Assembly (NCBI GenBank): GCA_020073495.1
Contig: JAIQFD010000004.1
Span: forward strand, 1-64,000
Direction of reading: 5' to 3'
Source of the DNA: Terriglobia bacterium
Lineage (GTDB): Bacteria; Acidobacteriota; Terriglobia; Terriglobales; Acidobacteriaceae
DNA length: 64,000 nt
The position numbers and the translations under genes are program-made. Within the stretch, counting starts at the first letter, position 1; the number at the start of each line of letters is the position of its first letter. Of this stretch, positions 1-64,000 are shown piece by piece. The notes beneath the pieces are model-generated. The model worked only from the letters and a program-made list of their open reading frames with translations, searched no databases and was not told where the DNA came from.

Positions 1-106
1 TCATGACGACAGGGCGTTTGACAGCCAGGGAATCTCCTTCACGGAGACTGTGTGCACCAGCCCTCGCCAAGTAAAGCAAATTAGAGCCCAGTTGCGATTC
101 CTCCAT
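1..106 (-). CDS. N-terminal fragment of an unidentified protein, cut by the window edge
   Basis: Reading the minus strand from an ATG at 106 gives 35 open codons that run off the left edge. The N-terminus is MEESQLGSNLLYLARAGAHS. A purine-rich stretch (GGGAAGGA) lies just upstream, though only three bases from the ATG, so the start is plausible but not proven. I do not recognise the family from this short piece. It would be transcribed away from the rest of the window. Confidence 0.4.
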   Translation of the reverse strand, partial: MEESQLGSNLLYLARAGAHSLREGDSLAVKRPVVM

Positions 107-214
107 CGGTCCTTCCCGATTTGGAACCCTCAAACCGACAGGCGCGCTTGGGCCGCCCTGAAAACCTGCTCGGATTCAGTGCTATGACGAGCACGATGCG
201 GAGTCCTTACGCCG

Positions 215-246
215 AGCTGGCGAAAAATCCTCTTCTCACCAGTTAC
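215..246 (+). repeat. Palindromic repeat unit R1
   Basis: The left arm AGCTGGCGA and right arm TCACCAGTTAC flank the core AAAAATCCTCTTC. It is one of seven related units in this window (the others are at 851, 1367, 1432, two split by IS1111-type elements, and one split by the IS1595 element). Confidence 0.6.
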
Positions 247-403
247 ACTTCTCTGGGTATCAACCCCAAAGGGTCGCACTGTCTACAACGATTCAGTCAC
301 GACGATCAAGGGTCCACAAGGCGTCACACTGAGTTGTGGGCCACATCACCGAACCTTGGATATAGCAGGAACAGAATATGAATGAAACGCGGTGGGGTGC
401 TGT

Positions 404-721
404 ATGGTGGCAAAGTGTGCCAACCCGTCGTGTTCCAGAACGTTCCATTACCTTGCGGAAGGAAGACTTTTTCGACTCGAGGCCGACCCGGCTTTTAGCT
501 TGTCCGACAATCCAACTTTTGACGACTCCAGGATCGTGGAATACTTTTGGCTCTGTGATGCTTGCTCGACCTCGATGACATTACGTCTCGATGACGAGGG
601 CAAAGTGGCTGCTAAACCACCAGAGCCTGCTGCAGATAATCCTCGAGACTCGGCCATCATCTCTCGGCACAAGAACATGCTTCTCAGGAGCGTCGGTACC
701 CCTCGCAAGACGGCATCGTAG
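404..721 (+). CDS. Small zinc-ribbon protein of unknown function
   Basis: A 105-residue protein. The start at 404 (MVAKCANPSC) is preferred because the first cysteine pair follows at once. Two cysteine pairs, C5-x4-C10 near the N-terminus and CDAC near residues 47-50, look like one zinc-binding ribbon formed by distant knuckles. The C-terminal third is charged and probably disordered. There is no signal peptide or membrane segment, so it is probably cytoplasmic. It stands alone between two palindromic repeats. I do not know a function. The cysteine spacing supports a real gene; the ribosome-binding site is weak. Confidence 0.6.
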   Translation: MVAKCANPSCSRTFHYLAEGRLFRLEADPAFSLSDNPTFDDSRIVEYFWLCDACSTSMTLRLDDEGKVAAKPPEPAADNPRDSAIISRHKNMLLRSVGTPRKTAS

Positions 722-850
722 GCCTCTGCGTCGCACCATCGCGCAGCTCTAGTCGGACGTTGAACCCGAGCGATGTACGATCAGGAGGCTTGCGACTTCC
801 GCGACTAGCGCTGTGGGGTTGTTCGGGCACTGTGTTCCAGGAACACGAGC

Positions 851-883
851 TAACTGTTGCGAAATCCTCTTATCACCAGTTAC
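851..883 (+). repeat. Palindromic repeat unit R2
   Basis: Begins TAACTG and ends CAGTTAC, a perfect 6-bp inverted pair, around the core GCGAAATCCTCTTATCAC. It matches R1 over the AATCCTCTT and CACCAGTTAC parts. Confidence 0.65.
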
Positions 884-921
884 GGCAGGGACGGTCCGTG
901 GCCCGCCCGTCATCGTGAATT

Positions 922-938
922 CCCCGCCGAAGGCGGGG
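922..938. terminator. Short GC hairpin upstream of the STAS gene
   Basis: CCCCGCC, a GAA loop, then GGCGGGG form a 7-bp stem. No T-run follows, so it may be a structural or regulatory hairpin rather than a terminator. Confidence 0.3.
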
Positions 939-984
939 GAGCGTATGCTTGATAACAACACGCGAGATTCGAGGGAGGATTTCT

Positions 985-1344
985 ATGCCACTTCAGTTGA
1001 GTACCCGCAACAAGGGCGGTGCTGTAATCGTTGATTGCAGCGGGAGACTAGTGCACGGAGAAGAGACATCTGCGCTGCGCGAGATGGTGGGCAATCTGAT
1101 CAGCCAGCACCGTCAAATCGTCCTCAATTTCGCCGACGTGACTTACATGGACAGCAGCGGCCTGGGTTTGCTCGTCTCCCTGCACGCCTCGGCGCAAAAG
1201 GCCGGGGCCGTGATAAAGCTGGCCGCGCTTAACGCCAACATCGAAGATCTGTTGCAGTTGACCCGAGTGGCCATGGTCCTGGAGATCGCCAAGAGTGCGG
1301 ACGAGGCGGCGGCCAGTTTCGCAGTAGCGACGGCACTTCCGTAG
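985..1344 (+). CDS. STAS-domain anti-sigma factor antagonist
   Basis: A 119-residue single-domain protein of the SpoIIAA/RsbV type. Residues 55-62 (MDSSGLGL) form the conserved phosphoserine loop, with Ser57 or Ser58 as the expected phosphoacceptor. In this family the unphosphorylated form binds an anti-sigma kinase and frees the sigma factor. The start at 985 is chosen over an in-frame upstream ATG because GAGGGAGGA lies 5-6 bases before it. No partner kinase or phosphatase gene is adjacent, so the partner must be encoded elsewhere. Confidence 0.9.
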   Translation: MPLQLSTRNKGGAVIVDCSGRLVHGEETSALREMVGNLISQHRQIVLNFADVTYMDSSGLGLLVSLHASAQKAGAVIKLAALNANIEDLLQLTRVAMVLEIAKSADEAAASFAVATALP

Positions 1345-1366
1345 GAGGCGTCCCTCCCGGTTAGCC

Positions 1367-1396
1367 TAACTGGCGATAAATCCACTTAGCACCAGT
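1367..1396 (+). repeat. Palindromic repeat unit R3, best intact example
   Basis: Left arm TAACTGGCGATAAATCC and right arm ACTTAGCACCAGTG, followed by a conserved tail TGCGCTTTTCCTTCGCC to about 1414. The same arms plus tail occur around the insertion points at 1999/3341 and 52535/54846. Confidence 0.7.
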
Positions 1397-1431
1397 GTGC
1401 GCTTTTCCTTCGCCTCCCGCTGGGGGGGGGG

Positions 1432-1463
1432 TAACTGGTGATATGGTCTATTCCCAACAGTTA
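1432..1463 (+). repeat. Palindromic repeat unit R4
   Basis: Begins TAACTGGTGATA and ends CAACAGTTAG, again with TAACTG/CAGTTA arms. It directly follows a run of ten G residues. Its core is the most diverged of the family. Confidence 0.55.
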
Positions 1464-1606
1464 GCGGCATCGCCTGCAGCTCCGCCGTCGGGCAGATAAG
1501 CCGGGAACGGACCGCCTACTAGACTACTTGCCCAAAGCCGCGCTGCCCGGACCACTCCCGTCACTTGGTCTCCGATTCCAAATGAACCTAGACTATCTCG
1601 TCAGAC

Positions 1607-1957
1607 ATGAGCAGCCCTGTGCCAGCCACGCCGGGCAGGCCCGAGTCCCAGCGAATAAAGCGACTCGCCGCGGGTCTTGGTGCAAGTTGGTGGGCCATCG
1701 CGCTCCTGCTCGCAATGCCGGAGGGTTCCCTGGGAAGAGCTGCGGTTGCGCTCGGCGTGGACGAGCGGCTCGGACCGGCCTTTGTGGGTCTTCTTGGCAT
1801 CGTCTCGCAGCTCATCTCCCTGTGGGTGTTCCAACAGGTGAGCGCTCGTCCCGCTGATCGTCTGAGCCGCCTCGCGCTCGTAGCGGCCGCTGTTTCCGTC
1901 GTCCTGTTGATCGTGTGTTCTGCGGTAGTCGTCGGCAATGTGCTGCAGGGCTGGTGA
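1607..1957 (+). CDS. Small integral membrane protein, unknown function
   Basis: A 116-residue protein with about three hydrophobic segments (near residues 25-45, 57-75 and 88-113) and a short hydrophilic N-terminus. The hydrophobic pattern and a plausible ATG support a gene, but no clear ribosome-binding site is visible and a long overlapping frame on the opposite strand has little to recommend it. It sits between repeat unit R4 and the first insertion element. Family not recognised. Confidence 0.4.
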   Translation: MSSPVPATPGRPESQRIKRLAAGLGASWWAIALLLAMPEGSLGRAAVALGVDERLGPAFVGLLGIVSQLISLWVFQQVSARPADRLSRLALVAAAVSVVLLIVCSAVVVGNVLQGW

Positions 1958-1988
1958 GACCCGTACCCACGTTGGCGTCTGTTTGCAT

Positions 1989-1999
1989 GACTGGCGATA
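1989..1999 (+). repeat. Left half of repeat unit R5, split by the first IS1111-type element
   Basis: GACTGGCGATA abuts the element at 1999/2000; the right half resumes at 3341. Joining the two halves restores GACTGGCGATA + AATCC, the same string as in R3. Confidence 0.65.
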
Positions 2000-2247
2000 T
2001 GCATGGTCCGCCGCGCGACTGCAAGAAGAAGAAGTCGAAGAACGAAAGTCAGTCTGCGCAAATGTATCCGGCCTCTTGGTGGAGATGGTCTCCGGGCCAT
2101 GATGAGTTCCGCGCGTGCCTGTCCTGGTAAATCCCGCGGTCGTGGAAGACCATTTATCGACCCAGGTTCTCGGGCACGCCGTTTGACGGTTCTTTCGTCC
2201 CTGCTGTTCTCCTCTGCAGACCTTGGTGGGAAAGCTTGTGGAACTGC
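2000..2247 (-). ncRNA. Putative guide (seek/bridge) RNA region of IS1111-type copy 1
   Basis: The non-coding region downstream of the transposase is long and mostly conserved between the copies; a block near 2025-2050 differs. In IS1111-type elements a short RNA that pairs with target and donor ends is made from the region after the transposase, whereas IS110-type elements have it before. The position fits, but I did not fold it or match guide loops to the target, so this is inference from location and conservation. Confidence 0.35.
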
Positions 2248-3275
2248 TTAGGCCGCCACGGTAGCGGCTCGGTACGGTTCGCCACTGGACAGCACGGCCC
2301 AGGTGATCCGGGCCAGCTTGTTGGCCATGGCGACGATCAGCACATTGCGCGGCGCTCGTGCCTCCAGCCCGTTCATCCACCTGCCGATCGGAGATTCCTC
2401 CCGCTTTAGGCGGAGAACTGCTGCCCGAGCGCCATGGATGAACATCTTGCGCAGGTATGGGTTTCCTCGCTTGCTGATGCCCAGCAGCTTGGGCTTGCCG
2501 CCGGTCGAGTACTGTCTCTCGGCACCAGACCGAGCCAGGCGGCAAACTCGCGTCCCTTGCCGAAGGCTGCACCGTTGCCGATGGCGGCGACCACGGCGGT
2601 CGCCACCAGCGGTCCGACGCCGGGGATCTGCCGCAGCCGCTGGCAGGCTGGATCGCTGGCGCAGATGCTCTCGATCTCGCTGCTCACGGACTCGATCTGT
2701 TGCTCGAGGTGCTTCCACTCCTGCCAGAGCGAGGCCAGCAGGCCGCGCATCCGAGGGGACAGATGCTGGTCGCCGTTCTCCAGAATCTCGGGCATCTGCC
2801 GCCGCACGGTGGCCGGCCCTTTGCAGAAGGTGAGGCCGCGCTCCAGCAGGAAAGCACGCATCTGGTTGATGACCGCGGTGCGGCGGCACACCAGACGCTC
2901 TCGCACCCGATGCAGCGCCTGCAGGTCGAGCTGATCGTCGGTCTTGATGGGCACGAAGCGCATGTTCTCGCGATCGACGGCTTCGGCGATCGCTTCGGCG
3001 TCCAGATAGTCGTTCTTGTTCGACTTTACGAAGGGTTTTACGAACTGTGCTGGGATGAGCCGAACGTCGTGGCCCTGCTGCGAGAGCGCCCAGCCCAGGA
3101 AATGCGACCCCGAGCAGGCTTCCAGCCCGATCAGGGATGGTTCCAGGTTCGCGGTGAAACTCAGAAGCTGCTGGCGGGAGAGCTTCTTCTTGAGGATCGC
3201 TTTGCCTCGTTCGCCAAGCGCCACCAGGTGGAAGGTTGTCTTGCCCAGGTCGATGCCGATGGAACGAATCTTCAT
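2248..3275 (-). CDS. IS110/IS1111-family transposase, split across two reading frames (copy 1)
   Basis: The start at 3275 (MKIRSIGIDLG) has AGGAGGA upstream. The N-terminal DEDD domain carries D9, E52, D89 and D92 (motif NDYLDAEA). The helix-hairpin-like region PGVGPLVATAV follows. Frame 1 reads to GLVPRD near 2520, where family members continue RQYSTGGK. That continuation, the C-terminal domain with the serine motif, lies in another frame and runs to a stop at 2248 (SKRGNPYLRKM, IHGARAAV). A -1 shift, or a 2-base skip, at CCGAGAGACAG joins them into about 342 residues. Copy 2 has the identical shift, so it is either an inherited lesion or programmed frameshifting. Confidence 0.8.
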
Positions 3276-3340
3276 GTCGATGGTCCTCCTGTCGTGCTCG
3301 ATCATCCCATCCGGCTGATCGAGCGGCGGACCATCTCATT

Positions 3341-3360
3341 AATCCTCTTCTCGCTAGTCT
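3341..3360 (+). repeat. Right half of repeat unit R5
   Basis: AATCCTCTTCTCGCTAGTCT, followed by GCGCTTTTCATTCGCC, matches the right arm and tail of R3. This is the flank that identifies the true right end of insertion copy 1. Confidence 0.65.
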
Positions 3361-3657
3361 GCGCTTTTCATTCGCCCCGTAGCACACCCGCCGAAGCCGC
3401 CGACACAATCAATCACAAGGGCCGGTGACCCGCAGCACCGACTGCCTCAACGGAAAAGAGGAGCATAGAGCGAGGGGCAGTGAGGTGTGCGCTATGTGTG
3501 CGATGGGCGCAATCCGATGCCTCGGTGGCGGGCAGTCGCAGCCCGAGGAACAGCGTTCATCAGCTGCGGAACCGCGAAGATCTTACTCCAACGCTTTTCA
3601 TACCCTTCATACATCCAGCATGCCCAGCGGTATGCCTTACTTCATAAGGAGAAACCA
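3341..3657. other. Gap between insertion element and malic enzyme
   Basis: 317 bases. The first 40 or so are the right half and tail of the palindromic repeat. The remainder is expected to hold the malic enzyme promoter, but I see no convincing -35/-10 pair or protein-coding signal. A longer in-frame extension of the malic enzyme frame starts inside this stretch but lacks coding character. Confidence 0.5.
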
Positions 3658-4974
<1,317 letters not shown>

Positions 4975-4997
4975 GATGGCATCGCGTTCGGAGTGAA

Positions 4998-5031
4998 GCG
5001 GCGCGTTCAACCAGCGCGCCGCGTCTTTTTT
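4998..5031 (+). terminator. Rho-independent terminator after maeB
   Basis: GCGGCGCG and CGCGCCGC form an 8-bp stem with a 9-base loop, followed by GTC and six T residues. Confidence 0.85.
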
Positions 5032-5125
5032 GTTCGTACCAGAGATCGCCCACTGGCGTGGCGTCGTCTGAGCAAGAAGTACGCAGAATACGGAACGATC
5101 CGGGCATGCCACCTCTCGACTCGAT

Positions 5126-5136
5126 GACTGGCGATA
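5126..5136 (+). repeat. Left half of repeat unit R6, split by the second IS1111-type element
   Basis: GACTGGCGATA abuts the left end of insertion copy 2; the right half continues at 6479. Confidence 0.65.
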
Positions 5137-5385
5137 TGCATGGTCCGCCGCGCGACTGCAAGAGGGAGAAGGTGAAGGAAGAAATTCAGTCTGCGCAAAT
5201 GTATCCGGCCTCTTGGTGGAGATGGTCTCCGGGCCATGATGAGTTCCGCGCGTGCCTGTCCTGGTAAATCCCGCGGTCGTGGAAGACCATTTATCGCCCC
5301 AGGTTCTCAGGTACGCCGTTTGACTGTTCTTTCGTCCTTGCTGTTCTCCTCTGCAGACCTTGGTGGGGAAAGCTTGTTGAACTGC
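5137..5385 (-). ncRNA. Putative guide RNA region of IS1111-type copy 2
   Basis: The counterpart of 2000-2247. Most of the region is identical between copies, but bases near 5163-5190 differ. If this is the guide RNA, part of the difference could reflect different targets. No folding was done. Confidence 0.35.
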
Positions 5386-6413
5386 TTAGGCCGCCACGGT
5401 GGCGGCTCGGTACTGTTCGCCGCTGGACAACACGGCCCAGGTGATCCGCGCCAGCTTGTTGGCCATGGCGACGATCAGCACATTGCGCGGCGCCCTGGCC
5501 TCCAGCCCGTTCATCCACCTGCCGATCGGAGATTCCTCCCGCTTTAGGCGGAGAACTGCTGCCCGAGCGCCATGGATGAACATCTTGCGCAGGTATGGGT
5601 TTCCTCGCTTGCTGATGCCCAGCAGGTTGGGCTTGCCGCCGGTCGAGTACTGTCTCTCGGCACCAGACCGAGCCAGGCGGCAAACTCGCGTCCCTTGCCG
5701 AAGGCTGCACCGTTGCCGATGGCGGCGACCACGGCGGTGGCCACCAGCGGTCCGACGCCGGGGATCTGCCGCAGCCGCTGGCAGGCTGGATCGCTGGCGC
5801 AGATGCTCTCGATCTCGCCGCTGAGAGAGCCGATCTGTTCTTCCAGTTGCTTCCACTCCTGCCACAGCGAGGCCAGCAGGCCGCGCATCCGAGGGGACAG
5901 ATGCTGGTCGCCGTTCTCCAGGATCTCGGGCATCTGCCGCCGCACGGTGGCCGGCCCTTTGCAGAAGGTGAGGCCGCGCTCCAGCAGGAAAGCACGCATC
6001 TGGTTGATGACCGCGGTGCGGCGGCACACCAGACGCTCTCGCACCCGATGCAGCGCCTGCAGGTCGAGCTGATCGTCGGTCTTGATGGGCACGAAGCGCA
6101 TGTTCTCGCGATCGACCGCTTCCGCGATCGCCTCGGCATCCAGGTAGTCGTTCTTGTTCGACTTTACGAAGGGTTTTACGAACTGTGCTGGGATCAGGCG
6201 CACGTCGTGGCCTTGCAGGGAAAGCGCTCGGCCCAGAAAATGCGATCCCGAGCAGGCTTCTAGCCCCATCAGGGATGGTTGCAGGTTCGCGGTGAAACTC
6301 AGAAGCTGCTGGCGGGAGAACTTCTTCTTGAGGATCGCTTTGCCTCGTTCGCCAAGCGCCACCAGGTGGAAGGTTGTCTTGCCCAGGTCGATGCCGATGG
6401 AACGAATCTTCAT
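5386..6413 (-). CDS. IS110/IS1111-family transposase, split across two reading frames (copy 2)
   Basis: It has the same DEDD residues and the same frame change near 5649-5660 as copy 1. Over the roughly 290 bases encoding the shifted C-terminal part the copies differ at nine bases. In the shifted frame only two change an amino acid (Pro to Gln near the C-terminus and Lys to Asn after GGKP). That pattern suggests the downstream frame has been kept functional since the copies diverged, which argues for programmed frameshifting or a two-part protein. The sample is small. Confidence 0.8.
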
Positions 6414-6478
6414 GTCGATGGTCCTCCTGTCGTGCTCGATCATCCCATCCGGCTGATCGAGCGGCGGACCATCTCATT

Positions 6479-6500
6479 AATCCCCTTATCACCGGTTATC
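6479..6500 (+). repeat. Right half of repeat unit R6
   Basis: AATCCCCTTATCACCGGTTA is the right arm of the palindrome; joined to 5126-5136 it restores an intact unit. The phoB promoter lies about 50 bp further on. Confidence 0.65.
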
Positions 6501-6549
6501 GCTGCCCTTAGAGCGCTTTGGCTTCCACCGATTACCGGGAACGACGGCG

Positions 6550-6584
6550 TTGTAACCGTCCTGTAACCTGCCACCAGCTACAAT
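6550..6584 (+). promoter_or_regulatory. Pho box and -10 element of phoB
   Basis: The direct repeat TTGTAAC-CGTC-CTGTAAC (11-bp period) is followed 11 bp later by TACAAT. This is the geometry of PhoB-activated promoters, with the repeat replacing the -35 box. The start site expected 6-7 bases after TACAAT falls on or next to the GTG start codon at 6591, so the transcript is probably leaderless. Confidence 0.75.
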
Positions 6585-6590
6585 AATGCC

Positions 6591-7283
6591 GTGAAGCAAT
6601 CCATCTTCCTGATGGAAGACGACGCCGACATTGCGCGCCTGGTGCGCCACCATCTGGAGTCGGCGGGCTTCGCCGTCCGCGTCTATCCCGGCACCACCGG
6701 CCTGCTGCCCGACGCGGAAAAGGACCACCCTGCCCTGTTCGTGCTCGACATCATGGTGCCGGGCGGCGACGGCCTCGAAGTCTGCCGCCGCATCCGCCAG
6801 TCGGCGATCCTGGCGCCCACCCCCGTCATCTTCCTCACCGCCAAGTCGAGCGAGGCGGACCGCGTGGTCGGCCTGGAACTGGGCGCCGACGACTACATCA
6901 CCAAGCCCTTCAGCCCGCGCGAGATGGTGGCCCGGGTCAAGGCCGTGCTGCGGCGCTTCGAGCGCCCGCTCGCCCCCTCCGTGGTCAAAGTCGGAGACCT
7001 GGAGATCGACAGCGGCGCCATGATCCTGAGCGTGCGCGGCAAGACGGTGGAGACCACCGCCACCGAGTTCCGCCTGCTGGAATACATGGCGCGGCACGTG
7101 GGACGGGTATTCACCCGCGACCAGTTGCTCGACGCCGTCTGGCGCGACACTTCCTACGTCACCCCGCGCTCGGTGGACGTGTACGTGCGCCGCATCCGGG
7201 AGAAGATCGAGCGCGACCCCGAGAGCCCCCGCCACCTGAAGACGGTGCGCGGCGCGGGCTATCGCTTCGAGGCGCCCCGTTGA
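6591..7283 (+). CDS. phoB: Phosphate-regulon response regulator (OmpR/PhoB family)
   Basis: A 230-residue regulator. The receiver domain has the acidic pair D10-D11, phosphoacceptor D53, T83 and K105 (ITKPF). A winged-helix DNA-binding domain spans about residues 130-228 and ends RTVRGAGYRFE. Initiation is at GTG with no Shine-Dalgarno sequence, in keeping with a leaderless mRNA. Its stop overlaps the kinase start (TTGA). The Pho box upstream implies autoregulation. Position at the head of a pst cluster supports the PhoB assignment over other OmpR-type regulators. Confidence 0.93.
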   Translation: MKQSIFLMEDDADIARLVRHHLESAGFAVRVYPGTTGLLPDAEKDHPALFVLDIMVPGGDGLEVCRRIRQSAILAPTPVIFLTAKSSEADRVVGLELGADDYITKPFSPREMVARVKAVLRRFERPLAPSVVKVGDLEIDSGAMILSVRGKTVETTATEFRLLEYMARHVGRVFTRDQLLDAVWRDTSYVTPRSVDVYVRRIREKIERDPESPRHLKTVRGAGYRFEAPR

Positions 7284-9004
7284 AGAAACGGATCTTCTTC
7301 AAGCTGCTGGCCGCCTTCGTGGTGGTGATCGCCGTGGCCACCATCATCCTCGACATCACCATCCGCAGCGCCTGGGAGCAGTCGCTCAGTTCCGAGATCG
7401 AGAAATCCATGATCGAGAAGACGCGGATGTTCGCCCACCGCGTCGGATCCGATCACGCCACGCCCATCCAGCGACTGGTGGATGAAGCGGCCAAGGCAGG
7501 CGACGTCCGCGCCACCGTGATCGAGACCTCGGGCAAGGTGCTGGCCGATTCCGAAGCAAAGGCATCCGAGATGGAGAACCACGCCACGCGTCCGGAGTTC
7601 ATCGTGGCGCTGCGCGGCGGTACCGGATCGTCGCGGCGCTGGAGCCACACCGTCCGCGTGGACTTCTTGTACGTCGCCGTGCCCATCCCGGGCGGCGCGG
7701 TGCGGCTGGCCTATCCCCTCTCCGCCATCCAGCAGACCACCAAAACGGTCCGCGAGACGTTGCTGCGGAGCTCGCTGCTGGCGCTGCTGGTGGCCATCGT
7801 GCTTTCCGGTTTCGCCGCGGAATCGGTGGCGCGGCGGCTGCGCCGCATCGTGGCCTTCGCCGGCCGCGTCGCCGCCGGCGACCTCTCCGCCCGTATCACG
7901 GATTACGGCTCCGACGAGATCTCGCAGGTCGCCTCCGCGCTCGACGCCACCGCGCGCAAGCTCCAGCAATCTTTTGACCAGGTTGAGAGCAGCCGCGCCG
8001 AGCTGGAGACGCTGCTGAACAGCATGCAGGACGCGGTCATCGCCGTTTCCTCGGAGAAGAAAGTGCAATGGGCGAACGGGCTCCTGTACCGCTACGTCGC
8101 GGGGGCGGTGCGCCTGGGCGCGCCCGTGGTCGAGACGGTGCGCGACCCCGAGTTCCTGCGCGCCGTCGAGGAGGCCTTGCAGACGCGGACCGTGCGTACC
8201 GTGCGCAGCAGTTCGCTCGTCCCGGGAAAAACCTTTCACGTGACCGCGGCTCCCATGCTGGGCGGGGGCGTGGTGGCCGTGCTGCACGATCTGACGGAAG
8301 TCGAGCGGGTGGAAAAGACGCGGCGCGATTTCATCGCCAATGTCTCCCACGAGCTGCGCACGCCCCTGACCTCCATCCAGGGCTACGCCGAGACAATGCT
8401 CGATCCGGCGACCGACGCCGGCCACGCCCGCCAGTTCCTGGAGATCATCCACAAGAACGCGGCGCGCATGACCCGCCTGACCGAAGACCTGCTGACGCTG
8501 GCGCGCGTCGAGTCGGGGGAAAAAGAGTTCGCCTTCGCCGCCGTGCCCGCCTCGCAGTTGCTGCGTGACGCGCTGCAAAACTTCCGCGAGATCGCGCGCT
8601 CCCGCGGCGTGGAGCTAGCCATCGAGGAAGGCACGGACCGCTGTGTCTCCGCCGATGTCGATGCCATCCACCAGGTGCTGGCCAACCTGGTGGACAACGC
8701 GCTCAAGTACGGAGGCAGCGGCGGCAGTGTCCTGCTGGGCGCGCGCGAGGCCGGGAACTCCGTGGAGTTCTACGTCCGCGATCTCGGGGCAGGGATCGCC
8801 TCCGAACACCTGCCGCGCCTGTTCGAGCGCTTTTACCGCGTTGACAAGGCGCGCTCGCGCGAGTCCGGTGGCACCGGCCTGGGGCTGGCCATCGCCAAGC
8901 ACATCATCCTGGCCCACGGCGGCGCCATCCGCGCCGAGAGCCGCCTGGGACACGGCTCCACCTTCCTCTTTACCCTGCCCGCCGCCCAAGCCGCCGTCGC
9001 CTGA
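7280..9004 (+). CDS. phoR: Phosphate-regulon sensor histidine kinase
   Basis: A 574-residue membrane kinase starting at TTG overlapping the phoB stop. The order is TM1 (about 8-28), an extracytoplasmic domain of about 130 residues, TM2 (about 163-183), HAMP (about 184-235), a PAS-like region (about 240-340), a HisKA domain with H357 in FIANVSHELRTPLTS, and an ATPase domain with the N box (NLVDNALKYGG) and G2 box (GTGLGLAI). It phosphorylates PhoB when phosphate is short. The sizeable extracytoplasmic domain is unlike E. coli PhoR but like that of Gram-positive PhoR. Confidence 0.93.
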   Translation: MKKRIFFKLLAAFVVVIAVATIILDITIRSAWEQSLSSEIEKSMIEKTRMFAHRVGSDHATPIQRLVDEAAKAGDVRATVIETSGKVLADSEAKASEMENHATRPEFIVALRGGTGSSRRWSHTVRVDFLYVAVPIPGGAVRLAYPLSAIQQTTKTVRETLLRSSLLALLVAIVLSGFAAESVARRLRRIVAFAGRVAAGDLSARITDYGSDEISQVASALDATARKLQQSFDQVESSRAELETLLNSMQDAVIAVSSEKKVQWANGLLYRYVAGAVRLGAPVVETVRDPEFLRAVEEALQTRTVRTVRSSSLVPGKTFHVTAAPMLGGGVVAVLHDLTEVERVEKTRRDFIANVSHELRTPLTSIQGYAETMLDPATDAGHARQFLEIIHKNAARMTRLTEDLLTLARVESGEKEFAFAAVPASQLLRDALQNFREIARSRGVELAIEEGTDRCVSADVDAIHQVLANLVDNALKYGGSGGSVLLGAREAGNSVEFYVRDLGAGIASEHLPRLFERFYRVDKARSRESGGTGLGLAIAKHIILAHGGAIRAESRLGHGSTFLFTLPAAQAAVA

Positions 9005-9188
9005 GCGTTCTTCCTCTGTGCGCCTTTGTGTTCACCTGCGTGTCCTCTGCGGTGACGTTTTCAATTACCCGATTCCCCGATTTCCCAATTACTCAATTCT
9101 TACCCGAGACTCCTTCACCTGATATTCATCCTCGATTCATCCCCTCGTAACCGGGTGGCGCCAGACTGTAAGCCATTGGAGGTGTGCC

Positions 9189-9920
9189 GTGGCCAGCCCG
9201 AAGCAGAATCACGAGATCCAGGATTCCGAACATACCCAGCTCGTAGCCATGACGCTGCGTGCGTGCCAACTGGCCAAGTCGGCGGTGGCCAACGCGGCCG
9301 ACGGCCTGGCCAAGCGGTCCGCGGCCCCGTTCCGCGCCGTGGCGGACGCCGAGCGCCAACTCGATCAGTTGGACCGCGAGCTCGACGAACGCGTGACCTT
9401 CGCCGTTAGCCGCGTCTCGCCGGAGCAGGCCCGCGAGCTGCTCGCTTGCATGAAATTCATGATCGACCTGGAGCGCATCGGGGACCTGGTGAGCAGCATG
9501 GTGGGGCGGGCCGAGGCCATCGGCAGCCGCATCGAGATGGATGACGTGAGCGACCTGATACGCATGTGCAGCGTGCTCGAGAAGATGCTGGTCGATGTGT
9601 ACGAGGCGTTCTCGCGGCGCGACGTGGACTGCGCCGTCTCCGTGCTGCGCACCGACGCCGAACTCGACCGCCTGCGCAACTTGATGCACATCCGCCACGT
9701 GGAGCGGCCCGAGGGCAGCGGCGGCACCGAAGGCGTCCAGGTGCTGTTCATGGCCCAGGCGCTGGAGCGCGCCGGCGACCATGCCAAAAACATGGCGGAG
9801 GAGGTCTGCCACTTCGTCACCGGCCACACCGTCCGTCACATCCTGAAAATGCACGGCAAGAGCGCGGAGCAGATGTTCCTCGATTACCTGCGCGACAAGC
9901 AGGCGCGTGCTGCCGAGTAG
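9189..9920 (+). CDS. phoU: PhoU-family phosphate signalling protein, first copy
   Basis: 243 residues, all-helical, with the PhoU repeat signatures FMIDLERIGDLVSSMVGRA and ALERAGDHAKNMAEEVCHFV. PhoU links the Pst transporter to PhoR and dampens signalling when phosphate is plentiful. The GTG start at 9189 follows GGAGGT. It is separated from phoR by about 180 bases of low-complexity sequence rich in short GATTCCC/AATTAC runs, and it ends just before the pstS Pho box. A second, shorter PhoU closes the pst operon, so the two may act at different steps. Confidence 0.9.
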   Translation: MASPKQNHEIQDSEHTQLVAMTLRACQLAKSAVANAADGLAKRSAAPFRAVADAERQLDQLDRELDERVTFAVSRVSPEQARELLACMKFMIDLERIGDLVSSMVGRAEAIGSRIEMDDVSDLIRMCSVLEKMLVDVYEAFSRRDVDCAVSVLRTDAELDRLRNLMHIRHVERPEGSGGTEGVQVLFMAQALERAGDHAKNMAEEVCHFVTGHTVRHILKMHGKSAEQMFLDYLRDKQARAAE

Positions 9921-9942
9921 CGTTCACCGGAATTTCACTGCC

Positions 9943-9976
9943 CTGTAATCGGGCTGTAACACGCCTCCGGTACAAA
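9943..9976 (+). promoter_or_regulatory. Pho box and -10 element of pstS
   Basis: CTGTAAT-CGGG-CTGTAAC has the same 11-bp period as at phoB; TACAAA follows 10 bp downstream. The predicted start site leaves a short leader with GGGAGGA before the TTG start of pstS. Confidence 0.75.
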
Positions 9977-10004
9977 ACTACCACCGATCGACGGGAGGAA
10001 AAAC

Positions 10005-11012
10005 TTGAAGCGTGTACTTGTCTGTCTGCTGTGTGCCCTCGTACTGATCCCGGCAGCCTTCGCGCAAACCGCCCTGAACGGCGCCGGCGCCACCTTCCCC
10101 TATCCAATTTACAGCAAGTGGTTCAGCGAATATCACAAGGCGCATCCCGACGTTGAGATCAACTACCAATCCATCGGGAGCGGAGGCGGGATCCGCCAGG
10201 TCCAAGCGGGCACGGTGGATTTCGGCGCCACCGACGGGCCGATGAGCGACCAGCAACTCGGGGAAGCGAAGGTGAAAATCATCCACCTGCCGACGGTGCT
10301 GGGCGCGGTGGTACCGGCTTACAACGTCCCTGGCGTCAAGACGGAGTTGAAGTTCACACCGGATGCACTGGCCGGGATCTATCTGGGAAGGATCTCGAAG
10401 TGGAATGACAAGGCGATCGCGGCGGCAAACCCGGGCGTGTCGCTTCCCGACAGAGACATCGTGGTCGCGCACCGCTCCGACGGCAGCGGCACCACCTATA
10501 TCTTCACCGACTACCTGTCGAAGGTCAGCAACGACTGGAAGAATGGGCCGGGCAAAGGCACGTCGGTGAAATGGCCGGTCGGACTGGGGGGCAAGGGCAA
10601 TGAAGGGGTCGCCGGACTGGTGCGGCAGATGGACGGCGCCATCGGATACGTCGAACTGATCTATGCGCTGCAGAACAACATCCCCTACGGCAGCGTGAAA
10701 AACGCCGCCGGTGCATTCGTCAAGGCCAGCCTGGAGTCCACGACCGCAGCCGCGGCCAGCATGAAGAGCATGCCGGAGGACTTTCGCGTGTCCATCACCA
10801 ACGCGCCGGGCAAAGACGCGTACCCGATCTGCAGCTTCACCTGGCTGCTGGTTCCGATGCAATGGAAGGACGCGCACAAGAAAGACATCTTCGTGGACTT
10901 CCTGAACTGGATGGTGACCGCCGGGCAGGGCACCGCGCCGGACCTGCATTACGCGAAGCTGCCGCAGGAAGTCGTCTCCAAGGAGCAGGCGGCGATCAAA
11001 GCCATCAAGTAA
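10005..11012 (+). CDS. pstS: Periplasmic phosphate-binding protein
   Basis: 335 residues with a classic signal peptide (MKRVLVCLLCALVLIPAAFA, cleavage before QTALNGAG). The mature start ALNGAGATFPYP, the phosphate-site strand SIGSGGGIRQ, the ATDGP loop and HRSDGSGTT are PstS signatures. It captures phosphate for PstCAB. Translation starts at TTG with GGGAGG upstream. It has its own Pho promoter and is separated from pstC by a hairpin and a second Pho box, a layout that allows more PstS than membrane components to be made. Confidence 0.95.
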   Translation: MKRVLVCLLCALVLIPAAFAQTALNGAGATFPYPIYSKWFSEYHKAHPDVEINYQSIGSGGGIRQVQAGTVDFGATDGPMSDQQLGEAKVKIIHLPTVLGAVVPAYNVPGVKTELKFTPDALAGIYLGRISKWNDKAIAAANPGVSLPDRDIVVAHRSDGSGTTYIFTDYLSKVSNDWKNGPGKGTSVKWPVGLGGKGNEGVAGLVRQMDGAIGYVELIYALQNNIPYGSVKNAAGAFVKASLESTTAAAASMKSMPEDFRVSITNAPGKDAYPICSFTWLLVPMQWKDAHKKDIFVDFLNWMVTAGQGTAPDLHYAKLPQEVVSKEQAAIKAIK

Positions 11013-11032
11013 TGCAACGCAAAGCAGCACAG

Positions 11033-11058
11033 CGGCGCCGCCAAACCAGCCGGCGCCG
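11033..11058 (+). terminator. Hairpin between pstS and pstC
   Basis: CGGCGCCG is repeated as its own inverse with a 10-base loop, followed by GTTCGCATTTG. The T-run is weak, so it may be a partial terminator or an mRNA-stabilising hairpin at the end of pstS. Confidence 0.5.
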
Positions 11059-11120
11059 TTCGCATTTGAAGAAGGTTTCGGGTTTCGAGGTTTTACGTCT
11101 TGCGCCTTCTTCGGGTCACG

Positions 11121-11154
11121 CGTTAACAGTCCTGTAACACGTGTCTGATAGCGT
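11121..11154 (+). promoter_or_regulatory. Pho box and -10 element of pstC
   Basis: CGTTAAC-AGTC-CTGTAAC is followed after 10 bp by TAGCGT. The expected start coincides with the GTG of pstC at 11161, again suggesting a leaderless message. The first half-site is the weakest of the set. Confidence 0.65.
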
Positions 11155-11160
11155 TACGCC

Positions 11161-12195
11161 GTGAGCTCCCACCCGATGAAACTAGGGCCGATCCCAGCCC
11201 CGCGAGCCACTCCCCACGGCGCCGACCTGCAGGTTGAAAAGCGGCGCATGCCGCTGCTTCCGAGCAGGAGCAGCCGCATTGCCGACGAAGGATTCCGATT
11301 GCTGGTGCTGGCCTGCGGGCTGTCGCTGCTGGTCATCGTCGGGCTGACGGTCTACGAACTCATGCAGAATTCGCAGCTCTCGATCCATCAATTCGGGTGG
11401 CGGTTCTTCACCGGGACGAATTGGGACCCGGTGGCGGGAGAATTCGGCGCGCTGCCTTTCATCTACGGCACGGTGGTGTCGTCCCTGGTGGCGCTGGTCA
11501 TCGCGGTGCCGCTTTCGCTGGGAGTCGCAGTGTTCGAGACGGAGATGTGCCCGAAGCCGTTGCGGGGGCCAATCTCGTTCCTGACCGAACTGCTGGCGGC
11601 GATCCCCAGCGTGGTGTACGGGCTTTGGGCCATCTTCGTGCTGGCGCCGATCCTGCGGACGCAGGTGGAGCCGTTCCTGGCGAAATACTTCGGGTGGACC
11701 GGATTGTTCGGCGGTCCGGCATTCGGCGTGGGGATGCTGGCGGCGGGCGTGATCCTGGCGGTCATGATCGTGCCCATCATCACCTCGATCACGCGCGAGG
11801 TGCTGGTGGCGGTGCCGCAGCACCAGCGCGAAGCGGCGCTGGCGTTGGGCGCAACCCGTTGGGAGATGATCCGAACGGCCGTGCTGCGCAATGCTCGCGC
11901 GGGGATCGTGGGCGCGGTCATCCTGGGTCTCGGCCGTGCGTTGGGGGAGACCATGGCGGTCACCATGGTGATCGGCAACCGGCCGGAGATCGCGAAATCG
12001 CTGTTCGCGCCCGGGTACACGATGGCGAGCGTCATCGCCAACGAGTTCAGTGAGGCCACGGGCGACCTTTACTTGAGCGCGCTGGTACACCTGGCGCTGG
12101 GGCTGTTCCTGGTCACGATCGTGGTCAACGCGCTGGCGCGGCTGTTGGTATGGACAGTGACGCGCGGAACACCGGCGAGGGCCCATGCGCAGTAG
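11161..12195 (+). CDS. pstC: Phosphate ABC transporter permease
   Basis: 344 residues with six predicted membrane spans and the inner-membrane permease loop EAALALGATRWEMIRTAVL. A hydrophilic N-terminal extension of about 45 residues precedes TM1. Conserved PstC features include FETEMCPKPLRGP and the LGRALGETMAVTMVIGN motif. It pairs with PstA to form the membrane pore. The GTG start at 11161 fits the Pho promoter. It overlaps pstA by 11 bases, implying coupled translation. Confidence 0.94.
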   Translation: MSSHPMKLGPIPAPRATPHGADLQVEKRRMPLLPSRSSRIADEGFRLLVLACGLSLLVIVGLTVYELMQNSQLSIHQFGWRFFTGTNWDPVAGEFGALPFIYGTVVSSLVALVIAVPLSLGVAVFETEMCPKPLRGPISFLTELLAAIPSVVYGLWAIFVLAPILRTQVEPFLAKYFGWTGLFGGPAFGVGMLAAGVILAVMIVPIITSITREVLVAVPQHQREAALALGATRWEMIRTAVLRNARAGIVGAVILGLGRALGETMAVTMVIGNRPEIAKSLFAPGYTMASVIANEFSEATGDLYLSALVHLALGLFLVTIVVNALARLLVWTVTRGTPARAHAQ

Positions 12196-13045
12196 ATCCC
12201 TGCGGTACTGGTGGCGGGAGTTCGTCGACCGCGCGGCGACGGTGACTGCGATGCTGGCCGTCATTGCCGTGCTCACGCCGTTGCTGGCCATCTTCGGCTA
12301 CCTTGTTATCAAGGGCATCGGGTCGCTGAACTGGGCTTTTCTGACCCAGACGCCGAAGCCGGTCGGAGAAGCGGGCGGCGGGATGGGCAATGCCATCGTC
12401 GGTTCGGGGATCATCCTGGGCATCGCGTCGTTGATCGGCGTCCCGCTGGGGATCGGTTCGGGCATCTATCTCTCGGAGTACGGCCGCCACCGCTTCGGCA
12501 ATGTATTGCGCTTCACGGCCGACGTTCTGAACGGCGTGCCGTCGATCGTGATCGGGATAGTGGTCTACGGCCTGGTGGTGATCAAGCAGAAGCACTTCTC
12601 GGCATTCGCCGGCGGCATCGCGCTGGGGATCATGATGATCCCGACCATCAGCCGGGCGACCGAGGAGGTGATGCTGATGGTGCCGAACTCGATCCGCGAA
12701 GCCGCGCTGGGGCTGGGCATCTCGCGCTGGCGCTCGACGCTTTCGATCACGCTGCGGACGGCCACGTCGGGAGTCATCACCGGCGTGATGCTGGCGTTCG
12801 CGCGCGTGGCGGGGGAGACCGCGCCGCTGCTGTTCACCGCGTTCGGAAATCAGTTCTGGAGCCTGAAGCCGAACCAACCAACCGCCGCGTTGCCGCTGCA
12901 GATCTTCGTGTACGCGATCTCGCCGTTCGACGAGTGGCACCGCCAAGCGTGGGCGGGCGCACTGGTGCTGATCGCGCTGATCGTGGCCAGCGTGGCCATG
13001 GTGCGTCTCATCGCCAGCCGCGGCGTTCTGCGGGGAGCTGCCTGA
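12185..13045 (+). CDS. pstA: Phosphate ABC transporter permease
   Basis: 286 residues and six membrane spans. The cytoplasmic loop [20 protein letters not shown] couples to PstB, and [20 protein letters not shown] is a PstA signature. The start at 12185 lies within the 3' end of pstC, and its TGA overlaps the ATG of pstB (TGATG), so the operon is tightly packed. Confidence 0.94.
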
Positions 13046-13803
13046 TGGGCGTGGGAATCGAAGTCGCCGGCTTGAACGCGTGGTTCGGCGCCACCCAGGC
13101 GCTCTACGACATCACGATGAGCGTTGCCGCCAACCATGCGACGGCGATCATCGGGCCGTCGGGTTGCGGCAAGTCCACCTTCATCCGCTGCCTGAACCGG
13201 ATGCACGAGACGGTGCCAACGGCGCGCGTCGAGGGGCGGGTCATGGTCGGAGAGCGCAGCATCTACAACGGGACGTCGGCGGTGGAGGTGCGGCGGCGCA
13301 TCGGCATGGTCTTCCAGAAGCCGAACCCGTTCCCCACGATGTCGATCTACGACAACGTGGCCGCCGGGCTGAAGCTGAACGGATTCAGGAACCGGCGGCA
13401 GCTCGACGAAATCGTGGAGCGGTCGCTGCATCAAGCGGCGCTGTGGGATGAGGTGAAGGACGCGTTGAAGAAGCAGTCCGGGGCGAGCCTTTCGGGCGGA
13501 CAGCAGCAGCGGCTGTGCATCGCGCGCGCGCTGGCGGTGGAGCCGGAGGTGATGCTGATGGACGAGCCGGCGTCGGCGCTCGATCCCATCTCCACCAGCA
13601 AGATCGAAGAACTTATCTTCCAGCTCAAAGAGCAATACACTATCGTCATCGTCACGCATAACATGCAGCAGGCAGCGCGCGTGGCCGAGTTCACCGGCTT
13701 CTTCCTGATGGGGCGACTGATCGAATTCGACACCACGGAGAAGATCTTCACCACCCCGTCCGACAAACGGACGGAGGATTACATCACAGGACGGTTCGGC
13801 TGA
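13045..13803 (+). CDS. pstB: Phosphate ABC transporter ATP-binding protein
   Basis: 252 residues. Walker A is at 37-45 (GPSGCGKST); the PstB-specific stretch [16 protein letters not shown] holds the Q loop; then come the LSGGQQQR signature and Walker [13 protein letters not shown], with the switch histidine in [11 protein letters not shown]. It energises PstCA. The ATG overlaps the pstA stop and the TGA overlaps the next phoU start. Confidence 0.96.
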
Positions 13804-14474
13804 TGCGCACGCGCTTCCACCTGGGACTGGACGAGCTGAAGGAGAAGCTGCTGCGCATGGGCGGCATGGCGGAGAGCGCGGTGGAGCGCGCTGTCCTGGC
13901 GTATGCGCGGCGCGATCCGCAGCTCGCGAACAGCGTGCTGAGCGGCGAAGCGGCCATCAACACCACCGAGCGGGAGATCGACGAGCTGGCGCTCGACCTG
14001 CTGGCTATGCAGCAGCCCATGGCGGTGGACCTGCGCTTCATCACCGCGGTGATGAAGATCAACGCCGACCTGGAGCGCGTGGGCGACCAGGCGGTGAACA
14101 TCGCGGAGCGCGCGATCGACGCCGCCGGCCTGCCCAACGTGGACTTGCCCGTGGACATCCCGCGCATGGCGGCGACCGCGACCGGCATGGTGCGCGACGC
14201 GCTGCAATCGTTCATCGAGGCCAAGGCGGACACCGCGGAGGCGCTGCTCAAGCAGGACGACATCGTAGACGACATGAATCGCGAGGTCGCGAAGGCGATG
14301 CTGGACTTGACGGAAAACGATCCGAAGAGCACGCGTCAGGCGATGAACGCGCTGCTGATCGCGCGGAACCTGGAGCGCGTGGCCGATCACGCCACCAACA
14401 TCGCCGAGGACGTCATCTTCTGGGTGCGCGGGGCGGACGTGAGACATTTGGGGCCGGCGAATGCGCCGCGGTGA
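13803..14474 (+). CDS. phoU: PhoU-family phosphate signalling protein, second copy
   Basis: 223 residues, close to the usual PhoU length, with two three-helix repeats marked by NADLERVGDQAVNIAERAI and ARNLERVADHATNIAEDVIF, which carry the metal-binding acidic residues. It is the last gene of the pst operon and overlaps the pstB stop by one base. This copy has the canonical position and length; the one at 9189 is the extra copy. Confidence 0.95.
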   Translation: MRTRFHLGLDELKEKLLRMGGMAESAVERAVLAYARRDPQLANSVLSGEAAINTTEREIDELALDLLAMQQPMAVDLRFITAVMKINADLERVGDQAVNIAERAIDAAGLPNVDLPVDIPRMAATATGMVRDALQSFIEAKADTAEALLKQDDIVDDMNREVAKAMLDLTENDPKSTRQAMNALLIARNLERVADHATNIAEDVIFWVRGADVRHLGPANAPR

Positions 14475-14808
14475 CTTTTGCGAGATCCGATCTACGGCAT
14501 CGTAAGTTCGACATTCGCGAGATCCTTGGGCCCTGAAGGGCCTCAGGATGACAGAGGTGGGGTTGCGGGTAGGGGTCCCTTCGGCTTCGCTCAGGGCAGG
14601 CTCTTCGACTCGGCGCGCAGGCCGCGCCTCGCTCAGGATGACACTCGTATAGATTTTGGGCAGGCTCGAAATCGCCAGCGCGAACGCGGCGCAGTGCCTC
14701 CCAAGCCTCAGCGGCTAAAGCCGCTCGCGATTGGAATCTCCGAACCCCGGCCTGAAGGCCGGGACTACCTCAGGCGCGAACGCGGCGCTGAAGTGCCGCA
14801 CTACCCTC
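14475..14808. repeat. Intergenic region built of dispersed repeats
   Basis: It contains several copies of a short mobile-like repeat: GGGCCTCAGGATGACAG, GGCTTCGCTCAGGGCAGG, CTTCGACTCGGCGCG and CGCTCAGGATGACA. These are followed by GCGGCTAAAGCCGC and CCGGCCTGAAGGCCGG hairpins. The same families recur at 48598-48655 and 55390-55790. No coding signal is seen. It separates the phoU gene from the convergent transporter gene. Confidence 0.6.
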
Positions 14809-16452
14809 TCAGCGCACCCAGTTGAGCAGTAACTGGGCGAGGATGATCTTGGCGATGATGGCGACGGGGTAGACGCTGGCGTAGCCGGTGTTGGGGGCTT
14901 CGTTGCGCGCCATGTTAGTGGCGAAGGCCAGGCACGCCGGCTGGGTCTGGATGCCGGCGACCATCCCCATCAAGGTGTCGAAACGCACCTTGAGCAGCTT
15001 GTGGCCGACGATCAGCGTGACCAGGGTGACGAAGAAGGTGATCCCGGCGCCGGCAACCAGCATCTGGAGGCCGTTGGTGCGCATGGTCTGCACGAAGGCG
15101 TAGCCAGCTTTGGTGCCGACGCCAGCCAGGAACAGCAGCAGGCCGATCTGGCGCAGGGTGAGGTTGGCGCTGACGGGGATGGCCCAGGAGATGCGGCCGG
15201 AGCGTTCCAGCCGTCCCAGGACGAGGGCCACCAGCAGCGGTCCGCCGGCGAGCCCGAGGCGCACCGCGTTGCCGCCCGGCATGGGGATGGGGATCATGCC
15301 CACGATCACGCCCAGCACCATGCCGATGGCGACGGAGCCAAAATCGGTCTCGGCGGTGCCGCGGATAGAATCGCCGAAGAATTTGGAGATGCCGGGGAAA
15401 TTCTCGCGGCGGGTGAGCACGCGGACGCGGTCGCCGAATTCCAGGCGCATCTCCGGGGTGGGGACGACGTCCATGTCGCCGCGGCGCAGGCGGGTGATGG
15501 TGGCGTGCACGCGGTTGGCGAGATCGAGATCGCGGATGCGCTTGCCCACCACCGCGGCGCTGGAGACAAAGACGCGGCGGAAATCCAGCTCCGAACGGTC
15601 GGCCTCGATATGGGTCTCGGTGGGCTCGCCGAAGATGTGGCGGGCGCGCTGCAGCGCCTCCTCGTGTCCCACCACGGCGACGATGTCGCCCTCGTTGAGC
15701 ACGGTGTCGGAGGTCACGAGCCCGGTGCGGCCGTCGTGACGGATGCGGCTGATCACAAAACCCAGCTCTGCGTGCACGCGCAGGATCTCTTCCACCCTCT
15801 GCCCGAGCACGCCCGGATTGCGCACCACGAAGTCGCGGACGCGGATCTCGGGGGCCTCGTCGCCGGGCCCAAACTCAACGCGCCAGATGCGGCGCCAGAG
15901 ATTGAAGGCCACCAGCACCAGGATCACGCCCAGGGGATAAGCGATGGAGTAGGCGACCACGGGCTCGTCGCCCAGCACACGGACTTCCTCCTGGGGCAGG
16001 TTCTGGGCGCGCGCCTGCTCGCGGACGCGCTCGCGGGCCGCGGCCAGCGCCGGAGTGTTGGTCAGCGCTCCGCAGAACAGTCCGGCGGCGCGCGGCCCGC
16101 CGAGGTGGAGCGGGTAGGCGAGCGCGACCGTCAGCACCGCGCCCAGAACGACCATGCCCAGGGCCAGCAGCGTGTCGCGGTAGCCCTGCTTGCGAAAGGA
16201 GTTGAAGAAGCCGGGGCCGGCCTGGATGCCGATGGTGTAGACGAAGATGATCAGGCCGAGGGTCGACACCACCTCCGGCAACGCGATGTTGGGGTGAAAA
16301 GCGCCGACGGCGAGTCCCATGAACAGCACTCCGGCGACGCCGAAGCGGAAGCCGAAGAAACTGATCTCGCCAAAGAGGTAGCCCAGCCCGATGACGACAA
16401 AGAGAGTGAGGATGGGATATTCGACGAGGGTGCTGACCAGCCAGCCGGGCAT
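14809..16452 (-). CDS. AspT/YidE-family membrane transporter with two RCK_C domains
   Basis: 547 residues. The hydrophobic halves (about 1-180 and 375-547) each carry five or so spans and flank two tandem RCK_C (TrkA-C-like) domains. The second membrane half has GGNAVRLGLAGGPLLVAL and GIQTQPACLAFATNM, typical of the aspartate:alanine exchanger family. Substrate is not evident. The start at 16452 is favoured by GGAGAAGG 7 bases upstream; an in-frame ATG at 16473 is possible. It is a single gene convergent with phoU. Confidence 0.85.
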   Translation of the reverse strand: MPGWLVSTLVEYPILTLFVVIGLGYLFGEISFFGFRFGVAGVLFMGLAVGAFHPNIALPEVVSTLGLIIFVYTIGIQAGPGFFNSFRKQGYRDTLLALGMVVLGAVLTVALAYPLHLGGPRAAGLFCGALTNTPALAAARERVREQARAQNLPQEEVRVLGDEPVVAYSIAYPLGVILVLVAFNLWRRIWRVEFGPGDEAPEIRVRDFVVRNPGVLGQRVEEILRVHAELGFVISRIRHDGRTGLVTSDTVLNEGDIVAVVGHEEALQRARHIFGEPTETHIEADRSELDFRRVFVSSAAVVGKRIRDLDLANRVHATITRLRRGDMDVVPTPEMRLEFGDRVRVLTRRENFPGISKFFGDSIRGTAETDFGSVAIGMVLGVIVGMIPIPMPGGNAVRLGLAGGPLLVALVLGRLERSGRISWAIPVSANLTLRQIGLLLFLAGVGTKAGYAFVQTMRTNGLQMLVAGAGITFFVTLVTLIVGHKLLKVRFDTLMGMVAGIQTQPACLAFATNMARNEAPNTGYASVYPVAIIAKIILAQLLLNWVR

Positions 16453-16513
16453 GCGCGTGCCTTCTCCGCTCATCCTAGACCTCAGCGCAGGGGCGGGCAT
16501 AGCCGCACGTCAC

Positions 16514-16624
16514 TTATCGCTGTGATGCAGGGGCTTCGGCGCGGATGGAGGCATCCAGCAACTCGACCATGTGCAGCACCGGCAGCTTCTGTCCGGCGCG
16601 CACGAGGCCGCGGTTGCCATCCTC
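16514..16624 (-). pseudogene. C-terminal remnant of an unidentified enzyme
   Basis: Immediately after the stop of the lipoprotein gene, a different minus-strand frame reads EDGNRGLVRAGQKLPVLHMV, then about 17 more residues to a TAA at 16514-16516. It looks like the tail of a soluble enzyme, perhaps a Gfo/Idh/MocA-type oxidoreductase, but there is no N-terminal part. It suggests a recombination junction at the downstream end of the sugar-transport operon. The identity is a guess. Confidence 0.35.
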
Positions 16625-17114
16625 AGTAGGCTTTATTGATCACGATATCGATCTTGCTCGAGCCTACTTGGACGGGGTTACCCGAATAAGTACCGCCGAG
16701 CGTACCGGGACGCGGCGGACCCACCATACCGGCAGGATCGATGCGGGCAGTCACATACATCTTGCCCTCGAACGATGAACCTACGAGCGTGATGTCTTCG
16801 GCTGTGAGCTTGTAGTTGTAGGGAAGACTCACATCGGCTTCCCGCTTGACCACTAGCGCAGGCTGACTTGGATCGGACGAAGTCGAGGCGAAGATCAAAA
16901 GCAGTGGCGCCTTGCCCACTCTGTCCTTTAAGGCTGGGTCCAGGGTGATCGTTCCGGAGATCGCGGCCCCACTGATCGGAGTCGATGGTGCGTCTGGCGC
17001 CGATGATTTCTGTTCCTGCTTGTTGTCCCGCGAGCAGGCGTTAACTCCGGCCAGGATTGCCGCCATGGCCAACCACATCAAGAAGCTCCCAAAGGGACTG
17101 GTTCGTGCTGCCAC
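16623..17114 (-). CDS. Lipoprotein with a CcmI/CycH C-terminal-like domain
   Basis: 163 residues starting at GTG. A lipoprotein signal ends LAGVNAC, with the cysteine at about residue 27, followed by a Ser/Pro/Lys-rich linker. From about residue 52 (ISGTITLDPALKDRV) to the end it resembles the C-terminal domain of cytochrome c biogenesis factor CcmI/CycH: LLLIFAS, ALVVKREADVSLPYNYKL and VTARIDPAGM. That domain binds apocytochrome in its known setting, but here it is a stand-alone lipoprotein behind a sugar ABC operon, so the function is open. Confidence 0.6.
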   Translation of the reverse strand: MAARTSPFGSFLMWLAMAAILAGVNACSRDNKQEQKSSAPDAPSTPISGAAISGTITLDPALKDRVGKAPLLLIFASTSSDPSQPALVVKREADVSLPYNYKLTAEDITLVGSSFEGKMYVTARIDPAGMVGPPRPGTLGGTYSGNPVQVGSSKIDIVINKAY

Positions 17115-17127
17115 CTGGATCCTCCCA

Positions 17128-18057
17128 TCAACCTTTGACCGCGCCGGTCATTCCCGCCACATAGTGCTCGACGAAGAACGAATAGATCAAGGCCACGGGG
17201 ACTGAGCCCAACAAGGCGCCTGACATCAGCTCTCCCCAGTAAAAGACATCGCCCTTGATCAATTCGCTGACGACTCCCACCGGCACCGTCTTATTGGTGG
17301 CATCGTAGATGAATATCAGCGCGTAGAGAAACTCATTCGCCGATAGGGTGAAGGCAAACATACCCGCCGACAACAGCCCCGGTAATGCCAGGGGAAGAAC
17401 GATCTGGACCATCGCCTGGATCCGGGATGCCCCATCGACCATAGCCTGTTCCTCCAGCTCCTTCGGGATGGTCCGGAAATAACCCGTCAGAAGCCACGTG
17501 CAGAAGGGAACAAGGAAAGTCGGATAGGCCACGATCAGCGCCCAAGGCGAGTTCAGCAGGTCCTTGTGGATGAGGGGCAGATTGCCGATGACGTCGGAGA
17601 GCGGGATGAAGAGAAGCGTGGGCGGCACCAGATAGGTGACAAAGATAAGGACCCCGAAGGTGTCCGCGCCGCGGAATCTGAGCCGCGCCAAGGCATACGC
17701 CGAGGTGATCCCCGCGAAGAGCGAGATGGCCGTAGAAACGATCGCGACGAAGAGCGTATTCCCCAGCCAGCGGACGAAGAGCGTATCCCGGAGCAGCGTC
17801 CGCCAATGATAGAAGCAGCTGTCCATGAGCGCCGCTTCATTGAAATGGCGCGAACGTACCTGGTCGCCGATGGTCGCGACACATGTGACCGGGACGTACG
17901 GGTTGACCTCGCGGTTGTAAGTTTCGCGCGTCGATTTGATCGAGGTGACAAACATCCAGTAGAAGGGGAACAGTGCGAAAACGAGGAAAAAGAAAAGCGG
18001 GAGGTGATAGACGAACAGCCGCTTGACGAATCCCTCGCCGATCGCAATGCGCGCCAT
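17128..18057 (-). CDS. Carbohydrate ABC transporter permease, MalG type
   Basis: 309 residues with six spans and the loop EELEEQAMVDGASRIQAM, the EAA motif of MalG-type permeases. The C-terminal MTGAVKG is usual for the family. It starts one base after the malF-like stop, so it is translationally linked. A longer than usual first extracytoplasmic loop (about residues 40-75) contains two cysteines. It is part of a three-gene sugar uptake operon with no ATPase gene; the ATPase at 34127 could serve it. Confidence 0.9.
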   Translation of the reverse strand: MARIAIGEGFVKRLFVYHLPLFFFLVFALFPFYWMFVTSIKSTRETYNREVNPYVPVTCVATIGDQVRSRHFNEAALMDSCFYHWRTLLRDTLFVRWLGNTLFVAIVSTAISLFAGITSAYALARLRFRGADTFGVLIFVTYLVPPTLLFIPLSDVIGNLPLIHKDLLNSPWALIVAYPTFLVPFCTWLLTGYFRTIPKELEEQAMVDGASRIQAMVQIVLPLALPGLLSAGMFAFTLSANEFLYALIFIYDATNKTVPVGVVSELIKGDVFYWGELMSGALLGSVPVALIYSFFVEHYVAGMTGAVKG

Positions 18058-18058
18058 C

Positions 18059-19048
18059 TTAGGCCTGCTGCCTCCGGAGGTAAACGAGCTGGAAAACGAT
18101 CATCAGAGCCAGTACCGGAAACATGAACAGCGAAACTGCCGCCCCCAGACCCAAACGCGACCCGATCATCGCCACCTGGTAGGCGTAAGTGGCGAACAGG
18201 TGGGTGCTGTTCGCAGGTCCCCCGCGGGTAAGGACATAGACGATCTGAAAGTCGGAAAAGGTCACGATGATGGAAAAGACGAGCACGACAACCGTGATGG
18301 GCATGATCCCCGGGAACGTGACGTTCCAGAAACGCTGCCAGCTACCGGCGCCATCGACCGCTGCGGCCTCGTAAAGCTCCGGGTTGATCGTTTGCAGGCC
18401 GGCGAGAAAGAAAATGGCGAAGAAGGGCGTGCCGCGCCAAATGTTCACGAAGGTGACGGAGGCCAAGGCCAGGGTCGGATCGGCAAGCCAGAGGGGTCCC
18501 CTCGTGAATCCCCACCCCATCCAAATGTAAAAATGACGGAGGGTCCAGTTGATGACGCTGAAGTCGGGATCGAAGATCCAGAGAAAGGCGATCGTGCTCA
18601 GCACGGTGGGGACGATCCAGGGCAGGAGCACGGCGGCACGCACGAACCGCTGAAACCGCACCATCCGGTTCAGCAAGATGGCAAGCCACATGCCAAGGAT
18701 CCACTTGATCACGGTTGCGATCCCCGTGTACACGAAGCTGTTCCGGGTGGTCGTCCAAAAAACCCTGTCCTTCGTCACCAGATCCACATAGTTTCTCAGG
18801 CCGACAAAATTCACCTGCGCCCAAGGCATTCCGATCTGCTTGTTGGTAAGGCTCATCCAGACGCCCCAGACGAATGGATACGCGACGAAGAAGAAGATGA
18901 TGAAAGCGGCCGGCATCATCAGCAGATAGCCAAGGACGTTAGGCCGCTCTAGAAGCGACAGAGCGGCCTCGCTCCTGCTCCTGGTGGCCCCGGGCCGGGG
19001 TTTGGCCGAGACCACCGAGGGCTGATCAGGTTGCGATTCTGGTTTCAC
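18059..19048 (-). CDS. Carbohydrate ABC transporter permease, MalF/UgpA type
   Basis: 329 residues. A charged N-terminus of about 40 residues precedes six spans. The EAA loop is LYEAAAVDGAGSWQRFWNVT. It probably pairs with the downstream MalG-type permease. It lies 30 bases after the binding-protein gene in the same orientation. Confidence 0.9.
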   Translation of the reverse strand: MKPESQPDQPSVVSAKPRPGATRSRSEAALSLLERPNVLGYLLMMPAAFIIFFFVAYPFVWGVWMSLTNKQIGMPWAQVNFVGLRNYVDLVTKDRVFWTTTRNSFVYTGIATVIKWILGMWLAILLNRMVRFQRFVRAAVLLPWIVPTVLSTIAFLWIFDPDFSVINWTLRHFYIWMGWGFTRGPLWLADPTLALASVTFVNIWRGTPFFAIFFLAGLQTINPELYEAAAVDGAGSWQRFWNVTFPGIMPITVVVLVFSIIVTFSDFQIVYVLTRGGPANSTHLFATYAYQVAMIGSRLGLGAAVSLFMFPVLALMIVFQLVYLRRQQA

Positions 19049-19077
19049 GCCGACCTAGGTATGGGATTCCAGCCGTG

Positions 19078-20406
19078 TCACGCACCGTAGATGGATTTGA
19101 GCTGCCCCTCGCACCACTTTAACGACTCCTCCGGAGTCATCTTGTTGGTCGCCACATTCGCCAGCATGTCAATGAGCACGTAATTCTGCACCACCCGGGC
19201 CGCATTGGCGTCGGCGCTGCCTTTCCAGCCCACGTGCCGTGCCTCCAGCAAGTGGTCCCGGTATGGCTTGAGCGCCGGGAACATGTCCCACATGGCGTCT
19301 TTCATGTAATCCTTCAGCGCCGCGGCCTGATAAGCCTGCCCACGACGCAGATATTTCGCGAACTGATCCTTTTCCAGCAACCAGCGGATGAACTCCTTCG
19401 CGGTTTCGGCGTTCTTGGAGTACTTGGGGATCGCGAGCTGCTGGCTGTAATGGTAGTGAAACAGGCCCGCTGGACCCGCAGGGTTGGCCACATGCAGGAT
19501 GTCGTTCACCAGCGGCGCCCCTTTTTCGTCGAGGACCACCTGATTGGAAGCCGTCAGGTAGATGCTGGGCGCATTGTTGGTTGCGGTGATGGCGCCAGAA
19601 AGGAAGGAGCGGTTGTTGCTGGAGTCGTCCCAGCCCGCGCCCGCCGGATCCATGGCATCGTCCCATAACGCCTTAAAGAACTTGAGCGCCTCGAGAGCCT
19701 GCTTGCTGGCGATGACCACGCGACCCTTCTCGTCCCGTTCGGCGACACCGTAGCTCCATAGATACGGGTAGGTGAAGTCGACTGCATCGCCGAAGGTGTG
19801 GCCGACGGTCTGGCCGATCGGATGCCCGTTGGCCTTCCACTTTTTCCCTTCGCGCCGGAGCTCTTCCCAGGTCTTGGGCCAACTCGTGGTGCCCGCGGCC
19901 TTCATGTACGAAGCGCGCACGACGTAAATATTCGGAACGAGCGTGTGCGGGACCGCGTTAAACCTTCCGTTGAGCATCGCATGCGACTTGCAGTAGTCGA
20001 TGTACCCGCCATACTTAGACTCGAGCGCGGTACAGATGTCGGTGACGTCCTCCAGGGAGTCCGCATACTGGTTCTGCCAGTTGTGGAAGAACTGAATGAT
20101 ATCCGGCCCTTGTTTGCTCTCGATGGCGGCGGCAGCGCGGGCAGGAATGTCATTGGCGTTGATCTGTTCGATCTTGACCTTGACCTTGTTCTGTTTGCCC
20201 CACTCCTCCCCTTGGCGAAGGATCTCGGCGTCGGCGGGCGGGGAGAAATTCTTCCAGAGCAGAAAGTGGAGCGACCTCTCCTGCGCGTAAACCGGCGCCT
20301 GCCCCAAGATCCCGGTCCCGGCCGCAGCCACGCCGGCCGTCATGCCGGCGATCTTTACAAATTCGCGCCGCGTGATTCCTCGATTGTTGGATCGTTTCTT
20401 TGCCAT
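19078..20406 (-). CDS. Tat-exported sugar-binding protein of an ABC transporter
   Basis: 442 residues. The twin-arginine signal TRREFVKIAGMTAGVAAAG is followed by a cleavable hydrophobic stretch ending VYAQ. The mature part has the extracellular solute-binding protein type 1 fold: LLWKNFSPPADAEIL, GPDIIQFFHNWQNQYADSLEDV and the tryptophan-rich LKWCEGQLKSIYGA end. Tat export means it is folded before export. Specific sugar unknown. The promoter lies at 20504-20531 with a leader of about 98 bases. Confidence 0.9.
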   Translation of the reverse strand: MAKKRSNNRGITRREFVKIAGMTAGVAAAGTGILGQAPVYAQERSLHFLLWKNFSPPADAEILRQGEEWGKQNKVKVKIEQINANDIPARAAAAIESKQGPDIIQFFHNWQNQYADSLEDVTDICTALESKYGGYIDYCKSHAMLNGRFNAVPHTLVPNIYVVRASYMKAAGTTSWPKTWEELRREGKKWKANGHPIGQTVGHTFGDAVDFTYPYLWSYGVAERDEKGRVVIASKQALEALKFFKALWDDAMDPAGAGWDDSSNNRSFLSGAITATNNAPSIYLTASNQVVLDEKGAPLVNDILHVANPAGPAGLFHYHYSQQLAIPKYSKNAETAKEFIRWLLEKDQFAKYLRRGQAYQAAALKDYMKDAMWDMFPALKPYRDHLLEARHVGWKGSADANAARVVQNYVLIDMLANVATNKMTPEESLKWCEGQLKSIYGA

Positions 20407-20503
20407 CGGAGTCCTCCTGGCGAGATCAGTGGGCCCTGGAACGTCTTAATGTACGCTTTATGTGCGCTGACACCCGCACCCTGGAACAGAAATTGGGGCA
20501 GAC

Positions 20504-20531
20504 TCTATATAAAGCAGGATGGGAATGTCAA
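20504..20531 (-). promoter_or_regulatory. Sigma70-type promoter of the sugar ABC operon
   Basis: On the minus strand, TTGACA is followed by a 16-bp spacer and TATAGA. It points to the binding-protein gene starting at 20406. Confidence 0.65.
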
Positions 20532-20599
20532 CGGCTCCTCGTCTTGCCCTGTTTTGGAAAAGGTCGCGCGGCGAGGTTCCGCTCCCGCTCCCCGGCGAC

Positions 20600-20628
20600 T
20601 TGTGCGCACTCCGAATCGGGGCTATAAC
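20600..20628 (+). promoter_or_regulatory. Promoter of lutABC
   Basis: TTGTGC, a 17-bp spacer, then TATAAC. The predicted start is within 0-2 bases of the ATG at 20637, giving a leaderless or nearly leaderless message. Confidence 0.5.
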
Positions 20629-20636
20629 CACACGTC

Positions 20637-21365
20637 ATGGCTTCGCGGGTGGCGCTGTTCATCCCCTGCTTCGTGGACCAGTTGAGCCCGCAGGTGGGCC
20701 TGGACGCGGCGCGCGTGCTGCGCCGCCTGGGCTATGAAGTCGAGTTCCCCTCCGAGCAGACCTGCTGCGGCCAGCCCGCCTTCAATGTCGGCTACTGGGA
20801 CGAAGCCCGCCCAGTCGCGGAGCGGTTCGTGCGCATCTTTGGATCGGCGGAGACGGTGGTTTGCCCGTCGGGTTCCTGCACGACCATGGTGCGCACCTTC
20901 TACCCCGAGTTGCTGGCCGGCAGCGCCCTGCGAGACCAGGCGGAGCAATTGGGCAAGCGGGTATTCGAGTTCTCCGAATTCCTGGTGCGGATCGCGAAGG
21001 TGGTGGACGTGGGCGCCGAGTTTGCGCACAAAGTCACCTTCCACGACGCCTGCCACGCCTTGCGCGAGCTGCATCTGAAGCAGGAGCCGCGGGAGCTGCT
21101 GCGGCACGTCCGCGGGCTGGAGCTGGTGGAGATGCAGCACAGCGAGGAGTGCTGCGGCTTCGGCGGCGCGTTCTCCCTGCAGTTCGACATGATCTCCGCC
21201 GGGATGGGCGAGTCCAAGGTGCAGAACATCGAGGCCAGTGGCGCCGAGGTGGTCACCGCAGTGGATCCCAGTTGCCTGATGCACATCGAAGGCATGCTGC
21301 GGCGCGGCAACGCGCGCGCGCGCACCCTCCACCTGGCCAGCATCCTGGCGCAGGGGGCGAAATGA
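20637..21365 (+). CDS. lutA: Lactate utilisation Fe-S protein LutA (LldE)
   Basis: 242 residues, composed of two cysteine-rich CCG domains: EQTCCGQPAFN with CPSGSC in the first and HDACHALRELHLK plus EECCGFGGAF in the second. These motifs bind an Fe-S centre as in heterodisulfide-reductase-like proteins. With LutB and LutC it forms a membrane-associated L-lactate oxidase complex giving pyruvate. Its TGA overlaps the lutB ATG (ATGA). Confidence 0.93.
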   Translation: MASRVALFIPCFVDQLSPQVGLDAARVLRRLGYEVEFPSEQTCCGQPAFNVGYWDEARPVAERFVRIFGSAETVVCPSGSCTTMVRTFYPELLAGSALRDQAEQLGKRVFEFSEFLVRIAKVVDVGAEFAHKVTFHDACHALRELHLKQEPRELLRHVRGLELVEMQHSEECCGFGGAFSLQFDMISAGMGESKVQNIEASGAEVVTAVDPSCLMHIEGMLRRGNARARTLHLASILAQGAK

Positions 21366-22774
21366 GCGCCGCCGCACGGGAATTCCTGCGCCGCGCGGCG
21401 GAGAAGTCCGCCGATCTGACCCACCGCAAGATCATCCGCTTCAACATGGACCAGTACGACGCCGCCGTTGCGCAAGGGCACTCGCGCTTCACCGACTGGG
21501 ACGCCGCCCGCGAACAATGCCAGCGGATCAAGTGGGAGGCGATCAACCACCTGGACCGCTACCTGATCGAGTTCGAGCAACGGGTGAAGGAGCGCGGCGG
21601 ACAGGTCTTCTGGGCGGAGAACTCCGAAGAGGCGAGGAAGTATGTGGTCGACCTGGCCGTCAGCCGCGGCGTGAAGAAAGTGGTGAAGTCAAAGTCCATG
21701 GTCACGGAGGAGGTCCACCTCAGCCCGGCGCTGGAGAAGGCGGGCATCGAGGTCTTCGAAACGGACCTCGGTGAGTACATCGTGCAGTTACGCAACGAGC
21801 CGCCGTACCACATCGTCACCCCCGCCATGCACCTGAACCGCGGGCAGATCCGCGACCTGTTCAAGGAAAAGCTGGGCGACGTGGACAGCGACGACCCGCA
21901 ACAACTGGTCGCGGCGGCGCGGCGCTCGCTGCGCCGGGCCTTCTTCTCCGCCGAGATGGGCATCTCGGGGGCGAACTTCCTGGTCGCCGACGCGGGGCTG
22001 ATCGCCATCACCACCAACGAGGGCAACGGACGCCTGTGCACCAGCATCCCGCGCATCCACGTCGCCATGACCGGCATCGAGAAGATCATTCCGCGGCTAC
22101 AGGACCTGGCGACGCTGTGGCCGGTGCTGGCGACGGCGGGCACGGGCCAACCCATCACCTGCTACAACACGCTGATCGGCGGGCCGCGCCGCCCGGGCGA
22201 AGCCGACGGCCCGGAAGAGTTCCACGTGGTGCTGGTGGACAACGGGCGCAGCGAATTGCTCGCCGACCCGGAACAGCGCGAGGTGCTGCACTGCATCCGC
22301 TGTGGCGCCTGCCTCAACGCCTGCCCGGTCTTCCGCAGCGTCGGCGGACACACTTACGGGACCATCTATCCCGGACCGATCGGCAGCGTGCTGACCCCCC
22401 ACCTGCGCGGACTGGAAGAGTTCCAGCACCTTTCCTACGCGTCGTCGTTGTGCGGCGGATGCACCGAAGTCTGCCCCGTGCGGATCGATCTCCACCATCA
22501 CCTGCTGCACAACCGCCGCAATGCCATCCGCGCCGGCACCCATCCCGGGCGCGAGCGTCTCGCCTTCAAGTTCTGGCGCTGGACGATGATGGACGCAAGC
22601 AGGTTCCGCGTGCTGGGCGGCCTGGCCCGGACCGCCTTGCGCATCATTCATGGCCTGGGGCTGAGCGGCTCCGTGCTCGATCCGCTGCGCCCCTGGACCA
22701 AGCGCCGCGCGCCCATGCCCATCCCGCCGGCGTCGTTTCGCTCGCTGTGGAGGAAAAGCAATGGCGTCGGCTGA
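21362..22774 (+). CDS. lutB: Lactate utilisation iron-sulfur protein LutB (LldF)
   Basis: 470 residues. The N-terminal LUD domain (about 60-290) includes KSKSMVTEEVHL and AMTGIEKIIP. Two 4Fe-4S ferredoxin motifs follow, CIRCGACLNACPVF and CGGCTEVCPVRI, the second without the usual fourth spacing, as is normal for LutB. It transfers electrons from lactate oxidation. It overlaps lutA by 4 bases and lutC by 14 bases. Confidence 0.94.
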   Translation: MSAAAREFLRRAAEKSADLTHRKIIRFNMDQYDAAVAQGHSRFTDWDAAREQCQRIKWEAINHLDRYLIEFEQRVKERGGQVFWAENSEEARKYVVDLAVSRGVKKVVKSKSMVTEEVHLSPALEKAGIEVFETDLGEYIVQLRNEPPYHIVTPAMHLNRGQIRDLFKEKLGDVDSDDPQQLVAAARRSLRRAFFSAEMGISGANFLVADAGLIAITTNEGNGRLCTSIPRIHVAMTGIEKIIPRLQDLATLWPVLATAGTGQPITCYNTLIGGPRRPGEADGPEEFHVVLVDNGRSELLADPEQREVLHCIRCGACLNACPVFRSVGGHTYGTIYPGPIGSVLTPHLRGLEEFQHLSYASSLCGGCTEVCPVRIDLHHHLLHNRRNAIRAGTHPGRERLAFKFWRWTMMDASRFRVLGGLARTALRIIHGLGLSGSVLDPLRPWTKRRAPMPIPPASFRSLWRKSNGVG

Positions 22775-23411
22775 CAATCCAAGCCGCGAACGCATTCTCA
22801 CGCGCGTGCGCAGCGCGGTGGGAACGCCCGCGCCTCCGCCCCGTTCATCCCCGCGGAGGCCGTTCTTCGCGCCGGTGACCGATCCGCTGGAGCGATTCGA
22901 GCGGGAGTGCGAAGCCAATAAAACGGAGCTGATCCTGGCGACCGATGAGGTCGCCAGCGCCGCCGCGGTCGAGAGCATCCTCGATTCGTTGCCTGCGGGC
23001 GAGGCCTTTGTGCAGGACACGCCCGCGCTGCGCAGCCTGACCAAGTCGTTTATGATCCCGCGCCAACTGCGCTGGTCGAGCGAAGGAGCGCCGCGGGAGT
23101 CCTCCGAGGCGACCATCACGAATGCGGAGCTGCTGGTGGCGCTCACCGGCTCCATCCTGGTTTCCGCCTCCTGCGGCGGACGCGGCGCATCGATCGTCGC
23201 GCCCTGCCACATCGTCGTCGCCCGGCTGGAGCAGCTCGTGCCCGACCTGGAGACGGCGCTGGCCCATGTGCGCGAGCGCGGCATCGATTCCCGGAACTCG
23301 TTCGTCGGCCTGATCACAGGCTCCAGCCGTACCGCCGACATCGAGAAGATCCTGGTGCTGGGCGCGCACGGGCCGCGGCGCCTGGTCGTCGTATTGCAGA
23401 CCGGCGCATAA
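22761..23411 (+). CDS. lutC: Lactate utilisation protein LutC (LldG)
   Basis: 216 residues, LUD domain family. The conserved parts are SSEATITNAELLVALTGSIL and the GSSRTADIEKILVLGAHGPR end. A proline/arginine-rich linker (about residues 22-33) follows the first helix. It completes the LutABC complex; the operon carries no lutP permease or regulator in the window. Confidence 0.9.
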   Translation: MASADNPSRERILTRVRSAVGTPAPPPRSSPRRPFFAPVTDPLERFERECEANKTELILATDEVASAAAVESILDSLPAGEAFVQDTPALRSLTKSFMIPRQLRWSSEGAPRESSEATITNAELLVALTGSILVSASCGGRGASIVAPCHIVVARLEQLVPDLETALAHVRERGIDSRNSFVGLITGSSRTADIEKILVLGAHGPRRLVVVLQTGA

Positions 23412-23455
23412 GGCGGGTCAGAGAGGCGCCGGCCCCGGCATTTTTAGTCGCATTT

Positions 23456-23471
23456 TGTGATTTACGTCACT
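23456..23471 (+). promoter_or_regulatory. CRP-like site upstream of livK
   Basis: TGTGA-TTTACG-TCACT. A -10 box TACAAT at 23494-23499 places the site centre at about -41.5, the class II activator position of CRP/FNR-family proteins. Confidence 0.7.
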
Positions 23472-23528
23472 TGTTCCCGTGACCCTCTGGAACTACAATT
23501 CGCCCGACTTTTTACGCGGAGATTCCCC

Positions 23529-24734
23529 ATGAAACGATTGACTCTCATCGCCTTTGTCCTTCTTGCCTTCCTCGTCACCTCCGGTTTCGCCCAGCAGACC
23601 ATCACGATCGGATTCACGGTCTCCAAGACCGGCGCCCTCAACGTCGATTCGCTGGAGCAATCCCGCGGATTCGAGCTGTGGCGCGACCAGGTGAACGCCG
23701 CCGGCGGTATCAAGGCGGGCGGGAAAAGCTACAAGGTCCAGTTCGTCAGTTACGACGACGAATCCAACTCCAAGCGCGTGCAGCAGCTGTACACGCGCAT
23801 GATCCTGGAAGACAAGGCTGACTTCCTGTTCAGCCCATATTCCTCGGGTCTGACCACGAACGCCTCGATCGTGACCGAGCAGAACGGCAAGGTCATGCTC
23901 ACCACCGGCGCCGCGGACGAAAAGACTTACAAGCTGGGCAACAAATTCCTGTTCCAGATGTTCGCCCCGGGCGGCGAGTACCTCAAGGGCGCACTGGACG
24001 CATTGAAAGTCAAGGATCCCAAGGCAACGGTCGCGTTCGTTTATGAGGACGCCGCTTTCTCGGTTGCGGTGGTGAACCCGGCGAAGGCGTACGCGCAGCA
24101 GATCGGGCTGAATGTGGTCTTCAGTGAAGCCTACGCTCCCGCCACCACCGACTTCAGCGCCATCCTGGACAAGGTGATCTCATCCCAAGCCACCGTGCTG
24201 ATGGGCGGGGGGCACTATGCCGACGGGTCGACGCTGGCGCGGCAACTGTATGCCCGCAAGGCAAACCTGAAGATGATCACGTTGCTGGTGGCGCCGGACA
24301 GCCCGCAGTGGGTGGAATTGGGCGATGCCGGCATCGGCGTGACTGTGCCTTCGCAGTGGGAATCCCAAGTCGTGACGAAACCGCAGTTCGGTCCGACGGT
24401 GGCGCAGTTCGTGAAGGATTACGAGGCCAAGTACAAGGCCGAGGCCAGCTACGAATCGGCCGGCGGATACGCGGCGGGCCTGGTGCTGCAACACGCCATC
24501 GAACAGGCGGGCAGCATCGATTCCGGCAAGGTCGCCGGCGTGCTGAACTCGACCGACGTGACGACCTTCTACGGCCGGACGAAATTCTCCGCCGCCGCCG
24601 CCGACCACGGTTTACAGCTCGGGCACACCATGGCCCTGGCACAGTGGCAGAAGGACAAGTCGGGCAAGCCGGTCAAGCAGGTGGTGTGGCCGGCGGCCAG
24701 CAAGAGCTCCGACCTCAAGTACCCGATCCACTGA
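23529..24734 (+). CDS. livK: Amino-acid (branched-chain type) ABC transporter substrate-binding protein
   Basis: 401 residues. The signal peptide MKRLTLIAFVLLAFLVTSGFA precedes QQTITIGFTVSKTGALN, the strand that opens Peripla_BP_6/LivJ-type binding proteins; YDDESNSKRVQQLYTRMI follows the family pattern. It delivers substrate to LivHMGF, but family members also bind amides, urea or aromatic acids, so the ligand is open. The start at 23529 follows a weak GGAGA. A CRP-like site and good -10 box precede it. Confidence 0.88.
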   Translation: MKRLTLIAFVLLAFLVTSGFAQQTITIGFTVSKTGALNVDSLEQSRGFELWRDQVNAAGGIKAGGKSYKVQFVSYDDESNSKRVQQLYTRMILEDKADFLFSPYSSGLTTNASIVTEQNGKVMLTTGAADEKTYKLGNKFLFQMFAPGGEYLKGALDALKVKDPKATVAFVYEDAAFSVAVVNPAKAYAQQIGLNVVFSEAYAPATTDFSAILDKVISSQATVLMGGGHYADGSTLARQLYARKANLKMITLLVAPDSPQWVELGDAGIGVTVPSQWESQVVTKPQFGPTVAQFVKDYEAKYKAEASYESAGGYAAGLVLQHAIEQAGSIDSGKVAGVLNSTDVTTFYGRTKFSAAAADHGLQLGHTMALAQWQKDKSGKPVKQVVWPAASKSSDLKYPIH

Positions 24735-24808
24735 TCGGGCGGCATGCGATCGGCTGAGTGGGCCACAGCCGCTCAGCCTTAACATCCCGAGAACGCAAAG
24801 GGCGAACT

Positions 24809-25669
24809 ATGTCCGGCATTCTGGCCTCCATGATTGATGGCCTGCTCGTGGGTTCGGTGTACGGCCTGGCGGCTATGGGCCTGAGCCTGATCTGGGGCGT
24901 GATGGATGTCATCAATCTCACGCATGGCGCCATGATCGCGCTGGGCATGTTCGGCATGTACATGCTGTTCACGGCGATCACGACCAACGCTTACTTCCTG
25001 CTCCTGCCCGTGCTCGCGGGCGGATTCCTCGTGGGCATCGTGGTGTACTGGATCGCGGTCCACTGGGTGATCGGCCGCGCCGGGCTCATGAGCCTGCTCT
25101 CCACCTTCGCCGTGAACATGATGGTGATCGGCATCGGCACCGCGATCTGGAGCACCAGCCCGTACAACGTGAACTTCAGCCTGCCGGGGATCGCGATCGG
25201 CGCGTATACCTTCACCGGCAACCACATCGCGGCGGCGATCTCGGCGGTGGTGATCGCGCTGGCGCTGGAGCTGTTCCTGTACCGTACGCGGCCGGGCAAA
25301 GCCATCCGCGCCGTCGCCGATAACCGCGAAGCCGCGGAATTGATGGGCATCTCCTCCACTGCCGTGCTGACGATCGCGTTTGGGATCGGAATCGCACTGG
25401 CGATGGTATCGGGTGCGTTGGTCTCGACGCTGTTTCCCTTCACCATACTTTCCGGCGGCGCGTACGAGCTGAAAAGCTTCGTGGTCACCGTCCTGGCTGG
25501 ACTGGGAAAGCCGTTCGGCGCGCTGGTCGCCGGCATCCTGCTGGGGCTGCTGGAGGGGGCGGTGACGCCCTTCATCGCCGTCAGCTGGATCCCGCTGATC
25601 GAGTTCGGCTTGTTTGTGGCCGTCCTGATCGTCTTCCCACGCGGGATCTTTGGAAGGGCAACAGCGTGA
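24809..25669 (+). CDS. livH: Branched-chain-type amino-acid ABC permease LivH
   Basis: 286 residues with about eight spans. The signatures GLLVGSVYGLAAMGLSLIWG and TRPGKAIRAVADNREAAELMG are LivH hallmarks. The start at 24809 follows AAAGGG; an upstream in-frame ATG at 24758 is less likely. Its TGA overlaps the GTG of livM (GTGA). Confidence 0.92.
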   Translation: MSGILASMIDGLLVGSVYGLAAMGLSLIWGVMDVINLTHGAMIALGMFGMYMLFTAITTNAYFLLLPVLAGGFLVGIVVYWIAVHWVIGRAGLMSLLSTFAVNMMVIGIGTAIWSTSPYNVNFSLPGIAIGAYTFTGNHIAAAISAVVIALALELFLYRTRPGKAIRAVADNREAAELMGISSTAVLTIAFGIGIALAMVSGALVSTLFPFTILSGGAYELKSFVVTVLAGLGKPFGALVAGILLGLLEGAVTPFIAVSWIPLIEFGLFVAVLIVFPRGIFGRATA

Positions 25670-26631
25670 TATTCCGGCGTCCCTTGTTCTGGTTGATCCT
25701 GATCACGGCAGCCGCCTTTGTGTACCTTCCCCTGCGCAACAACAACCTCTCCCTGCGCGAAGACCTCATCCTGGTCGCGGTGGCCATCATCCTGGCCAGC
25801 AACCTGAACTTGATGATCGGCTACACCGGATACGTGAACTTCGGGAACATCGTCTTCTACGGGCTGGGAGGCTACGTGGGGCTGTACCTGGCGACAGTGC
25901 GGAGCTGGAACCTGGTGGTGGCCGCGCTGGTCGCGGGGCTGGCCGTCAGTGCGTTCGCGCTGCTGCTGGGGTTCGCCATCCTGCGCTTGCGCGGCGCCTA
26001 CTTCGCGCTCGCCACCATCGGGGTGCTGGTCGCCGTGCAGGCGTTCGTCTCCAACTTCGATCCCTGGGGAAGGTCCACCGGCCTGTACGTCTCGTTCGAG
26101 TCCTACGCACCACTGGGCGGGGCGGTGCGTGCGCTCTGGCTCACGTATTTTCTGATGATCGCCATCATGGCCCTGTCGATGATCCTGAGCCTGGGCATCA
26201 AGATCTCGAAATTTGGGCTTGGCCTGTTCGCCATCCGCGAGGACGAGGATGCCGCCGTGGTGCTGGGCGTCAACGCGACCGTGTACAAGGCGATCATCTT
26301 CAGCGTCTCCGCCTTCCTGCCCGCGGTGGCCGGAGCGCTTATGTTCTTCAAGAACGGCATGATCGATCCCTCGATCGCGTTTGAGTTCATGCTCTCGCTC
26401 GAGGGCATCGTGATGCTGATGCTCGGCGGCCAGGGGACCGTGGTCGGAGCGGCCCTGGGCGCGAGCCTCTACGAGCGGCTCCGCTCCTACCTGCTGACCT
26501 CTCCCAAGCTGTCGAACTTCCACCTGGTGATCGCCGGCGGAATGCTGCTGGTGGTGGTGCTGTTCGCGCCCGGCGGCCTGATCGGCTGGCTCTATCGCCT
26601 GGTGCCGCGCTCGAAAGAGGTGATCGAATGA
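25666..26631 (+). CDS. livM: Branched-chain-type amino-acid ABC permease LivM
   Basis: 321 residues with about nine spans. NLMIGYTGYVNFGNIVFYGL and FAIREDEDAAVVLGVNATVY are the LivM signatures. It forms the heterodimeric channel with LivH. Start GTG; stop overlaps the livG ATG. Confidence 0.92.
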   Translation: MIFRRPLFWLILITAAAFVYLPLRNNNLSLREDLILVAVAIILASNLNLMIGYTGYVNFGNIVFYGLGGYVGLYLATVRSWNLVVAALVAGLAVSAFALLLGFAILRLRGAYFALATIGVLVAVQAFVSNFDPWGRSTGLYVSFESYAPLGGAVRALWLTYFLMIAIMALSMILSLGIKISKFGLGLFAIREDEDAAVVLGVNATVYKAIIFSVSAFLPAVAGALMFFKNGMIDPSIAFEFMLSLEGIVMLMLGGQGTVVGAALGASLYERLRSYLLTSPKLSNFHLVIAGGMLLVVVLFAPGGLIGWLYRLVPRSKEVIE

Positions 26632-27380
26632 GCGCCCTGCTGGAAGTGCGCGGCGTCAGCAAGCGGTTCGGCGGCCTGCTTGCCGTCTCGGACGTGAGCT
26701 TTAGCCTCGGCGAGGGCGAGATCCTGGGCCTGATCGGTCCCAACGGCGCCGGCAAGACAACCCTGTTCAACGTCGTGAACGGCGTGTACAAGGCCGACCA
26801 AGGAAGCATCACCTTCGCGGGCGAAGACATCACCGGCCGCTCGCCCGACCAGGTGGTCCACCGCGGGCTGGCGCGCACCCACCAGGTCGTCAAACCCTTG
26901 AACGACATGAGCGTGCTGGACAACGTGACCGTGGGCGCCTGCTTCGGGCGCGAGTACCTGCATCTGCGTCCGGCACGCGACGCCGCCATGGACGTGCTGA
27001 AACTAGTGGGGATGGCGGACCGCGCCCATTCGCCCGCGCGCTCGCTCAATATCGCCAGCAAGAAGCGGTTGGAGGTCGCGCGGGCGCTCGCCGCCCGCCC
27101 CAAGCTGCTCCTGCTCGACGAGGTGCTGGCCGGCCTCAATCCCACGGAGATCGCGCAGATGATCGACTTGGTGCGCAGCATCCGCGACCGCGGCGTTTCG
27201 GTATTCATGATCGAGCATCTGATGCAGGCGATCATGAACCTTTCCGATCGCATCGTGGTGCTGAACCTGGGCCGCAAGTTGGCCGAAGGCAAGCCCGAGG
27301 AAGTGGTGAACAACGCCGATGTGGTGGAGGCCTACCTCGGCTTCCCCGACATTGTCGACAAGTTGCGGGAAATCCAATGA
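26628..27380 (+). CDS. livG: Branched-chain-type amino-acid ABC ATPase LivG
   Basis: 250 residues. Walker A is GPNGAGKTT, the LivG-specific segment GLARTHQVVKPLNDMSVLDN follows, and the Walker B is LLLLDEVLAGLNP. The usual ABC signature LSxGQ is replaced by NIASKKRLEVARAL, so the serine-glycine core appears degenerate; LivF supplies an intact LSGGE. Its stop overlaps the livF start by 4 bases. Confidence 0.9.
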   Translation: MSALLEVRGVSKRFGGLLAVSDVSFSLGEGEILGLIGPNGAGKTTLFNVVNGVYKADQGSITFAGEDITGRSPDQVVHRGLARTHQVVKPLNDMSVLDNVTVGACFGREYLHLRPARDAAMDVLKLVGMADRAHSPARSLNIASKKRLEVARALAARPKLLLLDEVLAGLNPTEIAQMIDLVRSIRDRGVSVFMIEHLMQAIMNLSDRIVVLNLGRKLAEGKPEEVVNNADVVEAYLGFPDIVDKLREIQ

Positions 27381-28093
27381 GCGACATGGCCCTGGTGCTG
27401 GAGAATGTCGAATCGGGCTACGGCGAAGTGCAGGTGATCTGGGGCATCTCGCTGCAGGCGCCCCCGGGCAAGCTGACCACCATCATCGGCGCCAATGGCG
27501 CCGGCAAGACCACGACCCTGCGCACCATCATGGGCACTATGCGCCCGTGGAAGGGCCGTGTCCGCCTGCACGGGGAGGACGTGACCCGGCTCTCCCCGCA
27601 TGCCAAGGCCAATCGCGGCTTGGTCCTGGTGCCCGAAGGCCGCCAGTTGTTCCCCGAGATGTCGGTGGAGGAGAACCTGGAGATGGGCGCCTACTCGCAT
27701 CGCGCCCGCAAGCAGCAGAAGGACAACCTGGCTCGTGTCTACGAACTCTTCCCCCGCCTGAAGGAACGGCGCAAGCAGAAATCTTCGACGCTGTCCGGCG
27801 GCGAGCAGCAGATGCTCGCCCTGGGCCGCGGGCTGATGCAGGAGCCCGCCGTCCTGATGATCGACGAACTGTCGCTCGGCCTGGCGCCGGTGCTGGCGCA
27901 GCAGCTCTTCCTCACACTCGGAAGTCTCCGCAAGCAGGGCCTGACCATCGTCCTGGTCGAACAGAACGTGCACCTGGCGCTGGCCATCAGCGATTACACG
28001 TACGTGTTCGCCGAAGGGCGGGTGACCATCCAGGGGGAATCCGACCAGGTCGCCCGCATGGACGAAGTGCGCAAGGCGTACCTGGGACTCTAG
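27377..28093 (+). CDS. livF: Branched-chain-type amino-acid ABC ATPase LivF
   Basis: 238 residues. Walker A is GANGAGKTT, the signature is STLSGGEQQMLALGRGL, Walker B is VLMIDELSLGLAP, and the H-loop region reads IVLVEQNVHLALAI, as usual for LivF. It is the last gene of livKHMGF. Confidence 0.94.
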   Translation: MSDMALVLENVESGYGEVQVIWGISLQAPPGKLTTIIGANGAGKTTTLRTIMGTMRPWKGRVRLHGEDVTRLSPHAKANRGLVLVPEGRQLFPEMSVEENLEMGAYSHRARKQQKDNLARVYELFPRLKERRKQKSSTLSGGEQQMLALGRGLMQEPAVLMIDELSLGLAPVLAQQLFLTLGSLRKQGLTIVLVEQNVHLALAISDYTYVFAEGRVTIQGESDQVARMDEVRKAYLGL

Positions 28094-28285
28094 CAGCTTG
28101 CGGAAAAACTCGGTTCGAAACGTTGGAGCAAACGGGACTTGCCGTCCTCCTGGTGACGAAACCGCTTGGATTCCCATCGGCTGACTCCTTGCGCAGCGGC
28201 GCACCTGATGCCGTCGGCATCCCACCTCCGCCGCCCAAAGGCAAATCCTAATGAGATATGCTCTTGGGGGGGACATTCCTGAAAG

Positions 28286-30025
28286 ATGACCGAAAGTGGC
28301 CAGAGGACGAGCGGGCCTTGGTGGAAAACCCCGCTGTTGCATCGCTTGGACAAGCTGCAACAACGTGAGGATCAGGTATTTCTGGTCCTAGCGCTGGTTA
28401 TAGGCGCCCTGACAGGCTTGGCGGTCGTCGCTTTCATCTTGCTGACGGAACGAATGGGGATACGGCTGTATCCGGCGGGCGGTGCTCCGTGGCGACGTCT
28501 GCTGTTCCCGATCGTGGGCTCCCTGAGTATCGGCTACCTCTTGTTCCGCTATTTTCCCGACGCCCGAGGCAGCGGAGTGCCGCAGACCAAGGCTGCTTTG
28601 TATGCACGCGAAGGACGCATCACGCTGCGCACCGTGCTGGGAAAGTTCTTTTGTACGTCCGCAACACTGGCTAGCGGAATCCCCCTCGGACGCGAAGGAC
28701 CTTCCGTTCAAGTTGGTGCGGGTATTGCTTCAGTGCTCGGACGTCTCTTGGGACTGCGTCCCGAAAAAGTAAAGGCGCTTCTGCCGGTCGGTGCAGCAGC
28801 AGCCATTGCGGCCGCGTTTAATACGCCTTTGGCGGCAGTATTGTTTGCGCTCGAAGAGATAGTGGGAGACCTTCATGCGCCGGTGCTTGGCTCGGTAGTG
28901 CTGGCCTCGGCTACTTCTTGGGGGGTGCTCCGCCTCCTGCTCGGCAACAGCCCTCTATTCAAAGTTCCGCAATACCAACTGGTCCATCCCGCGGAATTTG
29001 CCGTTTATGCTGTGCTCGGGGTAGCCGGAGGCCTGGTTTCGGTGGCCTTCACGAAACTTCTGCTAGGCATGCGGGAACGTTTTCTCCGCTTCCCGCAAAA
29101 TACACTCTGGTTTCAACCTTTGGCAGGCGGCTTGTTAGTCGGTTTGTTGGGATGGTTTGTGCCCCAGGTCTTGGGCGTGGGTTATGGATATGTCGGCTAC
29201 GCCTTGAATGGAACAATGGCGCTAAAACTGATGGCTCTGCTGGTGGTTCTCAAACTCATAACGGTGACTACGAGTTACGCTTCCGGCAATGCGGGCGGCA
29301 TCTTCGGCCCCGCCCTGTTCATCGGCGCCATGTTGGGAGGTTCTCTGGGGACCTTGGCACATCGTTTGTTACCCGTCTACACCGCGACCCCGGGTGCCTA
29401 CGCGCTAGTCGGGATGGGCGCGGTCTTCGCTGGTATCGTGCGCGCTCCTATGACCTCAGTGCTGATGATCTTCGAGATGACGCAGGACTATGAGGTTATC
29501 GTCCCACTGATGATTTCGAATCTGGTGAGCCTTTTCATTTCTTCACGGTTGCAGCGGCAGCCCATCTACGAAGCCCTGGCAGTACAGGATGGCATACACC
29601 TGCCTGGGGCGGGAACACGCCAACGACATGGTCAGCGTCAGGTAGTCCGAGTCATGCACACTGCGACCGAGTTCCTGCCAGCCGAGATCACGGCTCGGGA
29701 GGCTTTGGAACGGGTTCGCCCGAGTGAATTCCGAACGTGGCTGGTGACTGATCGACGAGGTGTAGTTGGCGTTATCAACCTCCCGACGCTCGAACGAAAG
29801 GTAGTGGAAGGTGCTGCCAAGCAGCTGGGTGAGCTGGTGGGTGCGGGTGCTTTTCCGCACGTCCACCCCGATCAAGGGCTTGATTTGGCACTTGAGCGCA
29901 TGGGAACAAACCAGATCGACATCTTGCCAGTAGTGAGCCGTGCGGATGTGCACAAACTAGAAGGCATTGTGACCCTGCGCGATGTCTTGGATTCATACGG
30001 TGTCAGCCGACCTGATCGGGCTTAG
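28286..30025 (+). CDS. clcB: ClC-family chloride/proton antiporter with C-terminal CBS pair
   Basis: 579 residues. The membrane core carries GSGVPQ (95-100), GREGP (135-139, gating Glu137) and GNAGGIFGPALFIGA; FALEEI supplies the internal glutamate found in proton-coupled antiporters. GMGAVFAGIVRAPMTS forms the second selectivity region. Two CBS domains occupy about residues 450-579. It is expected to exchange chloride for protons, for example in acid tolerance. The codon third positions look less GC-rich than in neighbouring genes, a hint of transfer. The symbol is by family, not proven orthology. Confidence 0.85.
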   Translation: MTESGQRTSGPWWKTPLLHRLDKLQQREDQVFLVLALVIGALTGLAVVAFILLTERMGIRLYPAGGAPWRRLLFPIVGSLSIGYLLFRYFPDARGSGVPQTKAALYAREGRITLRTVLGKFFCTSATLASGIPLGREGPSVQVGAGIASVLGRLLGLRPEKVKALLPVGAAAAIAAAFNTPLAAVLFALEEIVGDLHAPVLGSVVLASATSWGVLRLLLGNSPLFKVPQYQLVHPAEFAVYAVLGVAGGLVSVAFTKLLLGMRERFLRFPQNTLWFQPLAGGLLVGLLGWFVPQVLGVGYGYVGYALNGTMALKLMALLVVLKLITVTTSYASGNAGGIFGPALFIGAMLGGSLGTLAHRLLPVYTATPGAYALVGMGAVFAGIVRAPMTSVLMIFEMTQDYEVIVPLMISNLVSLFISSRLQRQPIYEALAVQDGIHLPGAGTRQRHGQRQVVRVMHTATEFLPAEITAREALERVRPSEFRTWLVTDRRGVVGVINLPTLERKVVEGAAKQLGELVGAGAFPHVHPDQGLDLALERMGTNQIDILPVVSRADVHKLEGIVTLRDVLDSYGVSRPDRA

Positions 30026-30394
30026 GCCTACCGGCCTACGGATGCCGAGGCTCACCTGTGTAGGCTGTCCCTGCGGGACAACTTGGTACGAACAGCACAG
30101 AGACGAGCAGCCTGCTAGAGACTCACCCCCGGCCGCCGGGTTCCAGATCGGAACCCCGCCGCTCGCAAAAAGGCCGGGTACATCGTGCCCCGAGGAAAAA
30201 ATAGAAGAACGCTCTCTGGGCCGCCATCCATGCGCCTGCGCAGGGGCCGGGGAGGGCGCGCGGCGCAGCTCTTAGTGACGGCTCTTACAGCCCCCTGTGA
30301 CATCCGTCACAGACAGGGGTTTGCACATGTGAATAATGCGCCGCACCAATCATTGGAGGTTGTGTCTCTCAAGACCTCCGTGTGCGAGGTGACC
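30026..30394. other. Gap between ClC and porin genes
   Basis: It holds a 7-bp hairpin at 30138-30156 (GGGTTCC, AGATC, GGAACCC) without a T-run, and the CRP-like promoter of the porin gene at 30296-30344. I see no gene in the first 250 bases. Confidence 0.5.
30296..30311 (+). promoter_or_regulatory. CRP-like site upstream of the porin gene
   Basis: TGTGA-CATCCG-TCACA has perfect 5-bp arms. A TAATGC or AATAAT -10 element starts 28-31 bp from its centre, and the predicted start leaves a leader of about 50 bases. The core GTGAATAATGCGCCG is nearly shared with the promoter at 38695-38710. Confidence 0.7.
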
Positions 30395-32461
30395 ATGCCC
30401 GTCCGTCCTCTCCTCTGGGTTGTGGGTGTTCTCTGTCTGGCCGTAATCATCGCCCCGGCCTTCGCTGCAGACAATCAACCGTCGGATCCGCTGATCCGGG
30501 TGCTTCAGTCCAAAGGAATCCTCACCCAGGCCGAGGCCGACACGATCGGCACCGTCGCCCCGGCCGATCAACGCGTCAAGCTGGCGCAGATCCTGCGCGA
30601 TAAGGGACTCATCACCTCGGCCGACTTTGAGGCCGTGAGCACGGCCGTGCCCGCGTACGAATCCGGGGAAGCCACGCTGCAATCGGCGTCGCTCGTCACT
30701 CGCGACTCGGCGCAGGCTAAGGCGCCTTCCGCGCCCAAGGCTCCGCCGGTGATCCCCGCCGTCGCCCCGGTCCGCGTGCTGCAACTCGAGCCCGCGAAGG
30801 TTGGCGGCCTGATCCCGGACATCAAGCTCGGCTCGGGCGCCAAGATGAAGATTTACGGGTTCTTTAAGTCCAGCGTCCAGTACGACACCTACTTGCCAAC
30901 CGGCAACGATGCGCCCCTGCCCGGTTTCTCCGGCGACACCGGACCCGACGGTTCAAAGGAGTTCCACCTGAAGGCGCGCGCCAGCCGTATCGGCGCCAAC
31001 TTCGAGTGGCCGGACATCCGGGAAGGCACTTCCATCACTGCCAGGGTGGAGGCCGACTGGGAAGGCAACTTCACCCGCGCCTTTAACCGCAACATCAGCG
31101 CGATCCGTTCCAACCAACTCAACCTGCGCTCGGCGTGGGCGCGGATTGATCACATGTTCAGTGACCAGACGTCCGGCTTCGTCCTCTTCGGCCAGGATTG
31201 GACTCCGTTCGGTTCTTCCATCCTTCCCAACTCGCTGGAGACGACGCTCCTGGGCGTCGGCTTCGGTTCGATGTACACGCGCGATATGCAGGTGCGCGTC
31301 GGCTTCCTGCATTCGTTCGCCGGAACCTCCATCAAGATCGGACCTGAGTTCGCCATCGTGCACCCGGGCTTTGGCGACACGCCCCCGTTCATCAACACGC
31401 AGACCGTGACGGTTCCGGCCTGTGCTGCGGTCCCTTGTCCCGCGACCGTCGTATCCGTCAGCACCGGGCCGGGGAACCTGGGCGATCAACTCGCGTACGC
31501 CGAGCGCCAGGGCGCCGATTCGGCCCGTCCGGAGGTCGAGGGACGCCTGGTCTTCCAGTTCCAGCTCGATCACGCCAAGGGCGTCGCTCCGGCGCAGATC
31601 ATTATCAGCGCCATGCAGGGGGCTCGCACGGTGATCCTCCCATTGGCTAACATCCCGTCCTGCACTGCTCCGGTAGGCACGGTGTTTGCCGGCACCACGA
31701 CACCACTCTGCAGCAAGGGCACAGCGGCTCCCGCCGTGAACACAAACCTCTTCAAGGATGCGTTCCCGACCGGTGCCACGGTGGACACCAGCCGGAACGG
31801 CTGGACTGCCGGCTTCCAGCTCCCGACACGTTACGTGACCTTTGTCACCAATTACTACAGGGGCACCGACCTGCGCTTCTTCTTCGCCGGACAGCTCCTG
31901 AAGGAATTCAACAACTTCACCACCCCCGGAATAACTGGGACGGGAGCGGCGGGCACAGCCAACACGATAGGTTGCCCGACCACCCCGGCTGGTTCTCCAG
32001 CTCCTTCGTATAACTGCGGCTTCTCGATCGACGGCGCATCGACGATTGCGTTCGCAGCGATTGCGCCGCCCGCCGGATCCTTACCCACCGCAATCCCAGC
32101 CGTCATGGCCGTTCCCCAGGGCGCAGTCCGCTCCCAGGGTGGCTTCGTCGAACTGGGCTTCCCGCTCTCCCGCATCTTCCAGGCGGATCCGACGGGACGC
32201 AATGCCGGGTGGACGCTCAATCTCCACTACGGTTTGGATTCGGTCAATGCCAAGGACGCTCGCAGGGGGAGCGGAACGGCTCAGAAGCAGTCCAGCTGGG
32301 GGTTCGCCAACCTGCAGTACAAACTCAACCAGTACGTGACCTTCGGCTACGAGCTGGGCCATTACCAGACGATCGACCTCGGTAAGACCTTGTTCGAAGG
32401 CGTAAACCACCACGTCGTGCACGATCTCCACTCGGAGTTCGCGACCATCTTCACCTTCTGA
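30395..32461 (+). CDS. DcaP-like outer-membrane porin
   Basis: 688 residues. The signal peptide ends PAFA (about 24). Two SHOCT-like helical repeats (VLQSKGILTQAEADTI and ILRDKGLITSADFEAV) lead into a linker, then a beta-barrel from about residue 145 starting KIYGFFKSSVQYDTYLP. LKARASRIGANFEWP and LFGQDWTPFGS are like the DcaP porin family, which admits anionic compounds such as dicarboxylates. The protein ends in an aromatic residue (IFTF), the usual barrel end signal. The start at 30395 follows GCGAGGTG. Confidence 0.8.
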   Translation: MPVRPLLWVVGVLCLAVIIAPAFAADNQPSDPLIRVLQSKGILTQAEADTIGTVAPADQRVKLAQILRDKGLITSADFEAVSTAVPAYESGEATLQSASLVTRDSAQAKAPSAPKAPPVIPAVAPVRVLQLEPAKVGGLIPDIKLGSGAKMKIYGFFKSSVQYDTYLPTGNDAPLPGFSGDTGPDGSKEFHLKARASRIGANFEWPDIREGTSITARVEADWEGNFTRAFNRNISAIRSNQLNLRSAWARIDHMFSDQTSGFVLFGQDWTPFGSSILPNSLETTLLGVGFGSMYTRDMQVRVGFLHSFAGTSIKIGPEFAIVHPGFGDTPPFINTQTVTVPACAAVPCPATVVSVSTGPGNLGDQLAYAERQGADSARPEVEGRLVFQFQLDHAKGVAPAQIIISAMQGARTVILPLANIPSCTAPVGTVFAGTTTPLCSKGTAAPAVNTNLFKDAFPTGATVDTSRNGWTAGFQLPTRYVTFVTNYYRGTDLRFFFAGQLLKEFNNFTTPGITGTGAAGTANTIGCPTTPAGSPAPSYNCGFSIDGASTIAFAAIAPPAGSLPTAIPAVMAVPQGAVRSQGGFVELGFPLSRIFQADPTGRNAGWTLNLHYGLDSVNAKDARRGSGTAQKQSSWGFANLQYKLNQYVTFGYELGHYQTIDLGKTLFEGVNHHVVHDLHSEFATIFTF

Positions 32462-32480
32462 CACAACTCCACAAACCAAC

Positions 32481-32503
32481 CGGGGCGGCCTCGTGCCGCC
32501 CCG
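32481..32503 (+). terminator. Hairpin terminator after the porin gene
   Basis: GGGGCGGC and GCCGCCCC make an 8-bp stem with a 5-base loop (9 bp with the closing C-G). Only a short T-rich tail (TTCTGCT) follows. Confidence 0.6.
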
Positions 32504-32614
32504 TTCTGCTGCATCCGGGTTGCACTTTTTCCCTGGCGGCGTATGATGTGGCCGCCTAATCAGGGGGGAGGCTCTTTACCATTCCCGCTCGAACTCCCAA
32601 AGGAGGGATTTCCC

Positions 32615-33952
32615 ATGGCAAAAAAGAAGACCGGCCGCTGGACACGACGGGACTTCGTGAAAACAGTGGGTACCGGCGCTCTGGTAGCCGGGGTCGGACC
32701 TGCATTCCTTTTTCCCGAACGAGCGCAGGCTCAGCAGAAGACCCTCAAGATCGGCCAGTGGAGCCACTTCGTCCCCGATTACGACAAGTGGTTCGATAAC
32801 GAGTTCACGAAGGCGTGGGGACAGAAGCACAACACCAACGTCGTCGTGGACCACATCAACCTCAACGAGCTGAAGACCCGCGCCACCGCCGAGGTTTCGG
32901 CCAAGAAGGGCCATGACCTGTTCATGTTCCTGTCGCCGCCCGCCGCCTTCGAGCAGCAGGTCATTGACATGTCCAACGTGTACAAAGAGGTGGAGAAGCA
33001 GCACGGCAAGAAGATCTCCCTGGCGGAGAAATCCACCTACAACCCCAAGACCAAGAAGTACTTCGCCTTCTCCGACTCCTATGTGCCCGATCCGGGCAAC
33101 TACTACAAGGAGTGGTGGGCGGAAGCGGGCTATCCCAATGGCCCCGACACCTACGACGACCTGCGCGCCGGCGCCAAGAAGATCCGCGACAAGAACGGAC
33201 ATCCCTGCGGCATCGGCCTGTCCCAGGAGCTCGACACCAGCATGGCCATGCGCGCCATTCTCTGGTCTTTCGGCGGCAAAGAGCAGGACGAGCAAGGCAA
33301 CGTAGCCATCAACTCCAAGGAGACTATCGAGGCCTTGAAGTTCATGAAGGCCCTCTTCCAGGAATCGGAGACTCCGGAGGTCTTCACCTGGGATCCTTCC
33401 AACAACAACCGCGCCATGCTGGCGGGCAAGACCTCGTTCGTGATGAACGCCATCTCCATCACCCGGCAGGCGGAGCGCGAGCACCAGGAGATCTCCAAGC
33501 ACATCATGATCTCCAAGGCGCTCAAGGGGCCGGCCAAGCGCCTGGCCGCCGAACACGTCATGGACTGCTACGTCATCTGGGAATTCGCCGAGAACAAGGA
33601 CGGCGCCCAGCAGTTCCTGATCGATTACATCGATTCCTTCAAGGACGCGTTCAACGCCAGCAAGTGGTACAACTTCCCCTGCTTCCCCAAGACCGTTCCC
33701 GATCTACAGAAGACCATCGTGAACGATCCGGCTGCCGAGCCGCCCGACAAGTACAAAGTGCTGGGCGACGTGCTCGACTGGGCCACCAACGTCGGCTATC
33801 CGGGCTACGCTAGCGCCGCCATCGACGAGGCCTTCACGACCTGGGTCATCCCGACCCACTTCGCCAAGGTCGCGCGCGGCGACGAGACTCCGGAAGAAGG
33901 CGCCAAGGCCTTGGAGACGGAGTACAAGCGTATCTGGGAGCGCTGGAAATAG
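32615..33952 (+). CDS. Tat-exported sugar-binding protein of the second ABC system
   Basis: 445 residues. Twin-arginine signal WTRRDFVKTVGTGALVAG, cleavage near RAQAQ. The mature part, starting KTLKIGQWSHFVPDYDKWF, is an extracellular solute-binding protein type 1. It is preceded by AAGGAGGG. It shares the overall plan of the binding protein at 19078 but is not a close copy. A strong terminator follows, so ATPase and permeases are transcribed separately. Confidence 0.9.
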   Translation: MAKKKTGRWTRRDFVKTVGTGALVAGVGPAFLFPERAQAQQKTLKIGQWSHFVPDYDKWFDNEFTKAWGQKHNTNVVVDHINLNELKTRATAEVSAKKGHDLFMFLSPPAAFEQQVIDMSNVYKEVEKQHGKKISLAEKSTYNPKTKKYFAFSDSYVPDPGNYYKEWWAEAGYPNGPDTYDDLRAGAKKIRDKNGHPCGIGLSQELDTSMAMRAILWSFGGKEQDEQGNVAINSKETIEALKFMKALFQESETPEVFTWDPSNNNRAMLAGKTSFVMNAISITRQAEREHQEISKHIMISKALKGPAKRLAAEHVMDCYVIWEFAENKDGAQQFLIDYIDSFKDAFNASKWYNFPCFPKTVPDLQKTIVNDPAAEPPDKYKVLGDVLDWATNVGYPGYASAAIDEAFTTWVIPTHFAKVARGDETPEEGAKALETEYKRIWERWK

Positions 33953-33972
33953 TCCGGCGCTGTTCCCCTTTC

Positions 33973-34006
33973 AGCCCTTCCGGCAGCGCCGGAAGGGCTT
34001 TCTCGT
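33973..34006 (+). terminator. Rho-independent terminator after the sugar-binding protein
   Basis: AGCCCTTCCGGC and GCCGGAAGGGCT form a perfect 12-bp stem with a 3-base loop, followed by TTCTCGTT. It separates the abundant binding protein from the transporter subunits. Confidence 0.8.
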
Positions 34007-34044
34007 TGCCCCTGACCGATTCGGGAGGCAGCCCGCGCACCCCA

Positions 34045-34060
34045 TGTGACAAGCGGCACT
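34045..34060 (+). promoter_or_regulatory. CRP-like site upstream of the sugar ABC ATPase
   Basis: TGTGA-CAAGCG-GCACT; the second arm is imperfect. TACACT at 34079-34084 is a possible -10, a few bases closer than in the other promoters. Confidence 0.45.
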
Positions 34061-34126
34061 GGGCGCAGTGCGTCGTGTTACACTCAGGCGTTTGTTGCTG
34101 GAACACCCACCGTATCCGAGGCAAGG

Positions 34127-35154
<1,028 letters not shown>

Positions 35155-35164
<10 letters not shown>

Positions 35165-36147
35165 ATCCTGCCGATCCCGCCACCAGGCCGGCGCAACGCC
35201 TGGCCCAGGAGGTGGGGGACATCCCGCCGCCTGCGCAGAAGCGCGGACGGAAGTCTTTTCGCACGCCGGCGGCGCGCGCCTATCGGCTTGGGATCGCCAT
35301 GTTCGCCCCGGCGGTCCTCTATATCGTGGCGCTCATCGGCGTACCCTTCGTGATGGCGTTCCTGTACGCCTTCGGCGACGTGAGGGTGGGCAGCGTCGGA
35401 TACCATTTCGTGGGGTTCGACAACTACCGGCATATCCTGCAGAGTCCCAGCTTCCGTAAAGCGCTGGGGAATTCGTTCATCTTCACCATCGTCTCCCAGG
35501 TCCTCGTCATCGTCGGTTCCACCATCCTGTCGCTGGTGCTCAAGGAGAAGTTCCGCGGGCGCGGGTTCGTGCGTTTCCTGGTGCTGCTTCCCTGGGTGGC
35601 GCCGATCTCGCTGGGCGCCATCGGCTGGAAGTGGATCCTGGATTCGCTTTACAGCGTGATCAACTGGGTGCTGGTCGCGATGCACATCTACAAACCGTAC
35701 GCCGCGCCCATGTGGCTGGGCGAGCCTGTGCTCGCCATGGCGTCGGTGATCCTGGTGCACACCTGGCGGCTGCTTCCCTTCTCCACCGTCATCCTGCTCG
35801 CCGGCCTCACCGCCATCCCCAAAGACATCCCCGAGGCCGCTGCGGTGGACGGCGCGGGCTTTTGGCGCACCCTCTTCCACATCACCCTGCCCATGATGCT
35901 GCCGATCGTGAACGTGGCCGTCCTGTTCGGCATCATCTTCACCTTTACGGACATGACCGTGGTCTACATCCTGACCGCAGGCGGGCCCTTTGATTCGACG
36001 CAGGTCTTGCCGTCGCTGGCGTTTTTCACCGGCATTCTGGGCGGTGACTTGGCCGCCGGGGCGGCGATCTCCTTGTTCCTGGTCCCGCTGCTGGTGCTGG
36101 TGGCCTGGGGCATGCTGCGCATGGCGCATCGCGCGGAGGTGGTGTGA
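35155..36147 (+). CDS. Carbohydrate ABC transporter permease, MalF type
   Basis: 330 residues with six spans after a hydrophilic N-terminus of about 42 residues. EAA loop IPEAAAVDGAGFWRTLFHIT. It overlaps the ATPase gene (ATGGCAGTGA), so translation is coupled. Confidence 0.92.
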
Positions 36148-36995
36148 TGGTCCGGGGCGCGGCGCGTTCCGTGTTCAACAGGATCGTCCACTGGGTCGTA
36201 GTGGTGGTGTTCACCGTCCTATTGGCGTTTCCCTTCTACTGGATGCTGATCACCACCTTCAAGCAATCCAGCGACCTCTATAACCTCGACAATAACCCGT
36301 TCATCTTCAATGCCAAGCCCACGCTCGAGAACCTGCGCCTGCTGTTCTTCGAGACCCAGTTCGCGCGCTGGCTGGGCAACACGGCCCTGGTAGGGGTGAT
36401 CGTGGTGGCCATCACGCTGGTGCTGGCCTTGCCGGCGGCGTACTCGCTGGCGCGGCTCACCGGCCGCTGGGGACAGCGCCTGGGCATCGCCATCTTCCTC
36501 ACCTACCTGGTACCGCCCACGCTGTTGTTCATCCCGCTGTCGCGCGTGGTCGCCATCCTCGGATTGCAGGACACCATCTGGTCGGTGGTCGTGGTCTATC
36601 CCAGTTTCACCGTGCCCTTCTCCATCTGGCTGCTGATGGGCTTCTTCAAGTCCATCCCCAAAGAGCTCGAAGACGCGGCCATGGTGGATGGGCTGAGCCG
36701 CTTCCAGGCCTTCTACAAGCTGGTGATCCCCATCTCACTGTCGGGAATCCTGACGGTGGTGATCTTCACCTTCACGCTGGTGACGCAGGAGTTCGTGTAC
36801 GCGCTGACCTTCATTTCGACCGAGGCGCATCAGATGCTGGGCGTGGGCGTGCCCACGTTCCTGATCCGCGGCGATGTGTATTTCTGGGGGTCGCTGATGG
36901 CGGGCTGCCTGATCGCCAGCGTGCCCATCGCGCTGCTCTACAACCTGTTCCTAGACCGCTTCATCGCCGGCTTCACCGTCGGCGCTGTGAAATAA
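36147..36995 (+). CDS. Carbohydrate ABC transporter permease, MalG type
   Basis: 282 residues with six spans; EAA loop KELEDAAMVDGLSRFQAF; C-terminal end FIAGFTVGAVK. The ATG at 36147 overlaps the previous stop (TGATG); a GTG at 36144 is an alternative start. Last gene of the second sugar ABC operon. Confidence 0.92.
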   Translation: MVRGAARSVFNRIVHWVVVVVFTVLLAFPFYWMLITTFKQSSDLYNLDNNPFIFNAKPTLENLRLLFFETQFARWLGNTALVGVIVVAITLVLALPAAYSLARLTGRWGQRLGIAIFLTYLVPPTLLFIPLSRVVAILGLQDTIWSVVVVYPSFTVPFSIWLLMGFFKSIPKELEDAAMVDGLSRFQAFYKLVIPISLSGILTVVIFTFTLVTQEFVYALTFISTEAHQMLGVGVPTFLIRGDVYFWGSLMAGCLIASVPIALLYNLFLDRFIAGFTVGAVK

Positions 36996-37006
36996 AATCT
37001 GCGGAA

Positions 37007-37034
37007 GTAGAGACGCCCGTAATGGCGTCTCTAC
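37007..37034. terminator. Bidirectional hairpin between convergent genes
   Basis: GTAGAGACGCC and GGCGTCTCTAC form a perfect 11-bp stem with a 6-base loop between the permease and mmsA-type genes. It has the look of a dispersed repeat reused as a terminator. Confidence 0.6.
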
Positions 37035-37047
37035 CGCTACTCTCGGC

Positions 37048-38547
37048 TCAGCTTGGCCAGCGCTCGATGACGACGCGCGTCTCCGTATAGAACTTCACCG
37101 CGTCCTTGCCGGTGGCGTGCAGGTCTCCGAAGAACGACGCCTTCCATCCGGCGAAGGGGAAGAACGCCATGGGCGCGGCCACACCGACGTTCACGCCTAC
37201 CATGCCTGCTTCCACCTGGGTGCGGAACTGCCGTGCGGCCGCGCCGCTGCGCGTGAAGATGCTGGACGCATTGCCGAACTTCGAGCGGTTCACCACCTTC
37301 AGCGCTTCGTCCAGGGTCTTGACGCGCACCACCGCCAGCAGCGGCCCGAAGATCTCCTCCTGCGCGATGGCGGACTCCGGCCGCACGTGATCGAAGATGG
37401 TCGGGCCGATGAAGAACCCTCCCGGCACGGCGCTCGCCTTGCGACCGTCCAGCACCAGCTTGGCGCCGTCGCTCAATCCCTTGTCGATGTAGCTGAGGAC
37501 GCGTTTGCAGGTGTCGGTGCGGATGACCGGGCCCATCGCCGAGTCTGCCAGCAGCGGGTCGCCGACGCGCATCGCGCCGGCTGCCTGCGTGAGCTCCTGG
37601 ACCAGGCGGTCGCCGATGTCCCCGACGGCCACCGCCACGCTGCCTGCCAGGCACCGCTGCCCCGCCCCGCCAAAGGCCGAATTGATGATCGCCTTCAGGC
37701 TCGAGGGCAGGTCGGCGTCGGGCATGACGATCAGGTGGTTCTTCGCCCCTGCCATCGCCTGCACCCGCTTGCCGTGCTGTCCCGCCGCCTGATAAATGTG
37801 GCGCGCCACCGGCTCCGAGCCCACGAAGGAGATGGCTCGCACCGCGGGATGCGCGATCAGCGCGTCCGAGGTCTCGCGAGCGCCGTGTACCAGATTGAAG
37901 ACACCCGCGGGCAGCCCCGCCTCCTGCAGCAATTCTCCCAGCCGCACGGCCGTCATCGGGGTTCGCTCCGACGGTTTCAGCACAAATGTGTTGCCGGCGG
38001 CGATGGCGATGGGGAACATCCACAGCGGGATCATCGCCGGGAAATTGAAGGGGCAGATGCCCGCCACCACGCCCAGCGGCACGCGCACCGTGTAGCTGTC
38101 CACTTCGCGGGCGATCGACTCCAGCCCTTCGCCCATCATCAGCGTGGGCATGCCGCAGGCGAAGTCCACCACCTCGATGCCGCGCCGCACCTCGCCCCGC
38201 GCCTCTTCCAGGATCTTGCCGTTCTCCCGGCTCACCATGCGGCCCAGCTCGTCGAAATGCTGCTCCAGGAGCTGCTTGTAGCGGAACAGGAATTGCACCC
38301 GGTCGGTGACTGGGGTGGCTTTCCATTGCGGGAAGGCGCGCTCGGCGCTGGCCACCGCCGCGTCCACCTCGCCCGCGGAGCAAAACGGGACCCGGCACAG
38401 GACGGTGCCGCGCGCGGGCTCGAAAACAGGCTGGGCGTCGGGGGCAGTGGAGGGGCGCCAGCCTCCACCAATGAGTATGGGCAGGATCGGCGCCTGCGCG
38501 GCGTCCTGCAGCGGCATTTCGGCGACGGGTTTCATCGTCTCGGGCAT
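37048..38547 (-). CDS. mmsA: CoA-acylating methylmalonate-semialdehyde dehydrogenase
   Basis: 499 residues, aldehyde dehydrogenase fold. The PFNFP motif (166-170), GSEPVARHIY, MAGAKNH and the catalytic Cys299 in FGGAGQRCLAGS mark the acylating MMSA/IolA class, which turns methylmalonate or malonate semialdehyde into propionyl- or acetyl-CoA using NAD. It links valine, beta-alanine or inositol breakdown to central metabolism; none of those pathways is otherwise in the window. The start at 38547 has GGAGGA upstream. Confidence 0.92.
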   Translation of the reverse strand: MPETMKPVAEMPLQDAAQAPILPILIGGGWRPSTAPDAQPVFEPARGTVLCRVPFCSAGEVDAAVASAERAFPQWKATPVTDRVQFLFRYKQLLEQHFDELGRMVSRENGKILEEARGEVRRGIEVVDFACGMPTLMMGEGLESIAREVDSYTVRVPLGVVAGICPFNFPAMIPLWMFPIAIAAGNTFVLKPSERTPMTAVRLGELLQEAGLPAGVFNLVHGARETSDALIAHPAVRAISFVGSEPVARHIYQAAGQHGKRVQAMAGAKNHLIVMPDADLPSSLKAIINSAFGGAGQRCLAGSVAVAVGDIGDRLVQELTQAAGAMRVGDPLLADSAMGPVIRTDTCKRVLSYIDKGLSDGAKLVLDGRKASAVPGGFFIGPTIFDHVRPESAIAQEEIFGPLLAVVRVKTLDEALKVVNRSKFGNASSIFTRSGAAARQFRTQVEAGMVGVNVGVAAPMAFFPFAGWKASFFGDLHATGKDAVKFYTETRVVIERWPS

Positions 38548-38980
38548 GGTTCCTCCGTGGGAGGAACATGATACCCCCGCTGGCGCCTCCCAGTGCACCG
38601 CCGGCGGTGCGTTCCCAAACGGGAACCCGAACACAGGAGCGTGCATGCGTCACGCGGCTGTGTGACCGCTGTCACTGCACGGCGGACCTCTCAAGTGAAG
38701 AATGCGCCGAATAATCGCCGGGTACTTGCTGTCCGTCCTATGCTGGGCCTCGGGGCACGGCGCGGGCGGGTCGGCGGGAGACTCGCGGTGAGCCCGCAGC
38801 AGGATCCGATGGGATCGGCTGCGCGATGAAGGATCTGGCGTGACTGGCCAACCACCCGTCATCCCAGGGAGTGGTGTGAAGAGTAACGGCACTGGGCCAA
38901 TCCCGAACCTGCGGCCCCTGAGTCTGGATGGGAACTGACGCAGGCCTCAGATAACGAACTACCGACAGGAGAGTCATACT
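38548..38980. other. Long intergenic region with the leader of the OFA-family transporter
   Basis: It contains the CRP-like site at 38661 and a -10-like AGAATG at 38699, which would leave a leader of about 270 bases before the transporter at 38981. The leader has CCGAT/ATCGG and other short inverted repeats but no convincing ORF. It could fold into a regulatory structure; none was recognised. Confidence 0.4.
38661..38676 (+). promoter_or_regulatory. CRP-like site upstream of the OFA-family transporter
   Basis: TGTGA-CCGCTG-TCACT. AGAATG starts 30.5 bp from the centre. The -10 region GTGAAGAATGCGCCG matches that of the porin promoter in all but one of 15 bases. Confidence 0.65.
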
Positions 38981-40276
38981 ATGGCAACAACGGCACAAGC
39001 TCCTTCTCAGAGCGGGTCGCACATCAATCGTTGGTGGCGGGTGGTGGGCGGTCTATCCATGAACCTCGCTCTCGGCTCCCTCTACGCCTGGAGCGTTTTC
39101 ATCGCTCCACTGGAAAAGGAATTCAAATGGAAGCGCGTCGACACCGCGATGGTGTTCACCATCGCCGTCGTGGTCTTCGCCATTACCTTCGTGATCGCCG
39201 GCCGCTTGCAGGACAAGCTGGGGCCGTTCAAGATCTCCCTCATTGGCGGCGTCCTGGTCAGCGTCGGGTTCTTCCTTTGCGCCTACACCAGCAGCCTGAC
39301 GTACCTGTTCATCTGCTTCGGCGTGATCGGAGGACTGGGCAACGGCTTCGGCTACTCTACGCCCATTCCGGTCATGGCCAAGTGGTTCCCGGACAGACGC
39401 GGACTGGCGGTGGGCCTGGCGGTCGCCGGATACGGCGGCGGTTCAGCCATCTTCGGCCCATTGTCTAACTCGTACCTGATCCCGGCCGTGGGCTGGCGCA
39501 CGACGTTCCAGATTCTGGGCGCCGTGTTCTTCGTCATGACTGTCTTCGGAGCGTTCCTCCTGAAGAACCCGCCGGCCGGCTACAAGCCTGCTGGATGGGC
39601 ACCGGCTCCGGCCTCGAAGTCCGCAGCCACGACCTATGAATTCACTCCCAGCGAGACCCTGCGCACGTCCACGTTCTACTTCATGTGGGTGGCATACGCG
39701 CTGGGCACCGCTGCCGGCCTGATGGTCATCAGCCAACTGATTCCCTTCTTCAAAGAAAGTCTGAAGAACTCCGGGCTCAGTCCTGTCGCTATTACGGCAT
39801 ACGCCAGTAGCGCAATCATCGTCGGGGCCGTAGGCAACGCTGCCGGTCGAATCCTCTCCGGCTGGATGTCGGACGCCATCGGCCGCATCAACGTGCTGCG
39901 CCTGATGATTGCCATCTCCGCGGTCGTGATGCCGCTGCTCTACCTGATCGGCGGCAACGTGGCCGGGCTGTTTGCGGCCGTGTTTGTCGTCTACTGGTGC
40001 TACGGCACGCAGTTGTCGGTGAACGGCTCTGCCGCTTCCGACTTCTGGGGCACGAAGAATGCCGGCATCAACTACGGCATGCTGTTCACCGCATGGGGCG
40101 TGGCCGGAGTCCTTGGCGGACGCATCGGCGGAGTGCTCTACGACAAGTACAAGAACTACCAAGCCGCGTTTTACACCGCGGCTGCCTTGGCGGTTGTCGC
40201 TCTGATCTGCGAACTGCTCGCCAAGCGGCCCGAGGCCCCGGAATCAACCGTGCGCGCTGCCCTCAAGACAGCGTAA
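38981..40276 (+). CDS. OFA-family (oxalate/formate antiporter-like) MFS transporter
   Basis: 431 residues with twelve predicted spans. Early signatures are LALGSLYAWSVFIAPLEKEF and RLQDKLGP; GGLGNGFGYSTPIPVMAKWF is characteristic of OxlT-like carriers, and SDAIGRINVL is the MFS loop after TM8. Substrates in the family are small carboxylates such as oxalate, formate or lactate. It lies next to acetyl-CoA synthetase, hinting at a monocarboxylate. GACAGGAGAG precedes the ATG. A perfect terminator follows. Confidence 0.88.
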   Translation: MATTAQAPSQSGSHINRWWRVVGGLSMNLALGSLYAWSVFIAPLEKEFKWKRVDTAMVFTIAVVVFAITFVIAGRLQDKLGPFKISLIGGVLVSVGFFLCAYTSSLTYLFICFGVIGGLGNGFGYSTPIPVMAKWFPDRRGLAVGLAVAGYGGGSAIFGPLSNSYLIPAVGWRTTFQILGAVFFVMTVFGAFLLKNPPAGYKPAGWAPAPASKSAATTYEFTPSETLRTSTFYFMWVAYALGTAAGLMVISQLIPFFKESLKNSGLSPVAITAYASSAIIVGAVGNAAGRILSGWMSDAIGRINVLRLMIAISAVVMPLLYLIGGNVAGLFAAVFVVYWCYGTQLSVNGSAASDFWGTKNAGINYGMLFTAWGVAGVLGGRIGGVLYDKYKNYQAAFYTAAALAVVALICELLAKRPEAPESTVRAALKTA

Positions 40277-40288
40277 GCGCACCCCAAC

Positions 40289-40330
40289 GCCTTCCCGCCG
40301 CTCCCTCTCTGCGGCGGGAAGGCACTCTTT
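40289..40330 (+). terminator. Rho-independent terminator after the OFA transporter
   Basis: GCCTTCCCGCCGC and GCGGCGGGAAGGC form a perfect 13-bp stem with a 9-base loop, followed by ACTCTTT. Confidence 0.85.
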
Positions 40331-40559
40331 CGTCTGCCGGAAAACGAACGCTAGGCATCAGTCTGCATGGGTCGAACAGTCGTAAAGCTTATGTCCCTGG
40401 GCCGCCGCACGAAGTTGTTATGAATCCCCACGCCGAATCCCAGCCCCGCAGAAGTGCCATGTGTAAGGCGGTGGTCATGCCGCCAGGCGGGACTTGTTTG
40501 CAGACAATCGGCTCCATTCCAGGAAAGCGCAGGTCATCGAGGAAGGCGCGAAAAGTTTA

Positions 40560-42527
<1,968 letters not shown>

Positions 42528-42580
42528 AGCTGTCATCTGCACTCATCAGGAGTGCTCTTTCTCGTCGGCTTATTAACGCC

Positions 42581-42612
42581 GGGCGGACCGACTTTCGGCC
42601 CGCCCAATTTTT
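42581..42612. terminator. Bidirectional terminator after acsA
   Basis: GGGCGGACCG pairs with CGGCCCGCCC with one mismatch, a 5-base loop, then AATTTTT. Confidence 0.7.
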
Positions 42613-42613
42613 C

Positions 42614-42766
42614 TCAGAAGAGCGCGGTGTGCCGGAAGAGCTCGCTCAGTGCGTGCACGTCCTGAGCCGCTGTATCGCTGATCACGATGTAGCGCAGCCC
42701 GCGGCAGGTGGCCCAGCTTTCCTCCAGAATCTCAAGACTCTCACAACATAAGAAGATGTGGGCCAC
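42614..42766 (-). CDS. Possible 50-residue protein or gene remnant
   Basis: A minus-strand frame from a GTG at 42766 reads VAHIFLCCESLEILEESWAT through to FRHTALF and a TGA at 42614. The composition is protein-like and the frame ends at a terminator. There is no good ribosome-binding site, so it may be the tail of a decayed gene. Confidence 0.3.
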   Translation of the reverse strand: MAHIFLCCESLEILEESWATCRGLRYIVISDTAAQDVHALSELFRHTALF

Positions 42767-42804
42767 CCGCCTATTCGTTCATTTCGCCCCGCCGCCGCAC
42801 TTCG

Positions 42805-43968
42805 CTATTTGCTAGGCGCCGCTTCTGCGGCAGGATGGATTCTGTATTCCTTGTACAGATCGAGCCGGTTGATGATGCCTCCAATGATGCCCGTGTATGC
42901 AAAGTACTCATACAGCACCTCATCCGACATTCCATGAATAGACTTGCGCCGGCACTCCCGTAGAAGGGGCAGGTCGGATCCATCTAAGGTCAGGATTGCA
43001 CTTTCAATGAACCGCTTTGCGCCGGAAATGTCGGTGAAAGGTTCCTCCTCCTCGCGGTCTTGCATCATTTGCTTGACGCTCTCTTCTGTCGGAGCATTCT
43101 TGCTCGTGGAGAGGCGAGCGTACTTGGCCTCTTGGTAAGCCTTGTATTCGGGTGAGTTCACGACTGCCTCGTACTCTTCTCTCGTGTGCGGTATCCGGTG
43201 GAGAATCCTGAGCACCTGCTCGCGGGAGAACTTGGAGGGTGGCAGAGGGATGCCTTTCTTCTCGTAAGTGCGGAAACCCCTCACTTGGGTTGCGATGTCA
43301 GCAGGCAGGGAGTCAACGGGAACAGACTGCAAAGCCCTAAAACTCTCACCAGTCATGTTGATCGCCAGCACCAGGGCAGCGGTCGCACGCACGTAGGGTT
43401 CCTTGTCGTTCAGATCGGCAATTAGGTACTTGTCGGGAAGATCTGCGCGCATGCTGCCGTAGAGGAGGACCGCGCCGATGGAGCGGTCGATGGTCATCGC
43501 GTGCTGCGGTACGACAGCCAATACATTTGGATGTCTCAGGTATCGCTCAGCCAACGGCCCCGTATCGACATCGGTCTTGGACATCTGGATCAGCAAAGAC
43601 AAATAGCCGCCCGGATCGACTTGATTCAGGTCGGCGCGCTCCAAACCCGACTCGATTGCTGCTACGGAATCCGGTGACTTGTCGATGCCGTACAGAAGCG
43701 ATGATGCGTCGAACAGGAAGAATCCATCCTTCTTCTCGTCGACAATCATTCGACGGAGGCAGGCGATGCCGTTGGTCCCAGTGCTCCGAACCGCATTCCA
43801 AAAGACATCCATCTGCTTGGACTTGCTCTCCTGCTCTGCTTTGTTGAGCCTGCTGGGAAGAAAACCATAGGTTGCATTCTTCGCTTCCTGCAATTCAGCG
43901 CATTCGTGTTGTGCAACTGCAACTGAAGGGACAAGCAGTGCGATTACCAGTAGTGCGTTAAGGAGCAT
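42805..43968 (-). CDS. Secreted protein of unknown function
   Basis: 387 residues. The signal peptide MLLNALLVIALLVPSVAVAQ is followed by a helical protein with conserved-looking CAELQEAKNATYGFLPS and a HEAT-like central part (DKYLIADLNDKEPYVRATAA resembles a HEAT repeat). The C-terminal half is charged. The start at 43968 is chosen because the upstream extension is proline/arginine-rich and precedes the signal. It is flanked by intergenic DNA on both sides and no operon partner is seen. Family not recognised. Confidence 0.65.
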   Translation of the reverse strand: MLLNALLVIALLVPSVAVAQHECAELQEAKNATYGFLPSRLNKAEQESKSKQMDVFWNAVRSTGTNGIACLRRMIVDEKKDGFFLFDASSLLYGIDKSPDSVAAIESGLERADLNQVDPGGYLSLLIQMSKTDVDTGPLAERYLRHPNVLAVVPQHAMTIDRSIGAVLLYGSMRADLPDKYLIADLNDKEPYVRATAALVLAINMTGESFRALQSVPVDSLPADIATQVRGFRTYEKKGIPLPPSKFSREQVLRILHRIPHTREEYEAVVNSPEYKAYQEAKYARLSTSKNAPTEESVKQMMQDREEEEPFTDISGAKRFIESAILTLDGSDLPLLRECRRKSIHGMSDEVLYEYFAYTGIIGGIINRLDLYKEYRIHPAAEAAPSK

Positions 43969-44219
43969 ATGAACACTCCCCCCCCGAGGTAGAAGAACTT
44001 CGGAGTATAGCTGCACTCGGCCAGCCCACACCGAAAACTCCCGGATCGATCGCCTGCGACCGCCGATAGACGGCATTCCCGCTGCACGGTCACCCGACAT
44101 CCTTCGCGGCTGAAGCCCCTCAGAGTGAAAAGCGAAGACGATTGCTTATCCCCACGAAACCCTGTTCATCCGAGGAAAATGAAGTTCCTCGGCGGCCTCT
44201 GGGTTCTCTGCGGTAAAAG

Positions 44220-46655
44220 CTAGCGGCGCCGTCCGGCCACCGCGCGGGCCTGGCAGTCGGAGGCGCGCTGGCGCAGGTCGGCGTAGGCGGGGGTGGCGCG
44301 CAGGTTGGCCATCAAGGGATCGAGTTCCAGCGCTTCGTAGGCGCAGTAGTTGCTGTCGATGGCGCTCCGCATCAGCTGCGCTGCGGCGTCTGTCTTGCTG
44401 CAATACGACAGGATGCTGGCGTGGTAGTAGCGCAGTTCGGGGTCGCGCTCGGCGAGCAGCGCCGGAAGCGCGTTGCGCAACGCCTCGTCGGCTTCCCAGA
44501 CGGAGCCCGGCTGGAGGCAGGCGGAGAGCAGGAAGCGGTACCAGGTGGGGTTGGCGCTCATCTTGCCTAGCGCCTGCCGGGCCGCTTCCAGCTTGCCGGC
44601 GCGCAGGAAGACGGAGGGAAGGATGTCGGTCGCCCACTCCGATCCCGCGTCGATCCTCAGGAATTCCATGGCGCGGTCGGTCCGGCCCATCTCGAAGAAT
44701 GTGATGGCGCAGGAACGGAAATCGAAGTTGCCGGGGTCGAGGGCGGCGGCGGTATCGCACTCGCGCGCTGAGTCGCCCAGCAGCCCGGCGTAGCGCAGCA
44801 TGTAGGCCAGGGTGAAGTGGGCGTGGGCGTTCTCCGGGCGGAGCCGGACCAGTTCTTCGCCATCCTGGTAGGCCTTGGCCAGTTCGCCTTTCTCCACGCG
44901 GTTCTCGGTGAGGTGGGCGCGGGCGGAGATCAGGTTCGGGTCAAGGGCGATGGCGCGCTCGTAGGCGGAGTCGGAGCGCTTCATGACCGCTTCTCCGCCA
45001 CCGAAATAGGCGGCGTCGTAGTAGTAGCGGCGGCCCAGCGTGTCCCAGGCCGGTGCGTAGCTGGGGTCGAGACCGACCGAGCGCTCCAGCATGGTGATGG
45101 CTTCCTTGTTGGGCTCGGCATCGTGGGGCACGGCGGTGGCCCGCAGGTAGAGGTCAAAGGCCTCCGAATTCTTGGGCACACTCGCGGTGGTGGTGACCGA
45201 GGCAGTGCCGCCCAGAACCGGGAGCAGGCCGCGGCGCAGCTCCGTGGACAGCTTGTCCTGGAGCTGGATGAGATTGTCGGCGGGCGCGGACACGCTGCCC
45301 TGCCACAGCACCTTGTTGCTTTTCACCTCGACCGCCTGCAAGGTCACCACCAGATCGTTGCCCTGCTTGAGGAAATGGCCGGTCATGATGTTGGCGACGC
45401 GCAGCTCCCGGCCGGCCTTCTGCGGATCGATGTTGGGCTCGTCCGAGTATTTCTTGGTGGCCGCCGAGGGGCGGATCTCCAGAAAGCGCGTGTAGGTGAG
45501 GACAGTGTCGATCTCGTCGGCCAGGGCGAAACGCAGGAAGTCGAGCTTGGGATCGGCGCCGACGTTCTGCAGGGGCAGGACGGCGATGGTGTTATTGGCG
45601 GCGGCGCTCACCGTGCCCGCGCGCCCGTGCTTGGCCCACCACACCGTGACCACGACCGCGAACATCACCAGCACGCCCAGGATCGCCAATTGGGCGTAGG
45701 TGTGCCGCACGCTGGCATAGCGGAACGTCCGCGTGGGACGCCGTTCCCCGGGCCGCATGAGCGTGGGCAGGATGTCGGAGTCGCTCTCGCGCTTCAGGCG
45801 GCGGAGCTCCTCGCGGATCTCGGCGGCGGTCTGATAGCGGTTGTCTCTCTTCTTCTCCAGGGTCTTGCCGATGACGTCCTCGAACGCCGGCGGGAGCGCC
45901 GGATTGACCACCAGCGGCGACATCGGCTTCTTGTGCATGATGTTGTCGAGGGTCAGCAGCGTGCTGTTGGCGGCGAAGGCCTTCTTGCGCGTCGCCATCT
46001 CGTAGAGCACGACGCCGAAGGAGAACAGGTCGGAGCGCGCATCGAGCTCTTCCCCGTTGGCCTGCTCGGGCGACATGTAGACGGCGGTGCCGGGGATGAG
46101 GCCGGCGCCGGTCTGGGTCTGCTCCTCGTCGGCAACCGCGGCGACGCCGCGCGGCCCAGCGGCCTGGGCCACGGGACGGCTCTCGCGCACCAGCTTGGCC
46201 AGGCCAAAATCCAGGACCTTGGCCTGCCCACGGCGGGTGATGAAGATGTTGGCGGGCTTGACGTCGCGGTGCACGATGCCCTCGCTGTGCGCGGCATCGA
46301 GCGCGTCGGCGATCTGAATGCCTAGGTCGAGCACGTCCTCGAACTCCATGGAGCGGTCGTGGATGCGTTCCCGCAGGCTCTCGCCTTCCAGCAGTTCCAT
46401 GGCGATGAATGGCTGGCCCTGGTATTCGCCGATGTCGTAAATGGTGCAGATGTTGGGGTGGTTGAGCTTGGAAGCGGCGCGCGCCTCGCGCTGGAAGCGC
46501 TCCAGGGCCTTGGCGTCATTGGCCAGTTTCTCGGGGAGGAACTTGAGGGCGACGTGTCGGCCCAGCCGCACATCCTCGGCCTCGTAAACCACTCCCATGC
46601 CTCCGGACCCCAGCTTGCGTAACACCCGGTAGTGGGAAATCGTCTGGCCGACCAA
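44220..46655 (-). CDS. Serine/threonine protein kinase with TPR sensor region
   Basis: 811 residues. N-terminal Hanks-type kinase (about 8-275): glycine loop GSGGMG (16-21), VALK lysine K38, [10 protein letters not shown] and DFGLA, YMSPEQ. Then a single membrane span near residues 330-350, an extracytoplasmic part starting [20 protein letters not shown] (a TolB-like N-terminal domain), and tetratricopeptide repeats to the end. This kinase-TM-TPR layout is common in acidobacteria. It has its own promoter at 46679-46707. Confidence 0.92.
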
Positions 46656-46678
46656 GGCGAGGCCTCCGACAAATTTTG

Positions 46679-46707
46679 ATGGTAGGTCTGGCCCACGGGC
46701 AAGTCAA
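46679..46707 (-). promoter_or_regulatory. Promoter of the kinase-TPR gene
   Basis: Minus strand TTGACT, 17-bp spacer, TACCAT. The expected start is about 17 bases before the ATG at 46655. Confidence 0.5.
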
Positions 46708-46821
46708 TGAAAACACGGCAGCTCCGGGTTACGAGGTTGCGGCGGCAGGAACCGGTTGGGGCGCGGGGAGACGCATTTTTTCGCGACTTTTGGGATGCTT
46801 CGTGTTCCAATAGAGAGAATC

Positions 46822-46840
46822 AGTGTCGCCCTCCGACACT
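46822..46840. promoter_or_regulatory. Small inverted repeat in the tatA leader
   Basis: AGTGTCG and CGACACT are perfect 7-bp arms with a 5-base loop, just before the CAGGAG ribosome-binding site of tatA. Possible operator or leader hairpin. Confidence 0.35.
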
Positions 46841-46854
46841 TCCAGGAGATGTGA

Positions 46855-47037
46855 ATGTTCGAAGGACTTTTCCAACCGATGCATTTGCTGGTGATCCTGT
46901 TCATCGCCGTGCTGGTGTTCGGCCCCAAGAAACTACCGGAACTGGGCAAGGGGCTCGGCGAAGGCATCCGCGGCTTCAAGGACGCCATGAAAGATGGCGA
47001 AAAACCCGCTGACACCAAGACCGACACCAAGACCTAG
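46855..47037 (+). CDS. tatA: Sec-independent translocase subunit TatA
   Basis: 60 residues. One N-terminal span ([13 protein letters not shown]), then the [17 protein letters not shown] amphipathic helix that defines TatA/TatE, and a short charged tail ending with TDTKTDTKT. It forms the pore for folded proteins; two Tat substrates are encoded in this window. No tatB or tatC is adjacent. Start preceded by CAGGAG. Confidence 0.93.
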
Positions 47038-47163
47038 AACCTCGCCCGACAGCAAACCAGGCATTCATCCGAAATCTTCTCCCGCAGTTGAGGCCGTAAT
47101 TCCCTGGTGACGATTGGCCGGGGGATGCGTCTATCCCTCATCTGCCGAGGGTGAGGTGTTTCT

Positions 47164-47604
47164 ATGGGTAGTGTCACGAATACCGTCCTGCACGAAGCCG
47201 CGGTCGAGAGCGACAACGAAGTCAAGCGGACGACGGTGATCGGCGTCGGCTCGGTGTGGTTCGCCATCGCCCAAGCCGCCTGCGCAACCACGGTCTTCCT
47301 GAAGTCCGTCGCCATCGTGCTGGGGGTCTCCGTGGTATCGGCGGCGGCGGCACTGGAGCTGTTCCATACGCCTGCGGCGCGCATCATCCTGGTGTTATTT
47401 GCGGTGGGCGGAGCCGGCGCCAACCTGTACGTGGTCTGGAATACGTGGAGGCTGCGCCGCAATCCTGCGTCGCGGTGGCGCCTGCGGCCGCTGAGCACCT
47501 CCGAACGACGGCGCATCGCCATCGCCCTGGCTACTTCGATCCTGACGTTTGTGGTCCTGGGAGTCGAGGTCTGGGCGCACCTGATCCTGCACCCGCGGGG
47601 CTAG
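47164..47604 (+). CDS. Four-span membrane protein of unknown function
   Basis: 146 residues with hydrophobic segments near 24-42, 45-65, 72-90 and 117-140, and a basic cytoplasmic stretch WRLRRNPASRWRLRPL between the third and fourth. The tail-to-tail neighbour is the anti-sigma gene; the two stop codons share a CTAG palindrome at 47601-47604. A role with the sigma/anti-sigma pair is possible but not shown. Family not recognised. Confidence 0.6.
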   Translation: MGSVTNTVLHEAAVESDNEVKRTTVIGVGSVWFAIAQAACATTVFLKSVAIVLGVSVVSAAAALELFHTPAARIILVLFAVGGAGANLYVVWNTWRLRRNPASRWRLRPLSTSERRRIAIALATSILTFVVLGVEVWAHLILHPRG

Positions 47605-47840
47605 CCGGCGCCAACTTCCGCCGCCAGCCGCTTCATAAGCCGTTCGTGGAACCCGATGGGAAGATGGAAGGTGCGCTCGTCGGCGATGAGCACCAGCACA
47701 TTGTGCGTGGAATCCACCAGCGCGGCGCAGTGCTTGCAGTTTTCCAGATGGGCTTCTATCTCGCGGCGCAATTGCGGATCGAGGTCGTTCTCGAGATAGT
47801 TCGAGATCTCCTGCCACACGTCTTTGCAGTGGATCACCAT
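47601..47840 (-). CDS. Zinc-dependent anti-sigma factor (zf-HC2)
   Basis: 79 residues. The zinc motif is H-x3-C-x2-C in AHLENCKHCAAL, with another His-Cys near the N-terminus (VIHCKDVW). It has no membrane span, so it is a soluble anti-sigma of the RsrA/ChrR type in which loss of zinc or oxidation of the cysteines would free the sigma factor. It overlaps the sigma gene by 7 bases (ATGGTGA), the usual coupled arrangement. Confidence 0.88.
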   Translation of the reverse strand: MVIHCKDVWQEISNYLENDLDPQLRREIEAHLENCKHCAALVDSTHNVLVLIADERTFHLPIGFHERLMKRLAAEVGAG

Positions 47841-48451
47841 CCCTGCACCTTCTTCATCTGCCGAGAGGAAGCGGGTAAACGCTCCACCAGCATGTCGCGC
47901 AAACGCAAGCGGGCGCGAAATAATCGCACCTTGACGGTGGCCTCGGTCAGATCGAGGATCTCGGCCGTCTCCGCGATGGTCATCTCCTCCATGTCGCGCA
48001 GCACCAGGACTTCACGGTACTTCTCCGGCAGGCGGTCCACCGCTCTCTCGATCTCCTCGCGGACCTCCTTGCGTTCCAGGACGTCGGCAGGCAATTCGCG
48101 CCAGTCGGCGATCTGCAAAGGCGTGTAGCCGGAATCCTCGCCCTCGCGCTCGTCGTCCAGCGACTCCAGGTGCTCGGCCAGGCGCTTGCGGTAGCGCATG
48201 CGGGCCTCGTTGAGGGCGATCTTCACCAGCCAGTGGTGAAAGCGGGACTCGCCGCGGAAGTCCTTCAGGGCACGAAACGCCTTGAGGATCGCCTCCTGCG
48301 CTACATCCTCGGCATCGGCTTCGTTCTTGAGCACAGAGTAGGCCACCAGGTAGACCGTGCGCTCGTGCGGCTGGATGAGCTGGTAGAACAGCTCGCGTTC
48401 ACCACTCTTGATGCGTGCGATCAGCCGCGCTTCGGCCTGGTCATGAAGCAT
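47834..48451 (-). CDS. ECF-type RNA polymerase sigma factor
   Basis: 205 residues. Region 2 reads HERTVYLVAYSVLKNEADAE and DVAQEAILKAFRALKDFRGE; region 4 reads LPEKYREVLVLRDMEEMTIA then ETAEILDLTEATVKVRLFRA. A linker of about 25 acidic residues separates them. The start at 48451 (MLHDQAEARL) gives a normal N-terminus; upstream in-frame codons include the promoter region. A perfect CTGTAAC direct repeat lies 35 bp upstream and a CRP-like site further out. Confidence 0.92.
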   Translation of the reverse strand: MLHDQAEARLIARIKSGERELFYQLIQPHERTVYLVAYSVLKNEADAEDVAQEAILKAFRALKDFRGESRFHHWLVKIALNEARMRYRKRLAEHLESLDDEREGEDSGYTPLQIADWRELPADVLERKEVREEIERAVDRLPEKYREVLVLRDMEEMTIAETAEILDLTEATVKVRLFRARLRLRDMLVERLPASSRQMKKVQGW

Positions 48452-48485
48452 GGGGCACACAGGTCCCGGGTCAGGGATGACGACG

Positions 48486-48503
48486 GTTACAGAGAAGTTA
48501 CAG
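48486..48503 (-). promoter_or_regulatory. Pho-box-like direct repeat upstream of the ECF sigma gene
   Basis: On the minus strand, CTGTAAC-TTCT-CTGTAAC: two perfect copies of the half-site seen at phoB, pstS and pstC with the same 11-bp period. No good -10 box follows at the usual distance, which lowers confidence in function. Confidence 0.5.
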
Positions 48504-48534
48504 GAATGGGGAAATATTACGCGGGACGGACCAG

Positions 48535-48550
48535 GGTGACCAGCATCACA
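48535..48550. promoter_or_regulatory. CRP-like site in the sigma/nuclease intergenic region
   Basis: GGTGA-CCAGCA-TCACA. On the minus strand TAATAT at 48519-48514 could be a -10, but it is closer than the usual class II distance, so assignment to the sigma gene is uncertain. Confidence 0.4.
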
Positions 48551-48597
48551 GCACCGAGCAGGCGTGCGCCGGCGTTGCCCGACAAGACTGAGGTAGT

Positions 48598-48655
48598 GCC
48601 GGGCTTCAGCCCGGCGATCAGCTGCCACGAATGAACCGGCTTCAGCCGCTGAGGC
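48598..48655. repeat. Dispersed palindromic repeat
   Basis: GCCGGGCTTCAGCCCGGC forms a hairpin and is followed by CGGCTTCAGCCGCTGAGG. Related to the GCTGAAGxGCCGCAC repeats at 14770-14810 and 55391-55415. Confidence 0.5.
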
Positions 48656-48670
48656 CCGAGCCCCTTTTTG

Positions 48671-48686
48671 GGTGACCCGCATCACA
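48671..48686 (+). promoter_or_regulatory. CRP-like site upstream of the PD-(D/E)XK gene
   Basis: GGTGA-CCCGCA-TCACA. TAACAT at 48708-48713 places the centre at about -41 and the start on the ATG at 48720, suggesting a leaderless, activator-dependent transcript. Confidence 0.6.
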
Positions 48687-48719
48687 GCCCCTGGATCGGA
48701 GGTCGGCTAACATCGCAGG

Positions 48720-49217
48720 ATGCCATCCTGGGAAAAGCTCCTCCATCCGTTCATGCGCAGCCCGAAGCGCCGGGGCGAGTGGGCGGAAGCGGCGTTCACA
48801 GCCAAGGCGATGGGCCAGGGGCTGACTGTCTGCAAGCCCTGCAGCGAGTTGGAGCCTTTCGATTTTGTCGTGTTCAATGTCCGGCGAGCCATGAACCGCG
48901 TGCAGGTGAAATCAGCATGGAATCGCGCTCCAGGCCTGCAAGGCTACGGCGTTGGCACCACGAATCGCAAACGTTTTGATCGCGCTCACTTCGACTTTCT
49001 TGTGGTAGCCCTGCCCCAGCAAGACGTGTGGTACGTCATTCCCGCCGACGCAGTGCACGGCCTGAGCAAGTTTCGTCTCTATCCAGCGGCGCCAAAGCGC
49101 AAGAAGACTCCTAGGGATTACGAGCAGTACCGCGAGGCCTGGCACCTGCTGACCGGCGACGAGCCCGGCGCCTGGGCCCGATACCAGCGCTTCACCATCC
49201 ACGCGGGCACCGAGTAG
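48720..49217 (+). CDS. PD-(D/E)XK nuclease-family protein
   Basis: 165 residues. RRGEWAEAAFTAKAMGQGL gives the helix-1 glutamate, FDFVVF the acidic residue on strand 2, and RVQVKSAW the (D/E/Q)xK element, together the core of the PDDEXK_5-like family. The rest is beta-rich and ends with a Trp-rich segment (GAWARYQRFTIHAGTE). It is a stand-alone gene with no methyltransferase or CRISPR partner, so restriction is not implied; the role is unknown. Confidence 0.75.
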   Translation: MPSWEKLLHPFMRSPKRRGEWAEAAFTAKAMGQGLTVCKPCSELEPFDFVVFNVRRAMNRVQVKSAWNRAPGLQGYGVGTTNRKRFDRAHFDFLVVALPQQDVWYVIPADAVHGLSKFRLYPAAPKRKKTPRDYEQYREAWHLLTGDEPGAWARYQRFTIHAGTE

Positions 49218-49600
49218 GACGATTGCGCACCCACGCTATACAAATCCAGATTTTGCGCGTGTATTTGTCTCCAGGGAGTTGCGGTGGGAGGAAAGACCCA
49301 CCGCAGCAACGCGGAGAGCCCCACCCAACAAAAAGCGCGTTGGGTGGGGCACCCGGCATCGCACATTGATTGGAAGTTAATTGAACGGCTGGATTCGCGA
49401 ACCGCGCCCAGGAAAACGTGGGAGTGTTGGTGGGAGTGAGGATGCGAACGCGTCTTGTGGTCGCTGATCTGCGGGCTACAATATGTTGGGGGTGCGGTCC
49501 TAACTTGTGCTAACGGCTGTTATCGCTCGTTGAGCCGACCAGATGCGATCTAGGATTGCCAGAGGTGCTCTTGGGCAAACGAGCCAGGACGGCCGGAACT
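49218..49600. other. Intergenic region with two hairpins
   Basis: GCGGTGGG/CCCACCGC at 49281-49304 and the 12-bp stem GCCCCACCCAAC/GTTGGGTGGGGC at 49318-49350, the latter followed by ACCCGG. The second belongs to the GGTGGGGCACCCG repeat family also seen at 55485 and 55770. No coding sequence is seen. Confidence 0.5.
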
Positions 49601-52363
49601 CTATTTCGAACTGAGCGCCGCTGTTCGTGTCGCTAGCGCGCGCTCCAACTCCGTGAAGATCCCTGTCGCCGATTGCGGTCGCCGCTCCGGCTCCGGCGCC
49701 AAGCTGCGCGTGAAAAATTCCTTCCAACTCTCGGGCGCCCATGGCAGGTGGACCGCCACAGGGGTAAAGCGCCCAGCAAACATCGCCTCCCGCCATTGCG
49801 GCGAACCCTCAACCGGAAAGGGTAATCGCCCAGTGAGCGATTCGTAGAGCACAACCGCCAGCGCCCACAGGTCAAAAGCCGGAGTGGGAGCGCAGCCTCG
49901 CATCTGCTCTGGGCCCATGTAGGGCGCCGTACCCACGACCACCCCCGCCGTGGTGTCGCGAGTGGCCTGTGTGTCCTCAGTCACAGTCTTAACCAGGCCG
50001 AAGTCGAGGATTTTTGCGACCTCGCCATCCTCGTTGCGGGCCAGGAAAATGTTCTCCGGTTTCAGGTCGCGGTGGATCAGCCCCCGCCGATGGCCAGCTT
50101 CCACGGCTGCGCAAATGCCGCGAAAAACTTCCAGCACCCGCTCCGGCGACAGGCGTCCGGCCCGCTGGATCTCTTTGCGGAGCGAGCAGCCGTGCAGCAG
50201 TTCCATGATCAGGAAGGCGCGCGAACCCGCGAGGCCGTAGTCGAACACGGTAACGACGTTTGCGTGCGAGAACGCGGCAGCTGCCTGAGCTTCCCGCCGA
50301 AATCGCTGGGCGGCGTTGGTGCTGCCGATCAACTCCTCAACGATCAACTTGGCGGCGACGTCGCGCTCCAGGGCGGTATCACGCGCCGCGTACACCGCTC
50401 CCATGCCGCCCCGCCCAATGCGTCGGTCAAGGCGATAGCGGCCGGCAAGCAGGCGCGGCGCTCGCACCTTCACCAAGGAACAGGCGTGTTGCGAGCAGGC
50501 CGACGCGCCCGGTTCGTAACACCGCCCGCATTCGGGGCATTCGAGGAACGCCTCTTCGGCGCCCACCGCCACCTGCGGACGCTCCAAAAGCAATGCCAGG
50601 CTAGAAGCGGTAGAGCCTAGCAGCTCGAGATCTTCACGACTGTACGGCTCTTCCGACCGTTTGGGCCCAAGCGCCAGCATAGCCTCGCGCTTGCCTCCGG
50701 CCATGGCAATCGGCATCAGCACATCCAGCCGGTACTCCAGCAGCAGCGCGGATTCGGCCGCCGGCAGGTTTTGTCCCCACTCGCTGGCGGGCGCGATGCG
50801 CAGCGGAGCTTCCAGCAGGCGGATCATGCCGATGAACTTGGCATTGGCCACTAACTGCGGCGGTGCCGAACTGGCCGGCGATGCGGCGATCGCGGTAAAT
50901 AGCGATTCTCCCGCTTCCTTGACGTAAACGGCGGCAAATTCTGCGTGCAGCGCTGTTTCCACCTTGGCCGAAACCTGGGCGGACGCCCGCTCGAAGCTGC
51001 TGGCAGCGCGCAGATCATCAACAATGCTGCGCAGCAACATTTGTGCGTCGTAGCGGTCGCGGAAAAAGCGGCGATCCAGCGCGTCCAGCCAGGCCTGTCG
51101 CTTGCTATGCGCCAACAGCGCCAGTGCGGCCAGCGCACCGTAAACCCAGCCGCGCGAGCGCAGGATCTCGGCTATTGTGTTCTGGCCGTGAGCGAGCAGG
51201 TCCATCAGCAGCAGCAAGGCGAGCACTGGCACCGCCGCGAGCAGCGCACGGCGCGCGACCGCATACTGCAGGCCCTGGCGCACGATCACGCGTACATCGA
51301 AGATGCGATGCCGCAGCACCGCATAGGTCAGTGCGCAGGGAAAAGTAAAGCTGACGATAATGAGCAGCGGTCCAAGTACGGGGTGAATGTAGGGCCGCGC
51401 AATCGGGTGGTTGGCTCCCATGTTGAGCGCAAACAACCCGGGAATGGACACGATCCAGGAAACTGCCAGTCCCGCCACCACCACGCGCACGCGCCGCCGC
51501 TCGTTGACGTCATCCAGCCTGCGATAATTTGCGGCCAGCACTAACAATGCTCCCGCTGCAAACACAAGAAACAAAGGAATGGTCGTCGGTATGCTCCAAT
51601 TCGGAATGCCGTCTCGCAGAGCCTGCGGCTGGTACGCGATGCGATACCAGTCGGGAAACGAGACCATGAACATAACCAACACCAGCGCCCACGCCGCCGC
51701 ATAGGGCCAGAGCGAGCGAAACAGCCGGCGGGGAAACATGGCGCAGAATGTGAACATAATCCCAGCCATGCCCGCGACATTACAGAAAAACGGGAACACC
51801 AGTAGCAACGCCACCGCTGCCGGCAAATGCCGCAAAACCACTGCGGTGCCCGTGCCGAACAAACCGGCTGCACTGACAACGCAGGCCACCAGCCAGGCCG
51901 CCAGCAGCGCCACCTTGTCCCGTGGCCGTTGCCATAGGATGAGAAAGACCAGCCCAAAGCCGAGGACTTTCAGCGCCATTATGACCGGGAAAACGGAGTT
52001 AGGTACTATCCCCTGTCTCGTGCGTCGGGTCGAGACCAGTCTTGCGCTCAGGGGTTTCCCGTCGCGTTCCGCCTCCACCGCCTGAGGTTTGCCGATTTCC
52101 ACTTGTGCCCGCACCGCCACCCAACTGAAGTAATTCCGTGTGCGGATCCCGTCCACCCGAAGCAGCGCGTCGCCGGGGCGCAGTCCGGCCCGCTCGGCCG
52201 GTCCCCCCGGAGCAATACGGAGCAGGATCATCCGATCGCTGGCGAAGTCGAAGTTGGCGCCAACTGCTTCCGGCCCGAAGCGGTTGCAGTAGACGATAAA
52301 CGCGCCGTACAGGACGAACGTTGCGGCCAGGAACCACAGCCACCACGGCGCGCGCTCGCCCAT
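49601..52363 (-). CDS. PDZ - multi-TM - GAF - zinc ribbon - serine/threonine kinase fusion
   Basis: 920 residues. After TM1 (about 8-26) comes a PDZ-like domain (about 38-110, PGGPAERAGLRPGDALLRVD), then about eight to ten spans (about 125-430), a GAF-like domain (about 455-600), a zinc ribbon (CPECGRCYEPGASACSQHAC) and a C-terminal Hanks kinase with GRGGMGAVY, VAAK, HRDLKPENIF and DFG. The activation segment has YMGPEQ instead of YMSPEQ. The kinase is at the C-terminus, unlike most bacterial kinases of this class. The start at 52363 is favoured by GGGAGG; ATG at 52384 is in frame. Confidence 0.85.
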   Translation of the reverse strand: MGERAPWWLWFLAATFVLYGAFIVYCNRFGPEAVGANFDFASDRMILLRIAPGGPAERAGLRPGDALLRVDGIRTRNYFSWVAVRAQVEIGKPQAVEAERDGKPLSARLVSTRRTRQGIVPNSVFPVIMALKVLGFGLVFLILWQRPRDKVALLAAWLVACVVSAAGLFGTGTAVVLRHLPAAVALLLVFPFFCNVAGMAGIMFTFCAMFPRRLFRSLWPYAAAWALVLVMFMVSFPDWYRIAYQPQALRDGIPNWSIPTTIPLFLVFAAGALLVLAANYRRLDDVNERRRVRVVVAGLAVSWIVSIPGLFALNMGANHPIARPYIHPVLGPLLIIVSFTFPCALTYAVLRHRIFDVRVIVRQGLQYAVARRALLAAVPVLALLLLMDLLAHGQNTIAEILRSRGWVYGALAALALLAHSKRQAWLDALDRRFFRDRYDAQMLLRSIVDDLRAASSFERASAQVSAKVETALHAEFAAVYVKEAGESLFTAIAASPASSAPPQLVANAKFIGMIRLLEAPLRIAPASEWGQNLPAAESALLLEYRLDVLMPIAMAGGKREAMLALGPKRSEEPYSREDLELLGSTASSLALLLERPQVAVGAEEAFLECPECGRCYEPGASACSQHACSLVKVRAPRLLAGRYRLDRRIGRGGMGAVYAARDTALERDVAAKLIVEELIGSTNAAQRFRREAQAAAAFSHANVVTVFDYGLAGSRAFLIMELLHGCSLRKEIQRAGRLSPERVLEVFRGICAAVEAGHRRGLIHRDLKPENIFLARNEDGEVAKILDFGLVKTVTEDTQATRDTTAGVVVGTAPYMGPEQMRGCAPTPAFDLWALAVVLYESLTGRLPFPVEGSPQWREAMFAGRFTPVAVHLPWAPESWKEFFTRSLAPEPERRPQSATGIFTELERALATRTAALSSK

Positions 52364-52475
52364 GGGCGCCTCCCAACACTTCATACCTATCAGACCGCTC
52401 GACCATCAACAGAGGGGTCGGGTCGTGAGTGGGGATAAAGCTGTATAGACGGTAGGAGTGATCGAGTTCTTCAGC

Positions 52476-52491
52476 AGTGACGGCAGTCACA
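52476..52491 (-). promoter_or_regulatory. CRP-like site upstream of the PDZ-kinase gene
   Basis: AGTGA-CGGCAG-TCACA, 110 bp before the gene on the minus strand. A TATACA box at 52447-52442 lies slightly further than the usual distance. Confidence 0.45.
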
Positions 52492-52510
52492 GTGGTTGGT
52501 GGTCACCCGT

Positions 52511-52535
52511 TAACTGTCGATAAATCGCCTGAGCA
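52511..52535 (+). repeat. Left part of repeat unit R7, split by the IS1595 element
   Basis: TAACTGTCGATAAATCG plus the target duplication CCTGAGCA. The right part continues at 54846. Rejoined, it matches R3 and its tail at about 41 of 48 bases. Confidence 0.65.
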
Positions 52536-52548
52536 CACGATTATTTAC

Positions 52549-52577
52549 TTGACGCAACACCTATATCTACGGATACT
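52549..52577 (+). promoter_or_regulatory. Promoter of the passenger hydrolase, rooted in the inverted repeat
   Basis: TTGACG within the left inverted repeat, a 17-bp spacer, then GATACT. This would make the passenger self-sufficient for expression after transposition. Confidence 0.45.
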
Positions 52578-52659
52578 CGCAGCAATGGGCTCCCGTTCGA
52601 CCTGTCCACGCCATATCTCCGCCGTCTATCTCCCCCCCCGTCGGTCTGGTAGGCAGCCA

Positions 52660-53661
52660 ATGACAATCGGGCTTGGAGTGCTCTGCGAGAGCGGCAAGTG
52701 CATCGTCATGGCTGCGGATACACGCGGCACGTTCCCTGATGAATTGCGAATCGCGGCGCATGAGCAAATAGGAAAGCAGTTCGACTTGCCGCGTCGCTTC
52801 GGCTGCAACATAGCGGGCGACTCTGGCTTGTGCTGGGGAGTGAATTCGGAACTGCATCAGCAAATGGAATCGCTGCCAGAAGAGTTCGGTCCCGACCACA
52901 TCAGGAATGCCATACGTGAAGCGCAGTTCTACGAGTTAACCAACCTAGCCAACTACGCGCTCAAGCGTCATCTCGGCATCACGGTTGGCGAGTGGAAAAG
53001 CGAGACACTCCCCGCCTGGCTCCGAGAGCAGGGAAAGAAAATAATCAATACAACGACCCTGCCGATGCAAATTGCTGTTGGCGGGTTCTGTAGCAATGGT
53101 GCGGCTCTGTGGCAGGCCGATTTCGCAAATCCGCCAGATATCCGGGAGTGGTCAGCCATCGGCAGCGGATCGCCAGCAGCCGTGGATGCATTGTGCCGGA
53201 GCAAAACGGAAGTACACATCACCCTGCAACGCGCCGTGTTCAGCGTGACGCTAGCCCTTCGCGCGGCAAGGCGCCACGCGAAGAAGATGAACCCTAACAA
53301 TCCTGATATCGGGAGGCCAGCGGATTATGTGGTCATCACTCCGAAGTACTTCCGGCGACTTCCGGCCCAACATCCCGACTTGCTGAAGATGATGCGAAAA
53401 TACAGCAACAAGACCCTCGATGACTTAGATCGTGATGATGACGCGCGGCTGGCACTTCTGCGCGCGATGTATTTCCCAGGAACCACACAGATGGAGTATG
53501 CGCTTGGGTTGCGTCGCCCCGTGTTCGACAAGTTTGTGTGGCGCGGGAAAGGAATTCACTGTGATGGGGAGACGTTGCGGATATTGAGCGGCACGTCGCT
53601 TAACGTCGCGGCCAGTTTACAGAACTTGCAGCCGGGAGCATTGGAATTGGAGCCAAACTGA
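52660..53661 (+). CDS. Proteasome/HslV-like Ntn hydrolase carried by the IS1595 element
   Basis: 333 residues from ATG 52660. MTIGLGVLCESGKCIVMAAD then TRGT is the opening of proteasome beta/HslV proteins: removal of Met1 would expose Thr2 as nucleophile, D20 fits Asp17, and K39 in IGKQFDLP fits Lys33, followed by CNIAGDSG. WSAIGSGSPAAVDAL (about 164-178) matches HslV AIGSGG. The C-terminal 120 residues are an extension not found in HslV. An in-frame ATG at 52585 would add a 25-residue N-terminal leader. The last 106 bases are overlapped antisense by the small gene at 53556. Substrate and unfoldase partner unknown. Confidence 0.75.
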   Translation: MTIGLGVLCESGKCIVMAADTRGTFPDELRIAAHEQIGKQFDLPRRFGCNIAGDSGLCWGVNSELHQQMESLPEEFGPDHIRNAIREAQFYELTNLANYALKRHLGITVGEWKSETLPAWLREQGKKIINTTTLPMQIAVGGFCSNGAALWQADFANPPDIREWSAIGSGSPAAVDALCRSKTEVHITLQRAVFSVTLALRAARRHAKKMNPNNPDIGRPADYVVITPKYFRRLPAQHPDLLKMMRKYSNKTLDDLDRDDDARLALLRAMYFPGTTQMEYALGLRRPVFDKFVWRGKGIHCDGETLRILSGTSLNVAASLQNLQPGALELEPN

Positions 53662-53765
53662 ATCAGCGCGTGATAGGCGGAGCTAGAGGGGATTGTGACC
53701 TTGAAGACGTTGAACTTCGCACACGACGGACATTCGAAAGAAAACTCGATTACGTAATCCTTCAC
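53556..53765 (-). CDS. Small zinc-ribbon peptide coupled to the IS1595 transposase
   Basis: 69 residues starting GTG, overlapping the transposase stop as GTGA. Cysteine pairs CPSC (12-15) and CKFC (46-49) suggest a zinc ribbon. Tight coupling to the transposase argues it is real and may act in transposition or its control. Its 3' half is antisense to the end of the hydrolase gene. Confidence 0.55.
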   Translation of the reverse strand: MKDYVIEFSFECPSCAKFNVFKVTIPSSSAYHALIQFGSNSNAPGCKFCKLAATLSDVPLNIRNVSPSQ

Positions 53766-54643
53766 GCAGTAAGCCTTTCGAACGTGAGCGTGGGCGCGGT
53801 AACCATGTGGCGCAGGGTATCGAGGAATAGATCGTGATTCTTGCGGCGGTTAAACCGGAACGTCATTTCGTCCAAGTAGGCGGGGAGATGCTTGGCACTG
53901 ACCTTGTGCCAGCTTCCCATGATGCCGCGCTTGAGCAGAGAGAATGCGCTTTCGACTGTGTTGGTGTGAATATCACCTTGGACGTAAACCTTGTCTCGAT
54001 GCCGGATGGTTTTGTGCTTCGACCCATGGACCCCGGCTTTAATCATCGCTTTGGGATAGGCAGGGAGTTCGTCGGTGACCATCACTTCCACATCGGTGCT
54101 GACGTTATCTCTGATGTACTGCGCCAACGTGCCGCTCTTGGCGTCCGACGCATGGAAGAACCGCAGATCTCCGCCGCGCTGCCGGATACCGATGACGATT
54201 TCCTTGTTCTTCTTCTGCCCCATGCCGCGCTCTTTGCCACCTACATACGTTTCGTCCATCTCTACCGTGCCATCCAGCATGGGACGCGCTTCCTTCATGG
54301 CGGCGCGGAGTCTGTGGCAGAGATACCATGCGGTTTTGTAGCTGACTCCGATTGTGCGCTTGATTTGATTAGCAGAGATTCCCTTACGCGCCTCGCAGAG
54401 CAGAAGAGTAACGGTGAACCACGTTTGCAGCGGAAGGTGCGAGTCGTTAAAGATCGTGCCGGACAAAACGGAAAATTGGTACTCACATTCGCGGCAGTCG
54501 AATTGTTTGCGAGAATGAATCCACAGAATGTCTTTGCTCTTGCAGCGAGGGCATTCAACGCCATGAGGCCAGCGAAGTTTCGTAAGGATTTCGCGGCATT
54601 TGTCGTCGGTATCGAACATCCGATTGAGGTCTAGGAGAGTCAT
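53762..54643 (-). CDS. IS1595-family transposase (ISXO2-like)
   Basis: 293 residues. N-terminal zinc ribbon C31-x2-C34 ... C50-x2-C53 followed by FSVLSGTIF; catalytic DDE core with D130 in VEMDETYVGGKERG, D191 in VTDELPAYPKA and E231 in HTNTVESAFSLLKRG, ending in RFNRRKNHDLF. The gene looks intact. Its ATG at 54643 shares a CATG with the divergent small gene at 54642. Confidence 0.93.
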   Translation of the reverse strand: MTLLDLNRMFDTDDKCREILTKLRWPHGVECPRCKSKDILWIHSRKQFDCRECEYQFSVLSGTIFNDSHLPLQTWFTVTLLLCEARKGISANQIKRTIGVSYKTAWYLCHRLRAAMKEARPMLDGTVEMDETYVGGKERGMGQKKNKEIVIGIRQRGGDLRFFHASDAKSGTLAQYIRDNVSTDVEVMVTDELPAYPKAMIKAGVHGSKHKTIRHRDKVYVQGDIHTNTVESAFSLLKRGIMGSWHKVSAKHLPAYLDEMTFRFNRRKNHDLFLDTLRHMVTAPTLTFERLTA

Positions 54644-54782
54644 GGCAGAACCTCACAAGAAAAAGCAGAAGCGGAAGATGGGGAGGCCCCTTGAAGACGT
54701 GCCCCTGCGGAAGCTTGTAAGCAGCGTAAAGAAAGAGCTGCGGATGCAACTCGCGGCTGCCGAGAAACCAAAGCGCGACTGA
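54642..54782 (+). CDS. Small basic peptide gene divergent from the transposase
   Basis: 46 residues, MAEPHKKKQKRKMGRPLEDV then PLRKLVSSVKKEL, very rich in Lys/Arg, with a possible helix. TAGGAG lies 6 bases before the ATG, whose first two bases overlap the transposase start codon on the other strand. A DNA- or RNA-binding role is possible. It may regulate the transposase. Confidence 0.45.
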   Translation: MAEPHKKKQKRKMGRPLEDVPLRKLVSSVKKELRMQLAAAEKPKRD

Positions 54783-54845
54783 GGCTTACCGTCATGCAAG
54801 CCAAAGATAGCAACTCTGTTTCGTTGTGTCAAGTAAATAATCGTG

Positions 54846-54880
54846 CCTGAGCACATGTGTGCGCTTTTTCTTCGCCTTTT
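54846..54880 (+). repeat. Right part of repeat unit R7
   Basis: The duplication CCTGAGCA, then CATGTGTGCGCTTTTTCTTC, matches the right arm and tail of R3. Confidence 0.65.
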
Positions 54881-55177
54881 GGACCGCAATCACGCCGCAG
54901 TCCTGACAGTTTGACAGTTGTTGACAGCATTTTTGCTAAATTCTCTATACGAGAAAATTCGAACACATTTTTGTTGAAAATACTGTCAGGTACTCTCAAT
55001 GCGGGCTTAAATCTTGCTTCGCGACTCGTGCGATCGCACGCCGGTTTTCGATGCGCGAAAACTGTATCCAAAACTGTAACCACCACCTGTTTCTACCAAT
55101 GGATATGGATGGATACGTATGAATACAACTTGTTGGAAACGTTGCAACCCGTTGATTGCAAACGGCTGATTCCGAAA
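54854..55177. other. AT-rich intergenic stretch with an orphan promoter
   Basis: Tandem TGACAG units at 54903-54927 lead into TTGACA (54921), a 17-bp spacer and TCTATA (54944), a good sigma70 promoter with no recognisable gene downstream. AATTCTC/GAGAA form a loose inverted repeat next to it. It may be a leftover promoter of the lost integrative element. Confidence 0.4.
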
Positions 55178-55222
55178 CTCTTAATCAGTAGGTTGAAGGT
55201 TCGATTCCTTCCGCGCTCACCA
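55178..55222 (+). other. 3' fragment of tRNA-Lys(CTT), probable integration site
   Basis: Anticodon loop CTCTTAA, then TCAGTAGGTT, the T arm GAAGG-TTCGATT-CCTTC, acceptor strand CGCGCTC, A and CCA. The 5' half (acceptor GAGCGCG, D arm) is absent: the bases before the anticodon loop (CCGAA) do not pair with TCAGT. A 3' half of a tRNA next to an integrase is the standard trace of tRNA-targeted integration. Confidence 0.75.
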
Positions 55223-55239
55223 GCTTTTTCAACAACTTA

Positions 55240-55392
55240 CTAATTCACCAGTTCCGGGTTGTGACGCAGATTGTGACATTCGGCCTGCGCGACGTTCCTA
55301 CTGTCGATAGCTTGCCGGATCGCCTCAATTCCCGGATGCTGGTAAATCATCGCCGTCTGAGCACTGGAATGTCCCAGTGCTTTCGTCACCGC
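55240..55392 (-). pseudogene. int: Tyrosine recombinase (integrase) C-terminal remnant
   Basis: The last 50 or so residues survive: KALGHSSAQTAMIYQHPGIE contains the conserved His of LGHSS and the catalytic Tyr. The upstream part is replaced by a dispersed repeat at about 55391. It is adjacent to the tRNA fragment, as expected for the att-proximal integrase of an island or prophage. Confidence 0.75.
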
Positions 55393-55926
55393 GGCGCTGA
55401 AGCGCCGCACTACCTCCTTTTCGATGCGCAGTGGCGCAGCCCGCAGCGGATCCCACCAGGTCTCGCCTACGGCGCGACTAGGGTGGGGCACCCGCAACAT
55501 ATTTTGCTCTCCGAAAGGGTGGGGCAGCCCCCTGCCCTAGTTGCCTCGCACTGGCGGGTGGCCGGGGCTTTCGCCTATCACCGATTATTCACCTAATCAA
55601 ATCCTTGAGGGCACAATTTTCGCCCCTTCGACCTCGCTGAGGGTAGGGGTCCTTCGACTCGGCGCGCCCAAACCCGGGGCGCACCTCGCTCAGGATGACC
55701 CCATTTAAAGTGTGGTAGTTGCGACCCCTTCGACTTCGCTCAGGGGAGCCCCTGTCTCGCCTCCGGCGCGACAAGGGTGGGGCACCCGCACTTCAGTAAC
55801 ATATTGATGTGAAAGTACTTACGCTCGGCGTGTCACCCCTCTCTGTGATGCTCCTCACTGCGGGATGCCCGTCTGGGGAGCAGCATAGTGTGTTGGTCAA
55901 TTCATACCGCGGTCATAGAGGCTGCC
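55393..55926. repeat. Region of dispersed repeats upstream of the carbamoyl-phosphate cluster
   Basis: It contains GCGCTGAAGCGCCGCACTAC, several GGTGGGGCACCCG-type pieces (near 55485, 55515, 55770) and a block from 55623 with CGACCTCGCTGAGGGTAGG, CTTCGACTCGGCGCG, CGCTCAGGATGACC and CTTCGACTTCGCTCAGG. The same families occur at 14519-14810. The last 85 bases hold the CRP-like site and promoter of the next operon. No gene is seen. Confidence 0.55.
55844..55859 (+). promoter_or_regulatory. CRP-like site upstream of the carbamoyl-phosphate operon
   Basis: TGTGA-TGCTCC-TCACT. CATAGT at 55884-55889 is a possible -10, 32.5 bp from the centre. Confidence 0.6.
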
Positions 55927-57282
55927 ATGAAAAAGGTCGTCATTCTCGGAGCGGCGGGGCGCGATTTTCATAATTTCAACGTCGTGTTCCGCCACGATCC
56001 CGCTTACCAGGTCATCGCGTTCACCGCCACCCAGATCCCCGACATCGCCGGCCGCAGTTACCCGCCGGAACTGGCGGGGCCTCTATATCCCAAGGGCATC
56101 CCGATCCTGGAGGAAAAAGAGCTGGAGAAGATCATCCACGAGCACGACGTGGACGTGACCGTCTTCTCTTACAGCGACATCTCGCACCAGAACCTGATGC
56201 ACCTGGGCTCGCGGGCGGTGGCGGCGGGCGCTGATTTCTGGCTGCTGGGCGCGAGGCGCACGCAGCTCGCGGCCAAGGTGCCGGTCATCAGCGTCTGTGC
56301 GGTGCGCACCGGATGCGGCAAGAGCCCGGTATCGCGCGCCGTGGCGGCGGAACTCCGGCGGCTGGGATGGAAGCCGGTGGTGGTGCGGCATCCCATGCCC
56401 TACGGCAACCTGGTGGCGCAGGCGGTGCAGCGCTTCGCGACGCTGGAAGACCTGGAGCGGCACAAGTGCACCATCGAGGAGCGGGAGGAGTACGAGCCGC
56501 ACATCGTGAACGGCACGACCGTCTACGCGGGGGTGGACTATGAGGCCATCCTGCGGCAGGCGGAGAACGAGGCGGACGTCATCCTGTGGGACGGCGGCAA
56601 CAATGACACGCCCTTTTACCGCTCCGATCTGGAGATCGTGGTGGCCGACCCGCACCGTCCCGGACACGAGCTGGCTTACTATCCGGGCGAGGTGAACCTG
56701 CGCCGGGCGCAGGTGGTGATCATCAACAAGGTGGATACCGCCGCCATCGAGTGCGTGGACGTGGTGCGGCGCAACGTGCGGCTGAACAATCCGGCGGCGA
56801 AGGTGATCGAGACGGCGTGCCGCGTCAACGTGGCGGACCCGGAGCAGGTCCGCGGCAAACGCGTGCTGGTGGTGGAGGACGGCCCGACGCTTACCCACGG
56901 CGAGATGCCGTACGGAGCGGGCGTGGTAGCGGCGCGGCAGTGCGGCGCCGCCGAGCTGGTTGACCCGCGGCCCTATGCGGTGGGCTCCATCCGCACCACC
57001 TACGAAAAGTATCCCCACATGAACCGGCTGCTGCCCGCCATGGGCTACAGCGACATGCAGCGCCATGAGCTGGAAGAGACCATCAACAGCGTGCCCTGCG
57101 ACCTGGTACTGGTGGCCACGCCGGTAGACCTGGCACGCATCATCAAGCTGAACAAACCCGCGGTGCGCGTGACCTACGAGATCGAGTGCATCGCCAGGCC
57201 GACGCTGGCCGAGGTGCTCGTCGAATTCACCAGCATCACCGCGCACCAAAGGCTGGAAGCGGTTGCGGGAGCGGCGTTATGA
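55927..57282 (+). CDS. Cyclic 2,3-diphosphoglycerate synthetase-like GTPase
   Basis: 451 residues. VISVCAVRTGCGKSPVSRAV holds a P-loop variant (TGCGKS), VILWDGGNNDTPFYRSDLEI and VIINKVDTA follow. The family is annotated after the archaeal cDPG synthetase, but bacterial members commonly sit beside arginine or carbamoyl-phosphate genes, so its reaction here is uncertain. It heads the operon; its TGA overlaps the next ATG. Confidence 0.8.
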   Translation: MKKVVILGAAGRDFHNFNVVFRHDPAYQVIAFTATQIPDIAGRSYPPELAGPLYPKGIPILEEKELEKIIHEHDVDVTVFSYSDISHQNLMHLGSRAVAAGADFWLLGARRTQLAAKVPVISVCAVRTGCGKSPVSRAVAAELRRLGWKPVVVRHPMPYGNLVAQAVQRFATLEDLERHKCTIEEREEYEPHIVNGTTVYAGVDYEAILRQAENEADVILWDGGNNDTPFYRSDLEIVVADPHRPGHELAYYPGEVNLRRAQVVIINKVDTAAIECVDVVRRNVRLNNPAAKVIETACRVNVADPEQVRGKRVLVVEDGPTLTHGEMPYGAGVVAARQCGAAELVDPRPYAVGSIRTTYEKYPHMNRLLPAMGYSDMQRHELEETINSVPCDLVLVATPVDLARIIKLNKPAVRVTYEIECIARPTLAEVLVEFTSITAHQRLEAVAGAAL

Positions 57283-58253
57283 CGAACGACTTCCTCTCCA
57301 TCCGGGACTTCACGCCCCACGAGATCCGGCAACTGCTGGACCTGGCGCGGCACATCAAGGCGCACCCGCTGGACTACAGCAAGGTGCTCGAGGGCAAGAC
57401 GCTGGCGCTGATCTTCGAGAAGCCGTCATTGCGCACACGGGTGAGCTTCGACGTCGGCATCCAGCAGCTGGGCGGGTTTTCCGTGTACCTGTCACCGGCG
57501 GAAATCAGCCTGGGCAAGCGGGAGTCGGTGCACGATGTGGCCAAGAACCTGGAGCGCATGGTGCAGGGGATCATGATCCGCACCTTCGCGCACGAGATCG
57601 TGGAGCGCATGGCGGAGCACGCCGCCGTCCCTGTGATCAATGGGCTGACGGATTTCAGCCACCCGTGCCAGGCCATGGCCGACTACCTGACCATCGAAGA
57701 GGTCAAGGGGAGGATCGCCGGGCTGAAGGTCGCGTATATCGGGGACGGCAACAACGTGGCGCACTCGCTGATGTTCGCGGGAGCGCAACTGGGCGCGCAC
57801 GTGTGGATCGCGACGCCGCCGGGGTACGAGCCCAGCGCCGACGCAGTGAAGTGGGCGCTGGTGCGCGGGGTGCAGACTGGAGCCACGTGCGCGCTCACGC
57901 ACGACCCCGCCGAAGCGGCACAAAACGCCGACGTCATCTACACCGACGTGTGGACCAGCATGGGCCAGGAGTCGGAAACGGAGATCCGGCGCTACGTTTT
58001 CTCGGGGTATCGCGTGGATGCGGCCCTGTTCGCGCGCGCCAAGCACGACGCCATCTTCATGCACTGCCTGCCTGCCCACCGCGGCGACGAGGTGACCGAC
58101 GACGTCATCGACTCACTGCACTCGGTGGTCTTCCAGCAGGCGGAGAACCGCCTGCACGCGCAGAAGGCGATCCTGTTCGAGCTGATGAAGGACATTTCTG
58201 TGGAATCGCCGCGAGAAGCGCAGAAAACGCCGGCCTTGGAGCTGGTGAAGTGA
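57279..58253 (+). CDS. argF: Ornithine carbamoyltransferase
   Basis: 324 residues. Carbamoyl-phosphate loop EKPSLRTRVSFD (SLRTR variant of STRTR), FSHPCQAMAD, and the ornithine-binding FMHCLPAHRGDEVTDD. It converts ornithine and carbamoyl phosphate to citrulline, or runs in reverse in arginine fermentation (ArcB). Lying next to carbamate kinase and ornithine aminotransferase favours a catabolic role; arginine deiminase is not in the window. Start overlaps the previous stop (ATGA). Confidence 0.93.
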   Translation: MTNDFLSIRDFTPHEIRQLLDLARHIKAHPLDYSKVLEGKTLALIFEKPSLRTRVSFDVGIQQLGGFSVYLSPAEISLGKRESVHDVAKNLERMVQGIMIRTFAHEIVERMAEHAAVPVINGLTDFSHPCQAMADYLTIEEVKGRIAGLKVAYIGDGNNVAHSLMFAGAQLGAHVWIATPPGYEPSADAVKWALVRGVQTGATCALTHDPAEAAQNADVIYTDVWTSMGQESETEIRRYVFSGYRVDAALFARAKHDAIFMHCLPAHRGDEVTDDVIDSLHSVVFQQAENRLHAQKAILFELMKDISVESPREAQKTPALELVK

Positions 58254-58266
58254 CGAGGACGAACCC

Positions 58267-59262
58267 GTGCCCAAGACAATGCTGATCGCGGTCGGCGGCA
58301 ACTCCCTGATCCGTGCCGGGGAAAAGGGGACCGACGGCGAGCAGTTGGCGAACACGCGGCGGACCGCGGCGGCCATCCTCGGACTCATCCGCGACGGCTA
58401 CCACCTGGTGATCACGCACGGCAACGGCCCGCAGGTCGGGGCCGACTTGCTGCGGTCGGAGCGCGCCTCCGACCAGGTACCGAGCCACACCCTCGACGTC
58501 TGCGGGGCGGCCACGCAGGGCGAGATCGGCTACCTGTTGTGCCAGTCGCTCGACGATGAACTGGCGGCGGCGGGCCTGCACGTGCCGGTGGTGAGCGTGG
58601 TGACGCAAACGGTGGTCTCGCGAGACGATCCCGCCATGCAGCACCCCAGCAAACCCATCGGGCCTTTCTACTCGCGCTCCGACGCCGAGGAGAAAAAGCG
58701 GCAGTTCGGCTGGGCCATCGTGGAGGACGCGGCGCGCGGCTACCGCCGCGTGGTGCCATCGCCGGAGCCCATCGAGATCGTCGAGCAGGAGGTCATCCGC
58801 GGCCTGGTGAACGCCGGCGTGCTGGTGGTGGCCTGCGGCGGCGGCGGCATCCCCGTGGTGCGGGAGAACGGCAAGCTGCTGGGGGTGGAGGCGGTGATCG
58901 ACAAAGACCGCGCCTCGGCGCTGCTGGCCTCGGAACTGGGCGTGGACATCTTCGCCATCTCCACCGACACCGATTTCGTCTATCTCGACTACAAGAAGCC
59001 AACCCAGCGGCCGATCACGGTCGCTACGGCGGCCGAGATGGAGGCCCACCACAAGGAAGGCCATTTTCCGCCCGGCAACATGGGCCCCAAGATCGAGTCG
59101 GTACTGCGCTTCCTGCGCGACGGGGGCAAGGAAGCGGTCATCACCTCGTACGAACATCTCTACGAGGCGGTGGCCGGACGCACCGGCACCCGCATCGTCC
59201 CCGGAACCCGAGCCGTTACCCGAGAAGAACGGGAGCACGAGATCTCAACGATCGGCAGGTGA
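58267..59262 (+). CDS. arcC: Carbamate kinase
   Basis: 331 residues from GTG 58267. AVGGNSLIRAG, VITHGNGPQVGADLL, VACGGGGIPVV, AVIDKDRASALLA and PPGNMGPKIESVLRFL are the family signatures. It makes ATP and carbamate from carbamoyl phosphate and ADP, or the reverse. The location between two carbamoyltransferases is noteworthy because carbamoyl phosphate is the shared metabolite. Confidence 0.95.
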   Translation: MPKTMLIAVGGNSLIRAGEKGTDGEQLANTRRTAAAILGLIRDGYHLVITHGNGPQVGADLLRSERASDQVPSHTLDVCGAATQGEIGYLLCQSLDDELAAAGLHVPVVSVVTQTVVSRDDPAMQHPSKPIGPFYSRSDAEEKKRQFGWAIVEDAARGYRRVVPSPEPIEIVEQEVIRGLVNAGVLVVACGGGGIPVVRENGKLLGVEAVIDKDRASALLASELGVDIFAISTDTDFVYLDYKKPTQRPITVATAAEMEAHHKEGHFPPGNMGPKIESVLRFLRDGGKEAVITSYEHLYEAVAGRTGTRIVPGTRAVTREEREHEISTIGR

Positions 59263-59265
59263 GCC

Positions 59266-60231
59266 ATGCAGACTGACACCATCCCGCGGAGCACGACAAA
59301 CGGAGGCAGCGGACAGGACACGACGCGGCTGAAGCACGTCGTCGAGTCGCAGCAGTTCACCGTGCCGCTGCTGATGGAGCTGTTCGACCGCTCGCGCGGC
59401 ATGGAGCATGTGGTGGAGCGCGGGGGCACGCTGGACTACCAGAACAGGATCATGGCCACCCTGTTCTATGAGCCCTCGACGCGCACCCGCTTCTCCTTCG
59501 AGGCGGCCATGCACCGGCTGGGCGGGCGCGTGCTCTCCACGGAGCACGCGCGCGCGTTCTCGTCGGAGATGGAGGGAGAGCAGGTCGAGGACTCGATCCG
59601 CATCATCGGCGGATACTCCGACGTGATCGTCATCCGGCATCACACGGAAGGCGGGGCAAAGCGGGCTTCGGAGGTCTCGCCGGTGCCGGTGATCAACGCC
59701 GGCGACGGCGAGGGCGGGCAGCATCCCACGCAGGCGCTGCTCGACCTGTACACCATCTACCGCGAGCGCCCGCTGGACGGGCTCAGCGTGGCCTTCATCG
59801 GTGAGCTCGACAAGGGACGGACCGCGCGTTCGCTGGCGTACTTGCTGGCAAAGTTCGAGCGGGTGAAGATCTATTTCGTCGCTCCCGCGGAATTACAGAT
59901 GAAACAGGACATCCTGGAGTACCTCGACCGCCACGGTGTCCGATACGAGCTGGCGTCTCAAATCGACGGCATCGTGGGCGAAGTGGATGTCGTGTACCAG
60001 ACGCGCATCCGTCCCGAGCGCGTGGCCGATGTGCAGGCACTGCGCCGCTTCGCCATCGATTCCAGCGTCCTGCCAAGAATGAAGCGGAACGCGATGATCC
60101 TGCACCCCCTGCCCCGCACCGTCGAGCTCGACAAGACCGTCGATAGCGACCCGCGCGCACTCTATTTCCGCCAGGCAACGAATGGGCTATACGTGCGCAT
60201 GGCGCTGCTGACCATGCTGTTGGACAGGTAA
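59266..60231 (+). CDS. pyrB: Aspartate carbamoyltransferase, catalytic chain
   Basis: 321 residues. [35 protein letters not shown] (HPTQ) and [10 protein letters not shown] (HPLPR) separate it from ornithine carbamoyltransferase. It makes carbamoyl-aspartate for pyrimidines. A disordered N-terminus of about 20 residues precedes the fold. No pyrI is adjacent. In this operon it may draw on carbamoyl phosphate made by carbamate kinase, or act on a different amine; both are inference. Confidence 0.9.
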
Positions 60232-60251
60232 CCGTAGTCATAAGGGAGAAC

Positions 60252-61466
60252 ATGCCGCCCACGATCGAAAGTACCCGCACCCAGGAACTCATCGAACTGG
60301 AAAACACCTACGGCGCCCACAACTACCACCCGCTGGACGTGGTGATCGAGCGGGCCGAGGGCGTCTGGGTCTATGACGTCGAAGGCAAGCGCTACCTGGA
60401 TTGCCTGGCATCGTACTCGGCGGTCAACCAGGGACACTGCCATCCCAAGATCCTGCAGACGCTGGTGGAACAGGCGCGGAAGGTCACGTTGACCTCGCGC
60501 GCCTTCCGCAACGACCAGTTGCCAATGCTCTACAAGGAGCTGCACGAGCTGACCGGCTACGACATGGCGCTGCCCATGAACTCGGGCGCCGAGGCGGTCG
60601 AAACCGCGATCAAGACGGCGCGCAAGTGGGGCTACAAGGTGAAAGGCATCCCCGACGGCAAGGCGGAGGTCGTGGTCTGCGCCAACAACTTCCACGGCCG
60701 CACCATCACCGCGGTCAGCTTCTCGACGGACGCGCAGTACCGCGACGGCTTCGGGCCGTTCACACCGGGCTTCAAGGTCATCCCCTTCGGCGACAGCAAG
60801 GCGCTGCGCGACGCCATCACGCCCCACACCTGCGCCTTCCTGGTGGAGCCCATCCAGGGCGAGGCCGGGATCCTCATTCCGCCGGCCGGCTTCCTGCGCG
60901 AGGCCGAGGCCATCTGCCGCGTGAACCGCGTGCTGCTGATGTGCGACGAGATCCAGTCGGGCCTGGGACGCACCGGCAAATTGTTCGCCTACATGCACGA
61001 GGGGATCAAACCCGACATCCTCATCGTCGGCAAGGCGCTGGCGGGCGGGTTCTATCCGGTCTCGGCGGTGCTGGCGTCGAAGGAGGTTCTGGGGGTGTAC
61101 AAGCCGGGCGACCACGGCTCGACCTTCGGCGGCAACCCGCTGGGCTGCGCTGTCGCGCGCACCGCGCTGCGCGTGCTCGTCGAAGAGGAGATGGTGGAAC
61201 GCTCGGCGCAACTGGGCGCGTACTTTCTCGACCGGCTGAAGTCGCTGCGCAGCCCCGAACTGAAGGAGGTGCGCGGCCGCGGGCTCTGGATCGGCATCGA
61301 GATGACAGGCAAGGCCCGGCCGTACTGCGAGGCCCTGAAGGAAGAAGGCATCCTGTGCAAGGAGACGCATGACCACGTCATCCGCATCGCGCCGCCGCTG
61401 GTCATCACCCGCGAGGAGATCGACTGGGCGTTCGAGCGGATCCGCAAGGTCATCGAGAAACATTGA
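60252..61466 (+). CDS. rocD: Ornithine--oxo-acid aminotransferase
   Basis: 404 residues, class III PLP enzyme. [26 protein letters not shown], the aspartate of [16 protein letters not shown] and the PLP lysine in [20 protein letters not shown], then [13 protein letters not shown]. It converts ornithine to glutamate semialdehyde, feeding arginine and ornithine carbon into glutamate. A 5-base AAGGGAG precedes the ATG. Confidence 0.94.
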
Positions 61467-61468
61467 TG

Positions 61469-61484
61469 TGTGAGCGGCGACACT
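61469..61484 (+). promoter_or_regulatory. CRP-like site after rocD
   Basis: TGTGA-GCGGCG-ACACT; second arm imperfect. AATAGT about 29.5 bp downstream of the centre could be a -10 for the gene at 61566. Confidence 0.4.
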
Positions 61485-61565
61485 GCGGCTCCGGCCAGTT
61501 TGTGAAATAGTTGGCGGTGGGGATGGGCTGTGCGCCCTTCCTCTTGCCGACCGAGGAGGTCCCCC

Positions 61566-62366
61566 ATGCTCGCTACCAAGCCCTTGAGCGAAATTCCGGC
61601 TACTGACATCCGGCTGGTGCGCGACTCCCTGGCCGCACTGGAATGTCCCAACCACGGCGACAGTGTGTGGGGGGCCCCATTCGACCAGTTGACCGGCGCA
61701 GGCTACGCGCTGCTGGCCGCCGAGCGCCACGGCTACTCCCATCGCGACCAGCGCCGCTTCCAGTTCCAGCCGCACATCCGGCAGCAGATCGCCTCCTGGA
61801 TCGCGGGCTACTCCTTCCCGCAGCACGTCTCCGACCACGAAGCCAACGACGAGCTGATCTCCGGCTTCTACTTCAATTCCGCCGTGCAGAGGCTGGTGTG
61901 GACGTCGGAGCGTCTGATCGCGCTGTTCGCCGCCCTCCCTTGCCCCTGCGGGCGCAAGCCGGAGACGGTGGCGGAGGGCTCGAAGCCCATGTTCCACGAC
62001 TTCTGGAAGGGCGCGTCGAAGCGGGTGGACCATATCGCATTCGAACATCGCCACGACCTGCAGCAGTTCGGGTTGGTAGTGCTGCAGATGGCGCCAGACC
62101 GCCACCAGCGCGAGATTGACTTCAATCCCGAGATGGTGCTGTCCATGCTCCGCTTCGCGGTGAAACACCGCAAACCCACGCTGCACGTCTGCGAGCGCCG
62201 GCCGGACAACCACGAGCGCCTGACGTGGTCCGCTGCCGCACCGGGATTGCAGATGAAGTCCGCGTGCGAAGCCTTCGCCCTGCTGTGCCTCGCCTACAAC
62301 GAACTGGTGCAGTGGCATCCGGACGCGCGGCAGGGCACGCTGGTGGGGCTGGGCGAGGCAGCGTAA
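61566..62366 (+). CDS. Protein of unknown function
   Basis: 266 residues, no signal peptide or membrane span. It is rich in His, Trp and Arg. Notable segments are AAERHGYSHRDQRRFQFQPH, AALPCPCGRKPETVAEG, a CPCG that could bind metal, and FEHRHDLQQFGLVVLQMAPD. The start at 61566 has GAGGAGGT upstream, a strong ribosome-binding site. The family is not recognised. It lies between the ornithine cluster and a TetR-efflux pair, on its own possible promoter. Confidence 0.65.
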   Translation: MLATKPLSEIPATDIRLVRDSLAALECPNHGDSVWGAPFDQLTGAGYALLAAERHGYSHRDQRRFQFQPHIRQQIASWIAGYSFPQHVSDHEANDELISGFYFNSAVQRLVWTSERLIALFAALPCPCGRKPETVAEGSKPMFHDFWKGASKRVDHIAFEHRHDLQQFGLVVLQMAPDRHQREIDFNPEMVLSMLRFAVKHRKPTLHVCERRPDNHERLTWSAAAPGLQMKSACEAFALLCLAYNELVQWHPDARQGTLVGLGEAA

Positions 62367-62474
62367 CCGCGAGCACTCACCCATCAAACCTCACCTCCTG
62401 ACCTTTCGCGGGTGAGCGCTGAATGCTGAGGGGTGCTGCGGCAGTCCTGGCTTTCCACGGAAATTCTTGCGTCC

Positions 62475-62503
62475 TTGCACCGTGCCCGTGCATCCTGTAT
62501 ATT
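62475..62503 (+). promoter_or_regulatory. Promoter of the TetR-efflux operon
   Basis: TTGCAC, 17-bp spacer, TATATT. The -10 box overlaps the palindrome at 62502, so bound repressor would block polymerase. Confidence 0.65.
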
Positions 62504-62521
62504 AACTAACTAGATAGTTAA
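62502..62521. promoter_or_regulatory. Palindromic operator of the TetR regulator
   Basis: TTAACTA-ACTAGA-TAGTTAA, perfect 7-bp arms, ending 6 bp before the regulator ATG. Very likely the autoregulatory site. Confidence 0.75.
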
Positions 62522-62527
62522 TTACAT

Positions 62528-63229
62528 ATGCCGACGCAACAACGCAGGAACGGGAAGAGCCGCGACGCCGGGCAGACGCGCGAGGCGATCCTGAAGGCCG
62601 CGACCGCCGAGTTCTCACGCGAGGGCGTGGCCGGCGCGCGCACGGACGAGATCGCCCGCGCGGCCGGCGTCAACAAGGCACTCCTCTATTACTACTTCCA
62701 CGACAAGGAGTCGCTGTACGGGGCGGTGCTCGACCACGCATTCGGCACCATCTATCCGCGGCTGGCGGGCATCCTCGATTCCGATCTGTCCTGCCGGGAA
62801 AAAATCCTGGGATATGCCGGGACGCATTTTGACGCCTTGGCGCAAAACCCCGCGTTCTGCCGCCTGGTGCACAACGAAATGGTGCGCACCGGGCGAGGCG
62901 GCTCTCCCCATGTGGCAAGAATGGGCAAGCGTTACCTGGCGCGGCTGGCGACGCGATTGCAGGAAGTATTGCGCAAAGGCGCGGCGGACGGGGCCTTCCG
63001 CTCCGTCGACCCCCTCCAATTCTCGGTGTCCATCGCGGCCCTCAATGTTTTCTATTTCGTGGCCGCACCCATGTTCCGCGCCATCACGGGCGTGGAGCCG
63101 TTCACGCCGGAGCGCATCGCCGCCCGGCGGGCCGCCGTTCTCGACCAGATCGCGCACGCGCTGTTCGTCCCCGTCAAAGGGAGTACCAGGACGCGGCCCC
63201 GTGGCCAGAGGAAAGTGAAGAGTGTATGA
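62528..63229 (+). CDS. TetR/AcrR-family repressor
   Basis: 233 residues. N-terminal helix-turn-helix: REAILKAATAEFSREGVAGA then TDEIARAAGVNKALLYYYF and HDKESLY. The C-terminal ligand domain resembles the CerR/TetR_C family (CREKILGYAGTHFDALAQNP). A basic tail follows. It overlaps the membrane-fusion gene by 4 bases (ATGA), so it probably controls its own efflux operon through the operator at 62502. Confidence 0.92.
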   Translation: MPTQQRRNGKSRDAGQTREAILKAATAEFSREGVAGARTDEIARAAGVNKALLYYYFHDKESLYGAVLDHAFGTIYPRLAGILDSDLSCREKILGYAGTHFDALAQNPAFCRLVHNEMVRTGRGGSPHVARMGKRYLARLATRLQEVLRKGAADGAFRSVDPLQFSVSIAALNVFYFVAAPMFRAITGVEPFTPERIAARRAAVLDQIAHALFVPVKGSTRTRPRGQRKVKSV

Positions 63230-64000
63230 ACCAACGCAACCGGATCTTCGCGCTGCTGGGCGTCCTGCTGGTGATCGCCGCGCTCTACTACTGGTTCTCG
63301 GCGCCGCACTCCAACGACATCGTGCTCATCGGGACGGTGGACGCCAACCAGGTAGCTGTGAGCTCCAAGATCCTGGGCCGGATCGAGAAGCTGAACGTGG
63401 ACGAAGGCAGCCAGGTGCAGGCCGGCGACGTGATTGCCGTGCTCGACACGGCCGAACTCGAAGCACAGCAGCGAGCCGCCAAGGAGGCGGTCTCGAGCAT
63501 GGAGTCGAAGGTGGCGGAGACGCGCCACAGCGAAGTGCAGACGCAGGGTGAATCGCGCAGCGGCCTGGCGAACGTGCAGGCGCGGCTTCAGGCCGCGCGA
63601 GCGTCCTTGCGCCAGGCGGAAGCGCAACTGGTGAAGGTCGAGACGGACAATCGGCGTACCGTCGCCCTGGCCGAACAGGGCGTCGCCTCGAAGCAGGACC
63701 TCGACCGGTCGAACGCCGACCTGACCGCGCAACGAGCGGCGGTCGCGTCGCTGCGGGACCAGGTGCGCGCGGCGCAGGCCGATGTGGCTACCGCGCAGGC
63801 GCGCCTGCACCTGATCGAAGTGGCGCGGAGCACCGTGGTCTCCACCGAGGCGCAGACCAAGCAGGCCCAGGCGCAACTCAACGAAGCGGAGACGCGGCTG
63901 GGATACACCAGCGTGCTCGCTCCGATCTCCGGCACGGTTTCCGTGCGGGTAGCACGCCAGGGAGAAGTGGTGAACCCCGGCGAGCCCATCGTCACCATCG
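63226..64000 (+). CDS. HlyD-family membrane fusion protein of an efflux pump, truncated by the window
   Basis: 258 codons to the edge. One N-terminal anchor (IFALLGVLLVIAALYYWF), then the lipoyl-like GRIEKLNVDEGSQVQAGDVI, a long coiled-coil of about 140 residues rich in Ala/Gln/Glu, and the second lipoyl half YTSVLAPISGTVSVRVARQG. It would link an inner-membrane ABC or MFS exporter to an outer channel; the partners should follow to the right. Induced by whatever the TetR protein senses. Confidence 0.93.
   Translation, partial: MNQRNRIFALLGVLLVIAALYYWFSAPHSNDIVLIGTVDANQVAVSSKILGRIEKLNVDEGSQVQAGDVIAVLDTAELEAQQRAAKEAVSSMESKVAETRHSEVQTQGESRSGLANVQARLQAARASLRQAEAQLVKVETDNRRTVALAEQGVASKQDLDRSNADLTAQRAAVASLRDQVRAAQADVATAQARLHLIEVARSTVVSTEAQTKQAQAQLNEAETRLGYTSVLAPISGTVSVRVARQGEVVNPGEPIVTI

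Follow-up and report, generated by a model that had tools for sequence, protein, structure and literature searches.

Proteasome-like enzymes are the usual, swappable cargo of a transposon lineage, a setting previously not known for them. The starting point lies at positions 52536 to 54845 of the window (the whole stretch of DNA analyzed, 64,000 nucleotides) and is an intact IS1595-family element with inverted repeats, an 8-bp duplication, and an intact transposase. On the evidence of sequence and a predicted structure, its passenger is a proteasome beta-fold N-terminal-threonine hydrolase; proteolysis, ring assembly, and substrate are not shown. An earlier note on this DNA had proposed an IS1595 element with a proteasome- or HslV-like hydrolase as cargo, and both halves of that identity hold. 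New beyond that note are the recurrent pairing of gene and transposase lineage, the exchange of passengers as cassettes, the occurrence of the family in a second type of transposon, and a leader.

The earlier claim of intact ends, 8-bp duplication, and intact transposase is borne out by the 23-nt repeats, by CCTGAGCA on both sides, and by the match of the transposase to NF033547 (IS1595; 183.6 bits, cut-off 75) (Table 1). The transposase also matched PF12762 (E = 6.8e-31, 107.8 bits, cut-off 27) and, in its zinc ribbon, PF12760 (E = 2e-12, 47.3 bits, cut-off 25.4). IS1595 elements duplicate 8 bp of their target, and all of the family criteria (DDE transposase, zinc ribbon, and terminal repeats with an 8-bp duplication) were met. 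Related elements have similar ends, with the core GATTATTCACTTGAC. Judged by its gene content, the element is autonomous, and as read from the DNA its passenger slot runs from the transposase stop codon to the inverted repeat at the opposite end. The small basic protein had no match in Pfam or NCBIfam and is kept across the transposase clade described below as a ...VPTRKLLASIKRDLR... protein, as judged by eye. No tRNA was found in positions 45000 to 64000. No hslU, proteasome alpha-subunit, or ATPase gene occurred among the open reading frames (ORFs) of the element, which agrees with the earlier description of a cargo without its unfoldase.

Table 1. Coordinates of the features of the IS1595-family element and its flanks
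Feature	Position	Strand	Remarks
Left target-site duplication CCTGAGCA	52528-52535	.	8-bp direct repeat
Left terminal inverted repeat, passenger side	52536-52558	+	23 nt, 96% complementary to right repeat
Possible in-frame N-terminal leader, 25 codons from ATG 52585	52585-52659	+	Pattern rests on relatives, not on this copy alone
Passenger, putative proteasome beta-fold Ntn hydrolase, 333 aa	52660-53661	+	Profiles, fold model, and active-site residues
Passenger codon, Thr	52663-52665	+	
Passenger codon, Asp20	52717-52719	+	
Passenger codon, Lys39	52774-52776	+	
IS1595-family DDE transposase with N-terminal zinc ribbon, 293 aa	53762-54643	-	Convergent with passenger
Small basic protein, 46 aa	54642-54782	+	Divergent from transposase
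Right terminal inverted repeat, transposase side	54823-54845	-	23 nt
Right target-site duplication CCTGAGCA	54846-54853	.	8-bp direct repeat

Profile matches of the passenger were weak. Its score against PF00227 (E = 2.6e-4, 21.1 bits) fell slightly under the gathering cut-off of 22.4, and that against the archaeal 20S beta equivalog TIGR03634 (E = 2e-4, 20.9 bits) fell far under the cut-off of 224 bits. There was no match to the HslV equivalog models; up to an E value of 10, TIGR03634 alone was listed. A phmmer search of the PDB returned just three weak matches, all to proteasome alpha-subunits (best E = 0.062). At E values up to 0.1, 17 of 24 passenger-family members matched PF00227 (best, 5.2e-10). 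Residue conservation in 24 homologues and a fold match at Z = 23.3 place the profile likeness beyond chance. Asp20, Lys39, and Gly168 are invariant in the 24 aligned sequences (a 25th, L049, is broken at its 5' end and was left out). Thr2 occurs in 23 of them and is replaced by Ala in L034, which would leave the product of at least one intact frame without catalytic activity. The nucleophile was Thr in 48 and Ser in 2 of 50 further loci (59 minus 5 without an alignable N terminus and 4 duplicates). Thr2, Asp20, Lys39, an IAGDSG turn, and an AIGSGS motif, all named in the earlier note, are present in the 333-residue protein. The likeness that it drew to proteasome Thr1/Asp17/Lys33 stands for the residues but not for identical spacing, since the passenger arrangement, numbered with Thr as 1, is Thr1/Asp19/Lys38 (2 and 5 residues longer).

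An AlphaFold2 model of the window passenger, built from an alignment of 21 proteins (the passenger and its relatives), had a mean pLDDT of 79.6, with the core mostly above 90 and residues 273 to 333 unreliable. The Ntn alpha-beta-beta-alpha sandwich, for which structure prediction had been suggested as a check, was recovered. All 50 rows listed by Foldseek were proteasome subunits (best E = 1.3e-10). VIA-align superposed the model on Thermoplasma acidophilum 20S beta with a Z score of 23.3 (2.5 Å over 196 residues), residue 2 falling on Thr1 of that subunit, and on Anbu entries with a Z score of 21. Among the structural rows listed, 20S beta subunits of archaea and bacteria matched best; HslV did not appear there, which is no evidence either way on likeness. 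The L024 passenger, of another build, gave a model with a pLDDT of 82.5 and a Z score of 25.2 to Archaeoglobus 20S beta; it lacks the extra helix that follows H2 in the window model (residues 119 to 131). A shared C-terminal tail (SDSQTSED and similar) was a candidate motif but was not retained: in elements such as L024, L025, and L029 the coordinates of the passenger gene run into the 3' end of the transposase gene, so the tail is probably the antisense of that end.

The nucleophile was preceded by ATG, GTG, or TTG in all 24 aligned loci and in all 50 further ones. Every Val at that position was encoded by GTG (22 of 22) and every Leu by TTG (6 of 6), so that the codon before Thr1 is a start codon; a purely structural reason for Met, Val, or Leu there was ruled out by the same counts. 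Upstream of this start, the frame of transposon-borne genes ran without a stop over 25 codons in 39 of 48 loci. Across the 48 loci, Pro, Lys, and Arg made up 44% of this leader in frame versus 17 to 21% in the two alternative frames (Wilcoxon P = 1.6e-9, a value that overstates independence because the rows are related), and the idea that the N-terminal extension is an artefact of long open frames was rejected on this difference. The same upstream stretch was 25% Pro, Lys, and Arg in 25 loci without a detected transposase. Shine-Dalgarno words preceded the internal start in 29 of 48 loci versus 9% of control codons. In 22 of 48 loci such words stood ahead of an in-frame start farther upstream, a count that allows any of several candidate starts and is not directly comparable with the 9%. 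We read this as two putative initiation sites in the transposon-borne genes; the window copy has a weak leader only, no ribosome-binding motif being flagged for ATG 52585.

Selection was estimated in six pairs of passengers with about 35 to 53% protein identity. In these, pN was 0.29 to 0.45 versus a pS of 0.78 to 0.86, with synonymous sites saturated. Since pN was below pS in all six, the proteins are constrained, and the relatives of the window passenger are, as inferred from these comparisons, under purifying selection. The window passenger itself had no close enough relative and stood outside the test.

The source genome has three divergent copies of the passenger family: IS1595 elements carry two of them, and an IS1-type transposon of 4.9 kb carries the third. 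A single-sequence search of the genome found the window copy alone, and the family profile added two more-divergent transposon copies. The second IS1595 element (contig C7), found by a search with the element DNA, has a transposase 86% identical to that of the window, its own inverted repeats, and a CCTTAGCA duplication. Its passenger occupies the same slot and is 20% identical to the window passenger, with the N terminus and active-site residues alike. The third passenger (contig C1; weak PF00227 match, 13.2 bits) adjoins an IS1-type transposase in an element of 4,925 bp with GGTAGTGGGTCAGTTT ends and a 7/8 duplication, which also carries a TIR-domain protein (PF13676, E = 1.1e-11). Contig C5 carries a further element with IS1595 ends and a CCTTAGCA duplication; its passenger is a different gene that had no match in Pfam. 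The true hslV of the source genome is a separate gene (TIGR03692, 283.8 bits). Single-sequence searches with the window passenger found no relatives in genome contigs, viral contigs, plasmids, or phages. In 299 genomes of the class, the sole relative found besides the passenger itself was L010; L011 (E = 7.9e-4, stops inside) was taken as a chance match. L010, the nearest relative found, has about 30% identity, no transposase seen alongside, and, as neighbors, DUF4062 and S8-protease genes and a weak STAND/AAA-type ATPase.

The association of passenger and transposase was assessed on IS1595 loci gathered by transposase similarity alone (the best 80 of 109 from genome contigs plus 13 from viral contigs, 93 in total). 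A passenger profile built from obvious members matched in 25 of these 93 loci, and in 20 of the 25 the gene is enclosed by recognizable ends with 8/8 duplications (consensus end scan). The remaining five have a 7/8 (L026) or 4/8 (L029) duplication or are missing an end (L031, L045, L067). The search for like passengers in other IS1595 elements that the earlier note had recommended was thus positive. Homologues lacking Thr, Asp, and Lys and never lying within inverted repeats would have refuted its proposal; instead, they retain these residues and repeatedly occur within such repeats. All 25 passenger-bearing loci belong to one transposase clade (37 rows, SH-aLRT 96) on a quick-type tree, in which 13 of the 45 inner branches are starred and four rows are long. 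A passenger-family gene is present in 26 of 28 informative transposase-drawn members of this clade, the C7 element included. This count excludes the window as the starting point (27 of 29 with it) and six tree rows added for carrying the gene (L186, L191, L195, L214, L222, L233); two members cut by contig ends (L022, L051) were not counted as informative. For neither of the two members without the gene (L103, L104) was a pair of ends found. Clade members with named records bear Acidobacteria-type titles (Acidobacteriaceae, Acidobacteriales, Terriglobia, and similar). None of the 64 other transposase-drawn loci has a passenger-family gene; 10 of these are on the tree, the others reach at most 54% identity to the window transposase and were left off it, and at least 8 of the 64 are truncated close to the transposase (L036, L048, L062, L078, L085, L096, L099, L101).

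Such near-fixed pairing in one transposase clade favors the view that the hydrolase is a transposition accessory factor, which trims, degrades, or controls the transposase or transpososome or clears a host block to insertion. ClpX, which acts on MuA, offers an analogy. The constant slot, the mostly convergent and often overlapping genes, and the clade-specific small basic protein beside the transposase are also in its favor. Control of transposition is the main rival to a role of the passenger in conflict, which we prefer, and we consider it unlikely without being able to discount it. Relatives outside the clade with 63 to 71% transposase identity (L030, L044, L015) carry other passengers, and their identical target duplications indicate that these elements moved too, which stands against a general need for the hydrolase in transposition.

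Comparison of closely related elements bears on the same question. The transposases of L034 and L038, from one assembly by their titles, are 94% identical. At the DNA level the two elements share 87% identity over bases 1 to 1096, which end at the transposase stop; beyond it no similarity is detectable until the last 36 bp. The two passengers are of different builds and have no BLAST match (best E = 0.33), which is difficult to reconcile with an accessory fitted to its transposase. DNA similarity also breaks at the transposase stop in L040 and L102 (transposases 91% identical) and stops 4 bp before the transposase end in L024 and L025 (transposases 94%, passengers 26%). Passengers that have an extra segment after H1/H2 and those that lack it form two builds, which are intermixed on the transposase tree, with 10 changes between them (the six rows added because of their passengers are part of this count). 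With 53% identity, the L024 passenger, in an IS1595 element, is closer to the C1 passenger of the IS1-type transposon than to any IS1595 passenger compared. As far as these alignments allow a judgment, whole passengers are replaced as cassettes among related elements, and the same gene family is present within a second, IS1-type transposon family.

In a profile search of the 299 class genomes (E up to 0.001), 151 contained the superfamily, hslV and Anbu-type genes included; 8 of 297 in a phylum sample reached 1e-9, one of them outside the class. We compiled 66 homologue loci (59 plus 7), covering every distinct profile-search place to E = 7.3e-9 apart from three in the source genome and G245; Anbu-type genes are among them, and contig ends truncate some. 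For 31 of the 66, the stretch contained a transposase of the IS1595 or IS1 type, whole or as a fragment, and in 28 it lay within 500 bp; four of the 28 are matches no longer than 140 aa (L182, L212, L220, L231). Orientation in the 31 was convergent in 21, divergent in 5, and tandem in 5. Four loci are the same elements as transposase-drawn ones (L175 is L034, L176 is L038, L177 is L041, and L179 is L027), and the IS1595 transposase of L265, 553 bp away, is cut by a contig end. As a control, none of 20 true hslV loci had either transposase within about 4 kb (all 20 matched both HslV models; three shared a genome with a transposon-borne copy). Of 11 pairs of IS1-type ends tested, eight surround the gene and are flanked by 8/8 duplications; the other three pairs lack a duplication (L185, 4/8), have 7/8 (L203), or do not enclose the gene (L209). 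Occurrence in two transposon families again favors an accessory to transposition, but in L180, a 1,069-bp member of the eight, IS1-type ends flank the gene and the stretch lacks both an IS1595 and an IS1-type transposase.

Conflict-type co-cargo was found in 3 of 9 IS1-type elements listed: the TIR protein (L021), a HicA toxin (L192; Pfam E = 1e-7), and an MmeI-type restriction-modification enzyme (L197; E = 4.5e-25). Not every ORF of the nine was compared with Pfam. The neighborhood of L010 was likewise taken as a conflict setting. No conflict genes were seen in the window element or the other IS1595 clade elements, and PADLOC models gave no credible match to the 24 passengers (best E = 0.0039, one member). 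Homologues without a transposase (19) had mostly housekeeping neighbors, with several Anbu-type operons, although a few PADLOC models did match there; given this mainly housekeeping setting, the family taken in its entirety is not one of defence.

The best explanation in our view is that the passenger is a mobile conflict hydrolase carried as exchangeable cargo, although we hold this tentatively, with slightly more doubt than belief; activity, substrate, and oligomer are not known. We prefer it because it fits the diversification, the swapping, and the company kept in IS1-type elements. Methionine aminopeptidase would remove Met and free Thr1, and the enzyme might work without a dedicated unfoldase, as a peptidase or an amide-transferring enzyme. 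It may be kept for an advantage to the element or the host in conflict with other elements, phages, or competitors, with its specificity diversifying and the gene being exchanged in the manner of other accessory cargo. Translation from the upstream start would add the basic leader, which could mask Thr1 or steer the enzyme until the short form is made. A bolder version, which we regard as speculative and rather improbable, is that a small-transposon lineage has made the proteasome fold a mobile, swappable effector. Its diversified Thr hydrolases would have two starts, the long form carrying a basic, proline-rich leader, similar in look to proline-rich ribosome-binding peptides, that blocks the nucleophile or senses translation and the short form, with free Thr1, attacking specific proteins of invading elements or phages.

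Several points run counter to a role in conflict. Rapid divergence can also stem from age and relaxed constraint. PADLOC gave no credible match to the passengers, homologues without a transposase have mainly housekeeping neighbors, the passenger of L034 has lost its nucleophile, and the conflict genes were seen in IS1-type elements and not in the IS1595 clade.

It is also conceivable, but to our minds improbable, that the passenger stabilizes the element or manipulates the host, with loss of the element being costly or a host protein being targeted, and has no anti-invader role. Purifying selection on the passengers and the absence of any fixed partner gene except the transposase and the small basic protein are compatible with this. 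However, no antitoxin-like partner was recognized within IS1595 elements, and broken passenger copies persist (L023, L047, L049), which an addiction gene should not tolerate. Equally little credence attaches to a plain hitch-hiker, a metabolic or protein-quality gene repeatedly acquired and useless to the element: IS1595 elements with passenger genes are a known kind, but one family occupies the slot in nearly every clade member, swapped passengers are replaced by members of the same fold family, and that family is common to IS1-type transposons too.

The passengers differ from known systems in several respects. The IS1595 family is reportedly the subject of a paper by Siguier and colleagues. 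Known IS1595 elements with passengers are like the present one in transposase, zinc ribbon, inverted repeats, 8-bp duplications, and the placement of the passenger beside the transposase; the present case differs in having a proteasome-fold hydrolase that is clade-wide and exchangeable. No report of proteasome homologues as transposon passengers was found in the literature searched, which did not cover subscription papers or ISfinder. HslV is a proteasome-type Thr hydrolase of bacteria; the passenger differs from it in that HslV models are unmatched, the element has no hslU, and the hslV of the genome lies elsewhere. With 20S proteasome beta it shares fold and catalytic residues, but it scores far under the archaeal beta model cut-off, has extra helices, and is transposon-borne, without an alpha-subunit or ATPase gene in the element. 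Anbu operons contain circularly permuted ATP-grasp, Alpha-E, and transglutaminase genes; these are absent from the element, and such domains were seen beside other homologues.

Fuchs et al. (2021) described 22 new proteasome homologues and, in the part of the paper available, found no genomic contexts suggestive of specific function and described the propeptide as absent outside proteasome beta and HslV; so far as that part extends, the main text lacks the word stem "transpos" (PMC8665760). Their Group II homologues are like the passengers in proteasome beta fold and Thr/Asp/Lys, and the types with an insertion after helices H1/H2 (PHI, PMI-3, and PMI-4) recall the extra helix of the window model, as compared by eye with the accessible text (PMC8665760). 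As there described, those homologues have no propeptide or telling context, whereas the transposon passengers have a leader and a transposon context. Unlike that context-free survey (PMC8665760, as far as available), the present set places dozens of proteasome homologues in a single defined setting, namely the slot for passengers in two families of transposons, where the active site is kept, the sequence is diversified, and the gene is swapped as a unit. The result is a natural series of matched elements differing mainly in passenger, and testable material for roles of the proteasome fold outside housekeeping degradation. PPH (about 140 residues) and AAH, according to the available part of the same source, are phage-borne (PMC8665760) and thus likewise proteasome homologues on mobile DNA, but by phage rather than transposon carriage; transposons now join phages as a vehicle for the spread of the proteasome fold.

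A small basic protein is encoded beside the transposase of the IS1595-family window element, and by eye a VPTRKLLASIKRDLR-type protein occupies the equivalent position in 23 of the 25 rows shown for the transposase clade whose elements nearly all carry the proteasome beta-fold hydrolase passenger (absent from L031 and L051). Most of the IS1595 elements shown from outside the clade have either a different small protein (MTTDEALKHIFHPKVV type) or none resembling the VPTRKLLASIKRDLR type. The basic protein is a third conserved component of the clade elements; its role is unknown. Separately, IS1-type elements form a second transposon family with this passenger gene family, and seven of them (L185, L190, L192, L197, L207, L215, and L220) encode, close to one end, a conserved short protein of the KNPAAVALGRLGGLKGG...IAAKAAKARW type or a variant of it; a Pfam search of two copies returned no match.

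Coordinates of features in the window and other loci
Feature	Locus	Position	Strand	Remark
Small basic protein, 46 aa	Window	54642-54782	+	Start codon overlaps that of divergent transposase
Recombinase-like fragment	Window	55240-55500	-	Directly outside element
Passenger	L034	5193-6113	-	Frame intact
IS1595 element	L015	3647-6009		Non-clade

The slot between transposase stop codon and far inverted repeat also holds other cargo. Putative membrane proteins, judged by eye, occupy it in L015 and other non-clade loci (e.g., L044, L050, L054, and L064), and the slot protein of the IS1595 element on contig C5 of the same genome had no Pfam match. In the L034 passenger, the nucleophilic Thr is replaced by Ala; this is perhaps a binding-only form.

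Genes near the window passenger's nearest relative (L020:1749-6845, 73-1476, and 11293-13038) include a weakly matching STAND/AAA ATPase, DUF4062, and an S8 peptidase, and this neighborhood may be a defense island. The fragment beside the window element resembles, by eye, a tyrosine-recombinase C terminus.

Since separate elements have identical or near-identical 8-bp targets (ACTGAAGT in L024, L025, and L037; CCATTTCT in L034 and L038; CCTGAGCA/CCTTAGCA in the window, L014, and L015), sequence comparison suggests a target preference.
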